Source of the DNA: Gracilaria domingensis
Lineage: Eukaryota > Rhodophyta > Florideophyceae > Gracilariales > Gracilariaceae
Length of the DNA stretch: 55,064 bases
Assembly: GCA_022539475.1 (NCBI GenBank)
Contig: VCMS01000505.1
Coordinates: 1 to 55,064 of the forward strand
Direction: 5' to 3'
Position 1 is the first letter of the stretch. Every line of letters starts with the position of its first letter. A program made the translations under genes and the position numbers. The notes below the pieces were generated by a model, which ran no database searches, was not told the DNA's origin, and saw nothing but the letters and a program-made list of their open reading frames with translations. Shown piece after piece: positions 1 through 55,064 of this stretch.

Positions 1-575
1 CTGCATTACGTTCTTAGCGGCTTTTTGCCCTCTCTCGATGATTACCGATCGGGGATCTTCGATGCATAAGACTGGAGAAAGCCCGATGTACAACTATGTG
101 AACGCATCTTCGCTACGACCTCCTTCGGAACTTCCAGGTTGCCTAAGTTCTTCACGGTTCTCGTGCACGGAACACCCCTCCCAACTGTACGTTTTCCACA
201 GCGTGGGTATGCAAGTATATGCATTGATTCGCGTCAGGGACAAGACCTTAGACAACTCTGAATCGGAGCTCGCTTTCGTTCGTTTCTCGAAGTTACAGAG
301 CCTTAGATAACGTTGATGAAACTCTGAACTGCATATCACGCCGTTTGGCCACCGACGACGAGCATGATCACACCGTGCATCCAAGTACGTCAAAGATGAA
401 ACCTCGTTCTGCTACGGTCTCTCCTTGCTTCGGGCTTATCCCGTTCTCCTCAAGCAAAGGCTCTATACACTTCATTCGCCAGAACTACCCTGCCCGTCCA
501 TTTTTCCCTCCCCTTCACTAGCAATTCCATCGTTTCTACATTAACAGATTCTATCGTAACCTTCGAGCGCACATT
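1..575 (+). pseudogene. Transposase C-terminal remnant (copy 1)
   Basis: The plus-strand translation around 200-310 aligns with the last part of the intact transposase at 11,760-11,870 (a block ending in an AFVR-F pattern). The DNA at 475-560 aligns with 12,045-12,125 (asparagine-tyrosine-proline, then an RF-INRFY pattern). The remnant needs several frame changes and contains stops, so it is dead. It ends just before the convergent gene B remnant, as in copy 2, where the two stops overlap. Only the 3' end is inside the window. Confidence 0.7.
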
Positions 576-577
576 CA

Positions 578-3139
578 TCATACTCCTACTACGTAACATC
601 TTAACATAAACTGTTCATGTAATTTGATATTCTCTTCCTCGTCTTCCATCTCGTGCTCATCGTCCACACCTCCCCCGTTTCGTTCCCTATTTTGTTGCCA
701 GACATTCGGATTACAATGGATCACATTATTATCTCTGATTTCATCGATTGCTCTTATAGGAGAGTATAAGCAATCCCGTGGGTCACAATACTCAATATAG
801 CAATCCAATACGGCTCCAAGATATTCCGTAATCTCTTCCATGAATACAGCTTCTCGAACGGCTAGATATAGCTTCTTCTTAGACAGTATCCAGTATGCCA
901 TAGTTTCTAAACTGTCATCATTCCCATGGGGTGGATCTTGAGCCATTGAGTCGTTCCTGAATTTCGTTCCAAACTTCTGCTCCATTTTCATTCGTACAGC
1001 CATCAGTATACTTTCCAACGCCTGTGCAACATACTTTCCGAAAAGGTTGGAGAACAACACCTGCATTTTACCCCCCCGCTCTCCTTCAAACTCTGTAGCT
1101 CGAACAAATGACGCGATCCAAGCGTCTAAACGCGCCAACTGCACTATTCTGCCATCCACTGGGTCCTTGTCTCCCCCATTTCTCAAATTCTTTTGGTTCA
1201 CATCGTAACCCACAAACTCCCGTAAGATCTGTAGGCTTAGAACGTTTCTAAACAGTAAGTCTTGCGGCCTTTTCTCTTCGCCACGCATTTTGAACCCGGA
1301 AAATAATATGTCCTCTCTTTTGGAGGTTCTCTATGTGGAGAGAATCTCACACCCTTTGCATCTAGCGGCAGAAGATTCTCCAGTAGTTCCTTCGCTTGTT
1401 TTAGGTATATACTCCTCTCCCTTTCATGAGATGGTGTCTTCATCGACATGTCATACCCCAGCTCCATCAACAACTTCTCCTTTGCATGGCGTTTTCGATC
1501 CCCCACCGCATCGCTCAAGAACTGCTTCCACCTCTTCCGTAAGCACATGTGGCTGGTCAGCTATCTGATGCAGTCTTCTTCCATCTCCATCTCCCGGATG
1601 GATTTCCAACGAGGTTTCTTTACCTCTGTCTCCACGATTTGCATCAGCAAGTTATGACCCGTATCACGAATCGATGGAGTATACGCCCTCATCTCCATCG
1701 CGACCTCCATTGGACAGCGTGAAACAATCTCTTTCCCATCAACGACCAGGACACTGTACTCAGTCTCAGGTCCGAGTGTCTTACTTCGATTCCCCCAGTT
1801 TCTCGCCGGTGAACTCATCTCGAAGCACAATTCCCTTGTCTCGTCTTTCGCGTATCGCAGTATGGACTCGTAAGCTGTCTTCGCTACCGCTACATACGCG
1901 TCGTTCACATCAATCTCGTATCTTCTCCTTCCCCTGTGCGAATCACGCTCCCTCCATGTTGCTCCTCGCTTCAATGTCTTTCGAAGTGATTGTATTAGAA
2001 CATCTTGCTCCTTCACCTTTAGCTCTAGTTCCGTCACGCTTTTTCTGTGCAATTCTTACGCTCATTTTCAGAATTTAATTATCCTCCGTTACTCGAAAGA
2101 GATCCCCTCTCAAGTCTCCAATCTTGTGCAACAACTCGTAGCGTGGCGTTAGGCTTTCATCTTCTTCACCTTCTTCGTTTACATCAGCAAGAGCACGAGA
2201 TGGAAGCGTACGGGTAATTTTCCGGCCACCTGCCTCATTACGACCCCTTTCGTTCCATGTCTCTCTTGGTAGTTGTGACCCCACGTCTGTCCGTTCCCTA
2301 CGCATTTCGCCAAAGAAAACCGAGGTGGAACCCTTCCTTATCATTTGGTTGAACCTATTCTGCGAATGGTACGACCGTACGAGGAGCAGGCTGTATCTCG
2401 TCGACTTCTTCCTCGTTCGTATAACGTTCGGGATGAATGGAACCGTTTCCATTCTGGAAACTCTTCCTCGTCGGTGCGGGCGCACGTACAGAGGACTGTT
2501 ATATTATCGAATTCTTCCTTGTCACTAGCACGATCGGCATGAAGGGAATCGTTCCGATTTTTTATCTCCCTTCGCGATGTTGCGAGCGCACGTACAGTGG
2601 ACTGTATATCATCGGCTTCTTCTTCGCTTCTACTACTTAGAGGTTGAATGGAATCGTTTGTAATGCGCCTCTTCCTACCAGGTGAGATTGCTCTTTCATG
2701 TCTGTCCAACTCTTCTTCGATGACATTGTTTCTCAAATTTCTTGTCCGTGTTCCTTCCGCTCTCGTATGTCTCTCGGCACCTTTCTACTCCACATTCGCA
2801 TCATCGATTATTCTTGGCACTTCCTCTGCAGCCATGTGTCGAAACCCGCCCTCCCACTGAGCTGTGATGTGGTAACACTACTTCGCTCTCTGTCACTTCC
2901 GTTGTGGTCGTACTAACACTCAGCTTCGGTTTCGGATTTGCTTTCGAAGCCCGCAGTGCTGATTTCGAACCAGACTTCTTTCCATTAAGCCCGACACGGG
3001 GACCTCATAGTCGACTACTTCTTCGGGTCGCAGCAGGCGGAGGGTTCTTCCGCTTAGCGACGCCAATACCATATCGCGGGATTGTTTGGGATCCCTTAGT
3101 TTCCCGGTCGTCCGCGTTGCTGGAGTTCTGTGGAGCCAT
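578..3139 (-). pseudogene. Gene B remnant (copy 1): basic/coiled-coil protein of unknown function
   Basis: This is homologous to the minus-strand gene at 14,566-12,171. Shared landmarks are a coiled-coil stretch with a K-EE/QD-LI-LR pattern, then a conserved block ending in NWGNR, then a C-terminal part with LELGYD/LLGYD, LFRN-(L/V)-Q-L-EF-GYDV and ARLDAW motifs. An ATG at 3,139 opens a basic, proline-containing N-terminus that stops after 44 codons. The remainder is split over at least four frames (about 2,736-2,341, 2,485-2,075, 2,052-1,561, 1,548-1,237 and 1,288-578). Degenerate direct repeats of roughly 105 bp lie at 2,340-2,660, matching the repeat-bearing middle of copy 2. No known domain was recognised. 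Confidence 0.65.
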
Positions 3140-3687
3140 GATTGCGCTTCAAAATCGCATGAAAAGAAGGGATTATGTTCGGATTATGGAGTGGGGAAAC
3201 GGAAGCTTCTGGAGTTCTGCTCGTAGTGTGGGGTGAAAAAGCGGAAGGGGGGAAGCTTGTGAACCCTTTGCAGCAGGTGGTCGAGACCTTCAGTGGTTCT
3301 TGAGCCCTAAGTGAGCTGGTCCATTCCTGTGGCAGACATTCATACCAATTTTTCACATTTCCCATGGCCGTATTTTTTATTGGCTATATTCTATGTGCCA
3401 GGTCCGTCTGTCGGGTCCCTTCATGATGAAGGTCCTCTGTTCCTTGGTCCAACCTCCCGGGTGCGAGATATTAATTCTGAGATGTTGCTTTTGAGGTGGT
3501 AGCTCTGACCGCTGTGGAGTATTCTTAGTAGCTCCTTGCTTAGCACGACAATGTGTCCTTGTGCTACGTTGTCGATTACTGCAACAATAGGTTTACTGGA
3601 ATGATAAATGCATTAAATAAATAACGCAGTAGTTATGAAATACACTACAACAGTTTGTACTACGTCAAACTATAAAGCATGGGAGAG
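3140..3687. other. Spacer between gene B and gene C remnants (copy 1)
   Basis: I see no supported gene in this 548-bp stretch. It corresponds to the short spacer 14,567-14,816 between the same genes in copy 2, but is longer. Plus-strand open frames overlapping here are short and show no recognisable features. Confidence 0.5.
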
Positions 3688-6600
3688 TTACAAATACCTC
3701 TCCCATGGATAGCTGGGTCCATAGTCTACGTACAGTTTTTCGTGTTCATGAATATCTCTTTTAGCCGTCACCAACAGTAGTCTATAGCTTGCGAGTGTAC
3801 CCAATGTGGTAGCTTGATGCTCGGAGGGCTATCGAATAATAACGTTTAGTAAGCGGGCTTGGTAAGGCTCAATCTCGGCCAAATCCTTCTCTTCGTCCCC
3901 ATCCCGGTACGAAGAATCATTGATGTAGCCCAGTATACAGAAAGGAGCGAGTACTACCCAGGCAATGGCAGTATTGATTTCAGAATCATAGTGAGGAAGC
4001 GTGCTGTACATCTGCCCTTTCAGCTTCACTTCCATGCAATACCTCCTGAAACGAGAAACGGTGGCAACGAGCATTCCGCTTCCGTATTTGTTCTGTTTTG
4101 AATTGCGTCGGCTTATGTCATGATATACCAATGTCCCATAGAAGTACCCGACAATCTATCCTTCCGAGAACGATCTACTACTGAACACTCCATCTCCAAA
4201 TATGGGGTGTTTGATGTTTGATCTCTTCCTGTACAACCATATACCTGCTGCTTCAGCGGCGAGCGAAGTCTGTACATCCATCGTCTCCAATGTGCCTTGG
4301 AGATTCGGAGGCCACTCGTGCACCGGTTTCTCCTTGTGCTGCGCGATGAGACTCGGTTCTCTGCAAAAAGTTGCAATGTAGGAATTGATATGAAACGGGA
4401 AATATTGGTATGACGGGAATCCTTTCGGTGCGATCCATATACGCGAAATTCTTTGCTTCCCTTCCGGGAACTTTGTCTGTACTAAATACGAGGTTTGAAC
4501 GACCTCACTACTGACATTTATTCTTGCGTTGAACTCGTTACCCCAAACCTTTCTCACATACATCACCACAGCATTGTGTTCAGCATGACCGAAGCACTGT
4601 TCATCCCTCTCACATCCAATGAAGCGTCGGAGCTCTTCCATGTCCATGCACGCCAAGGCACTGGAAAATGTTCCTCTATAGGGATCAACCACAACGTCCC
4701 CGGGATTTGAGAACCTGGCAATGAGTTCCTTTAGCAGTGACCTCGGTTTCTGTTCGGGGCGAATCTGAACCAAGTGTATTTTGGAACGCTTCTTTACCCT
4801 CCAACGGAGTCCTTCACCAGCCTCCAGATGCGAAACCTGATCGATAATGGAGTAATGTCCGGGGTACTGCGTGGGAACGTAGTTGAAATTTTTGTAGTTC
4901 ACCATCTCCTTCTGCTCCTCGTACGCGTCTCCATTCCGGACTTCGTGCACAGCATACTCGGTTGCAGAGAACAACCGTGTTGTGTTCCTTCCGGGGTTCT
5001 TCAAAGTGTGCGTACGAGAGAGAATGAATTGCATCGGTGTGGGGTCGACTAAGAACGAAGCACTTTGCCTCCCGACTGCATCCTCCGATTTGTGCTCACG
5101 TAGAATCTCCTCCCAGTCCGCGAACTGTTCGATAGTACAGAACACTATAAATTGACCGCCAGGGCGAAGCATTGCGGCCATCATTTCTGCAGTATTAACC
5201 ATATCTTCGTCGAGAAGCTCATCATGCTTACTGTCACGTATACCATAAGGTGGGTTTGTGAGTACGAGTTGAACATTGCCCTCTAGGGAATTATCGGAAG
5301 GGAACAGTGTACCATGAGCCTCCACTAACTCTTCATAACCAACGCAATGCATAGAGAACTGTTGCTCCATGTTCTCTTTGACCACACCGAGAGCCTTCGT
5401 CGTTCTTACATCGCCAAAGTCGTGAGGTGGAAGAAAACCATCAGGAACATTAGAAAGGGGGTGCGCTCCACCGTCATCATCATCCGTGTCGTCTATGAAA
5501 ATGACATCCACCGGACCCAGGTCTGCACCGGATGTTTTACCGGATGTTTTACCCACCGCCCTAGCCATTGGCCTGGAGGAAATGGTTCTCTGTGCCGTAA
5601 ACGTATCCTCAATCTTCACTGTGACCGTGTTGCTTCCTTCCTGACGTCCTGACAGAGTGGCCCGGGATGGCTGCTGGGAAGGTCTCAGGTTCAGCTGGAC
5701 AAAAGCGGTACGAAGAGTAGCCAAATACTCATCGGAGAAAGCATCAAAGCGAGATGGAAACCATGTCCGAAGTTTCCTTCGAAAGCCTTCCAGCAGTTCC
5801 CACTTGGTAGTAGCGGACATTTTGTACAGAAATTTGTTTAAGACAACCTTGTTCAAATCAGACAGGAACTCTTTTGACAAATCCCTTAGTTTGGTATCGA
5901 TATCATCCGAGAGGGTGTGAACCCAAGGCACAGTAGCGTTGACCTCTGTGGTTGGCTTCACTTCGATCTCCAATGTTTTGAACACCGATGCTAGGCTGTA
6001 TCCGGAAGAACCTGACTCAATTGCGCTGAAAGAAAGCGTCGCTTTCTCCATGGCAAGAAACGGTAACAGCATTTGTTCTGCGTCACGAAATCCAAGACTG
6101 GAAGCAAAGGAATCCCATCCTAGACATACCATTTGCACAGCATAACCCATCAGCCTTATGTGCGCTTGGTTTGACATGACGAAACCATCCACATACGGCA
6201 CATGTCTCCGAGAACCAGTTGCAGTCCTCGCCTTCTTCGCGACTGGGAGTCGCCTCTCTATAGTGATACGCTTCACTAGGGATAGATAGAAAAACTGCTG
6301 AAAACGAGTAGCAGGCTCAATCCGGAAGGTAGTTTTCTTCGTCTGCTTGGATCCGGGACCATGCTCTTTGAATAAGTCATTCCAGAACACACGCTCCATA
6401 AAAGAATTCGCGCCATCCACATTCTTATCCAAACTCCATTCGAAAAGATCCCTCACCACACGATCCTGACTCCAGTCATCAACGTCAATGATACGGACAT
6501 ACTTGTAGACCCGACTTATGAGCCTAACATCGGTACTTATCTTCACTAGCTCCTGCGGCGTATAGTTTGCGTACGTGCTCTTCGTAACATCCGTGAGAAA

Positions 6601-6759
6601 TTCCCGTGCACAAGCCAGACTGGCACGGTTTGCGACAACGTACTCAACCAGAGCCGTGTATCCAACCTGACGAGGGGAACCAATGCCACCTCGAGACGCC
6701 GCAAACGAGTCTCTCAGCTCGAGAAGTATGCTGAACAAACGAAGGAACCGCGTCACCAT
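3688..6759 (-). pseudogene. DNA methyltransferase-SET fusion, gene C copy 1 (frameshifted in SET domain)
   Basis: One long frame (ATG at 6,759 to 4,156, 867 aa) covers an alpha-helical-looking N-terminus, an acidic linker with a SUMO-interaction-like run (VIFIDDTDDDD), a catalytic TNPPY motif, and then an RPEQKP...PGDVVVDPYRGTFSSA block with GCERDEQCF. Motif IV precedes motif I, the order of beta-class amino-methyltransferases (N6-adenine or N4-cytosine). The SET domain begins as the frame closes (GDGVF). It continues in other frames at 4,131-3,829 (APFCILGYINDSSY) and at about 3,790-3,688 (HEHEKLYVDYG), so at least two frameshifts disrupt it. Motif I carries DPYRG where copy 2 has DMFAG. The methyltransferase part could still be translated; the SET part could not as assembled. 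Confidence 0.75.
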
Positions 6760-7078
6760 AATATCCTTTCACCGGAGCTAGACTCCGTAGATGCCACGGA
6801 ACATGCGCTAGTCGACATCGCTCTGCTGTTAAGACCACAGGAGGGTCTGTTTTCGATGGGCGCCATGTAACTCTCGCAAGAACTCGCGAAAGCGGAATAG
6901 ACGGTGGCGATGAAACTCGCTGGAGGAGTTTTCGAAAGAGTAGTAGACGGCGGTGATGAACCGTTATTCTAAATTCGTATTTGAGCGGGTGTTAGTCGTA
7001 CACAGGAGGGTGTGAACAGGGTTCCGAGAGCGGGTGTAGTACGCAGACTTGTGTAGAATTACCTAGTAGTGACCCCCC

Positions 7079-7148
7079 TGGTGGCCGGATGTGACGTGTT
7101 TAGACCGCAGTTTGGACCGCGGTCTGAACACTTCGCATCCGGCCACCA
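7079..7148. repeat. Inverted repeat, 30-bp arms
   Basis: Arms 7,079-7,108 and 7,119-7,148 are reverse complements with about three mismatches, separated by 10 bp. Each starts or ends in TGGTGGCCGGAT. This could be an element terminus or a cruciform. Confidence 0.75.
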
Positions 7149-7191
7149 CAGGAGGGTACGTCTGTCTCTTGCAGATGCTAGTTTTTGGCGA

Positions 7192-7291
7192 GGGTCGTCC
7201 AGAAATTGGCAAGGGTCGTCCAGTAAATTTTTTGAAAAAATATCGAGATCAATTATTTCAAAATCTGCAGATAATTGCTTGGGTCGTCCAG
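7192..7291. repeat. Three direct copies of an 11-mer
   Basis: GGGTCGTCCAG occurs at 7,192-7,202, 7,213-7,223 and 7,281-7,291. Such short subterminal repeats are typical of transposase-binding sites in CACTA-like elements. That role is inference only. Confidence 0.5.
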
Positions 7292-7656
7292 AATCGCTGT
7301 GCAGTAAATACTGGTGGGTTTTCCACTCGTGCTAGTTCTTTAGTCGAGGGCTACCTGAACTGTATTTCGCGAAGTCTAGGTTCAGTTTCCATTAAGGTGC
7401 ACATTACACGGTACCTTCTGCGGAATGATACCCTGCAACGCATGGAATACTAGTGCTAGTACAGATGATGCCCATTATGAAATCATACCGTTTTATTCGT
7501 ATCTATTCTTCTATCGACCGCTTTTGCTAACCACTACTTCGCTATATTACATGTACCATTTCCCCATGATGGATCGGGTGTAGGCGCAATCTGCGGCAGA
7601 TGCCGCAGAGGGCACCTGCACCAAATTGCGGTAACGGTAGACCACATACGCACTCC

Positions 7657-7733
7657 GAGAGGATGAGGCGCGAAGCGCCTCATCCTCTCCGTTCGTCATG
7701 TAGGGAACCATGCCCAGATGCATGGTTCCCTAC
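7657..7733. repeat. Pair of perfect hairpins
   Basis: The first hairpin is 7,657-7,689 with a perfect 15-bp stem and a GAA loop. The second is 7,700-7,733 with a perfect 14-bp stem and a 6-nt loop. They are 10 bp apart and unrelated in sequence. Confidence 0.8.
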
Positions 7734-7787
7734 TTGAGGAACCTGCATCTGCAACTCGTGAGCTACGTACGCATCAAAAGTCATTTA

Positions 7788-7926
7788 CCTGTATACGCAA
7801 GCGGAAAGTATCCATAAGTTAGTCAATGATCCGTTGGATACATTTGAAATGCGATGGAACGTACCATTGATAAAGCAAAACAGAAACGTTGCGCCAGAAA
7901 AGTCGAGGGACCTAGTAACTCGCAAA
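7788..7926. repeat. Direct repeat, unit 1 (about 140 bp)
   Basis: This segment is nearly identical to 8,162-8,301, with roughly nine differences over 140 bp. Both begin with CCTGTATA and end with ACTCGCAAA. Confidence 0.85.
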
Positions 7927-8161
7927 CGGAAGAAGAAGCAGGAAAGGGATCGGTTAGATTACCAGCCCACCATCATCGTAAAGCGCGAAAAGGTGTCGAA
8001 GCGAGAACTCACAACCAAGGACACCAAGAATGCCCAAGCAGCAAACATACCGCAAGATGCGATAAACGAGAGAGCAGCCTATGTCCCAACCAAGTACCAG
8101 AATCGCCTATCCCGAACAGCCAGAGATCGATCTTGAGAGACGAAATGAAATTGGTCGTTTT

Positions 8162-8301
8162 CCTGTATAAGCAAGCAGAAAGTATCCATAAGTTAGTCAA
8201 TGCTCCGTTGGATACAGTTGAAATGCGATAGAACGTACCATTGATAAGAGCAAAACAGAAACGTTGCGCTAGAAAAGTCGAGGGACCTAGTAACTCGCAA
8301 A
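8162..8301. repeat. Direct repeat, unit 2 (about 140 bp)
   Basis: Second copy of the repeat at 7,788-7,926. The 235 bp between the units is unique in this window. The pair could be solo remnants of a small repeat or flanks of a lost insertion. Confidence 0.85.
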
Positions 8302-8549
8302 AGTAACCCAAAGCCTTTTTCCTGCCGTTTACATGTCGCAGAGCGCGAAGAGACGTGGTGAGGATTGGTTAGTTTAGAACAAAGATACGTAGAAGGAAAT
8401 GGAAGCACGTACGAAAAGACTGCACGGAAAGACTGCAGGGAATACATCCGTGAGATACGGATGCTGTCCGCTTTATGGAGGCGTCCGACGAGGGCGGAGA
8501 AAGAGAATAAGGTACGCTTCATGTCCGCTTAATGGAATCCATTCTCAGC

Positions 8550-8638
8550 ACGCTACTTCGTAATCCGTCGTACTTTTTTCCGCCCTCGCACTTCGTAGCG
8601 AGTGCGAGGGCGGAAAAACGTACGACGGAGCGGAGTAG
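8550..8638. repeat. Long imperfect hairpin upstream of transposase
   Basis: The core arms 8,565-8,592 and 8,601-8,628 pair almost perfectly with an 8-nt loop. Weaker pairing extends outward to CTACT/AGTAG. It lies about 360 bp before the transposase ATG and could mark the element's left region. Confidence 0.75.
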
Positions 8639-8994
8639 AACGCGAGGATGGCACGGATCACGACGGTAACAAAAAGATCGGACGTCGGACGGGCGGGGGC
8701 GGCGGCGGAGGGAAGAGATTTATTTTTCTGTGCGAGATTGGACAAGTGTACAGCGTACAACGTTGGGAAACCAGAGTTTTATAACCAGTGGTAGATAATA
8801 CGAGACGTACACCCTTGTGTTGAGGTCGACGTGTACCTACGTTCCTTTTTGAACGAAAGCACGTGATTTAAACTCAAAATATATTCTCCGTTCTGAGCAA
8901 CACGTCGATATTGACTGTCGCTCGACCTCCTTCTCCCTTCGGACGCCCTTCCCTTGCAGTCTTTGTCGTCGTTTCTCGTTCATTTCTTCTTCCC

Positions 8995-11900
8995 ATGGTC
9001 TACTACTGTACACATAAGAAGCGTGGGTGCCCCTTCGTTACTCGCCGAGGAGTCTTATCTCTTCAACAGCATGTCAACCATTGCCCGTTTCGTCTGAAAG
9101 CAGCGCTGGAAGACGACAATAGCCGGGCCATTCGGAGAAGCAAGCGTCTCAAGCTTTCCGCGCCCGCGCCCGCATCTTCCGAAACGGTCACTGCCCCTTG
9201 TCGCCTTCCCGAGCCTCCAGTGTCCGAGGACATCGTCGACCCCACTCCGTGCGCCCCTCCCATTCCGGACACTTCGCATTGTGTTTCTCCTTCCCCGGGT
9301 CCCGCGTCATTAGAGCGAGAACACGGAAGCAGTTCCGGCCCAGTGCCTTCTAAGGAGGCCCTTGGTGATTTGCATATGGATTATCTCACGGTTTGTCTGG
9401 CTTCAGTAGCTTCCAACCTTGGTCATCGTGAGGCGGACAAGCTCATTGGGCTACTTCGGGACCCGCGATTCTCGCAAAAGCGATTCAACGAGACCATAAC
9501 AAGTTCCAAGCGCTGTACAGAACTGAAGAACGCCATTTTCGAACGATACGCCTCAAAGGACGGTTTCAATCGCAGAACTGTCTCGCCAGAAGGATGTAAG
9601 TTCAGCGCCACCCTCTACACGAGAGACCCCGTTCAGACACTTGTGAAACAGCTCCAGTTGGCTAACAACGAAAACACATTCTTCCACCCTATACCTCAGA
9701 CCCACTCCACGAAAATATCTCACCCCATGTCCGGCTCTCTCGCAAGAGACGCCGCCTCAAAACTTAAGGAAATGGTCATGGGCTCTTTGGATAGTAGAAT
9801 AGTGTGGTACTCCCAAGAAATAAGTTACAGTGAATCTTTCGTAGGTCTTCTGCAGGTATACACCGATAAGTCTTCAACAACTCTAAAGCAAACATCGGTT
9901 ACCGCCTATCCTCTTCACCTCATATTTCTCAACTTCTCCGACGAGCTTCGCCGTAAGTGTATCCGTGATGACCTCACAGTAGTGGCATACTTCCCTACCA
10001 CACTGATCGAGGTTTCCGCATCTGAAGCAGACGCAATGCCATTTGTTTCTAGCAAGTCTCTACGCGAGTCCAGGATGCAAATCCTTCAAGAATCTCTTCG
10101 TCAAGTCCTGGAGCCCATTCTAAATCTCACGCAGAAAGGTTTTCAGTTCATCGGGGAAGACAAACTAAGTCGAGTGTGCCATCCTCTGCTTGCAAGTTAT
10201 TGTGCGGATATTCCTGAGGCTAAGGACATTCTGTCCATTCTTCATGGGACCAAAACGGAAAGCCCGTGTCATAGATGCAAAGCCCCTCGCTCATCTTTAT
10301 GCAGTCCTATTCCCACCTCATTCAACGGACGTTCTCAAAAGCACACGAAAAGCATCCGAAAGACATACACAGCTATCTTGCAACATGCACAAAAAGACGA
10401 GGCGGAAAGACGTCCACGTCGTGCGAGGGAGAGGAGATCTCAAGAGGATACTCTGATGCGTTCAAATTCCATATCTCTCATTCCTTCGTTCCTCGAAACT
10501 TCCGTAAGCCTTGGAATGATCCCGGGATTGTCTCCATACAGTCTGTTCTCATTCGAACCATTACAAAACTTGCATCTCGGCATCTCAAAGTTGATAAAAA
10601 CGGCCACAATCGAGAGACTGCAGTCAGACACTCTGTGCACCACAATAGGAACATCTGCATCGCGTTCATTTCGAACGATACGCACTCAACTCCTCAACCA
10701 TGCAAACGCAATTCTAGCTGCCATAGAACGCGATTCTCGTGCCAAAGGTTTACATATCGATTTCTCCACGCAGGAGAAAGGCAAATCTTTGAATGGTATC
10801 TTCACGAAAGACGGTCTCCATGGAATGCTGGAGGCCAAAAACTACAAAGCACTTGACATGGTCTTTCCCTTCATAGGAGCATTCTTTGACATATGCTGTG
10901 GAGAACAGGACGTTGCCCCAATCACAACCGTTTTCTCTCAGTACTCGGACTTGCTTTCGACCTTATTCAGATACAATCGTGACCCGTATTGGACTGAAAG
11001 CTGTCTCCTGTGTCTTAGTTCGGAGATTGAAGCCTTCAAGCGTTCCGCAACAAAGACTCTGGCGGATTTTCATCCCTCCAGACTGGGAACTCTGAAGTTT
11101 CATCTTCTCGATCATCTCGTGGACGATATTCGCCGTCTGGGAAGTATCAAGTACTACGACGCAGGCATATACGAACATGCACACCTGCTATTTAAGAGAC
11201 ACTACAAAAAGACGTCCAGAAGAACAGCAACGGCTGTGGAGGAGACTATTCGCTCCATTGAGCACGGACATGTTAGAAAGCAATGGAATGGCAATACTCC
11301 TTACCAGCGTAATCCAGGTTTACCAGGAACTTCCACACAGCTTCCTCGGTTTGCAATGAGAGGGCGTTCTTTCACTTTACGAGCTCTTCAACATTGTGTT
11401 TCAAGTATGTCCAGTTCAAAAACATGGACTGCTGTTAGAGAAATGTTCTCAAGTACGGACACAAGGTCGATTCTTGATCAGATTGGTGAACAGGCCCTTC
11501 CTCCTTTCCTCAGTCTCGTGAAAGAAACACTGGATGAGCACTCTATTACATACTTCCCAGAAAAGACAAGGATAACTCTGGTGAATTCGGCCCTCGTGAA
11601 AGGCGGTTTCGTTCCGACTCTTAAACACTTCGATTCGTCTTCTAAGGCACTTAAGCTGGGACGACCCAAATACCCCATCATCCAACGTGTCTTCGCTTCT
11701 CCAGCATTTGGTCCCAGTAGAAAGCCAAAGTTTTCCACTGTATTGGTAAGCGGAGAAGATTCAGAGACTTGGGTTGCCCAGGTAGTCGCTCTGATTCGAA
11801 TATCTCTCCTTGATTCTGCACTTACCGCACCAGAGGTGGCATTCGTCCGGTATTTCGAGGTTTTACCCCCCGCAACAAACATCGACCACATATTGAAATG

Positions 11901-12174
11901 CATATCTTTACGGTGGGCTACAAACGATGAAAAGAACCACACTCTTCCGTTCCCTCGTCATTCCAAAGCGGAGACTATCGTAGAGTTAACTCCTTGGTAC
12001 GGGATGGTTCCGGCTTCTGCACTACAGGGAACTGTCCATGTTGTTCGATCAAACTACCCTGCTCCACCTTTTTGTCCTCCACTTCAATGGTTCCAACACC
12101 GATTCTACATCAATCGATTCTATCATGATTCAGATGAAGGACCAACTGAGCACGTTGATCTTGTACAGCCTTAA
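8995..12174 (+). CDS. Plavaka/CACTA-like transposase with N-terminal zinc finger
   Basis: The ATG at 8,995 gives 1,059 aa. The open frame extends upstream only through non-ATG codons, and the zinc finger sits directly after this Met. Residues 5-30 form a C-x6-C-x13-H-x2-H-C finger. A block at about 285-345 (TDKSSTT, then YPLHLIFLNFSDELRRK and VAYFP) matches the DKT...P-(V/L)-(Y/H)-L...N-(I/F)...RRK pattern of Plavaka-type transposases. A CxxC at 425/428 sits in an SPCHRCKAP context, FEPLQNLHLG is at about 520-529, and YEHAHLLFKRHYKKTSRR is at about 726-743, like the family's ER-H...K...SN/SR region. Candidate catalytic residues are D291, E521 and E727; the middle position is usually Asp, so the D-to-E change is odd. 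It would catalyse cut-and-paste transposition in the nucleus. The reading frame is fully open. Confidence 0.75.
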   Translation: MVYYCTHKKRGCPFVTRRGVLSLQQHVNHCPFRLKAALEDDNSRAIRRSKRLKLSAPAPASSETVTAPCRLPEPPVSEDIVDPTPCAPPIPDTSHCVSPSPGPASLEREHGSSSGPVPSKEALGDLHMDYLTVCLASVASNLGHREADKLIGLLRDPRFSQKRFNETITSSKRCTELKNAIFERYASKDGFNRRTVSPEGCKFSATLYTRDPVQTLVKQLQLANNENTFFHPIPQTHSTKISHPMSGSLARDAASKLKEMVMGSLDSRIVWYSQEISYSESFVGLLQVYTDKSSTTLKQTSVTAYPLHLIFLNFSDELRRKCIRDDLTVVAYFPTTLIEVSASEADAMPFVSSKSLRESRMQILQESLRQVLEPILNLTQKGFQFIGEDKLSRVCHPLLASYCADIPEAKDILSILHGTKTESPCHRCKAPRSSLCSPIPTSFNGRSQKHTKSIRKTYTAILQHAQKDEAERRPRRARERRSQEDTLMRSNSISLIPSFLETSVSLGMIPGLSPYSLFSFEPLQNLHLGISKLIKTATIERLQSDTLCTTIGTSASRSFRTIRTQLLNHANAILAAIERDSRAKGLHIDFSTQEKGKSLNGIFTKDGLHGMLEAKNYKALDMVFPFIGAFFDICCGEQDVAPITTVFSQYSDLLSTLFRYNRDPYWTESCLLCLSSEIEAFKRSATKTLADFHPSRLGTLKFHLLDHLVDDIRRLGSIKYYDAGIYEHAHLLFKRHYKKTSRRTATAVEETIRSIEHGHVRKQWNGNTPYQRNPGLPGTSTQLPRFAMRGRSFTLRALQHCVSSMSSSKTWTAVREMFSSTDTRSILDQIGEQALPPFLSLVKETLDEHSITYFPEKTRITLVNSALVKGGFVPTLKHFDSSSKALKLGRPKYPIIQRVFASPAFGPSRKPKFSTVLVSGEDSETWVAQVVALIRISLLDSALTAPEVAFVRYFEVLPPATNIDHILKCISLRWATNDEKNHTLPFPRHSKAETIVELTPWYGMVPASALQGTVHVVRSNYPAPPFCPPLQWFQHRFYINRFYHDSDEGPTEHVDLVQP

Positions 12175-14566
12175 ACATTAAGGGCTCCATCTTCTACATG
12201 TTCACCTTGTGGTGCCTTTTCTTGTGATCCTGTGTTAATTCCGAAATCGTTCATGTCCATTTCCTTGAACTCCATATCCCCTTCCTCGCATTCACCAACG
12301 AAGCAATCGCTAATAGACCCCAATGTTCGGCTCACACTGTCAATAAAAAATTGTTCTTTCACAGTGAGGTAAAGTCTTCCGTTCGACGGCATTCGATATC
12401 CAAATGTAGCCTCTCTCATGTCATTACCAAGAACCTTAGTCCAATCTTCCGTTGTCGTTCCAAAATTATGAAACTCGCTGGAATTGGTCCTCAAGACATG
12501 TTGCCTAACATCCCCCAGAACATTCTTTAAACACAGAGGTAGCAGTTCAGCAAACTTCTTTGTAAACAGTTTCTGTCTCTGGCCACCCCTTGACACATCC
12601 GTACTTAGAAGGCTCACAACCGTCAACACCCAAGCGTCCAAACGTGCGAGCAACAGTATTGTGCCATCTAAAAAGGTGCCCGTATCCTTGTCTTCCACAT
12701 CATACCCAATAAACTCCTTCAGCACTTGTACCCCGACAAGGTTTCGGAAGAACAAGTCTTGATCTTCCGTCGGCATATCCTCGACATTGTCCGCATTGGA
12801 GTACTTTAGACGAACAAATGGGGCTTTTCTCCACCATGAAGTGTTCGGTACACCATTTTCGTCAAGACGCAGTATGTTCTCCTGCGCTTCCTTCAACTGC
12901 ATTGTGAGTTCGTCAGCATTCTCTTCTACCAGCTTTGTTCTTCTCCAAATCAGATCGTACCCCAGGAGCAGAAATAGTTTATCCCTCGTATTTCTCTTAC
13001 GAACGCCCACGACGTCACTCATGGTCTGCCGCATTCTCTGCCTAAGGCACATATCTGCACAAAGTTCCAGTATACACCTGTCGGTAAGAGATGCTTTTCT
13101 AATACCTTCCCAGCTCAACTCCTTCAACTCGCTTTCAACCATTTTCTTCAGCAAAGCATCTGGCCCCCCCTCTACCGACGGTGTGAACATGCCAAAACTG
13201 CCCAAGAGCTCCACGGGGTTTTTAGGAACCATGTATGAACCACCTTCCTCCGGCTCAATAAGCCCTTCCCCACTCTCAGTTGCGTCTTCCACCTTCTCGG
13301 CACGGTTACCCCAATTTGGGTGAGCGACTCACCTTCGAGCCATAGCTCACTTGTTTCTCTCCTTGCCCACGTCAGCATGTTGTGATACACTGCTCGAGCA
13401 ACCCCTCGAAACTCGTCGCACACCTCAATTTTATGCTTCTTTCTACCTGTCTGCCCAGGTTCACCAGCACGTGTACTCCTATCTCCCTCCTGTTTCAGTG
13501 CCCCTCTTAGCCCTTCAATGACTAGATCCTTCTCTTCAAGCTTCTTTTTCAAAGCCGTACTCTGCTCTTGGGCGACCTTCACTAGAATTCCCCGAACCAT
13601 CAAGTCCTCTTGTAGCGTCTTAACCTTTTCTTTCAAGCAATTCAGTTCATTTAAAAGATCAGGTCTGTTCATAGAGCTTAAATTCACACCAGTTTGGATA
13701 TCTTCCGTTATTTCCCTAGCTTCTTCGGCGACAGGCCCCGGTAATGCCGCAGGATTCGGTGTTATTTCGTTATCGGAACTATCCTCATGTGCCATAGCCT
13801 TAGACACGAGAGGCTGCAGGCATTCTGTGTCCACCCTTGGCACGGCTCCGAGCTCCAACTCCCGTGTCTGTCCTCCTCCATGGCATGGTATATCAGATGA
13901 ATTGGGCCTCGTACGAGCTGCAACGGCCCCCGTTCTGGAAAGAGGGGAAGGTCGAAAAGTAACTCGTCTATCAGTTGTCTCTCGTTTTCTTATTGTCTTT
14001 CTCCCTTGTCCGGACCCATAGCGAGGCATGATACGGTTCATAGCGGCCCCAGTTCTAGAAGACAGGGATGGACGTGACGATCTTAATATACTAGGGCTCT
14101 CACGACTTCTCGTCATTTTCCCTTGTTGTCCAGATCCACTGGGCGGCGTAACCCGCGCCCCAGTAGCTCCGGTCTTCGATATCGGCCGGGGACATGAAGG
14201 TTTTAGTGTCATACGAACCTCTTCGGTTCCAGTTGTCATGCCCTACTGTCCTGACCCGCTGGGCCGAGTTACCTCATCTTCTTGAGGAGCAGAGACAGAT
14301 GCACGATTTGCATTATCGGCAGTTGACGGCACGACCTCGTTCGCTGATCCACGAATTCTTGACGCAATCCCGAAAGACGCTCCGCTGCGAGATGGGCGAG
14401 AGAGTCCTGTAGAAGGACGCTCACTGACTCTCTCCTTCGTCGAGGACGACTTCCGTTTAGGAAGTGCGGTGGTTGTAGCCTGATTCGTATCATCCGATGC
14501 TCTTCTCTTCTTCTGTCCACTCTCGTTCCGCTGCGTACTATTTCGCTTTCTCGGCGTTATACCCAT
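12171..14566 (-). pseudogene. Gene B: repeat-bearing basic/coiled-coil protein, unknown function (one stop, one frameshift)
   Basis: The ATG at 14,566 starts a basic, Ser/Arg-rich, probably nuclear protein (KRNS, KKRR, KRKS clusters). In-frame TAG at 14,243-14,245 interrupts it exactly where sister repeats have a Gln codon. The same frame resumes through GSGQ-containing 40-residue repeats, an acidic segment and a coiled coil (about 13,640-13,490), to a frameshift near 13,310. The last frame (13,292-12,171) holds the conserved C-terminal region with CLRQRMRQTMSD, LFRNLVG, EFIGYDV and ARLDAW. The same layout in copy 1 shows it is a regular gene of the element. Its TAA overlaps the transposase TAA in a shared TTAA. 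It could be a DNA-binding partner of the transposase; no known domain was identified. Without the two lesions it would be about 800 aa. Confidence 0.65.
13890..14260 (-). repeat. 120-bp (40-codon) tandem repeats inside gene B
   Basis: A TGTCC-GA-CC core (complement encodes GSGQ) recurs at 14,007, 14,127 and 14,247, exactly 120 bp apart. Weaker similarity covers the rest of each unit (TGA--R-P before GSGQ, basic residues after it). The period is a multiple of three, so the repeat is selected or tolerated as protein sequence. Confidence 0.75.
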
Positions 14567-14816
14567 GTTGTGGAGATAAACAGGGTAAGGAAACGAAATT
14601 GTTGGGGAGGGGGGGAGGGGGTGGGGGGGGGGGTGCATGGTTCAGATATTCCGGGAGACTCCGCAGTTCCTGCTTTTTAGGAATTTGAGGTGCCCAATGG
14701 GTCGCAAATATCGCCGTTACAGATGAAGAGCTCCAGTGTACATGTACAACAACGCGTATTGCAGGCAGCTGCAACACACACAAGCATATTTACTTTCTAT
14801 TTGGTACTGAACTCAT
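14567..14816. promoter_or_regulatory. Gene C-gene B spacer with G-rich tract (candidate G-quadruplex)
   Basis: This 250-bp spacer between the minus-strand genes C and B includes a plus-strand G-tract at 14,603-14,634, with at least four runs of four or more G. It lies 37-68 bp upstream of the gene B ATG, on the strand opposite to its coding strand. A regulatory role in gene B expression is inferred. Homopolymer length here may be inaccurate. Confidence 0.5.
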
Positions 14817-17800
14817 CTATTGCTCCAATGTCAGAGCCCAGTCCCAGGCGTACTGCTCTCCGTAGTTGAAATACAACTCTTCGCCCCTCTCAATATCTCT
14901 TACTGCTCTACAACGAAGTAGAGCATAGTTAGAAAGGTCTGACTTGAACTGTATCACGGACTTCGCTTCCACCACCTGCACATTGGCACTTCGAGTCCTG
15001 TTTGACCGGGGCTCCGATAAATCGGGATCCCCGGCATGATATCCGGCGTCGTTAATGTAGCCCCCGATACAAAAAGGCGCCGGGACAATGTAGACTTCGC
15101 TCTCCTTTCTATCCTGAGCCTGTCCTGGTCTGTTCCTCAGGTGCAGAAACTCCGTACCAGTCACAGTGACCATCATAGAAAACAACTTGTACCGCACTGG
15201 AGTTGCTCCGAGACAGCCACTTCCATACGTTAAGTGTCTTTCCTTCCGGTTCGTCAGATCCGTGTATACCAAAGTTCCATAGAAATGACAGATAGTTTCC
15301 CCAGCCAATATCTTATGTTCCGTGAACACCCCCATACCAGCACGGGGATGTCGAATCTTAGAAGATGCTATATGTAAGCGATAGCGATTGGCTTCAACAG
15401 TCAACAGCATATGCATATCCATAAGATTCAGAGCTCCTCGGTACTTCCCCTCCCAAAGATCTACAGTACGCTGTCCACACTTCTCGACAAAGTCCCAGTC
15501 CTTCCAGTATCTTCCTAGGAACTGAGTAATATGTCCAGGCATCACTTGGTACTGGGGGTAACCAAATGGAGCCTCCCATTCAAGCCGACCTCGGTCCCGA
15601 TGTGGAACCCGTTCATAGGTCGTTGAAGCCGCATCCACCACCTCCTGTTCAGCCAGGATGTCATTCTTCCCCCCGCGAATAACTTCGGCCATAAGAGTCG
15701 TTAGATGGTGCTTCGCATGGCTGAAACATGGCCTATTCTTCTCGCACCCCAAGAACTTTCTATGCTTTGTCAGCGATAGGCACGGCATACCCGTAGAAAA
15801 AGTTCCCGCGAACATGTCCATGACAAGATCACCCGGTCTTGTGAAGCGACATATCAACTCCTTCATCAACTCCCTCGACTTCTGCTCCGGTCTTATGTAC
15901 TGCCCACCTGGTACTGAACTACCTGGCTCATGTACCTTCCATGTCAACCACTCCCCCGCTCTCGGTTTGGGCACCCGGTCAATTACATTCCTGTTAGCCG
16001 GGAAAGTAGAAGGAATGAAATTGTTCTCCTCAAATGGAGTAAGACTGGCTTCCTCCGATGGTCGCAATCCACGCTTCACCCCATAACGGCGTACTTCGTT
16101 ACGGGCTGTATCCCAAACTTCCGTGGATTCCCTCCAACATTACTGCGATCCCGGATGAACACCAGTGGATTCGCATCCACTTTAAACGAAGGCATGAGTT
16201 CTGGTTTACCTTCGCTTCCAGCTTCATCTTTCGTACTCGCCGTTTCCGAAAGTATCCTGTGCCACACATGAAACTGTGCCATGGCACAGAATATAATGAA
16301 GTGCCCACCTGACCGAAGCGCGGAACTCATTAAGTCAGCCGTACGGATCATGTCTTCCTCACTGAAGACATCGTGACCACTATTCCGTTTGTTCCTCTTC
16401 CTTCGAGTGTTAAAGGGAGGGTCTGTTAGGACAAGCTGTGCCTCACCCCATAAAATCTCACTCTGATTCACAAACGTTTCGTGTGTGTGCCTCAGGTCCG
16501 TCATGTCACAGTTGTACGCTACAAAGTGTGACTTTCTCATCCCCTTCCACACCTTGTCCATATTCATTCGAAGGAGACTGGATATCCCCTTCATGGGCGG
16601 CTCAATACCAGTCTTTTGGATGTTGTAACCGGCAACCCGAGATTCATGCTCCGCAAGATTCACCGGCTTCTCGAACTCGTCGCTATCGGAGCTCACGAGG
16701 TTCATATACTCTCGACGAGGTGGGGGTGGGGCAGACTTGGTCGAAGAAGGTTCGGCATTACCGGAAGTTTTAGGGGTTTTCGTCAGTTCAATATCAGGTT
16801 TCGCGTGAATGCCGACATGGAACCCTGCTGCATGACGCATATCCTGTATCGGTTTCCATAGCAACTCCGAAAACTTCTGAAATCGAGCAGGCAACTCACC
16901 GGAGTCAGAGCTAGATACGGTATCCATCCGTATCTCCGAAAACTCTATCCAGTTCCTCATCTGATCAACCCATAAGCTATAGAGGCTATCGTGGGTGCAT
17001 ATGGTTTCGAGGTCTGTCAAAAACTCCTTAGCCAGTATTCGCAGGTTTGTATCGCATTCATCACTCAAGGTCTCCACCGATCCACTAGTACTGCTCTGTG
17101 GCACATCCTTTGTGTTGAATCGAGTACTCTGGCTCGGCGGGGCATAACCAGACTCCCGTGTCTCTAGCGCTGTATACTTCAACGTCTGCATATTCATGTA
17201 AATGTATGGTTTCACCATGTGCTGAACGTTCGTGTATCCAAGATGAGCCGCAAAACAACTCCATGCCCATACGACCTCACTGATAGCGAATCCCAGTCGA
17301 TCACAGTTGTCTTTGGAGAACGACGTAAAAGTGGGTATGTACACAGATGGTGCATGGTTCACTTTTCGTTTCTTTTTCGGTTGTTTCTTCTTCATCATTC
17401 GGATTTTGTCGTTCTCTCCCATTATGTGGCCGAGGTATGATAAGTATATAACGACCTCAAATGGGTTCACAGCTGTTGGTGGGATGAACACTGTCGTCTT
17501 CAGAACCTGCTTTCTCCTGGTCATGAAATAACCAACCAGGCATCGCACCGGTAGGTATATACCCATATCCATAGAGAGAAGGAAAAAATCGCGGAGTCTC
17601 TGGTCCTCATCCCCGTCCTTCTTGTCAAGAAGCTTCGTTACAAGATATCGTTGTTCCACAGGTTTGTTATTCACAACACTCTTTCGCAGCTGTTGCAGTG
17701 TCAAGTTCTGCAGGTTCTTGGAGTTAGTGGCCTCCTCAAACATCTTCCTTGCCTCCGGAATATCCTTATAGTTCTCGGCGCAGAACTCTATTAACCCTCT

Positions 17801-17953
17801 AAACCCCACGTCCCGTGGCCGATCAGGGCCTCCATCGCTGTTTGCCAAAGCATCGCGAAGAACCAAGAAAAGTCTGACATATGCATGGAACGCCGGAGGC
17901 GGAGCACTCATGTCGATAGGATGTATCTCCTCTCCAACATCGGTGGAATCCAT
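14817..17953 (-). CDS. Gene C: beta-class DNA amino-methyltransferase fused to a SET domain (one G-run frameshift)
   Basis: The ATG at 17,953 begins an uncharacterised N-terminal region of about 330 residues, mostly helical in appearance, followed by a Pro/Ser linker with an MNLVSSDSDEFE run. The catalytic motif IV is TDPPF (D at residue 511), then FIIFCAMAQF. After a frameshift at about 16,079 (four G where five would keep the frame) come IRPEQKSRELMKELI and motif I DMFAGTFSTG (about 15,815), with GCEKNRPCF. Motif IV before motif I is the beta-class order (N6-adenine or N4-cytosine methylation). The SET domain spans about 15,360-14,845: GMGVF, FYGTLVY, FCIGGYINDAGY, SANVQVVE and ERGEELYFNYGEQY. 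SET domains transfer methyl groups to protein lysines, mostly on histones. The protein would be about 1,045 aa and probably nuclear. The SET asparagine motif is N-D rather than N-H-S. Gene D is divergent across a shared inverted-repeat promoter. Confidence 0.8.
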
Positions 17954-17965
17954 CGCTTCAGCGCA

Positions 17966-18066
17966 AACAACGGAGGCGAGCCTTTAAATGGCGACTTACG
18001 CTGGGCACCCCCGCTTTCGGCAGCTCCTCCCAGCGCACTGCCAGTCTCGTCCGTGTCCGTGTCCGC
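17966..18066. repeat. Outer inverted repeat, left arm
   Basis: About 100 bp, nearly identical in reverse complement to 19,213-19,316, including TTTAAA and the GCTTTCGGCAGCTCCTCCCA segment. It ends 13 bp before the gene C ATG. Confidence 0.9.
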
Positions 18067-18067
18067 T

Positions 18068-18110
18068 CGGAGCGATAGCGTCGCGTGTCGGAGCGATAGC
18101 GTCGCGTGTC
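18068..18110. repeat. Tandem 21-mer duplication
   Basis: CGGAGCGATAGCGTCGCGTGT is directly repeated just inside the left outer arm. A weaker third partial copy follows (CGGAGCTATTGC). Confidence 0.8.
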
Positions 18111-18240
18111 GGCCACGTCGCGATTCGGAGCTATTGCAACGGTCCCGTATTGTGCTAAAAGTCGCGGATCAAGTGGGTGTGAAGCGCTAGTTTTCTCTAG
18201 TTTGATATATGTGTACGGCGTGTGCAGCGAAATCACTGCC

Positions 18241-18560
18241 GGAAGTGCCGGGAGGAGTGTTTTGGGAGGTCTCCGGAAGGCGCCGGAATGTGACCAGAAC
18301 GTGCCCGCGGGCGGGGGGTCCGGTCGTGTTAGGGTAGGTACCCTAACACGACCGGACCCCCCCGCCCGCGGGCATAAAATCGCACATTTTTCAAAAAATC
18401 GTCCAAAATGTGCCCGCGGGCGGGGGGTCCAGTCGTGTTAGGGTACCTACCCTAACACGACCGGACCCCCCCGCCCGCGGGCACGTTTTGGACGATTTTT
18501 TGCACCCTCCGGAGACCTCCCAAAACACTCCTCCCGGCACTTCTGTACCCACTGCGTCAC
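18241..18560. repeat. Inner inverted block I (two GC-rich hairpins)
   Basis: The block contains hairpins at about 18,302-18,374 and 18,410-18,483. Each has stems beginning TGCCCGCGGGCGGGG and a centre with GTTAGGGTA facing TACCCTAAC. They flank an AT-rich spacer with a TTTTTCAAAAAA run. The block starts with GAAGTGCCGGGAGGAGTG and is closed by its reverse complement at 18,510-18,545. It is the mirror image of 18,680-18,990. Confidence 0.9.
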
Positions 18561-18665
18561 CTCAGTGAACCATCCCGGAAATTAGGGAGTGTCTGGAGGG
18601 TGGAGAAGACGGGATGGTCACCTCAGTGCACCATCCCGGAAATTAGGGAGTGTCTGGAGGGTTAA
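18558..18665. repeat. Central tandem repeat (about 60-bp period)
   Basis: Two copies of a segment containing CACCTCAGTG and CATCCCGGAAATTAGGGAGT lie between the two inverted blocks, at the axis of symmetry. Confidence 0.8.
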
Positions 18666-18679
18666 GATGACGGGATGGT

Positions 18680-18995
18680 GCACTAAGGTGACGCAGTGGG
18701 TACAGGAAGTGCCGGGAGGAGTGTTTTGGGAGGTCTCCGGAGGGTGCCAGAATGTGGCCAGAACGTGCCCGCGGGCGGGGGGGGTCGGTCGTGTTAGGGT
18801 AGGTACCCTAACACGACCGACCCCCCCCGCCCGCGGGCACGTTTTGGGCGATTTTTTGAAAAATGTGCGATTTTATGCCCGCGGGCGGGGGGGTCCGGTC
18901 GTGTTAGGGTACCTACCCTAACACGACCGACCCCCCCCGCCCGCGGGCATAAAATCGCAACATTCCGGTGCCTTCCCGGGACCTCCCAAAACACG
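18680..18995. repeat. Inner inverted block II (two GC-rich hairpins)
   Basis: The block contains hairpins at about 18,766-18,839 and 18,876-18,949, matching those of block I but with GGTCGG/CCGACC variants in the stem. The order of spacer and flanking segments is reversed relative to block I. The outermost right segment (CCTTCCCGGGACCTCCCAAAA) is diverged. Confidence 0.9.
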
Positions 18996-19212
18996 CCGCC
19001 GCGCAGTGATTTCGCTACACCCGGCCGCCGGTACGTTGGCGCCGCTGTCCACGTGTATTGGCGGGAGTAGGCTGTACATGGAAGTGAATGAGTGTACTCT
19101 TGACTACTATGCAAAGCATTTGAAGAGCATGATTAGAGAACGCGACCATTGCTCGCGTGAGTCATCATTGCGCGAACTCCACGACTCTAAAGCGTACAAT
19201 CAGCGTGCGAGC

Positions 19213-19316
19213 GGCCACGGACAGGACACGGACGAGACTGGCAGTGCGCTGGGAGGAGCTGCCGAAAGCGGGGGTGCCCAGCGTAAGTCGCCTTTTAAAG
19301 GCTCGCCTCCGTTGTT
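19213..19316. repeat. Outer inverted repeat, right arm
   Basis: Reverse complement of 17,966-18,066. The TTTTAAA element lies about 77-83 bp upstream of the gene D ATG. Confidence 0.9.
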
Positions 19317-19375
19317 GTATCGTCCAGAGCGAGCGTATTGTTGATATACACCTTTCACTGCAATAGCTGTTCAAC

Positions 19376-21400
19376 ATGAAGCCAACTCGTGTTCGAAAGC
19401 GTACGCAAAGCGTGACTCCTCGCACTCGGCGGAGCACTCGATTATTGCAAGGTGGAATGCGGGTTTCTCTGCAGATGGATATTGAGGATGAAGGAAAGGT
19501 GATAGTCGGGGAAGCGTTGTTGCATGGAATTGGAAGTGTTCTACGCCGCGAGTTGCACGGGAAGCAATTGGACCCAGGTCTTGTGGTGGTTCATAATATT
19601 CTCATCAGTCGAAGCGGTCAGACGTTCTACCCTTACCGGGCGGAGGGCCTGGATCTTCCACAATATATCCAGGATCTCCGGACGGCCGCTCCTTGGGATG
19701 AGAAAATGATGGAACCGGTGGCAGCCAGCATTCCGGCGTCGAAGCGAGGAACGGTGAGCGCTATGAGTGAGGTGATGACGCCGACAAGCCGCACGGAGCC
19801 AATTCGAAGTTCATCAACACCGAGAGGTAGCGCATCAGTAGCACCTCCGCGGGCAGGTCCGTCGTCTGTTACGAAGCGGTCTATGGAGACGAGAGCATCC
19901 CCAGCTACGAAGCGGACAGGTCAAACAAAGTCTACCTCCGCTACGAAGCCCACTGCGTCGAAAAGGGCTTCTCCTGCGATGAATCAGACCGTCGACACAA
20001 GGGGATCTTCTGCGTCGAAACAGACGGTTCAGCAGGGGACGGCTGTGCAAGAGGAGGAAGATGAGATCATGAAAGGTCCCCTTCCAGACGCGGATGCGCA
20101 ATCCGCGCAAGGAGCTGGTCCATCTGTACCCCAAACTGCACCAGAAACTGCGGAGCAGCAGGACGATGACGTTGTGCTTCTGTCCGCAAGAATGGCACGT
20201 TCAAGTGTTTCTGGCGAGCGGTCTGGAACACAAGGGACACCTACTCGGAGCAAGACGTACAGACGAATTCGTCAGAAGGTACCAAAGGTGAACCTCAATC
20301 AGTACCGGATGGTTGTTGTTACTGTTGACATCACTCTGGTGGACACTCCGCCCAATTTACTCCGTGGAGTAAGTAAACGCCACGTTGAAGCCCTTGTGAA
20401 GAGTATGGAGGAGCGGGGGATATTGCAGTCGATGGGTTCTCCAGTGGTGGCCTTACAAGATGCTACTACGGGAGAGAGGGATACTGACAAGGGACGCCTA
20501 ACGAAGAAGTGCTTCATTGTAGATGGTTTGCATCGTCTGAAAGCTATACAATATTTGGCAGCGACTGGTGCACCGAAGTGGAAGCGATTAGCCAAGTTTT
20601 GGCGTTGCAATCTGCTGATACGAAGAGATGGGAGGCCCATTGGGATGAAGGAATTGTTATGTGTTGCTTCGTACCTCAATGAGTCGACGAGTACCATGCG
20701 AAGGATGATGTTTGCAGACAAGATACACTCTATAGTTAGTGTGGTCGCCATTCTAATTGAAGATGTTGAGGGGGTGACGCCGGCAGACGTGGATCCTGCA
20801 GAAGTGACAGAAGTGTTGAAGGAGAGCCAACTGATTGGGACTGTGCAAGAGCGTCAGTACCTGAGATATGCCAATGTCGCCCTGCAACTCATGTCTCGTG
20901 AGGGAATGCTGGCCCATTTCGAGGATATATGTGAGACTGTGAGTGACATAGGTCTCACACATCTGTCCCATACTCCGCTATATGTTTTGGATGCCGAGGA
21001 GTTTTCCTTCATTCTTGATTGTCTTCAGATGTTTCTATTGAAGGGCAAGTCGACGAAGACAAAGCAATGGAAAAGCTTTGAGGAGGTTCGAGGTTTCTTT
21101 TATGATAGAGCAGTGTCTCTGTTCCGCGCGGCTAGAGCAGTGAGGAATGAACTGAACGAGGAAGAGTCCATGGAAGTGTTCCTGAAACGCGAAGTCAGTC
21201 TTTCTGCTCCATCGAATGAAGATGACGTTGAAGACCCAGACAACAACGCAGCTGTGTATCAGTTCCTTTTGGGACAAGTTGTGAACTTCAACACTTTGCC
21301 GCGTGTTCGGAGCAGGACGAACTCAATTAGAACTGCCACGACTTCCGTTCAGAATCGATTGCGGACGATGCTCAAGGTAATTCCGCCCCCGCACCAGTGA
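19376..21400 (+). CDS. Gene D: ParB/sulfiredoxin-fold domain protein
   Basis: The ATG at 19,376 opens a 674-aa frame. The first 110 residues are basic and unassigned. A long low-complexity Ser/Thr/Ala/Lys region follows (about 125-290), with loosely repeated SATK/SPAT units and an acidic SUMO-interaction-like run, DDDVVLLS (263-270). From about 305 a ParB/Srx-like domain begins. KRHVEALVKSMEERG corresponds to the helix after the first strand, and VDGLHRLKA (D383-G-L-H-R387) is the hallmark DGxHR motif of the fold, as in ParB and related nucleotide-binding proteins. The remaining 270 residues are helical and unassigned. ParB-family domains bind DNA or hydrolyse nucleotides; the activity here is unknown. 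The frame ends at a TGA in 21,398-21,400, but coding-like sequence continues in another frame 3' of it, so the true C-terminus may be longer. Confidence 0.65.
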   Translation: MKPTRVRKRTQSVTPRTRRSTRLLQGGMRVSLQMDIEDEGKVIVGEALLHGIGSVLRRELHGKQLDPGLVVVHNILISRSGQTFYPYRAEGLDLPQYIQDLRTAAPWDEKMMEPVAASIPASKRGTVSAMSEVMTPTSRTEPIRSSSTPRGSASVAPPRAGPSSVTKRSMETRASPATKRTGQTKSTSATKPTASKRASPAMNQTVDTRGSSASKQTVQQGTAVQEEEDEIMKGPLPDADAQSAQGAGPSVPQTAPETAEQQDDDVVLLSARMARSSVSGERSGTQGTPTRSKTYRRIRQKVPKVNLNQYRMVVVTVDITLVDTPPNLLRGVSKRHVEALVKSMEERGILQSMGSPVVALQDATTGERDTDKGRLTKKCFIVDGLHRLKAIQYLAATGAPKWKRLAKFWRCNLLIRRDGRPIGMKELLCVASYLNESTSTMRRMMFADKIHSIVSVVAILIEDVEGVTPADVDPAEVTEVLKESQLIGTVQERQYLRYANVALQLMSREGMLAHFEDICETVSDIGLTHLSHTPLYVLDAEEFSFILDCLQMFLLKGKSTKTKQWKSFEEVRGFFYDRAVSLFRAARAVRNELNEEESMEVFLKREVSLSAPSNEDDVEDPDNNAAVYQFLLGQVVNFNTLPRVRSRTNSIRTATTSVQNRLRTMLKVIPPPHQ

Positions 21401-23438
21401 AGCAGTCCGTGACAAAGAGGAGGACTCCCGCTGCTGCTGCTGCAACATCTGCCAGTGAAGAAGGGGAGCCGCGAAGAAGTGCACGAGAACGGGCGCAGGT
21501 GAGTTATAGGGAAATGACACGGCCGAAATCGAGGTGCCATAGAAGTTCTGGATAGCTCTGAAGAAGAACAGCGGGCTCCGCCGAGGAAGAAACGGAGAAA
21601 GACTTTCACACAACAGATGAGATCTACTCTGAACAGCATGACACCGGATGACCTGATGTCTCAACTAAATGAACATGTGCTGAGAGGAAGGTCGATGAAG
21701 GTTCAGTTCGTGGCATTGGGAGAGGGAGCGAATGCAGAGAACGCAGGCAGTTCTGCATTTGTGGATGACGAAGAGCTTCTTTCTGTGACAGTTCCACGGG
21801 TTGTCACCGTCGAGAAAGATGCTGCGCCAGACGATCAGCAAGAGACAGGTGGGGGGTCATTTGATGACGAGTTACCTACAGCTCTTCCGGAATCTGAGGA
21901 GCACGGACTTGTTCGAGGTGACCCATATGATGGCCCACCGAACCCATCATGGTGCGGGTATGCCAGGCTGAGACCGCAGNTGAGGAGCACGGACCTTGTT
22001 GAGGTGACCTATGATGGCCCACTGAACGCCATCCATGGTGCGGGTATGCGCAGGCTGAGACCGCAGGAAATGGCAAGGGAAGAACGTAATTGACAACAGG
22101 ACGCCGTGGCTCAGAGTCATTCCACTTGCAGAAGGGACATAGGGTCGGAGCTGCTAAGTGTCTCGAATTCTTAGAGATGTACACCAATCTTGTCCTTTTT
22201 GGCCGCTGCAAGGCTTGAACATCCGCCTACGGCCGGGAGACCCATTTTGGTAATGCAAGTATCCTGCGTACTCGACGACAGGTATGGATGATGAAGAGGT
22301 GCTGTGGGTTCTGGCGAAGGAGCATGACAAATTTGGGGCAAATGTTCTTCGCCCGAATGCAAGCTGAGCTAAGGCAGAATGGATATTGCGTGTTGATGGC
22401 TTTGGCGACAGGATAATGGTTGGTCCCTAAATGGGGAGGAGTTGAAGAAGTTCGGGAGTTTCGGAGCTGTGTCGGGGAAGTTGGTGGACTGTCTTCGAGA
22501 ATGGTATGGAGCGATGCCGGATATACGGAAAGGAGAAGGACAGAAGTCGTTTTGTTCAAATAAAATCAACGAGATAAGGATGGAAGGACGGGTAGCGATT
22601 GGACGCATTTTGAGGGGAGAGTGATGTCGACACGGTTGGGTACGGTGGAGAAGCCGGAGGATAATGAGGAGCTCAGGTGGGTTGTAAGGTCGCGTGCTTT
22701 ACTTGATGTTCGAATGGGTAGCAATTGCTGCACGGCTTTGGACTATGGGACAATGAGAAGGGAAGCTGTGAAGATGTACACTCCGAAAACTGGTGGTCGA
22801 TTTCTGGGACGACGAGTAAAGTGCAAGGCGCCAGACGTGCACCGAACTTCCAGTGGTCTGGTTAGCGAGGAAACCATGATACTGGCAACCGGATACTTTG
22901 TAATGGCCCTTGGGAAAGAGGGCTTTCCTCTCTGGGTGAGCGCATGGAAGCCATCAACTGGTGGGGATGAACAACCAAACAGTTGCGAGTGATGGTCGGG
23001 GTGTATCCAGCGAAGAAGATAATCATCCCACCGTACTTCTGTATTCGTGGCCGTGGTGATGTGACACATTCTGGAGCAAGTGGGTTGAAGGACAAGCGTG
23101 CATAGGCCCCGATCTATGGATTTTGACTAGAGGTTAGAATACATTACATAGATACCAGAGGGCATACGACACTACTGATGCTGTCTCTCCGGGTGGGATT
23201 ATACTCCGACCCACGTTTGTCCAAACGGTGACGAACGGAGGAGGATGGCGGATGAGATGAACGTGTTGTCCGATAGGAGGTTGGGGCGGTTGACATGGAC
23301 GTAAGACCAAGTTGGTCGTGGGAGATTGGTGTGAAGAAGCGACGCCGCCTAGACCCCGAAGTGCGTGCCGAGAGTAGTAGTGATGACGATTTAGCAATAA
23401 TGAGGCTGCCGACGCATAGAAAGAAGGATGAGATATAA
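21401..23438 (+). pseudogene. Gene E: broken reading frames downstream of ParB-like gene
   Basis: Coding-like segments follow gene D in changing frames. One at 21,406-21,498 (Ala-rich, then EEGEPRRSARERAQ) ends at a GTGAGT donor-like site. Another at about 21,572-22,093 starts RAPPRKKRRK, a nuclear-localisation-like cluster. Others lie at 22,240-22,360 (MDDEEVLWVLAKEHDKFG), 22,442-22,624, 22,621-22,992, 22,992-23,102, about 23,150-23,260, and 23,280-23,438 (KKRRRLDPE, SSSDDD, stop TAA). An intron of 73 nt (21,499-21,571) would join the first two in phase. The others need frameshift repair or further introns. It may be the C-terminal extension of gene D or a separate gene. No known domain was recognised. 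Confidence 0.45.
21895..22066 (+). repeat. Tandem duplication of about 85 bp flanking one ambiguous base
   Basis: Unit 1 is 21,895-21,979 and unit 2 is 21,981-22,066, both starting TGAGGAGCACGGAC and ending GAGACCGCAG. They are separated by a single N at 21,980. The lone N at the exact junction suggests an assembly join. Confidence 0.85.
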
Positions 23439-26400
23439 GAAGTGACATTAGTAAATTAGTGTGTCTTGCGAGTATCTATGTGTAGTGAGGCGGGCTTATA
23501 TAACGGCTATACAATGTCACATAGAAAAGGTCGGCAAGGCTGGTATTGAACAAATGTCATACGTCTTTTGGTCCAGTTTGCGGTCTAATTGCAACATGCC
23601 AAATGCTCGGTATCGTTAACATCATTGGTGGCACCATTCAATTTCGCAAAATTGAAATGGTAGCGTCCTAACACTTCTGAAACTGCTCTTAAGGTTGCAT
23701 TTTAAGAGAAGTATAAGTGCAGTTCCTGTCTATGCGGTACTTGTGAGTGAGCTGACTGCAATATCAGGAAAATGGCAGAGGAAACAAAGAGAGACTTGCG
23801 AAATTTACACCAAAATACCATTGTCTAAAGTTCAGTATATGCCAATGGTTACGGTATTAGTTCCGTTGATGGAAGTTTGACGAAGAGAGAGAGAGTCCAA
23901 TCCCCGAAAGAAGTTGTGGAAGTGTATGGTTCATTGACGACGTGTTGGTTTCCGGCAACTTAGTCAAGAGGGGTAGATAGTGAGAGCGACGATGGAGGGG
24001 AAAATGAAAGAGACTGTGGAGACTAATGTATTAGTAGTCAGACGATACATGGAGCTCTTCATGCTTCTACTGACGAGAGGGAAATTAAGGGATTGATATC
24101 ATGATACAACACATTGAAACCACACTGTTAGAAAGGACTACTCGTCCACTATGACAGGACATACTGACAAATGGTAAGAGCACCACCATGGATATATCGT
24201 AGATGATGATTGACCAAAGAGAATTCGTCGAGAGACCGCAGATACTAGCTCAGCGCTCTTCCATTTAGTGTAACAAAATGTACGCGCCGTGAGACAAAGA
24301 AAGAGTGGATTCTGCTTATTGGGCACACTGATTGCAGGAATAGGACTAAAGCGTTTGTTATCTATCCCGAGCGAGAAAGTTGCGTTTAATTGTGGACAAA
24401 GCGATACAGACAAAAGAAGCGGAAGGAGAAAATCTTGTGGATAATGAACACGAGATTTATTGATACGGAATAGACGTACGATGACGTTCGGTAGTGCTTT
24501 GAGCGACGGGCTTTGCATGAGGTAGGCGTGTACGGCGTTCACGTCAAAGAAGATTGTATCCCGGGTCGGAGTACACAACCTGTTCGAAAAGCCGTCGGAG
24601 AGGTCTACTTCGCATTATAGTGGTGCTTGTTGTACGGCTACGAGGAAAACAGCACGATAAAAACACGATGATTCATAAAAGGGATATTGAGATATAACGA
24701 CACTTTATTACGGATCTCATATCATAGCTAAGTATTAAAGGCATGTAGACACTTGAAACAAATTCCAAGAGCATTTCTAACCTTTACACTTGCATTTTCT
24801 GTACCGTAAGTTTGCCACACTTATGTGGTCTCAATGCAGACGTCTCCACCGCATCAAACAAGATATGTTACCGCTTGACTGGATGGTCTTTCTCCTCACA
24901 TGAACTGCCAGGGTTGGCCTTCTATAGAGGGCCACAATCTGAAGCATTCCGAAAGCAACGATTAAATGTGATGTCGAACTGGGGGTCGGTTTTCACAAAG
25001 GCTAGGCCCCACTATTTTTGTTGAAACGCATGTTCCTATGTCACAGTTTTCATCTTGAGGGTACGCAACCAGGTTGAAAGGATTCAACACTTTTGAAATA
25101 CGCGGCAGTTAAAACTTCTGTTTCCAATTCGAGACGTCCATTGTAACGTGAGCTTGTAAGGGGAGATCTCACCATGTCTTTTCTAGTGCTCACCACTGCT
25201 TGTCTAGCACCGACCTACTTCCCGTGAAGTCCGTGCGATTCATTCTAAGGAGAGTGCAAGTTCTCAGTTCGGCTGCACACTTTTCGTAACCTCTCCTGTC
25301 AAGGTCCTGATGCAATTTCGGTACATTTAGGAGTATAGGGTTCCCCGTAGCGCTATCGACGTTCACGAGATGCAAAAGGTGTAGGTCCACTTTCAGGTGC
25401 TCCATGAAATTCTCGGCATCTCTAATAGTCTCGCCAGTAGCAATTCGACACCACGCGTGCGTTGATGTACTTCATTGCATTTACTGTTTCGGCAGGAAAT
25501 GTTGCTCCCAGGCTCTTTTCAGAGTACACCACCGACAACTCACACATCACGGTCGCGTAGCAATTTTCGAAATATTTACGTTAGCCAGCTTGCCTGAGGA
25601 GTTACTTTCTTGGGCTCTAATTCCGAGTTATACATGTTTTGAAGCTTTCGAAAGGGTTCGTTTTGAAATGGGTGTGGGTCATACGAATGCGAAGGATGGT
25701 GATTGATGTTCACGTAAAGGTGTTTTCGTAGTATAAAAAGAGATCTAAGAACGACCATATACGGGTATTGTAGTACTGTTTTAAAACAGTTAACTAGGAG
25801 GACGAGTTTTTGCATCAGATTATGGAAAGTAAAGAAGGATGATTTTAGTCATAATTTATGTAGGGTTCAGTGAGCGGTAAAGAAAACTGTAAATATCTTT
25901 AAACATGAGCTTAAAATCAGAAGATTAAAAGCAATCTACATATATGGGTATGAAACCACATAAAAGGTTTTACTTACTATCTATGGGTGCCCCAAGTATG
26001 AAAAGGCTAAATAACAGATATCTTTCAGAATTCGCCAATTTTTGTACTTGTTTCGGTTACTAGTATCGTGCACTTTAATGAATAATGAATGCACCATTTC
26101 TATCTAGCAAAGGTCTTAGGGAGTATTAGTGATAAGGGAATGTAGGATTTAAGGGGCCGTATATACTGAACCACAGAAGGCGAACAATATAAAGTTGGTA
26201 AATAAGGAACAGGGTTCATTTCGATAGAAGTAAACTTTTATGTTTAAACTATCTCTAAACGGTTTACAACACGAAAAGTCATTGTGTTTCGTAACCTCAA
26301 AGCTGGGGGGAATGGGGAGGGGGATAACTTTCCTTAACAACGTTGACGTAGTTTTGTAATGAAAACGGAGGGGGTCACGCGCTACAATGGTTTCTCTTGC

Positions 26401-28495
26401 GGGAAAGTCGGTCGAAAAGTAAACGCGTTCCCACTGTTAAACTGGAAAGTCGAGAAAGATAGGGAAGCCAATTGAAAGTTTTTCCTATGCAGAAGTCGCC
26501 AACGGTCCTCTTCCAGGTGAAAGTAGTACCTGTCTTATATCACACGACTATTCAACAGCTCTTTTCATTATTGTGAGCGACAACGTACTAGAACTCCGTA
26601 GCACTACGTCCCTAGGAATAGAGACTCTTGAGGCCCGACGTATGTTGACGCTGATAAAGGCCACACGAAGCTGATCTCATAGAATAGCTTACGGAGAATG
26701 TGTCTGTCGTCGACAACCACCGAGCAAAGTGAGACCCATAGCCTCACGAACCTGTCTGCAACGTTGGAGGCCCAGTCCTGTTGCGACAGCGTGAGACCCA
26801 TCCGGACTTTGCGGAGTGACAGCCATCCTGCGGAGCTGCGTTTCTTGAGGGGACAACAACGTATAGGACAACTTTTTGATACATTTGTCCACACCGAGCT
26901 TCGAAGCATGGGTATGAGTGTCTGCCAATTCTGGAAGAAAACGAGATTCTCTCTGAGCGAATAAGGGCAAGCCTGAATTATCGGTCTCCAGGTGTTCGTT
27001 TTTGCCACAAAGCTAGTATCGGTACAAGGTGTCAGAAGATGAAGGTAAGCAGCCATGCTGACAGAATTCGTGTGCGGAAATGACGCGTATTTCTTCTTCG
27101 TTCGCCAAGCATGGTACCTAATGACGCCCCTGTCTGCAACAATGAACGGCCCGAGTCCTTCGGGCGGGAGTGAGGCCTGAGGGACGTCAGGTATCTGGGA
27201 ACTCGGAGGCGGAGTCGGAGGCATGTCGACTGGGAAGTTCGATGCAAGTGTTTTTCGATTGTTTTTTTGTGTGACGATTAAAAGGGAAGATGGGCGCGGA
27301 GAACTGCTGGGGTAAAGCGTGATACGTAAGTACAGAACGGTTGGGAAGCGCAGAATACGGGAACATGGTTTCACTTTTGTGAAAGTGAGCGGAAATGTAT
27401 GATATGTGATGTACTTGAATGAATGATAGCTTGTATGACGACAAGCCACAACGTGTGATGACGGGTTTTATGAAAGGTAGGTGGAAGAGTAAGAAAGTGT
27501 GCAACTGAATTGAAACTGATTTCGAACCTGAGTTGTAAAGTAGTTGTCAAGTAGATGTTACGGGGAGCATTGAACACAGGTGAAGGGAAGCCATTTGTCG
27601 GCTTCATAAATGCGTGGAACGGGTTTTTATAGCTTCACTCGGGATTGCCATAATAAAGGATGAGTTGGGATTGGCGCCCGACATAACGTCTATCAAGGTA
27701 CGTAGAGCACTTATGAAGGAAGGAGTTGTAGACATGTTATTGTTGATCGACGGGTGGAAGCCAGGGTTTTGGAGGACAGGGCGTTTTATGGAAGGGGTGT
27801 TCTTGATAAGGATGCGACTATGCAAGAGAGTTGTAACCCAAGAAGTAGGATAAAAGCGTGGAGTGGAGGTATTAGGACTGAGTACTGTGAAAGCAGAGTG
27901 AAGGCCGGTGCAAACATTTAGTTGCAAGGATCTGCCATCTTTGGCTCGAGTAACCCAGCTCGATGTCATAGCTCTGGTTTTCGAAAGGTTGGTTTAGAGA
28001 ATTAGTAGCAATAAATTTAATTGTTTATCTACATTGTTACCTTAACGTGTTATTCCAGACTATATCCTCCGGGTCTCATTGGAGATGTATTTCTCTTGTA
28101 TGACAACCGGGAAGGATGTGAGAGAACATAAATATACTCCAGTGGAACGCTGAAGGGGAGGATGAATCTACTCTACCCGTGCTTATCATTGTTACCTCAT
28201 CCGGTGTCGAGTGGTGTGACATATTCTTTTTTGTCAACCCACAAGGATGTGACGGAAGAAGAACAATGCCCCCAGTCGAGATCAGAGGTGGAGCAACTCT
28301 AAGACAAATCACTAGTCCCTAGCTTTGCCTCCACTGGCTAATAGTCTTCTGTTTTGCTATACATCGAGTGGGGTTATGGTGGAAGCAGAAAAATATCCGC
28401 GTTCGAGAGCGAGTGGGTGGGGACTATGTGAAGACGGGACGAGAGGATGGCGCTTTCAAATAGTGGAAGGTGCGGAGGTGTAACAGTGGGAATGT
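23439..28495. other. About 5 kb without a supportable gene
   Basis: I see no recognisable domain, RNA gene or repeat family here. The longest open frames (24,578-24,138 minus, 146 codons; 27,969-27,604 minus; 27,614-27,853 plus) have no motif, and the last two lie opposite each other. The composition becomes more AT-rich from about 25,700 to 26,400. The segment may be decayed transposon sequence or intergenic DNA. Confidence 0.5.
26604..27224 (-). CDS. Uncharacterised open frame (doubtful)
   Basis: From the ATG at 27,224 the frame runs 206 codons to a stop at 26,604. It starts with a proline-rich segment (MPPTPPPSSQIPD) and contains GLGPFIVADRG. It has no recognised domain. It is the longest open frame in a region that is otherwise closed, which is the only support for it. 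A shorter frame overlaps it at 26,970-26,689. Confidence 0.2.
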   Translation of the reverse strand: MPPTPPPSSQIPDVPQASLPPEGLGPFIVADRGVIRYHAWRTKKKYASFPHTNSVSMAAYLHLLTPCTDTSFVAKTNTWRPIIQACPYSLRENLVFFQNWQTLIPMLRSSVWTNVSKSCPIRCCPLKKRSSAGWLSLRKVRMGLTLSQQDWASNVADRFVRLWVSLCSVVVDDRHILRKLFYEISFVWPLSASTYVGPQESLFLGT

Positions 28496-29640
28496 TTGTG
28501 GCGGGAATGGGATGAGGGAAACAGGGACAATCATGGTGCTGATATAGCCCGTGTGGTTGGACAGTGGGGTGGACAGCACAGTTTAGCTCGATTGCACTGT
28601 ATCGCAGCGGAAACTTCGATCCAACTACTACTTCTTCTTCTGAATATGTCGAACGGATACGTGAAGGATGAGGAGCTGTGGGTGCTGTTGGAGGGAAGGA
28701 GGTACCGCAGACGCCGTCACCCAAAGCGGGAAGAGGACGTGATTACGGCGGCTGGTCGGGATGTCGCAGAAGAAGGAAGTGGCTGAGGAAGGAAAGAAGT
28801 GTGAGGCGAGGAGAGGGGATGGTGATGAGGTGGAGAAGGGGGTAGAATTGGAGGTGGAGGGGGTCGCAATGGAGAGAAGGGGTGCGGTGCATCTGAGTCA
28901 GTTAGAGGTTGGAGACCAGATAGAGAGTGGGGGCGGAGAGGGTGACAGGGAGATGCGGTTTGTGGGGAGATGAAGGCGAGGGTGGGGATGTTGGGGTTGG
29001 TGATGAAGGAGCAACTGGACGATGGAATTGTGGAGATTGTAACGGAAATGGGCGGTGTGGTGCTGAGTGGGGGTGGTAGTGGTGTTTCGGTTGAGGCGAT
29101 TTCGAGCTTGCGGAATTCGTTGTCGGTATTGGGAGTGGAGATGAGAAATCATGTGTATGGGATAGTGGAGTGTGCGGGAAAGGAGGTTGGAGAGTTGCGG
29201 GAGGAGAATAGGGTTCTGAACGAGAGGTTGGACGTGCTGGAGAAGGAGGTGAAGGAGCTGTGCAAGAGGCAAAGATTGGTGGAAGAGGAGAGGGTGAAAG
29301 GAGGTGTGAGGGAAAGACGGAGAAGGGAAGTGTGGGAAGGGTGGCGGTGCAGAAGGGGTCTCCTGTGACACCGAAGACAAAGGTGGTGGGTTGGGGATGG
29401 GAAGAGCCGTCTGAAGAAGAGGCGTAAGGAGATGAAGAAGGTGGTGGAGGAGGTGCCGCGGGAGGGAGTGGGAGCTCCGGTGGTGACTGGGTTTAGGAGT
29501 GCGGCGGAGGTAGCGCGGACTGCGAAGGGGATTCTGAGGGGACAGGAGGAGAGAAGGATGGGAGGGATTTGAATCCGTTTTTGGGGGCGAGGCGGGTATA
29601 CGAGAAGGGGAGAGTTGTGCACCTGACTTCTACAAAATGA
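28496..29640 (+). pseudogene. Purine-rich coiled-coil coding remnant, unknown function
   Basis: Plus-strand coding-like segments run in shifting frames. At 28,496-28,786 there is KDEELWVLLEG. Segment 28,761-28,973 is acidic/basic. Segment 28,970-29,368 contains a clear coiled coil (LREENRVLNERLDVLEKEV). Further pieces lie to about 29,640 (GWGWEEPSEEEA, then ILRGQEERR, then NPFLGARRVYEKGRVVHL). The strand is strongly G/A-biased. The arrangement would fit the ORF1 of a non-LTR retrotransposon or an element accessory gene, but no RT follows. The identity is not established. Confidence 0.35.
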
Positions 29641-29989
29641 ACGCGTGATGGGCGAGAAATGGTAAATAGCGGGGGTGGTGTGGACTGGGAAGAAGTGATG
29701 GGATGATTGAGGTGGGATGAGTTGCGATTGGCATTGCAACATGGTAGAAAATGGAAACGCAAACTAGCACGAGTGCAGTTTTGAGAGAGGGTCGCGGAAA
29801 AGAGTGAATGGGGTGGTGCGGCGAAGTAGAACCTCTACAAAAACTAGGGGACCCAAGCACTAAACTGCGCGAAATGGAATTTAATATTCCAAAATTTCTT
29901 AATTTTCTGAGTGCCAGCCTCTGCTACCCCCCTCGCGCGCCCCAAATAGCCCCAAAACTAGCTTAGTTTCCAAAGCGAACAGACTATAT
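29641..29989. other. Short spacer, nothing recognised
   Basis: No gene, repeat or signal is seen between the coiled-coil remnant and the start of the degenerate Ty3/gypsy element. Confidence 0.5.
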
Positions 29990-30366
29990 TCCACTTTGCA
30001 GAACACAGACGTACGAGTCTCTGAGCCCGGAAGAAACAGGCACGTGTGTCATCTGCCCTCATATGAGGATGCAAAAGCCAAGTACGGACGGCAACAGCCG
30101 TCTCAACCAGCAGAGGCCCACACCCCAACACGGGTTAAACGATTCAACACTGGCGAACGGGGTTGCTTTGGAGTCCCGAGGGGGGAATGAACCGCAAACC
30201 GGCGGTCGAGCCTGCTCCGAAAAACTAGATACGGAGTCTCCCCTACGGGAGGGGCGTCTTTTGAGTCGAAGCAGAGGACGTCTGAGGCGTCACCGCTTCG
30301 CTCCCTGGCAATTCGAATCCTATCAGGAGAGTTGCTGATACAGATGCTGACTCGAAACTCCTCGGA

Positions 30367-30800
30367 GTGTTGCATCGACCGTGCATTCGCTTCCGCAATT
30401 TGCGAAACCCGGACCGGGGCATGATAGTGGCTAAGCGGAGTTACAAAGTGTACGCCGACTTATTCTTATCGAACCAGTACGTGGTACGTCAATTATCCGT
30501 CTTGGATACAGGGGCTGCGCCCAATCTGATTCACACCGCGTTGATACCGCCCGCACTTCGGGAACACATTCGCTACGGTCCCAACTGGGTATCGGCGACG
30601 CGAACAACCGCCCGGTACGCACGGTGGGCCACTTATCTCTCGTGGTGAGACTTGGAACGTACTTGGTGCAGTTGGATTTCGTTCTCTGCAAGACACTTGC
30701 AGCACGCGTTATTCTGGGTTGTGATTTTTGTGATCGCTTTGTGGAAGCTTTACGCCCCAGGCTCCGAACCGTAGAAACGTTGATGGCTCGTCGGTTCCGA
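30367..30800 (+). pseudogene. Retroelement aspartic protease remnant
   Basis: VLDTGAAPNLI at about 30,500 is the retropepsin active site (D-T-G-A). A later frame carries an ILGCDFCDRF motif, equivalent to the conserved ILG-DFL/DWL strand. A frame change separates the two. The domain is inactive as it stands. Confidence 0.7.
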
Positions 30801-32630
30801 TAGTGCGGAAGACGTTGCAGAACGCTTCGCGCAAGCGTGTTCCCTTTCCTGTCGCTCAGAGGTGCCGCACCGAAAGATGGTTCTCACGAAACTCAGAATC
30901 CGCCCACTCCGTTCGGATTCGTCGGAATCCCAAGTATGGGGTGCCTTGTCTCTCCGATGACGAAACGCGGTAGGGTGGCACCTCGTGAAACCCCTGTCTA
31001 CTCTCTTTGCTGTAGAAGCAACTTGCAGTTGCTAAACGCTGGAATCGATTCTATCCAAGTCCAGATGACCCTTTAAGGTACTAAATCGCCACTTTGGCAT
31101 TCTGTGAGTCAAATGCTGGTGTAAGAACCAAAGTTATCGGCTGCGTCTTCTCGCCCTACTGCCATTGTTCGACTGAAGATTATCTTGTCTCGCGGGTTGC
31201 TTTTTCTCGATCCCAAGCCCAAAGGACGGGGAGACGTTGCTTCGTTGCTTCTCATTTGTCGAAGAGAGCTGAAGCTCCATCGAACCCTGACAATTTCTGC
31301 GGGTGTCACTAATTCGACGCCGTCAGGAGTGAGGCCACACACTGGCCTCTGAATTGACGGATCCTGTTAAGGAAGTTGGGAAAACTTGACCTGTCTCAAA
31401 TGTCTTCCAAAATTCGCAGTCGACAGATATTGCAGAGACATGCTGCGTGAATCAATCCATTGTGGGATGAGTTCCTTGGGGACACATCGGGATCCGGACA
31501 CATCGAATTGATGCTACTGATACGAAACACTCGACGATTGCACAACCACCTTATTAGGGCTGGGCCCGAAAAGCTCGTGAGGAGGAACAATCTCAAATCG
31601 AGAAAATGCTGCCGTAGGAGTCATATGCAGACCCGCACAGGTCGTCAATGGGCGCACCTGTAAGTGCTTGTACCTAACCCGACGGTGGTGGAAGTCTTGT
31701 ATGACTACCGTGATTGAAAACACCGCTCGGTGAAGGACGTTTATCCAATCCCCGAATGGAATGAATACTTGACTTTCACTAGTTGGAGTGACAGGTCTCT
31801 TACGACCCTCGATGCCAACTGGGGCAGACTGGAGAAGTTCTTTATTAGGCGGAGACAGACGTGATAAGACCACCTCGTAATGCAATCAGGGGCTATACGC
31901 TCAAGCGAGGCCTTTGGGCTAACTATGGCCCCGCCCAGACATTTCAATGGGCAGATAGACCATTCTGGGGTGTCACCCCTTCAAGTGGCGCACCTGTGTT
32001 TGGTATATTTGGACCGAATATCCTAAATCTTCCTCCAATAATATGCAAGAACATCTCTCCCATGTTCGGGATGTCATGAGGGTATTGCGTGAAGCTGGAA
32101 ATCACGTGAACGCTCAAGAAGTGCACAGTTTGTATTCACCGATTCGGGTCAAGTACTTGGCGCCAACTAAATCCGCCAGGTCTACTTTCTGATGACGAGG
32201 TGCTCGTCACAGTCTGAAGGAGTTAAACATCCTACAACCAAACCGATTAGGCTCTTTCTCTTAGAGATTTTGCAATGTGTAAAAGGAGATTTGTTCCGAA
32301 CTTTAGCGAGATGCCACGCAGCTTAACAAAGCTCCCTAACGAAAGGCACCTGGCAACCTGAACCATTTCGAGACAAGGAAAGCATGCAGCGTTTACGCAG
32401 GTGATCGATCGCGTCAAGCGTCCCCATCTATTTGGCGTCTCCACCGCACCGTGGTTTACGGTCGAACTTAGAGCACTGATTCCCAGTGAAAACAAGTGGA
32501 TGTTGCCGTTGTTCCAGGCGGATATGAAAAATTGTCCGGCACCACATTGGGTACTGGTCTCGTGGCTCGCTTCATATGCACGAGCGAAACATTCTTGTCA
32601 TCAGAAAAAGATGTGGCCTTCGCGTTAGTT
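30801..32630 (+). pseudogene. Reverse transcriptase remnant
   Basis: Scattered fragments match Ty3/gypsy RT: VYPIPRMNEYL and TTLDANWG at about 31,740-31,830, then GLTMAPP followed by CLVYLDR at about 31,910-32,020, where LVYLDD is expected. The catalytic aspartates are not preserved and stops are frequent. Further fragments run to the RNase H. Confidence 0.6.
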
Positions 32631-32870
32631 CTGGGTCACTTCTCTATTACACCTAACGCCCCTACCTGTCGATGGGCACCGCTTTTGTGGTACATACGGA
32701 CCACTACCTGCTATGGTGGCTCATGAATTTTCTGAGCCCGTCAGGGCGCCTCATGAGGTGGAGACTATCGATTGTCGAAATTTGATTTCGGACGTACGCT
32801 TGACCAAGCAGAGAGAACAGCTTCCAGCAACCCAAGCGGATGCACTCTCCCGTTAGGAATCTTGCCGCCG
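32631..32870 (+). pseudogene. RNase H end and tether remnant
   Basis: The translation near 32,685-32,740 reads FVVHTDHYLLWWLMNFL, typical of the end of Ty3/gypsy RNase H. ATQADALSR at about 32,830-32,856 is the standard DALSR motif before integrase. Frame changes lie between them. Confidence 0.65.
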
Positions 32871-34520
32871 AAGCAGAACCCTCCGATGACTTGGACACAC
32901 CCTGCTTCTTAGCAGAACTGGCAGATGAGGAGTCAGGAATCCCATTGGATGATGTTTGCGACGATATCCTTTCCGCCGAAGGAACGGAACCCATCGCGGG
33001 TTCCTCTGAACCTATTACTCCTGAAGAGTTAGTGAGGGAACAACACTTAGATAAGTTCTGTACGTAAGTGCGTTCCCGCCTGATTGGTGGACACCGCATA
33101 CCGTTTGTGGTGAGCGACCAAGGCTACCTGGTACGAATGGTAGAACGCAACCCACAGATGGTGGTGCCACACTCGCTACAACGTCGAGTACTACACCCTT
33201 TCACATTACATTAAGGTCGGCGCACACCCTGGGGGTCGCAAAACTGTATCTCACACTGAGAAGAAGCTTTTATTGGCCCGCTATGGCGTTTGACTGCTAT
33301 GCAATTAGACGCTCATGCGTGGAATGTGCCAGAATGATGTCCGACTTCGGAAGTACTCAAAGGAGTTGACCTTGTTCCCTGCGAGAAATCCGTTGGAATT
33401 TTGTCGCTATCGACATCTTGGGCGAGTTAATTCGTACTCCCAGAGGGAACCGGCACCTCTTGGTGATCACGGACCGCTTCTCCAAATTGGTTAGGACTGC
33501 ACCCCTTAAGCGAATCTCCGCTGCGGTTATTGCGCAAGCATTCCTAACCGACTGGGTGTTCGTTTATGGCCTGCCTGTCAACGTACTCTCCGACAACGGA
33601 TCTCATTCACATCGAAGTTCTTTCAAGATGTATGCAGAATCCTAAATGTCAGAAACTTCTTCACAACCACCCTATCACCCCCAGTGTAATGGGCAGGTAG
33701 AACGGTTTTAACAGTACGATGCTTAATGCACTCCGTTCCTATATGGCAGATCACCCCAAGGAATGGGATCTTTATACTGACGCCGTCACATACGCGTACA
33801 ACACCCAGGTGCATCGGGTAACCTCGCTCTCACCCTTTGAACTGGTGCTCTCACGGCCACCCCAGGCAAAACTCGTTGAAGGGAAGACTAAAAGGGTTTC
33901 CAGTAGACTTGCATGCAGGATGACTGGTGTAGTAAGGTAATATGACCAACGTCTTTGAAAAATAAGTAAGTTTTTGTTTCACTGACATTCCATGAGTGTG
34001 ATTTTTGAAAAAATTAAATTCCTCGAAAGTGCCCTTACATTTTATTGAAAGGCATCAATTTCATTTACCGCCGCATGATGATTCAATGACAATGAGTTTG
34101 CTTAGGGACCGCAGCGGTTGCTATTGAAGCCCGACCTACTCTTGCGAGTTATCCGTCCGCGGCCCAGTACCACGACGCGTGGAAGAATTGGGCTCACCAA
34201 GATGGTGCCGAAAGCCCAAAAGGCGATGAACAAAGCTCAGGCTACATTCAAGCGCAACTTCAACAAAAGAGTCCGCAAACCCTTGCCACAGTTGCGGGTG
34301 GATGAATACGTGTTCCTCCAAAAAGAGTACTACAATCCTGAAAAGGAGCGCCGTCACAAACTGTCCCCAATTGCAAGTGGACCCTACCGGGTGGTATCCC
34401 TTACGCCAGACACCCCCGTGCAGGACATCATGGCCAACAAGAACTGGTTTCACGCGATCGCGTCTGCAAAGCTCCCACGGCTACCCAGGCTGTTGCTCAG
34501 TCTACGGCACGCCATGCGGG
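32871..34520 (+). pseudogene. Integrase remnant
   Basis: A degenerate zinc-binding region at about 33,060-33,340 is followed by the core domain at 33,400-33,710: RHLLVITDRFSKLVR, VYGLPVNVLSDNG and HPQCNGQVERF in successive frames, supplying the D-D-E positions. Segment 33,719-33,940 has AYNTQVHRVTSLSPFEL. A C-terminal piece at 34,190-34,440 has DEYVFLQKEYYN and SGPYRVV. About 150 bp of AT-rich sequence at 33,950-34,110 interrupts it, perhaps a small insertion. Confidence 0.7.
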
Positions 34521-36370
34521 TGATCAACCGTCGAAGTATCGCGCCCAGCGGTACTTCCTCACCGGGAACGCGGTTTATCCGAACTACCGGAAACATCGAA
34601 TTCAGTACTCACGGGGTCCGACCGCCTCTCTCAAGCCCCGTACGCAGACTCTACACGAGTGCAAACCGTCAGCACCCCACCCGACGTGGCATCACCACCC
34701 CAGCCACCAACGCCTAAGGAGGGGGAGGACACCGCTGCCGCTGGTAACACCGCTTCGGTTTCATCGGCGTTGCCGCATTCTCCACGACTTGGAGCCACCA
34801 CTGTTGGTGAGACGTCGCCAATGACCGCGAACGGCATTAACGTCGTAGGGACGCACTCTATGCACACCGAAAACGGTCAGGAGCACCTCAGTAACGCTAG
34901 GAAACTCCCAGCAAGGGAGACAACCGAGAAGAAAAGAAATAATCCGTCACGGAGGCCGCTCGAGCAGCCGGCTCGCAGGCGCTCACAGAACGCTCGCTCC
35001 GAGCTCATACACCTGAGAAGCAGGTCTCTGCAGATCCTTTGGGTAGCTACGGGCATGCCGAGGGCAACGGCGAAGTGCCGTAGTAACCCCTTCTCGGGTG
35101 ATGAAGTAGGAAGAATCAGAACACAGGACGTGTGGGAAGTACACTTCCCATGAGGGAACGCTAAGTATGGTACCCCCCTCGGGTTGACCGTGGCGAGCTC
35201 GCGCTTGCAACATTACACCCAGAAGCATGGGTGGCGCGTGGAACCCGCACATGCGGAAATGAGCCACATTTTTGGAGAGCCCGCGCGCCGCCGCCGCCAG
35301 AAGGGAGCATCGGAGCTGCCAGTGCGTTGGCGACCGTTGTGCAAAGGCTCATCACTACTGGTGCCCCGTGGCACAACCCACGGGCGCACCACCACCGCCA
35401 ACCAATGGCGGACCACCATCTCGGGCGTTCCGCCTCCCCCCCGCACAGGGAGCGCAGTTCGCAACGTTCACCGCCGCGCGCGCCCTCCATGGAAACGGGA
35501 ATGGATGAGGGAAAGAAGAAGCAACCGTTGCCCGGTGGGACCACTTGGGAACACACTGGAGGGTCCATAGTACTACAAACGCCTCGGGCGTCGCAGGGAA
35601 CCCACTTGGGTGAAGTTTGGCCGCCAAACGGTGAAGCTAGGACTAAAACGACACGACGGGTAGAGTCCTACAGCAACCCTCTCAGGGTGAAGGTTCGAAG
35701 CCTCTTCGTCGGCCAAAACCCATCGTTGGGACATCTCTCTTGTACTCCCATGAAGGAGAAGTCTCAGAACACCAAGGAGACCGGTACTTACTCACAGGAG
35801 TTTTTTTGTGGACCGTATCGTGAGCCACACTTATACTCCCGATTGGATACTGTTGTACCGGGTCCGGTGGCATGGGTATTCTGCCGAGGAGGACACTTAA
35901 GAGCCAATTGAACACCTACCGCATCGGGGTGGAACCACGGAGCCCGTGAGTAGATCAAACTATCCGTTTTCGGATCGCGTACCTGCAGAGACTCTTTCGA
36001 GATCCACTCATCGGGGGTCGCTGTCAGGAGCATCGCTTGCTGTGAATTGCACGCCACGGCGGCGGAAGAACGACCCTGTGACGGGTGTGCGTGCATTGGA
36101 GCGTTCCCATGAGGGAGCGGGGCCGAGAGGAAACCACCGACGTACTGCGGGTGTTGCTGTTGACCAGCGGGGGCGAGCGCATTGTTTTGCTGTCCGGTCC
36201 CGGAGGAAGAAGGAGCTCCCCCGACGGGGTTGGTTGGAAACCAGGTCATCCCAGACGCAGAGGGAGAGACAACGTCGGCTGATGTATAAGACCTCGGGGT
36301 GTAGTTGCGGTGTGAGTCGTTATCACCTCGAGGGTGCGCTGTACGCGTGGAACCGGGATTTCGGTGATGT
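34521..36370 (+). other. GC-rich 3' tail of the old Ty3/gypsy element
   Basis: A frame at 34,659-35,153 continues in Pro/Thr/Arg-rich style after integrase. A 226-codon frame at 35,231-35,911 overlaps other open frames and probably only reflects high GC. No LTR ends were recognised. The sequence stops abruptly at the TG of the young LTR at 36,371. Confidence 0.4.
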
Positions 36371-36898
36371 TGTTAGAACACTGGGTCTGAGGTTGAACAA
36401 TGGTTGAGAACGTGAACGATGGTGACTGTCGAGGAGAGTTCGGGCAGTCGACCAGGGTTTTTATGGAGAATCGGACCTTCGAAAATAAGGTCGCTAACGC
36501 AGATTTCTAGAATATCCCTCAAACTAATGTGTCTATGAGTACTGGCCCTTGCGTCGGAATTAGTGTAGAAACTGTGCGTAGAAATCGACAGTGGAGTCTT
36601 CTAGAAGCTTCTAGAAGTTCCTGCAACGTGTCCATTTGTAGAAGTTCCAGCAAGGCACCGAAACTATGAAGTCAGTCATGACGTCAACTGACGAGGCAGA
36701 CATCACACGTGACATGTCCTGGTAACATTATGACGACTAATGTCAAACAAAGACTCTGAGGATCATTAGGGTATCAAATCGGATCGCTAGACCACGGGGA
36801 ATTCAAAGAAAGCATCAAAACATTAAATGACTAACTAAAAGCATAGCAATATAACAAATTCAAATAAAAACATGACCAGAATTAACGAAATCCTAACA
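36371..36898 (-). repeat. LTR at the left end of unit A (3' LTR of A)
   Basis: 528 bp, bounded by TGTTAG at the left and CTAACA at the right, i.e. TG...CA with 6-bp terminal inverted repeats. It is about 2% different from the LTR at 50,004-50,520 by hand count, and 11 bp longer through an insertion near its left end. Confidence 0.92.
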
Positions 36899-36914
36899 TC
36901 AGATCCCCCATTAA
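36899..36914 (-). promoter_or_regulatory. Polypurine tract, unit A
   Basis: The minus strand reads AATGGGGGATCTGA directly before the LTR. Units B and C have AATGGGGGAAGTGA. This is the expected plus-strand primer site for LTR retrotransposons. Confidence 0.7.
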
Positions 36915-36933
36915 GGAGAGTCGTCCCGACTCG

Positions 36934-37446
36934 TCAGTTGTTGGGCGTACCATTCGGAATAGGATGATTTTGAAACTGTCCTGGAGGGTTAGGAAAGAGA
37001 ACCATAGCGGAACGCGGTTCAAACGTTATGGAAAGATCAGTATTATCTCCAAATTACTCGATGTGTAGAATAGCACTTTCAATTGTATTCAAGAATGTAT
37101 CTCCGGGGTGCGGCAAGAGGTGACCAAACTGAGATACCAGGTAAGAGAATGGGAATAGAACGAACTCTTCATGAATATCTTCAAGTGTGCCATCTTCATA
37201 AGCATTGAATAGCTTTCTTAGCATGATCGCATTCTCTGGAGTTAGAAATGGTCCTCGAACTTGCAGAAAGGCAAAGCAAATATGACATGAGGCCCATGCA
37301 AGACGAAATCTCTCGAAAAGTTCATCGGTAATACCATCAAACCAGGTAAGCATCCTTCGTCCCCCAAGAACTATACGACTGTAGAACTGACTGGCGTTGT
37401 CGAGTTGCAGATTTTTCGCGATGTTCGGCTGTCCGTTGTTCGCCAT
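36934..37446 (-). pseudogene. Extra ORF downstream of pol, unit A (nonsense codon)
   Basis: An ATG-started frame (MANNGQPNIAKNLQ) lies 36 bp after the pol stop. It would encode about 170 aa in units B and C. In unit A, a TAA at 37,054-37,056 replaces a Glu codon. The predicted protein has no zinc finger, signal peptide or membrane segment and is mildly acidic (EDGTLEDIHEEF). Ty3/gypsy elements usually end with integrase, so this is an additional, conserved ORF of unknown function. Confidence 0.7.
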
Positions 37447-37481
37447 TGTTGGTGATGGGTGGTTACTGGGCCCGGAGATGT

Positions 37482-40400
37482 TCAGAGGTTGGGGCTTCTT
37501 TTATACTGCTCGAGGAGGTCAAAACAGTTTTTGAGTTCGGATTCAGGGAGCCACATATTTTCGTGATCGAGATAACCAAGCCATTTGACAAGGTATTCTG
37601 ACTTGCGTTTCCGTTTTCGACGATTAAGAATTGCTTCCACATCATATTCTTCTGTTGCATCAGATAATTGGATGACTGTTGGCTTGGGCTGGGGTCTTCT
37701 GAAGGTATTGTCTTCATGGTATCTTCTGAGTAGTTGGCAATGAAACACGTCATGTATTTTTCTTTGCTCCATGACAGTCCCTATATCAAGTCGAAAGGTT
37801 ACTGGGCTTACTTGTTCCGTGATTCTGAATGGACCACAGTACTTGATTCCGAGTTTGTTCCGTGGGCCTGTTTCGTCCATCTTGAGATTCTTTGTCGATA
37901 GCATGACGTAGTCACCAACTTTTAAGTCGCAAGGCGTTCGTTTCCGATTATAGTAGCTTTCTGAGTACTTGCTTATATTGCTAATTGGGCTCCTAGCAAG
38001 CTTGACAGCATCTGAAATACTTTTCAGAAACTCAGAGGCGCCTTGATTCTGGGAAGTGATTGCATCCATTGGTAAAACACGTGGTTCCTCTCCGTATGTG
38101 AGAAAGAATGGAGTAAATGACGTGGTAGAATTGACTGAAGAATTGTAAGCAACTTCGAATTGAATGAGGTGTTCATCCCAATTATTCTGCCTGTGGTTGA
38201 CAAAACATCTGATCATCTCTTCAATCTTCTTATTCATTACTTCGGTTTTCCATCTGTCTGTGGGTGAGATGCTGATGATGGTTTTAATTTTGTGCCAAGT
38301 GATCGAAATACTTCCTTCCAGAACTTACTCATAAATATTGAATCTCTATCGGATACTATGGAATCAGAAAGTCCATGATGACAATAGATATTCTCCAGAT
38401 ATAACTTGGCTGTTTCTACAGCAGTGACATTCTTGGTTGTGGGAATGATGCGTATAAGTTTCGAAAGGCGATCGACTACTACATATATGGCACTGTTTCC
38501 AGACTTAGTTCGTGGAAGTGGAGTAATGAAATCCATTGTGATCTGAGACCACTTCTTCAATGGGGGTTCTAATGGCTGGAGATATCCATGCGGCTTCTTG
38601 GTAATTGGCTTCGTCTCCTGACACTTCTGGCATGTCTTCGTGTAGGTGTACACGTCCTTTCTCAGGTTCTTCCAAAAGTAAGATTTCCAAATTCTTCTTA
38701 ATGTCTTCTTAAATGCCATATGTCCTGATGAAGGGAGATCATGATTCTCGAATAAAATCTTAGTTCTGATTTCTCCACTCGGTATACATAACTTATTCTT
38801 TTAGTAGAAAGATTTCCTTTTCGTTCAAAGGGAAGTTCCGGATTCAGGTAAGCAGCTGAAAATTCGTTGTCCTTCTTATATCCATCAGTGAATGCGCGCA
38901 TATCCTTTTTGGATATTTCACAAATAAGAGATAAAGAATTCAACGGGTTGGTTCTGGAGACTGCTTCATCTAATAGAGAGAGGTTACTAGCCAGCGGATC
39001 TTCAACATGCTTAGGATATCTTGAGAGAGCATCTGCAACTATGTTGGATTTTCCTTTGATTGGTTCGAAAGTGAAATCAAACTCGACGATCCTTTCGAGC
39101 CATCTTACTTGACGTTGGGAAAGATTTGGCTGTGTTTGCAGATACTTCAGTGGAAAGTGATCTGTACGCACTTTGAAGCGTTGTCCATGTAAGTAGACTC
39201 TCCAAACTCTTAACGTGTCTACGACTGCAAGAAGTTCTCGCTCGTGGGCGGCGTAACGTTGCTCGGCTGGATTCAAGGTTCTTGAATGAAATGCAACAGG
39301 TCGGGCAATACCGTTTTCTACTTGTTTCAATACTGCTCCTAGAGCATACTGAGATGCGTCAGTGGTTACGATGATAGGCAGTTTTGGGTCAAAATGACGG
39401 AGCACTGGTGTACTTGAAACTGCATCTTTCAGATTTTTGAAGGCGTTTTCTTGATCCCCTCCCCACTTGAATGGGTTATTTCCACACAGAGCGGTTAGTG
39501 GTTTTGATATTTCGGAGCAGTTCTTAATAAATCGTCGGTAGTAATTAACAAGTCCAAGAAAAGCTTGAGCATCGGTCTTATTCTTCGGTGTTTCCCAATT
39601 TGTGATGGTTTTCACTTTTTGTTTCTCTACTGATATTCCTTCGGGTGTAACCACATGCCCGAGGTATTCAACCTCCTTCTTTAGAAATTCACACTTTGAA
39701 AGCTTCCCATACAGCTTGTGTGCACGAAGTTGGTCGAATACTTTTCTAATGTGTTCCATATGCTCCTCTACAGTTTTGCTGTAAATAAGAATGTCGTCGA
39801 GATATACCAGGACAAATCTTTCCAAATGATCCTTCAGTACATTGTTCATTAAGCTCATGAAACTTGCGGGTGCGTTGGTGGGCCGAAAGTAGGACAAGAA
39901 ACTCAAAATGACCATATCTAGTTCTGAAAGCGGTCAGTGGAATGGAGGTATCAGAGAGTCGAATTTGGTGGTAACCCCACCTTAAATCGATTTTTGAAAA
40001 TACTTTTGCGCCACGGAGTTGGTCAAAAATATCATCAATCCTTGGAATAGGGTAACTATTTTTGATGGTCAACTTATTGAGGGCTCGGTAATCAATGCAA
40101 AGTCTTAGGCTCCCATCCTTCTTTGCTGCGAAAAGAACAGGGGCACCCCAAGGGCTTGAACTAGGTCGAATAAAACCTTGTTCCAAAAGTTCATGGAGTT
40201 GCTTCTTTAGCTCTTTCAACTCTTTATCTGACATTCGATGTACGCCTTTCTTCTGAGGTGTTGCTTCAGGGGATAACTCGATATGAAAATCTTGTTCTCG
40301 GTGAGGGGGTAATCCTTTTGGTAATTTCTCTGGAAATAGGTCCTTGTATTCTTCAAGTAGTTCTTTGAGTTTATGATCATTCGCTGGTTCATAGGTTTCT

Positions 40401-41094
40401 TCTTTTGAAGGCCGAAGTGCTACAACAAATACAGGTAGCTTCCTTCGTATTGACTTCTTGATTGTGTTCACAGAAATTAACTTCTCGTTCTTCTTAATGT
40501 TTGCTTTGATGAAAATGGTTCTGGAATTGTGAACAAAAGATATTTCATTGGTTCGGTGGTTGATATAGGGTTATATTCGTATAGCCAGTCTTTTCCTAAA
40601 ATGACGTCATATCCGTATAATGCACATATTGCAAAGCGTCTCTTTTCTCGTAGTTCTTCAATCTGGATATCTACTCCATCTTCTCGGGTTTCCTGGAGCA
40701 GTAATGGAACCGTTGGCCATTTCGGCTTCATAACTAGTGTCAATGGTTGGGATCTTCATGCTTTTGCAGATGGCTTTGGACAAATAACTGATTTCGGAAC
40801 CGTTATCGAACAGAGCCGTACATTTTCTGCCATTGATGAATACATATGCAAGGAGTAGTCCAACAGAGGGGTTTCAAATGGTGACGCTAAGCGTGAGGTA
40901 AGAAGTTTATGTCTTCCATTGCTCAATATTTTTTCTTGGGTACGATGTTTATCTGCAGATTCAATGGGTACGGGGTTTGCTGGCTTAGTCAATGGTTGCG
41001 TTTCGATGGAATTCAGTGGGGTGCAATGGTGGTCCGGTGGAACTGACGTGGATTCTTCAGACGACCCTGGAGTCAGTTCCTCTCGGAGTTTTTT
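37482..41094 (-). pseudogene. pol: pol, unit A: protease-RT-RNase H-integrase-chromodomain (frameshifted)
   Basis: It is translated by a -1 shift from gag. Protease: FDNGSE at 40,799-40,810 and [36 protein letters not shown] and VYLDDIL (YLDD at 39,793-39,804). RNase [15 protein letters not shown] to [10 protein letters not shown], then ADALSRYP. Integrase: H-x-C2 finger (TCQKCQETK), MDFITPLP, VSDRDSIF and HPQT. Chromodomain: YLVKWLGY and NMWLPESEL, ending at 37,482. Single-base losses break the frame near 39,885, 38,785 and 38,248 and in the protease region. The reverse transcriptase and integrase would act in virus-like particles and the nucleus, and the chromodomain directs insertion to histone-marked chromatin. 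No full polyprotein is readable as assembled. Confidence 0.9.
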
Positions 41095-41945
41095 GGGCAC
41101 TGTTTATCGCGTGCCATGTGTCCAGGTTGTCGACAGCGGAAACAGAGTCCCAACTTTCGACAGTTCTCGCGCTCTTCCTTGGTTAACTTCTTCAGCTTCA
41201 TATTTCCAATATCCATGGGTACCGGTCCTTGAGATGATCCAGATCCGCCAGGTTGCCTGCCAAATCGCGCCTGTCCACCCCTTTGGAAAGCAGATTCCAC
41301 CCGCTCAGCGTCTTTCATGGCATCAGTCAAAGATTTGTACTCATTTGTGCAAAGCTCTTTCCAGATGTAACTTTTCAAGCCTCTGGTATATCTGTCGATT
41401 TGCTCTTCCATACTGATGTTGGGGATTTCCAGCACAATCTTGAGGAAGTCTTCATTGAACTGTTGAACATCTTTGTACTGCTTCCACTTGCTTAGTTTGT
41501 CCCGAGCAAGTTTCTCTTTGTTGACAATAGTAAATCGTTTCTGAAGATGTTCAAAGAGTTCCTCAAGGGTTTGCAGCTCCAGTCCATTTCTTTGCTGGGC
41601 GAGATACCACTCATGAGCAGCTCCACTGATGTAACTAAGCGTGATCGTTAATGCTTTGTCGTCGGGGGTTCCATCAAGATAATTGCGAATATGAGTGATC
41701 CAACTGTCAATGTTTTGCTTTCCAGTGAACGTTGGGGGCTTGTTGATCTTTGGATTCGTGGCTGGGCTGTCTTTATTGGCTAGGACACTGATTGAGGTCT
41801 CGAGAGCGGATATCTTCGTTTGTGCTTCTTGCTTCAACAATTCCATCTGAGCCCGTGTTTCATCAAGCGCGCGAGCCATGCTTTGGATCATTTGGCATGC
41901 ACGCACCTGTGGGGGTGTGCCTGGGTTGCCTTGAGGGGTCGTCAT
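41073..41945 (-). CDS. gag: gag, unit A
   Basis: The ATG at 41,945 gives 290 aa. A predicted coiled-coil start (ALDETRAQMELLKQEAQTKI) is followed by the retrotransposon capsid region (TFTGKQNIDSWITHIRNYL, then LEELFEHLQKRF, DVQQFNEDFLKIV and YTRGLKSYIWKELC). The C-terminus has one CCHC zinc knuckle, CFRCRQPGHMARDKQC, which binds the element RNA. It forms the particle shell. The gag stop lies 13 nt after the slippery heptamer. The length equals that of unit B, so the frame is intact. Confidence 0.92.
   Translation of the reverse strand: MTTPQGNPGTPPQVRACQMIQSMARALDETRAQMELLKQEAQTKISALETSISVLANKDSPATNPKINKPPTFTGKQNIDSWITHIRNYLDGTPDDKALTITLSYISGAAHEWYLAQQRNGLELQTLEELFEHLQKRFTIVNKEKLARDKLSKWKQYKDVQQFNEDFLKIVLEIPNISMEEQIDRYTRGLKSYIWKELCTNEYKSLTDAMKDAERVESAFQRGGQARFGRQPGGSGSSQGPVPMDIGNMKLKKLTKEERENCRKLGLCFRCRQPGHMARDKQCPKNSERN
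41088..41094 (-). promoter_or_regulatory. -1 ribosomal frameshift heptamer, gag-pol (unit A)
   Basis: The minus strand reads A-AAA-AAC in the gag zero frame, a classical slippery heptamer. Slipping back one base enters the pol frame (PKKLREELTPG). It is repeated in units B (47,920-47,926) and C (54,697-54,703). Confidence 0.8.
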
Positions 41946-42096
41946 GGTATGAGCTGCGCGAACGGAGAACCTTTGAAATTGGCTCAAATCGGGGGGCTTG
42001 CCAAAATAAATTGTCTAATTTTTCGAAAAGTGCAAATCAAGCCTCGCGCTGCCACTTTAAAAAATTGCAATTTGCAGGTTGCAGACAAGCAGTGCC

Positions 42097-42172
42097 GCGC
42101 GCCTGGCCTAGTGGGTAGGGCGGCGCCGGGTGCAATTTCAGAGGTTCTAGGTTCGATTCCCTTCGCTGTAAG
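42097..42172 (+). ncRNA. tRNA-like segment with pol III A and B boxes (unit A leader)
   Basis: TGGCCTAGTGGG at 42,104-42,115 matches the tRNA A box, and GGTTCGATTCC at 42,150-42,160 matches the B box exactly, at normal spacing. The strand is opposite to the retrotransposon. Flanking sequence does not fold into a full cloverleaf by eye, so this looks like a tRNA-derived SINE head or a captured tRNA, not a functional tRNA gene. Confidence 0.55.
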
Positions 42173-42370
42173 ATGCAATTGGCAGCCGGAGTGGTTCAAT
42201 TAAGGTTTCTTCAGTTCAATTACAAGCGTCAAGCGACTGGGAGATAGTAAGCCTGTTGGTGACTTCTCCTTGACACTGCTAAGATTAATGACGAACGTAG
42301 CGGAACTGGAACACAACCACAAACGGTAGCTTATAGGGTAGATACAAGCGATTCTTGGAAACCTTTTGTC

Positions 42371-43314
42371 NNNNNNNNNNNNNNNNNNNNNNNNNNNNNN
42401 NNNNNNNNNNNNNNNNNNNNNNNNNNNNNNNNNNNNNNNNNNNNNNNNNNNNNNNNNNNNNNNNNNNNNNNNNNNNNNNNNNNNNNNNNNNNNNNNNNNN
42501 NNNNNNNNNNNNNNNNNNNNNNNNNNNNNNNNNNNNNNNNNNNNNNNNNNNNNNNNNNNNNNNNNNNNNNNNNNNNNNNNNNNNNNNNNNNNNNNNNNNN
42601 NNNNNNNNNNNNNNNNNNNNNNNNNNNNNNNNNNNNNNNNNNNNNNNNNNNNNNNNNNNNNNNNNNNNNNNNNNNNNNNNNNNNNNNNNNNNNNNNNNNN
42701 NNNNNNNNNNNNNNNNNNNNNNNNNNNNNNNNNNNNNNNNNNNNNNNNNNNNNNNNNNNNNNNNNNNNNNNNNNNNNNNNNNNNNNNNNNNNNNNNNNNN
42801 NNNNNNNNNNNNNNNNNNNNNNNNNNNNNNNNNNNNNNNNNNNNNNNNNNNNNNNNNNNNNNNNNNNNNNNNNNNNNNNNNNNNNNNNNNNNNNNNNNNN
42901 NNNNNNNNNNNNNNNNNNNNNNNNNNNNNNNNNNNNNNNNNNNNNNNNNNNNNNNNNNNNNNNNNNNNNNNNNNNNNNNNNNNNNNNNNNNNNNNNNNNN
43001 NNNNNNNNNNNNNNNNNNNNNNNNNNNNNNNNNNNNNNNNNNNNNNNNNNNNNNNNNNNNNNNNNNNNNNNNNNNNNNNNNNNNNNNNNNNNNNNNNNNN
43101 NNNNNNNNNNNNNNNNNNNNNNNNNNNNNNNNNNNNNNNNNNNNNNNNNNNNNNNNNNNNNNNNNNNNNNNNNNNNNNNNNNNNNNNNNNNNNNNNNNNN
43201 NNNNNNNNNNNNNNNNNNNNNNNNNNNNNNNNNNNNNNNNNNNNNNNNNNNNNNNNNNNNNNNNNNNNNNNNNNNNNNNNNNNNNNNNNNNNNNNNNNNN
43301 NNNNNNNNNNNNNN
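42371..43314. other. Assembly gap (944 N)
   Basis: Unit B sequence stops matching unit A at 49,200, and unit C resumes matching the post-gap sequence at 50,101. The missing piece in the other units is therefore 900 bp: the zinc-finger ORF, primer site and first about 97 bp of the LTR. The gap is almost certainly the same sequence between units A and B. Confidence 0.9.
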
Positions 43315-43733
43315 TCGAAAATAAGTCGCTAACGCAGATTTCTAGAATATCCCTCAAACTAATGTGTCTATGAGTACTGGCCCTTGCGTCGGAATTAGTG
43401 TAGAAACTGTGCGTAGAAATCGACAGTGGAGTCGTCTAGAAGCTTCTAGAAGTTCCTGAAACGTGTCCATTTGTAGAAGTTCCAGCAAGGCACCGAAACT
43501 ATGAAGTCAGTCATGACGTCAACTGACGAGGCAGACATCACACGTGACATGTCTTGGTAACATTATGACAACTAATGTCAAACAAAGACTCTGAGGATCA
43601 TTAGGGTATCAAATCGGATCGCTAGATCACGGGGAATTCAAAGAAAGCATCAAAAAATTAAATGACTAACTAAAAGCGTAGCAATATAACAAATTCAAAT
43701 AAAAACATGACCAGAATTAACGAAATCCTAACA
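43315..43733 (-). repeat. LTR between units A and B (left part in gap)
   Basis: The right 419 bp of the LTR ends in CTAACA at 43,733. It is identical by eye to the corresponding part of 50,004-50,520 except for one missing G. The start is inferred at about 43,217. Confidence 0.9.
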
Positions 43734-43768
43734 TCACTTCCCCCATTAAGGAGAGTCGTCCCGACTCG

Positions 43769-44276
43769 TTAGTTGTTGGGCGTACCATTCGGAATAGGAT
43801 GATTTTCAAACTGTCCTGGAGGGTTAGGGAAGAGAACCATATCGGAACGCGGTTCAAACGTTATGGAAGATCAGTATTATCTCCAAATTCCTCGATGTGT
43901 AGAATAGCACTTTCAATTGTATTCAAGAATGTATCTCCGGGTCGGCGAGAGGTGACCAAACTGAGATACCAGGTAAGAGAATAGAATAGAACGAACTCTT
44001 CATGAATATCTTCAAGTGTGCCATCTTCATAAGCTTTGAATAGCTTTCTTAGCATGATCGCATTCTCTGGGGTTAAAAATGGTCCTCGAACTTGCAGAAA
44101 GGCAAAGCAAATATGACATGAGGCCCATGCAAGACGAAATCTCTCGAAAAGTTCATCGGTAATACCATCAAACCAGGTAAGCATCCTTGTCCCCCAAGAA
44201 CTATACGACTGTAGAACTGACTGGCGTTGTCGAGTTGCAGATTGTTCGCGATGTTCGGCTGTCCGTTGTTCGTCAT
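43769..44276 (-). CDS. Extra ORF downstream of pol, unit B (small indels)
   Basis: Same ORF as at 36,934-37,446, starting MTNNGQPNIANN. The Glu codon lost in unit A is intact here (HIEEFG). Single-base deletions near 43,943, 43,868 and 44,188 relative to unit C split the frame and look like homopolymer sequencing errors. Stop TAA is at 43,769-43,771. Confidence 0.6.
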
Positions 44277-44311
44277 TGTTGGTGATGGGTGGTTACTGGG
44301 CCCGGAGATGT

Positions 44312-47300
44312 TCAGAGGTTGTGGCTTCTTTTATACCGCTCGAGGAGGTCAAAACAGTTCTTGAGTTCGGATTCAGGGAGCCACATATTTTCGTGATCGG
44401 GATAACCAAGCCATTTGACAAGGTATTCTGACTTGCGTTTCCGTTTTCGATGATTAAGAATTGCTTCCACATCATATTCTTCTGTTCCATCAGATAATTG
44501 GATGACTGTTGGCTTGGGCTGGGGTCTTCTGAAGGTATTGTCTTTATGGTATCTTCTGAGTAGTTGGCAATGAAACACGTCATGTATTTTTCTCTGCTTC
44601 ATGACAGTCCCTATATCAAGTCGAAAGGTTACTGGGCTTACTTGTTCCGTGATTCTGAATGGACCACAGTACTTGATTCCGAGTTTGTTCCGTGGGCCTG
44701 TTTCGTCCATCTTGAGATTCTTTGTCGATAGCATGACGTAGTCACCAACTTTTAAGTCGCAAGGCGTTCGTTTCCGATTATAGTAGCTTTCTGAGTACTT
44801 GCTTATCTTGCTGATTTGGCTCCTAGCAAGCTTGACAGCATCTGAAATACTTGTCAGAAACTCAGAGGCGGCTTGATTCTGGGAAGTGATTGCATCCATT
44901 GGTAAAACACGTGGTTCCTCTCCGTATGTGAGAAAGAATGGGGTAAATGACGTGGTAGAATTGACTGAAGAATTGTAAGCAACTTCGAATTGAATGAGGT
45001 GTTAATCCCAATTATTCTGCCTGTGGTTGACAAAACATCTGATCATCTCTTCAATCTTCTTATTCATTACTTCGGTTTGTCCATTTGTCTGTGGGTGATA
45101 TGCTGATGATGGCTTTAATTTTGTGCCAAGTGATCGAAATACTTCCTTCCAGAACTTACTCATAAATATTGAATCTCTATCGGATACTATGGAATCAGAA
45201 AGTCCATGATGACGATAGATATTCTCCAGATATAACTTGGCTGTTTCTACAGCAGTGACATTCTTGGTTGTGGGAATGATGCGTATAAGTTTCGAAAGGC
45301 GATCGACTACTACATATATGGCACTGTTTCCAGACTTAGTTCGTGGAAGTGGAGTAATGAAATCCATTGTGATCTGAGACCACTTCTTCAATGGGGTTCT
45401 AATGGCTGGAGTATCCATGCGGCTTCTTGGTAATTGGCTTCGTCTCCTGACACTTCTGGCATGTCTTTGTGTAGGTGTACACGTCCTTTCTCAGGTTCTT
45501 CCAAAAGTAAGATTTCCAAATTCTTCTTAATGTCTTCTTAAATGCCATATGTCCTGATGAAGGGAGATCATGATTCTCGAATAAAATCTTAGTTCTGATT
45601 TCCCCACTCGGTATACATAACTTATTCTTGTAGTAGAGAAGATTTCCTTTTCGTTCAAAGGGAAGTTCCGAATTCAGGTAAGCAGCTGAAAATTCGTTGT
45701 CCTTCTTATATCCATCAGTGAATGCGCGCATATCCTTCTTGGATATTTCACAAATAAGAGATAAAGAGTTCAACGGGTTGGTTCTGGAGACTGCTTCATC
45801 TAATAGAGAGAGGTTACTAGCCAGCGGATCTTCAACATGCTTAGGATATCTTGAGAGAGCATCTGCAACTATGTTGGATTTTCCTTTGATTGGTTCGAAA
45901 GTGAAATCAAACTCACGATCCTTTCGAGCCATCTTACTTGACGTTGGGAAAGATTTGGCTGTGTTTGCAGATACTTCAGTGGAAAATGATCTGTACGCAC
46001 TTTGAAGCGTTGTCCATGTAAGTAGACTCTCCAAACTCTTAACGTGTCTACGACTGCAAGAAGTTCTCGCTCGTGGGCGGCGTAGCGTTGCTCGGCTGGA
46101 TTCAAGGTTCTTGAATGAAATGCAACAGGTCGGGCAATACCGTTTTCTACTTGTTCCAATACTGCTCCTAGAGCATACTGAGATGCGTCAGTGGTTACGA
46201 TGATAGGCAGTTTTGGGTCAAAATGACGGAGCACTGGTGTACTTGAAACCGCATCTTTCAGATTTTTGAAGGCGTTTTCTTGATCCCCTCCCCACTTGAA
46301 TGGGTTATTTCCACACAGAGCGGTTAGTGGTTTTGATATTTCGGAGCAGTTCTTAATAAATCGTCGGTAGTAATTAACAAGTCCAAGAAAAGCTTGAACA
46401 TCGGTCTTATTCTTCGGTGTTTCCCAATTTGTGATGGCTTTCACTTTTTGTTTCTCTACTGATATTCCTTCGGGTGTAACCACATGCCCGAGGTATTCAA
46501 CCTCCTTCTTTAGAAATTCACACTTTGAAAGCTTCCCATACAGTTGTGTGCACGAAGTTGGTCGAATACTTTTCTAATGTGTTCTACATGCTCCTCTACA
46601 GTTTTGCTGTAAATAAGAATGTCGTCGAGATATACCAGGACAAATTTATCCAAATGATCCTTCAGTACATTGTTCATTAAGCTCATGAAGCTTGCGGGTG
46701 CGTTGGTGAGGCCGAAAGGTAGGACAAGAAACTCAAAATGACCATATCTAGTTCTGAAAGCGGTCAGTGGAATGAAGGTATCAGAGAGTCGAATTTGGTG
46801 GTAGCCCCACCTTAAATCGATTTTCGAAAATACTTTTGCGCCACGGAGTTGGTCAAAAATATCATCAATCCTTGGAATAGGGTAACTATTTTTGATGGTC
46901 AACTTATTGAGGGCTCGGTAATCAATGCAAAGTCTTAGGCTCCCATCCTTCTTTGCTGCGAAAAGAACAGGGCACCCCAAGGGCTTGAACTAGGTCGAAT
47001 TAAACCTTGTTCCAAAAGTTCATGGAGTTGCTTCTTTAGCTCTTTCAACTCTTTATCTGACATTCGATATACGCCTTTCTTCTGAGGTGTTGCTTCAGGG
47101 GATAACTCGATATGAAAATCTTGTTCTCGGTGAGGGGGTAATCCTTTTGGTAATTTCTCTGGAAATAGGTCCTTGTACTCTTCAAGTAGTTCTTTGAGTT
47201 TATGATCATTCGCTGGTTCATAGGTTTCTTCTTTTGAAGGCCGAAGCGCTACAACAAATACAGGTAGCTTCCTTCGTATTGACTTCTTGATTGTGTTCAC

Positions 47301-47926
47301 AGAAATTAACTTCTCATTCTTCTTAATGTTTGCTTTGATGAAAATGGTTCTGGAATTGTGAACAAAAGATATTTCATTGGTTCGGTTGTTGATATAGGGG
47401 TTATATTCGTATAGCCAGTCTTTTCCTAAAATGACGTCATATCCGTATAATGCACATATTGCAAAGCGTCTCTTTTCTCGCAGTTCTTCAATCTGGATAT
47501 TTACTCCATCTTCTCGGGTTTCCTGGAGCACAGTAATGGAACCGTTGGCCATTTCGGCTTCATAACTAGTGTCAATGGTTGGGATCTTCATGCTTTTGCA
47601 GATGGCTTTGGACAAATAACTGATTTCGGAACCGTTATCGAACAGAGCCGTACATTTTCTGCCATTGATGAATACATATGCAAGGAGTAGTCCAACAGAG
47701 GGGGTTCAAATGGTGACGCTAAGCGTGAGGTAAGAAGTTTATGTCTTCCATTGCTCAATATTTTTTCTTGGGTACGATGTTTATCTGCAGATTCAATGGG
47801 TACGGGGTTTGCTGGCTTAGTCAATGGTTGCGTTTCGATGGAATTCAGTGGGGTGCAATGGTGGTCCGGTGGAACAGACGTGGGTCCTTCAGATGACCCT
47901 GGAGTCAGTTCCTCTGCGAGTTTTTT
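44312..47926 (-). pseudogene. pol: pol, unit B (nonsense codon and frameshifts)
   Basis: Domain order is the same as in unit [31 protein letters not shown], the RNase H motifs, CQKCQ, SDRDSIF, HPQTNGQTE and chromodomain (YLVKWLGYPDHENMW). The integrase has a TAA at 45,002-45,004 where unit A has Glu (NNWD then stop). Frames also break near 46,970 (three G, unit A four), 45,914 (missing G), 46,545 and 45,411. Several of these lesions are shared with unit C. The unit is non-functional as assembled. Confidence 0.9.
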
Positions 47927-48777
47927 GGGCACTGTTTATCGCGTGCCATGTGTCCAGGTTGTCGACAGCGGAAACAGAGTCCCAACTTTCGACAGTTCTC
48001 GCGCTCTTCCTTGGTTAACTTCTTCAGCTTCATATTTCCAATATCCATGGGTACCGGTCCTTGAGATGATCCAGAGCCGCCAGGTTGCCTGCCAAATCGC
48101 GCCTGTCCACTCCTTCGGAAAGCAGATTCCACCCGCTCAGCGTCTTTCATTGCATTAGTCAAAGATTTGTACTCATTGGTGCAAAGCTCTTTCCAGATGT
48201 AACTTTTCAAGCCTCTGGTATATCTGTCGATTTGCTCTTCCATACTGATGTTGGGGATTTCAAGCACAATCTTGAGGAAGTCTTCATTGAACTGTTGAAC
48301 ATCTTTGTACTGCTTCCACTTGCTTAGTTTGTCCCGAGCAAGTTTCTCTTTGTTGACAATAGTAAATCGTTTCTGAAGATGTTCAAAGAGTTCCTCAAGG
48401 GTTTGCAGCTCCAGTCCATTTCTTTGCTGGGCGAGATACCACTCATGAGCAGCTCCACTGATGTAACTAAGCGCGATCGTTAATGCTTTGTCGTCGGGGG
48501 TTCCATCAAGATAATTGCGAATATGAGTGATCCAACTGTCAATGTTTTGCTTTCCAGTGAACGTTGGGGGCTTGTTGATCTTTGGATTCGTGGCTGGGCT
48601 GTCCTTATTGGCTAGGACACTGAGTGAGGTCTCGAGAGCGGATATCTTCGTTTGCGCTTCTTGCTTCAACAATTCCATCTGAGCCCGTGTTTCGTCAAGC
48701 GCGCGAGCCATGCTTTGGATCATTTGGCCTGCACGCACCTGTGGGGGTGTGCCTGGGTTTCCTTGAGGGGTCGTCAT
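47905..48777 (-). CDS. gag: gag, unit B
   Basis: The ATG at 48,777 gives 290 aa, colinear with unit A and differing at only about ten residues. It has the coiled-coil start, the capsid-like region and one CCHC knuckle. The slippery heptamer at 47,920-47,926 precedes the stop. The frame is intact. Confidence 0.92.
   Translation of the reverse strand: MTTPQGNPGTPPQVRAGQMIQSMARALDETRAQMELLKQEAQTKISALETSLSVLANKDSPATNPKINKPPTFTGKQNIDSWITHIRNYLDGTPDDKALTIALSYISGAAHEWYLAQQRNGLELQTLEELFEHLQKRFTIVNKEKLARDKLSKWKQYKDVQQFNEDFLKIVLEIPNISMEEQIDRYTRGLKSYIWKELCTNEYKSLTNAMKDAERVESAFRRSGQARFGRQPGGSGSSQGPVPMDIGNMKLKKLTKEERENCRKLGLCFRCRQPGHMARDKQCPKNSQRN
47920..47926 (-). promoter_or_regulatory. -1 ribosomal frameshift heptamer, gag-pol (unit B)
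   Basis: A-AAA-AAC in the gag frame, as in unit A. Confidence 0.8.
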
Positions 48778-48928
48778 GGTATAAGCTGCGCGAACGGAGA
48801 ACCTTTGAAATTAGCTCAAATCGGGGGGTTGCCCAAATAAATTGTCTAATTTTTCGAAAAGTGCAAATCAAGCCTCGCGCTGGGACTTTTAAAAAATTGC
48901 AATTTGCAGGTTGCAGACAAGCAGTGCC

Positions 48929-49002
48929 GCGCGCCTGGCCTAGTGGGTAGGCGGCGCCGGTGCAATTTCAGAGGTTCTAGGTTCGATTCCCTTCGCTGTA
49001 AG
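48929..49002 (+). ncRNA. tRNA-like segment with pol III A and B boxes (unit B leader)
   Basis: The same segment as at 42,097-42,172, with the A box at 48,936-48,947 and the B box at 48,980-48,990, both unchanged. Differences from unit A are single-base deletions outside the boxes. Confidence 0.55.
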
Positions 49003-49224
49003 TTGCAATTGCAGCCGGAGTGGTTCAATTAAGGTTTCTTCAGTTCAATTACAAAGCGTCAAGCGACTAAGAAGATAGTAAGCCCTGTACGGCGACTTCT
49101 CCCTTGACAATGCTAAGTAATACGAACGTAGCGGAAACTGGAACACAACCACAAACGGTAGCTTAAAGGGTAGAACAACCGATTCTTGGAAACTTTTGTC
49201 AACACAAGGTGTTTACGTTATAAT

Positions 49225-49860
49225 TTACTTGAAATAACGCTGTTGACGTTGGTTTTCCTTGTTGACAGCTGCTTGGTGCTTGCGTCCACCTCGGTGATCC
49301 TCGTAATGCTTCCGATTATTGAACGAGAGTATACCACATTCGTAACAGCCCGGTGGGGAGCTCTTGTTCTGGAGCTTGTTGTGGTGTCGGCTACCAGACA
49401 AATGTTCGCGAAGTTGCACTCGGCAATTGAAACGGAGTTCACAGTCGTCACACCTGGGGGTCTTCAAGAGACGTCGAAGGTTACGTACACGCCGTCGCTT
49501 GATTCGATCGGTGGCCACGCGAAGGATATGGATATTAGCCGCGTCGTCTATGCGGAGCAGATGACGTGGAGTACCCTCGGTAGCCTCGGTAACCGATCGG
49601 TTCCTTGAAATCGGATTGCTGTCAACAGGATCGGGTTGTTGACGAGCTGGTGACGACGGTGGTGACGGTGTGTATGAAGGTGGTGTACTCGGTTCCAAGG
49701 TGGACACGGCAGCGGAAACAGGGGTTTCGGTGGTGTTGACAGGGGTGGTGGCGGTGGCGGCGATGACGGCGGTTCGGTGGATATTTCTGTGTTCGTATAG
49801 AACGACAGCGATGACGGCGGTGCTTGGGATCGGCGTATTGAGCTCACTGGAAACACACAA
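49225..49860 (-). CDS. Zinc-finger ORF upstream of gag (ORF0)
   Basis: An open frame of 211 codons lies between the primer site and gag. The first part is Pro/Thr/Ser-rich and low complexity, then basic (RIKRRRVRNLRRLLK). It ends with two C2H2 fingers of the U1/double-stranded-RNA-binding type: CDDC-x12-H-x5-H and CYEC-x12-H-x5-H. There is no ATG at its start; the codon before the open frame is a stop. An AG acceptor (TTTCCAG) lies at 49,847-49,853, so it may be expressed from a spliced RNA. Such an ORF is not part of the standard Ty3/gypsy layout. A nucleic-acid-binding or regulatory role is inferred. In unit A it falls in the gap, and unit C ends before it. Confidence 0.6.
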   Translation of the reverse strand: MCVSSELNTPIPSTAVIAVVLYEHRNIHRTAVIAATATTPVNTTETPVSAAVSTLEPSTPPSYTPSPPSSPARQQPDPVDSNPISRNRSVTEATEGTPRHLLRIDDAANIHILRVATDRIKRRRVRNLRRLLKTPRCDDCELRFNCRVQLREHLSGSRHHNKLQNKSSPPGCYECGILSFNNRKHYEDHRGGRKHQAAVNKENQRQQRYFK

Positions 49861-49984
49861 ATTGGGTCAGAAATCAACAGTCAGTAAAGAGCTGGACGTC
49901 TGTGGCTCATCCAAACCTAGGGAATTTTGTATAGCAAAATCCACTAGGGCTGGATGTTCACTCAGTTTCAAATGAGCGCAATAC

Positions 49985-50002
49985 TTACTTGCGATGCTAC
50001 CA
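49985..50002 (-). promoter_or_regulatory. Primer-binding site (initiator Met tRNA-like)
   Basis: One base inside the LTR end the minus strand begins TGGTAGCAT. This complements the 3' end GCTACCA found in eukaryotic initiator Met tRNAs. Beyond about eight bases the match to the animal-type sequence weakens. A GTAAGT donor-like site follows immediately (49,983-49,988). Confidence 0.7.
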
Positions 50003-50003
50003 A

Positions 50004-50520
50004 TGTTAGAACACTGGGTCTGAGGTTGAGAACGTGAACGATGGTGACTGCCGAGGAGAGTTCGGGCAGTCGACCAGGGTTTATATGGAGAATCGGACCT
50101 TCGAAAATAAGGTCGCTAACGCAGATTTCTAGAATATCCCTCAAACTAATGTGTCTATGAGTACTGGCCCTTGCGTCGGAATTAGTGTAGAAACTGTGCG
50201 TAGAAATCGACAGTGGAGTCGTCTAGAAGCTTCTAGAAGTTCCTGAAACGTGTCCATTTGTAGAAGTTCCAGCAAGGCACCGAAACTATGAAGTCAGTCA
50301 TGACGTCAACTGACGAGGCAGACATCACACGTGACATGTCTTGGTAACATTATGACAACTAATGTCAAACAAAGACTCTGAGGATCATTAGGGTATCAAA
50401 TCGGATCGCTAGATCACGGGGAATTCAAAGAAAGCATCAAAAAATTAAATGACTAACTAAAAGCGTAGCAATATAACAAATTCAAATAAAAACATGACCA
50501 GAATTAACGAAATCCTAACA
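50004..50520 (-). repeat. LTR between units B and C (complete, 517 bp)
   Basis: TGTTAG at 50,004 and CTAACA at 50,515-50,520. It serves as 5' LTR of unit B and 3' LTR of unit C. Terminal 6-bp inverted repeats, the adjacent polypurine tract on the right and the primer site on the left fix both borders. Confidence 0.95.
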
Positions 50521-50555
50521 TCACTTCCCCCATTAAGGAGAGTCGTCCCGACTCG

Positions 50556-51067
50556 TTAGTTGTTGGGCGTACCATTCGGAATAGGATGATTTTCAAACTG
50601 TCCTGGAGGGTTAGGGAAGAGAACCATATCGGAACGCGGTTCAAACGTTATGGGAAGATCAGTATTATCTCCAAATTCCTCGATGTGTAGAATAGCACTT
50701 TCAATTGTATTCAAGAATGTATCTCCGGGGTGCGGCGAGAGGTGACCAAACTGAGATACCAGGTAAGAGAATAAGAATAGAACGAACTCTTCATGAATAT
50801 CTTCAAGTGTGCCATCTTCATAAGCTTTGAATAGCTTTCTTAGCATGATCGCATTCTCTGGGGTTAAAATGGTCCTCGAACTTGCAGAAAGGCAAAGCAA
50901 ATATGACATGAGGCCCATGCAAGACGAAATCTCTCGAAAAGTTCATCGGTAATACCATCAAACCAGGTAAGCATCCTTGGTCCCCCAAGAACTATACGAC
51001 TGTAGAACTGACTGGCGTTGTCGAGTTGCAGATTGTTCGCGATGTTCGGCTGTCCGTTGTTCGTCAT
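50556..51067 (-). CDS. Extra ORF downstream of pol, unit C (one indel)
   Basis: MTNNGQPNIANN at 51,067 runs to a -1 base lesion near 50,870 (four A where unit B has five), then continues 50,918-50,556 to the C-terminus NHPIPNGTPNN. The predicted product is about 170 aa, with no recognised domain, as in the other units. Confidence 0.65.
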
Positions 51068-51102
51068 TGTTGGTGATGGGTGGTTACTGGGCCCGGAGAT
51101 GT

Positions 51103-54100
51103 TCAGAGGTTGTGGCTTCTTTTATACCGCTCGAGGAGGTCAAAACAGTTCTTGAGTTCGGATTCAGGGAGCCACATATTTTCGTGATCGGGATAACCAA
51201 GCCATTTGACAAGGTATTCTGACTTGCGTTTCCGTTTTCGATGATTAAGAATTGCTTCCACATCATATTCTTCTGTTCCATCAGATAATTGGATGACTGT
51301 TGGCTTGGGCTGGGGTCTTCTGAAGGTATTGTCTTTATGGTATCTTCTGAGTAGTTGGCAATGAAACACGTCATGTATTTTTCTCTGCTTCATGACAGTC
51401 CCTATATCAAGTCGAAAGGTTACTGGGCTTACTTGTTCCGTGATTCTGAATGGACCACAGTACTTGATTCCGAGTTTGTTCCGTGGGCCTGTTTCGTCCA
51501 TCTTGAGATTCTTTGTCGATAGCATGACGTAGTCACCAACTTTTAAGTCGCAAGGCGTTCGTTTCCGATTATAGTAGCTTTCTGAGTACTTGCTTATCTT
51601 GCTGATTTGGCTCCTAGCAAGCTTGACAGCATCTGAAATACTTGTCAGAAACTCAGAGGCGGCTTGATTCTGGGAAGTGATTGCATCCATTGGTAAAACA
51701 CGTGGTTCCTCTCCGTATGTGAGAAAGAATGGGGTAAATGACGTGGTAGAATTGACTGAAGAATTGTAAGCAACTTCGAATTGAATGAGGTGTTAATCCC
51801 AATTATTCTGCCTGTGGTTGACAAAACATCTGATCATCTCTTCAATCTTCTTATTCATTACTTCGGTTTGTCCATTTGTCTGTGGGTGATATGCTGATGA
51901 TGGCTTTAATTTTGTGCCAAGTGATCGAAATACTTCCTTCCAGAACTTACTCATAAATATTGAATCTCTATCGGATACTATGGAATCAGAAAGTCCATGA
52001 TGACGATAGATATTCTCCAGATATAACTTGGCTGTTTCTACAGCAGTGACATTCTTGGTTGTGGGAATGATGCGTATAAGTTTCGAAAGGCGATCGACTA
52101 CTACATATATGGCACTGTTTCCAGACTTAGTTCGTGGAAGTGGAGTAATGAAATCCATTGTGATCTGAGACCACTTCTTCAATGGGGGTTCTAATGGCTG
52201 GAGGTATCCATGCGGCTTCTTGGTAATTGGCTTCGTCTCCTGACACTTCTGGCATGTCTTTGTGTAGGTGTACACGTCCTTTCTCAGGTTCTTCCAAAAG
52301 TAAGATTTCCAAATTCTTCTTAATGTCTTCTTAAATGCCATATGTCCTGATGAAGGGAGATCATGATTCTCGAATAAAATCTTAGTTCTGATTTCCCCAC
52401 TCGGTATACATAACTTATTCTTGTAGTAGAGAAGATTTCCTTTTCGTTCAAAGGGAAGTTCCGAATTCAGGTAAGCAGCTGAAAATTCGTTGTCCTTCTT
52501 ATATCCATCAGTGAATGCGCGCATATCCTTCTTGGATATTTCACAAATAAGAGATAAAGAGTTCAACGGGTTGGTTCTGGAGACTGCTTCATCTAATAGA
52601 GAGAGGTTACTAGCCAGCGGATCTTCAACATGCTTAGGATATCTTGAGAGAGCATCTGCAACTATGTTGGATTTTCCTTTGATTGGTTCGAAAGTGAAAT
52701 CAAACTCACGATCCTTTCGAGCCATCTTACTTGACGTTGGGAAAGATTTGGCTGTGTTTGCAGATACTTCAGTGGAAAATGATCTGTACGCACTTTGAAG
52801 CGTTGTCCATGTAAGTAGACTCTCCAAACTCTTAACGTGTCTACGACTGCAAGAAGTTCTCGCTCGTGGGCGGCGTAGCGTTGCTCGGCTGGATTCAAGG
52901 TTCTTGAATGAAATGCAACAGGTCGGGCAATACCGTTTTCTACTTGTTCCAATACTGCTCCTAGAGCATACTGAGATGCGTCAGTGGTTACGATGATAGG
53001 CAGTTTTGGGTCAAAATGACGGAGCACTGGTGTACTTGAAACCGCATCTTTCAGATTTTTGAAGGCGTTTTCTTGATCCCCTCCCCACTTGAATGGGTTA
53101 TTTCCACACAGAGCGGTTAGTGGTTTTGATATTTCGGAGCAGTTCTTAATAAATCGTCGGTAGTAATTAACAAGTCCAAGAAAAGCTTGAACATCGGTCT
53201 TATTCTTCGGTGTTTCCCAATTTGTGATGGCTTTCACTTTTTGTTTCTCTACTGATATTCCTTCGGGTGTAACCACATGCCCGAGGTATTCAACCTCCTT
53301 CTTTAGAAATTCACACTTTGAAAGCTTCCCATACAGTTTGTGTGCACGAAGTTGGTCGAATACTTTTCTAATGTGTTCTACATGCTCCTCTACAGTTTTG
53401 CTGTAAATAAGAATGTCGTCGAGATATACCAGGACAAATTTATCCAAATGATCCTTCAGTACATTGTTCATTAAGCTCATGAAGCTTGCGGGTGCGTTGG
53501 TGAGGCCGAAAGGTAGGACAAGAAACTCAAAATGACCATATCTAGTTCTGAAAGCGGTCAGTGGAATGAAGGTATCAGAGAGTCGAATTTGGTGGTAGCC
53601 CCACCTTAAATCGATTTTCGAAAATACTTTTGCGCCACGGAGTTGGTCAAAAATATCATCAATCCTTGGAATAGGGTAACTATTTTTGATGGTCAACTTA
53701 TTGAGGGCTCGGTAATCAATGCAAAGTCTTAGGCTCCCATCCTTCTTTGCTGCGAAAAGAACAGGGCACCCCAAGGGCTTGAACTAGGTCGAATAAAACC
53801 TTGTTCCAAAAGTTCATGGAGTTGCTTCTTTAGCTCTTTCAACTCTTTATCTGACATTCGATATACGCCTTTCTTCTGAGGTGTTGCTTCAGGGGATAAC
53901 TCGATATGAAAATCTTGTTCTCGGTGAGGGGGTAATCCTTTTGGTAATTTCTCTGGAAATAGGTCCTTGTACTCTTCAAGTAGTTCTTTGAGTTTATGAT
54001 CATTCGCTGGTTCATAGGTTTCTTCTTTTGAAGGCCGAAGCGCTACAACAAATACAGGTAGCTTCCTTCGTATTGACTTCTTGATTGTGTTCACAGAAAT

Positions 54101-54703
54101 TAACTTCTCTTCTTCTTAATGTTTGCTTGATGAAAATGGTTCTGGAATGTGAACAAAAGATATTTCATTGGTTCGGTTGTTGATATAGGGTTATATTCGT
54201 ATAGCCAGTCTTTTCCTAAAATGACGTCATATCCGTATAATGCACATATTGCAAAGCGTCTCTTTTCTCGCAGTTCTTCAATCTGGATATCTACTCCATC
54301 TTCTCGGGTTTCCTGGAGCACAGTAATGGAACCGTTGGCCATTTCGGCTTCATAACTAGTGTCAATGGTTGGATCTCATGCTTTTGCAGATGGCTTGGAC
54401 AAATAACTGATTTCGAACCGTTATCGAACAGAGCCGTACATTTTCTGCCATTGATGATACATATGCAAGGAGTAGTCCAACAGAGGGGTTCAAATGGTGA
54501 CGCTAAGCGTGAGGTAAGAAGTTTATGTCTTCCATTGCTCAATATTTTTTCTTGGGTACGATGTTATCTGCAGATTCAATGGGTACGGGGTTTGCTGGCT
54601 TAGTCAATGGTTGCGTTTCGATGGAATTCAGTGGGGTGCAATGGTGGTCCGGTGGAACGACGTGGGTCCTTCAATGACCCTGATCAGTCCTCTGGAGTTT
54701 TTT
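51103..54703 (-). pseudogene. pol: pol, unit C (same lesions as unit B, plus more)
   Basis: It has the full domain series as in units A and B. RT and RNase H are readable in one frame at 53,774-52,662, and integrase at 52,827-51,793. The integrase stop TAA at 51,793-51,795, the three-G run at 53,763-53,765 and the missing G near 52,708 are shared with unit B. Between 54,100 and 54,703 the sequence has many extra single-base deletions relative to A and B, scrambling the protease. Confidence 0.9.
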
Positions 54704-55064
54704 GGGCACTGTTTATCGCGTGCCATGTGTCCCAGGTTGTCGACAGCGGAAACAAGTCCCAACTTTCGACAGTTCTCGCGCTCTTCCTTGGTTAACTCTT
54801 CAGCTTCATATTTCCAATATCCATGGGTACCGGTCCTTGAGATGATCCAGAAGCGCCAGGTTGCCTGCCAAATCGCGCCTGTCCACTCCTTCGGAAAGCA
54901 GATTCCACCCGCTCAGGTCTTCATTGCATTAGTCAAAGATTTGTACTCATTGGTGCAAAGCTCTTTCCAAGAGTAAACTTTTTCAAGCCTTCTGGTATAT
55001 CTGTCGATTTGCTCTTCCATTAACTGATGTTGGGATATTCAAGCACAATTTGAGGAAGTCTTCA
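54684..55064 (-). pseudogene. gag: gag C-terminal part, unit C (cut by window edge, indel-rich)
   Basis: It matches gag of unit B from the capsid end through the CCHC knuckle, with more than ten single-base indels in 380 bp. The slippery heptamer is kept at 54,697-54,703. The N-terminal half is outside the window. The damage is probably sequencing error at a contig end. Confidence 0.8.

Follow-up and report, generated by a model that had tools for sequence, protein, structure and literature searches.

We propose that the window, by which we mean the whole stretch of 55,064 nucleotides of Gracilaria domingensis DNA that was analysed, carries one copy of a very large red-algal DNA transposon. 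As judged from comparison of copies, it is of the cut-and-paste kind, its DDE transposase is Plavaka-like and its target duplications are 2 bp long. The element and its gene content as described here are held with high confidence. As a whole, a Plavaka-like giant transposon with a module of genes B, C and D, which may direct chromatin marks to itself, is the best explanation, and we consider it probable.

Ends, flanks and extent of the transposon

The features that define the element in the window are as follows.

7159..30011, forward strand: whole transposon, 22,853 bp, with ends common to other copies and TA/TA flanks
7159..7174, forward strand: left terminal inverted repeat CGTCTGTCTCTTGCAG (copy comparison, genome pattern search)
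7185..7294, forward strand: subterminal repeats, three copies, core GGGTCGTCCAG
29995..30011, forward strand: right terminal inverted repeat TTTGCAGAACACAGACG (copy comparison, genome pattern search)

A plain search for ends, with 6700-9100 set against 21000-37000, gave none that was convincing, but comparison of copies did reveal them. The left boundary is sharp in all five copies fetched for the left-end comparison, the right end is identical in two further copies (L037 and L038) plus the window, and the termini of the window copy are CGTCTGT..ACAGACG, with the TA flanks at 7157-7158 and 30012-30013. In the 77.9-Mb genome the left-end pattern has 568 matches and the right-end pattern 577, versus 0 in the control for each. 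A fungal origin of this genome was rejected on the strength of protein P0002, a 96% match that points to the red alga. Another inverted repeat, I4, was considered as the element ends and ruled out, as it sits between genes C and D. The sequence-only reading had recognised a compact gene block at 8995-21400 and had proposed the alignment of copies as a check; the alignment yielded shared ends, terminal inverted repeats and 2-bp target duplications, and the block, which contains the genes claimed for it, turned out to cover genes only, being the left and middle portion of an element of 22.9 kb and not 12.4 kb.

Among 33 tested end pairs, a non-random set with 17 taken from the first end loci and the others chosen for C or D content, the 2-bp flanks match in 18, versus 96 of 1056 mismatched pairs serving as the control, so that the 2-3 bp target duplication expected of Plavaka is found here at 2 bp. 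Left out of this count were C60, for which no right end was found, C49 and C108, whose right ends lie outside the stretches compared, and L072, an alternative right end for C2:571818 that would match with CA replacing the terminal CG. Equal flanks are present in 8 of the 18 units bearing C or D, the window included, and in 10 of the 15 units without exact C or D matches. Since the right flank of the window transposon matches none of the compared copies of C' (the counterpart of gene C in a second family, described below), no empty site could be demonstrated.

The right arm of the element contains HAD phosphatase genes plus others, present in the window as follows.

24712..25787, reverse strand: relative of the HAD-IIB phosphatase gene E, broken (tblastn 37-44%)
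26300..27597, reverse strand: broken relative of gene F, no family (tblastn 32-40%)
28548..29569, forward strand: gene G, no family assigned, by eye a coiled coil (tblastn 52-85%)

In copy C315, gene E clears the HAD cut-offs of both Pfam and NCBIfam. The copy in the window has suffered damage and may be mis-joined: the N at 21980 lies inside an 86-bp repeat, with identity to other copies of about 99% leftward and mostly 83-94% rightward. If the long units were in general assembly chimeras, the C/D-bearing elements would not exist as single transposons. This drop in identity speaks for such a view, as do contig C84, where the same insertion has gene F after only some 7.7 kb, and the equal flanks in only 6 of the 17 units that are longer than 15 kb or of unmeasured size, a low agreement that is perhaps due to repeat mis-assembly. 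Yet C20:34728 and C8:298339 contain A, C, D and F between their ends, with flanks CT and GT, and C42:69780, C26:355016 and C17 contain C or D with equal flanks, and we regard the chimera explanation as highly improbable.

Genes of the element

The left and middle portion of the transposon contains the following features.

8995..12174, forward strand: gene A, Plavaka-type transposase, 1059 aa (PF18759, motifs, 543 pattern matches)
12171..14566, reverse strand: gene B, no family assigned; the window copy has a TAG in frame at 14243-14245 and changes frame near 13300 (254 pattern matches)
14817..17953, reverse strand: gene C, predicted fusion of a beta-class N6/N4 DNA methyltransferase with SET; the frame changes near 16079-16085 (223 pattern matches)
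17966..18058: inverted repeat pair I4 (99%), left arm, immediately upstream of gene C
18241..19005: nested palindromes, densely packed, in the interval from C to D (repeat search; folding of 17940-18940)
19224..19316: inverted repeat pair I4 (99%), right arm, some 60 nt ahead of gene D
19376..21400, forward strand: gene D, start of the frame (674 aa), residues 309-352 perhaps ParB-like (PHROG match; 224 pattern matches)
21982..23313, forward strand: remnant of the D C-terminal region, diverged and broken (tblastn 40%)

That gene A encodes a Plavaka/CACTA-like transposase, as claimed from the sequence alone, is borne out by the Pfam Plavaka family PF18759 (E 1.7e-18, 67.4 bits against a cut-off of 26.3). 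Before the last catalytic E are the motifs C(2)C and H(3-4)H, namely CHRC at 425, HLLDH at 703 and YEHAH at 726, where the choice of the catalytic E is our reading and the motif criterion is that given in an excerpt of PMC12730594. The termini differ from those of fungal Plavaka A or B (TGT..ACA or CATCA..TGATG), and we therefore call the element Plavaka-like. The best 43 transposase matches, the only ones scored, are 98-100% identical, and among ten copies dN/dS is 0.08-0.21 in pairs with L002-L004 (L001 aside) and 0.27-0.43 in pairs with L001. Presumably it is the Plavaka-like transposase itself that moves the element.

In intact copies gene C is, as read from its motifs and domains, one protein in which an N6/N4 methyltransferase (DPPF/DPPY) is joined to SET, in agreement with the fusion that the sequence-only reading had claimed. 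In the window the frame change breaks it, with N6_N4_Mtase at 7e-10 and SET at 6e-08 on the second frame (Pfam), while in the L018 copy both domains lie in one frame (2.9e-15 and 1.6e-07). An intron in C was ruled out, as L018 reads through in one frame with no extra sequence. For L018, L023 and the metagenome protein P0001, respectively, PF01555 gives 57.2, 53.7 and 51.6 bits (cut-off 26.7) and PF00856 gives 32.2, 23.1 and 33.2 bits (cut-off 22.4). The (D/N)PP(Y/F) motif is placed before the AdoMet motif, an order which we take to be the mark of the beta class, and among solved structures the methyltransferase part best matches two adenine methylases, DpnA and CcrM. SET domains usually have an NHSC motif; by eye, the SET part of C has GxG and ELYxxYG, with YINDA standing for NHSC, and it weakly matches the solved structures of SETD8/KMT5A (best 2.9e-4).

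For gene B (14566-12171), no Pfam family was matched by the two pieces scanned. Four in-frame TAG codons first noted in B and in B' and C' of the second family raised the idea of a reassigned stop codon, which was rejected; as TAA, TGA and TAG are all seen in retroelements and in other copies of A, C and D, the in-frame stops are put down to decay.

Gene D is truncated in the window, the intact frame being about 1,300 aa in other copies. The earlier claim of a ParB/Srx fold holds in part: residues 309-352 weakly match PHROG 3264 (ParB, E 7e-4), but no fitting Pfam match was found at E 1 and none to ParB, and tblastn gave no phage match. Thus D is perhaps ParB-like, the evidence in its sequence being weak. 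The intact C-terminus reads by eye LHTDF..GDVTHAG..VRYH, resembling HxD..H..R (the first His is Arg in P0003), and may possibly be a 2-oxoglutarate/Fe dioxygenase motif; it gave no Pfam dioxygenase match and no solved-structure match of note, and Pfam TET/JBP had no match up to E 10 in four members of A3. Predicted structure models of D have pLDDT of 37 (ParB-fold test) and 33 (dioxygenase test), and D copies have dN/dS of 0.86, from few changes. C and D are read divergently from a mirrored region around the dense palindromes.

Occurrence of the B-C-D module and its distant relatives

The genome pattern matches number 543 for the transposase, 254 for B, 223 for C and 224 for D. Thus B-C-D is an optional module, present in a large minority of copies, C being matched about 40% as often as the transposase. 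In C2-C63 a transposase lies at 2.5-7.5 kb from 24 of the 34 exact C matches, mostly at 5.7 kb, and C lies within 4 kb of 21 of the 33 exact B matches, mostly at 2.48 kb. In all seven C-bearing units paired for ends, C is between the ends, with no end falling between transposase and C; the expectation that B, C and D lie inside the shared ends was upheld. A transposase never accompanied by B, C or D would have spoken against the proposed association, but the 24 C matches with a transposase at a fixed distance show otherwise. At the same time, 56 of 80 exact transposase matches have no exact C match within 7.5 kb, and C therefore seems dispensable for the movement of the element.

A diverged copy at one edge of the window belongs to a second family.

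10..560, forward strand: A' C-terminal remnant (comparison with window genes)
581..2055, reverse strand: B', broken (comparison with window genes)
3688..6768, reverse strand: C', methyltransferase (frame to 4159) plus SET part beyond in-frame TAGs

The copy at 1-6768, from which a recurring transposase-B-C order had been claimed, is real, with a transposase remnant at 43-48% (best E 4e-18), B' at 30-36% and C' at 28-35% in the same order; the SET part of C' lies past the in-frame TAG at 4156-4158. This bears on the explanation that B-C-D is a separate element inserted into a Plavaka element, which would fit the optional presence of the module and the similar counts of B, C and D, unlike that of A. 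Against it are the A-B-C order common to this old copy and the constant spacing in most pairs (A-B 3.22 kb, A-C 5.70 kb), and we consider it very unlikely.

The fusion recurs in the second family (33-35% identity) and in P0001; a protein search with C' alone gave no relatives, and one with the alignment gave P0001. Between C and C' dN is 0.76, with dS not computable. The module could also be a passenger without present function, with only transposase and ends mattering. The excess of transposase over C matches, the equal flanks in 10 of 15 units without exact C or D matches and the near-neutral C' copies (dN/dS 0.7-0.9 among themselves) favour this; nevertheless, both C domains keep their motifs, aligned, across C, C' and P0001, which are 31-35% identical to L018, and a 1055-aa frame without a stop in the match is found in 9 of the 98 C matches listed. 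The passenger explanation is thus judged unlikely.

Note also that some large viruses have methyltransferase, SET and HAD genes. That the element is an integrated virus or derived from one would accord with its large size and its own methyltransferase, SET and HAD genes, but no capsid or polymerase was matched among the element proteins scanned, the IMG/VR scans turned up nothing related to A or to the C-terminus of D and, for C, a single 37% fragment, and the ends and 2-bp flanks are typical of a transposon, leaving this origin with almost no probability. Phage matches cover at most 29% of C' and 7% of P0001, all within the methylase region.

Proposed function and known systems

Given its methyltransferase-SET fusion, the element may mark its own DNA and chromatin. 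Gene C would write both DNA and histone marks: it would methylate the element's DNA, more probably at N6 of adenine than at N4 of cytosine, as its motifs suggest, and would place a linked lysine mark on the chromatin close by. D would bind the element, perhaps at the palindromes, with the net effect that the element governs its own silencing state. Such self-directed chromatin control is put forward tentatively, as a possibility. A more elaborate version, an epigenetic memory device in which C would write both marks and a ParB-like D with a possible oxidative eraser would nucleate on parS-like palindromes and spread, the transposon setting and inheriting its own chromatin state, is doubtful.

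Transposons are usually regarded as targets of DNA and histone marks; the present one may supply its own writer of both in one protein. With hundreds of family ends in one genome, self-marking by a eukaryotic transposon is directly testable, and the element offers a possible route for bacterial-type amino-methyltransferases into eukaryotic chromatin. Our literature search found neither this methyltransferase-SET fusion nor this gene set on a transposon, while SET-, TET- and methyltransferase-bearing transposons are already known. Red algae are scarcely covered in the excerpts of the literature cited here.

Kojima 2013 is reportedly the original source for the En/Spm families of Chondrus crispus, another red alga. 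These are described in a sentence of PMC6431247 as 16-20 kb with 4-5 ORFs; like the present element they are CACTA-type, very large and of a red alga, with several ORFs, and are possibly close kin, and they could hold related genes because that sentence does not state their gene content. The giant Plavaka repeats of Amoebidium, up to 50 kb and with some genes matching red algae (excerpt of PMC11244446), share the Plavaka transposase and the very large size but are tandem gene clusters with tyrosine recombinases, and the excerpt does not mention methyltransferase-SET. Mariner elements with methyltransferase genes (PMC3627910) likewise encode a DNA methyltransferase, but with a Mariner transposase, other methyltransferase types and no mention of SET in the excerpt. 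PMC12730594 also names DNA transposons of Phytophthora that carry a SET gene, HarbingerS and MuDR; these are of other transposase families, and the excerpt mentions no DNA methyltransferase fusion. In the bdelloid N4CMT, as excerpted from PMC8885841, a bacterial N6_N4_MTase is joined in a eukaryote to a chromatin-related domain, as in gene C, but N4CMT belongs to the host, has a chromodomain and acts on transposons, whereas gene C rides on one. The fungal Plavaka with TET/JBP (Kojima 2025, excerpt of PMC12730594) have in common with the present element the Plavaka transposase, the short target duplication and a DNA-modifying passenger gene; by contrast, they carry an eraser, with TGT..ACA or CATCA..TGATG ends, while the red-algal element carries a putative amino-methyltransferase-SET writer between CGTCTGT..ACAGACG ends.

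Element ends, copy number and unit contents

The element (window 7159-30011, 22,853 bp) is a real, multi-copy giant transposon, and the B-C-D module, with the DNA-methyltransferase-SET fusion encoded by gene C, is an old and optional part of it. In the 77.9-Mb assembly that was searched (680 contigs, the window being contig C505), the terminal sequences, CGTCTGTCTCTTGCA..TGCAGAACACAGACG, gave 568 left-end and 577 right-end matches at up to two mismatches, and the control, the end pattern read backwards, gave 0. The left boundary at 7159 is sharp in all five copies fetched for that purpose, and the right boundary at 30011 is sharp as seen in two copies (L037 and L038). The 2-bp flanks match in 18 of the 33 left-right end pairs tested, against 96 of 1056 control comparisons of the left flank with the right flank of different elements. 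By content, matching flanks occur in 8 of 18 C/D-bearing units (window counted in) and in 10 of 15 other units; by size, they occur in 12 of 16 units up to 15 kb and in 6 of 17 that are longer or of unmeasured size. We infer that the poorer matching of the long units may arise from assembly switching among near-identical repeats. Two units (C20:34728 and C8:298339) have A, C, D and F enclosed by ends with matching flanks, CT and GT, respectively. The flanks are mismatched in C34, C23, C51, C38 and C50, which hold A with one or both of C and D over about 19-24 kb, and also in C69, C91, C41, C42:30417 and C315. It is noted that the left ends of C2:571818, C57:63k and C315 have CA, CC or CT instead of the terminal CG, perhaps as a mutated end dinucleotide.

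The gene counts at up to two mismatches are 543 for A, 254 for B, 223 for C, 224 for D and 346 for F, with 0 control matches for these gene patterns, and are approximate because each depends on a single 22-base pattern. The 47 end pairs built from the exact matches listed on contigs C2-C60 give unit sizes of 6.4 to 24.3 kb with a mean of 14.4 kb; extrapolated to 568 copies, this mean would put the family's share at about one tenth of the genome. Their exact-match contents among the matches listed are AF (16 units), A (14), none (4), ACDF (4) and F (2), with seven further sets of one unit apiece; they were drawn from the first 100 places listed, exact matches first, and a missing gene is not proof of absence. 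The spacing is constant in most pairs (A-B 3.22 kb, B-C 2.48 kb, A-C 5.70 kb), and among the matches listed D lies within 7 kb of C in 18 of 31 cases. A size class of 13.8-14.9 kb (e.g. C9:49641, C16:25453 and C57:208628) has the transposase, and C, D and F have no exact match there among the matches listed.

Genes A, B and C and the second element family

The gene positions given by the sequence-only reading were confirmed, and A is, as that reading had it, a Plavaka-type transposase (PF18759, 1.7e-18); B has no family match in the two pieces scanned. C likewise proved to be the proposed methyltransferase-SET fusion, with the N6_N4_Mtase and SET domains both exceeding the Pfam cut-offs and, in copy L018, both lying within a single frame. 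Of the 98 listed C matches, 9 have a stop-free frame of 1055 aa, and many others have stops or shorter frames. DPPF/DPPY stands ahead of the AdoMet motif, the order of beta-class methyltransferases. Against solved structures, the family profile matches the adenine methylases DpnA (1.8e-12) and CcrM (1.4e-9), and weakly SETD8/KMT5A (from 2.9e-4). The SET part retains GxG and ELYxxYG, with YINDA at the position of NHSC, the motif usual at that place in SET domains. A metagenome protein from ENA (P0001, 972 aa) has both domains, spans 94% of the query and is, like the C' proteins of the second element family, 31-35% identical to L018.

The copy of this second family at 1-6768 has the identical A-B-C order at 43-48% (A), 30-36% (B) and 28-35% (C) identity, and there, too, the SET part is present; the association is therefore old, in agreement with the earlier suggestion that it is inherited. 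In L023-L025, C' too is preceded by inverted repeats, which suggests a layout similar to the C/D region; no D' was found in the 1.5 kb examined upstream of C'.

Gene D, the palindromes and the right arm

For D, the match to the proposed ParB is weak (PHROG 3264, 7e-4). The window D stops at residue 674, and the frames run to about 1,300 residues in several other copies, 1208 residues of one such frame being readable in L088. The C-terminal part is 96% identical to P0002, a protein of the red alga Gracilaria domingensis; by this single match, that species is the probable host. The same part has LHTDF..GDVTHAG..VRYH, which resembles the 2-oxoglutarate dioxygenase motif; in the protein P0003, Arg replaces the first His. 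There is no fitting Pfam match to this part up to E 10, and the AlphaFold models of both D regions are uninformative (pLDDT 37 and 33). C and D are divergently oriented, and each start is preceded by an arm of one inverted repeat.

17966-18058: arm of the 99% inverted repeat, preceding the C start
19224-19316: arm of the 99% inverted repeat, preceding the D start

Between the arms lie nested palindromes (17940-18940 was folded). We propose that C and D could be driven by a common mirrored promoter. ParB proteins bind palindromic sites, and the palindromes would be candidate binding sites of D.

In the right arm of C315, C69 and C108, E is a HAD phosphatase (for C315, Hydrolase_3 at 49.9 bits versus the cut-off of 20.9, and HAD-IIB at 45.0 versus 41.8), accompanied by a second E-like gene (44-47%), F and G; F gave no family and no solved-structure match. 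The window versions of E and F are broken and divergent, and G is affected to a smaller degree. In L032, L033 and L035 the right arm has a pair of HAD phosphatase genes that are about 45% identical and oppositely oriented, and the right arm of the C49 copy (L031) has a stretch of another repeat, 85% similar to window 34339-35920.

Age of the copies, the window copy and known elements

Part of the transposon family is recently amplified. The 43 best-scored A matches, from a scoring restricted to the best candidates, are 98-100% identical; among the 98 listed C matches, identity spans 79 to 100%. In comparisons among ten copies of A, pairs that include L001 have a dN/dS of 0.27-0.43; with L001 set aside, pairs that include L002-L004 give 0.08-0.21, and L005-L010 have too few changes among themselves. 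For C (L018 versus the window) dN/dS is 0.34 and for D 0.86, both from few changes; the C' copies, at 0.7-0.9, are near neutral.

The following features bear on the window copy and its neighbourhood.

21980: assembly gap, a single N in an 86-bp tandem repeat
42371-43314: assembly gap
37485-54490 (-): three related Ty3-type LTR retrotransposon copies, at least one with a chromodomain, the second and third identical in parts

The N at 21980 is likely an unmerged contig overlap. To its left the window is mostly about 99% identical to other copies; to its right it is mostly 83-94%, with about 97% over the last 374 bases. C84 (L021) shares the left flank and the first kilobase of the window copy, with an F match about 7.7 kb in; the insertion, seen on both contigs, may reflect a haplotype, a duplication or an assembly error. 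The window copy may be a wrong join, and our conclusions are therefore based on other copies.

No description of a methyltransferase-SET fusion in a transposon was found in the literature searched, which covered few subscription journals and excluded Repbase Reports; as far as seen, the type of element is known already and this gene combination is new within that literature. 6mA accompanies permissive chromatin in many eukaryotes (PMC12695648). The En/Spm families of Chondrus crispus, described in PMC6431247 as 16-20 kb long with 4-5 ORFs, could be kin of the element.
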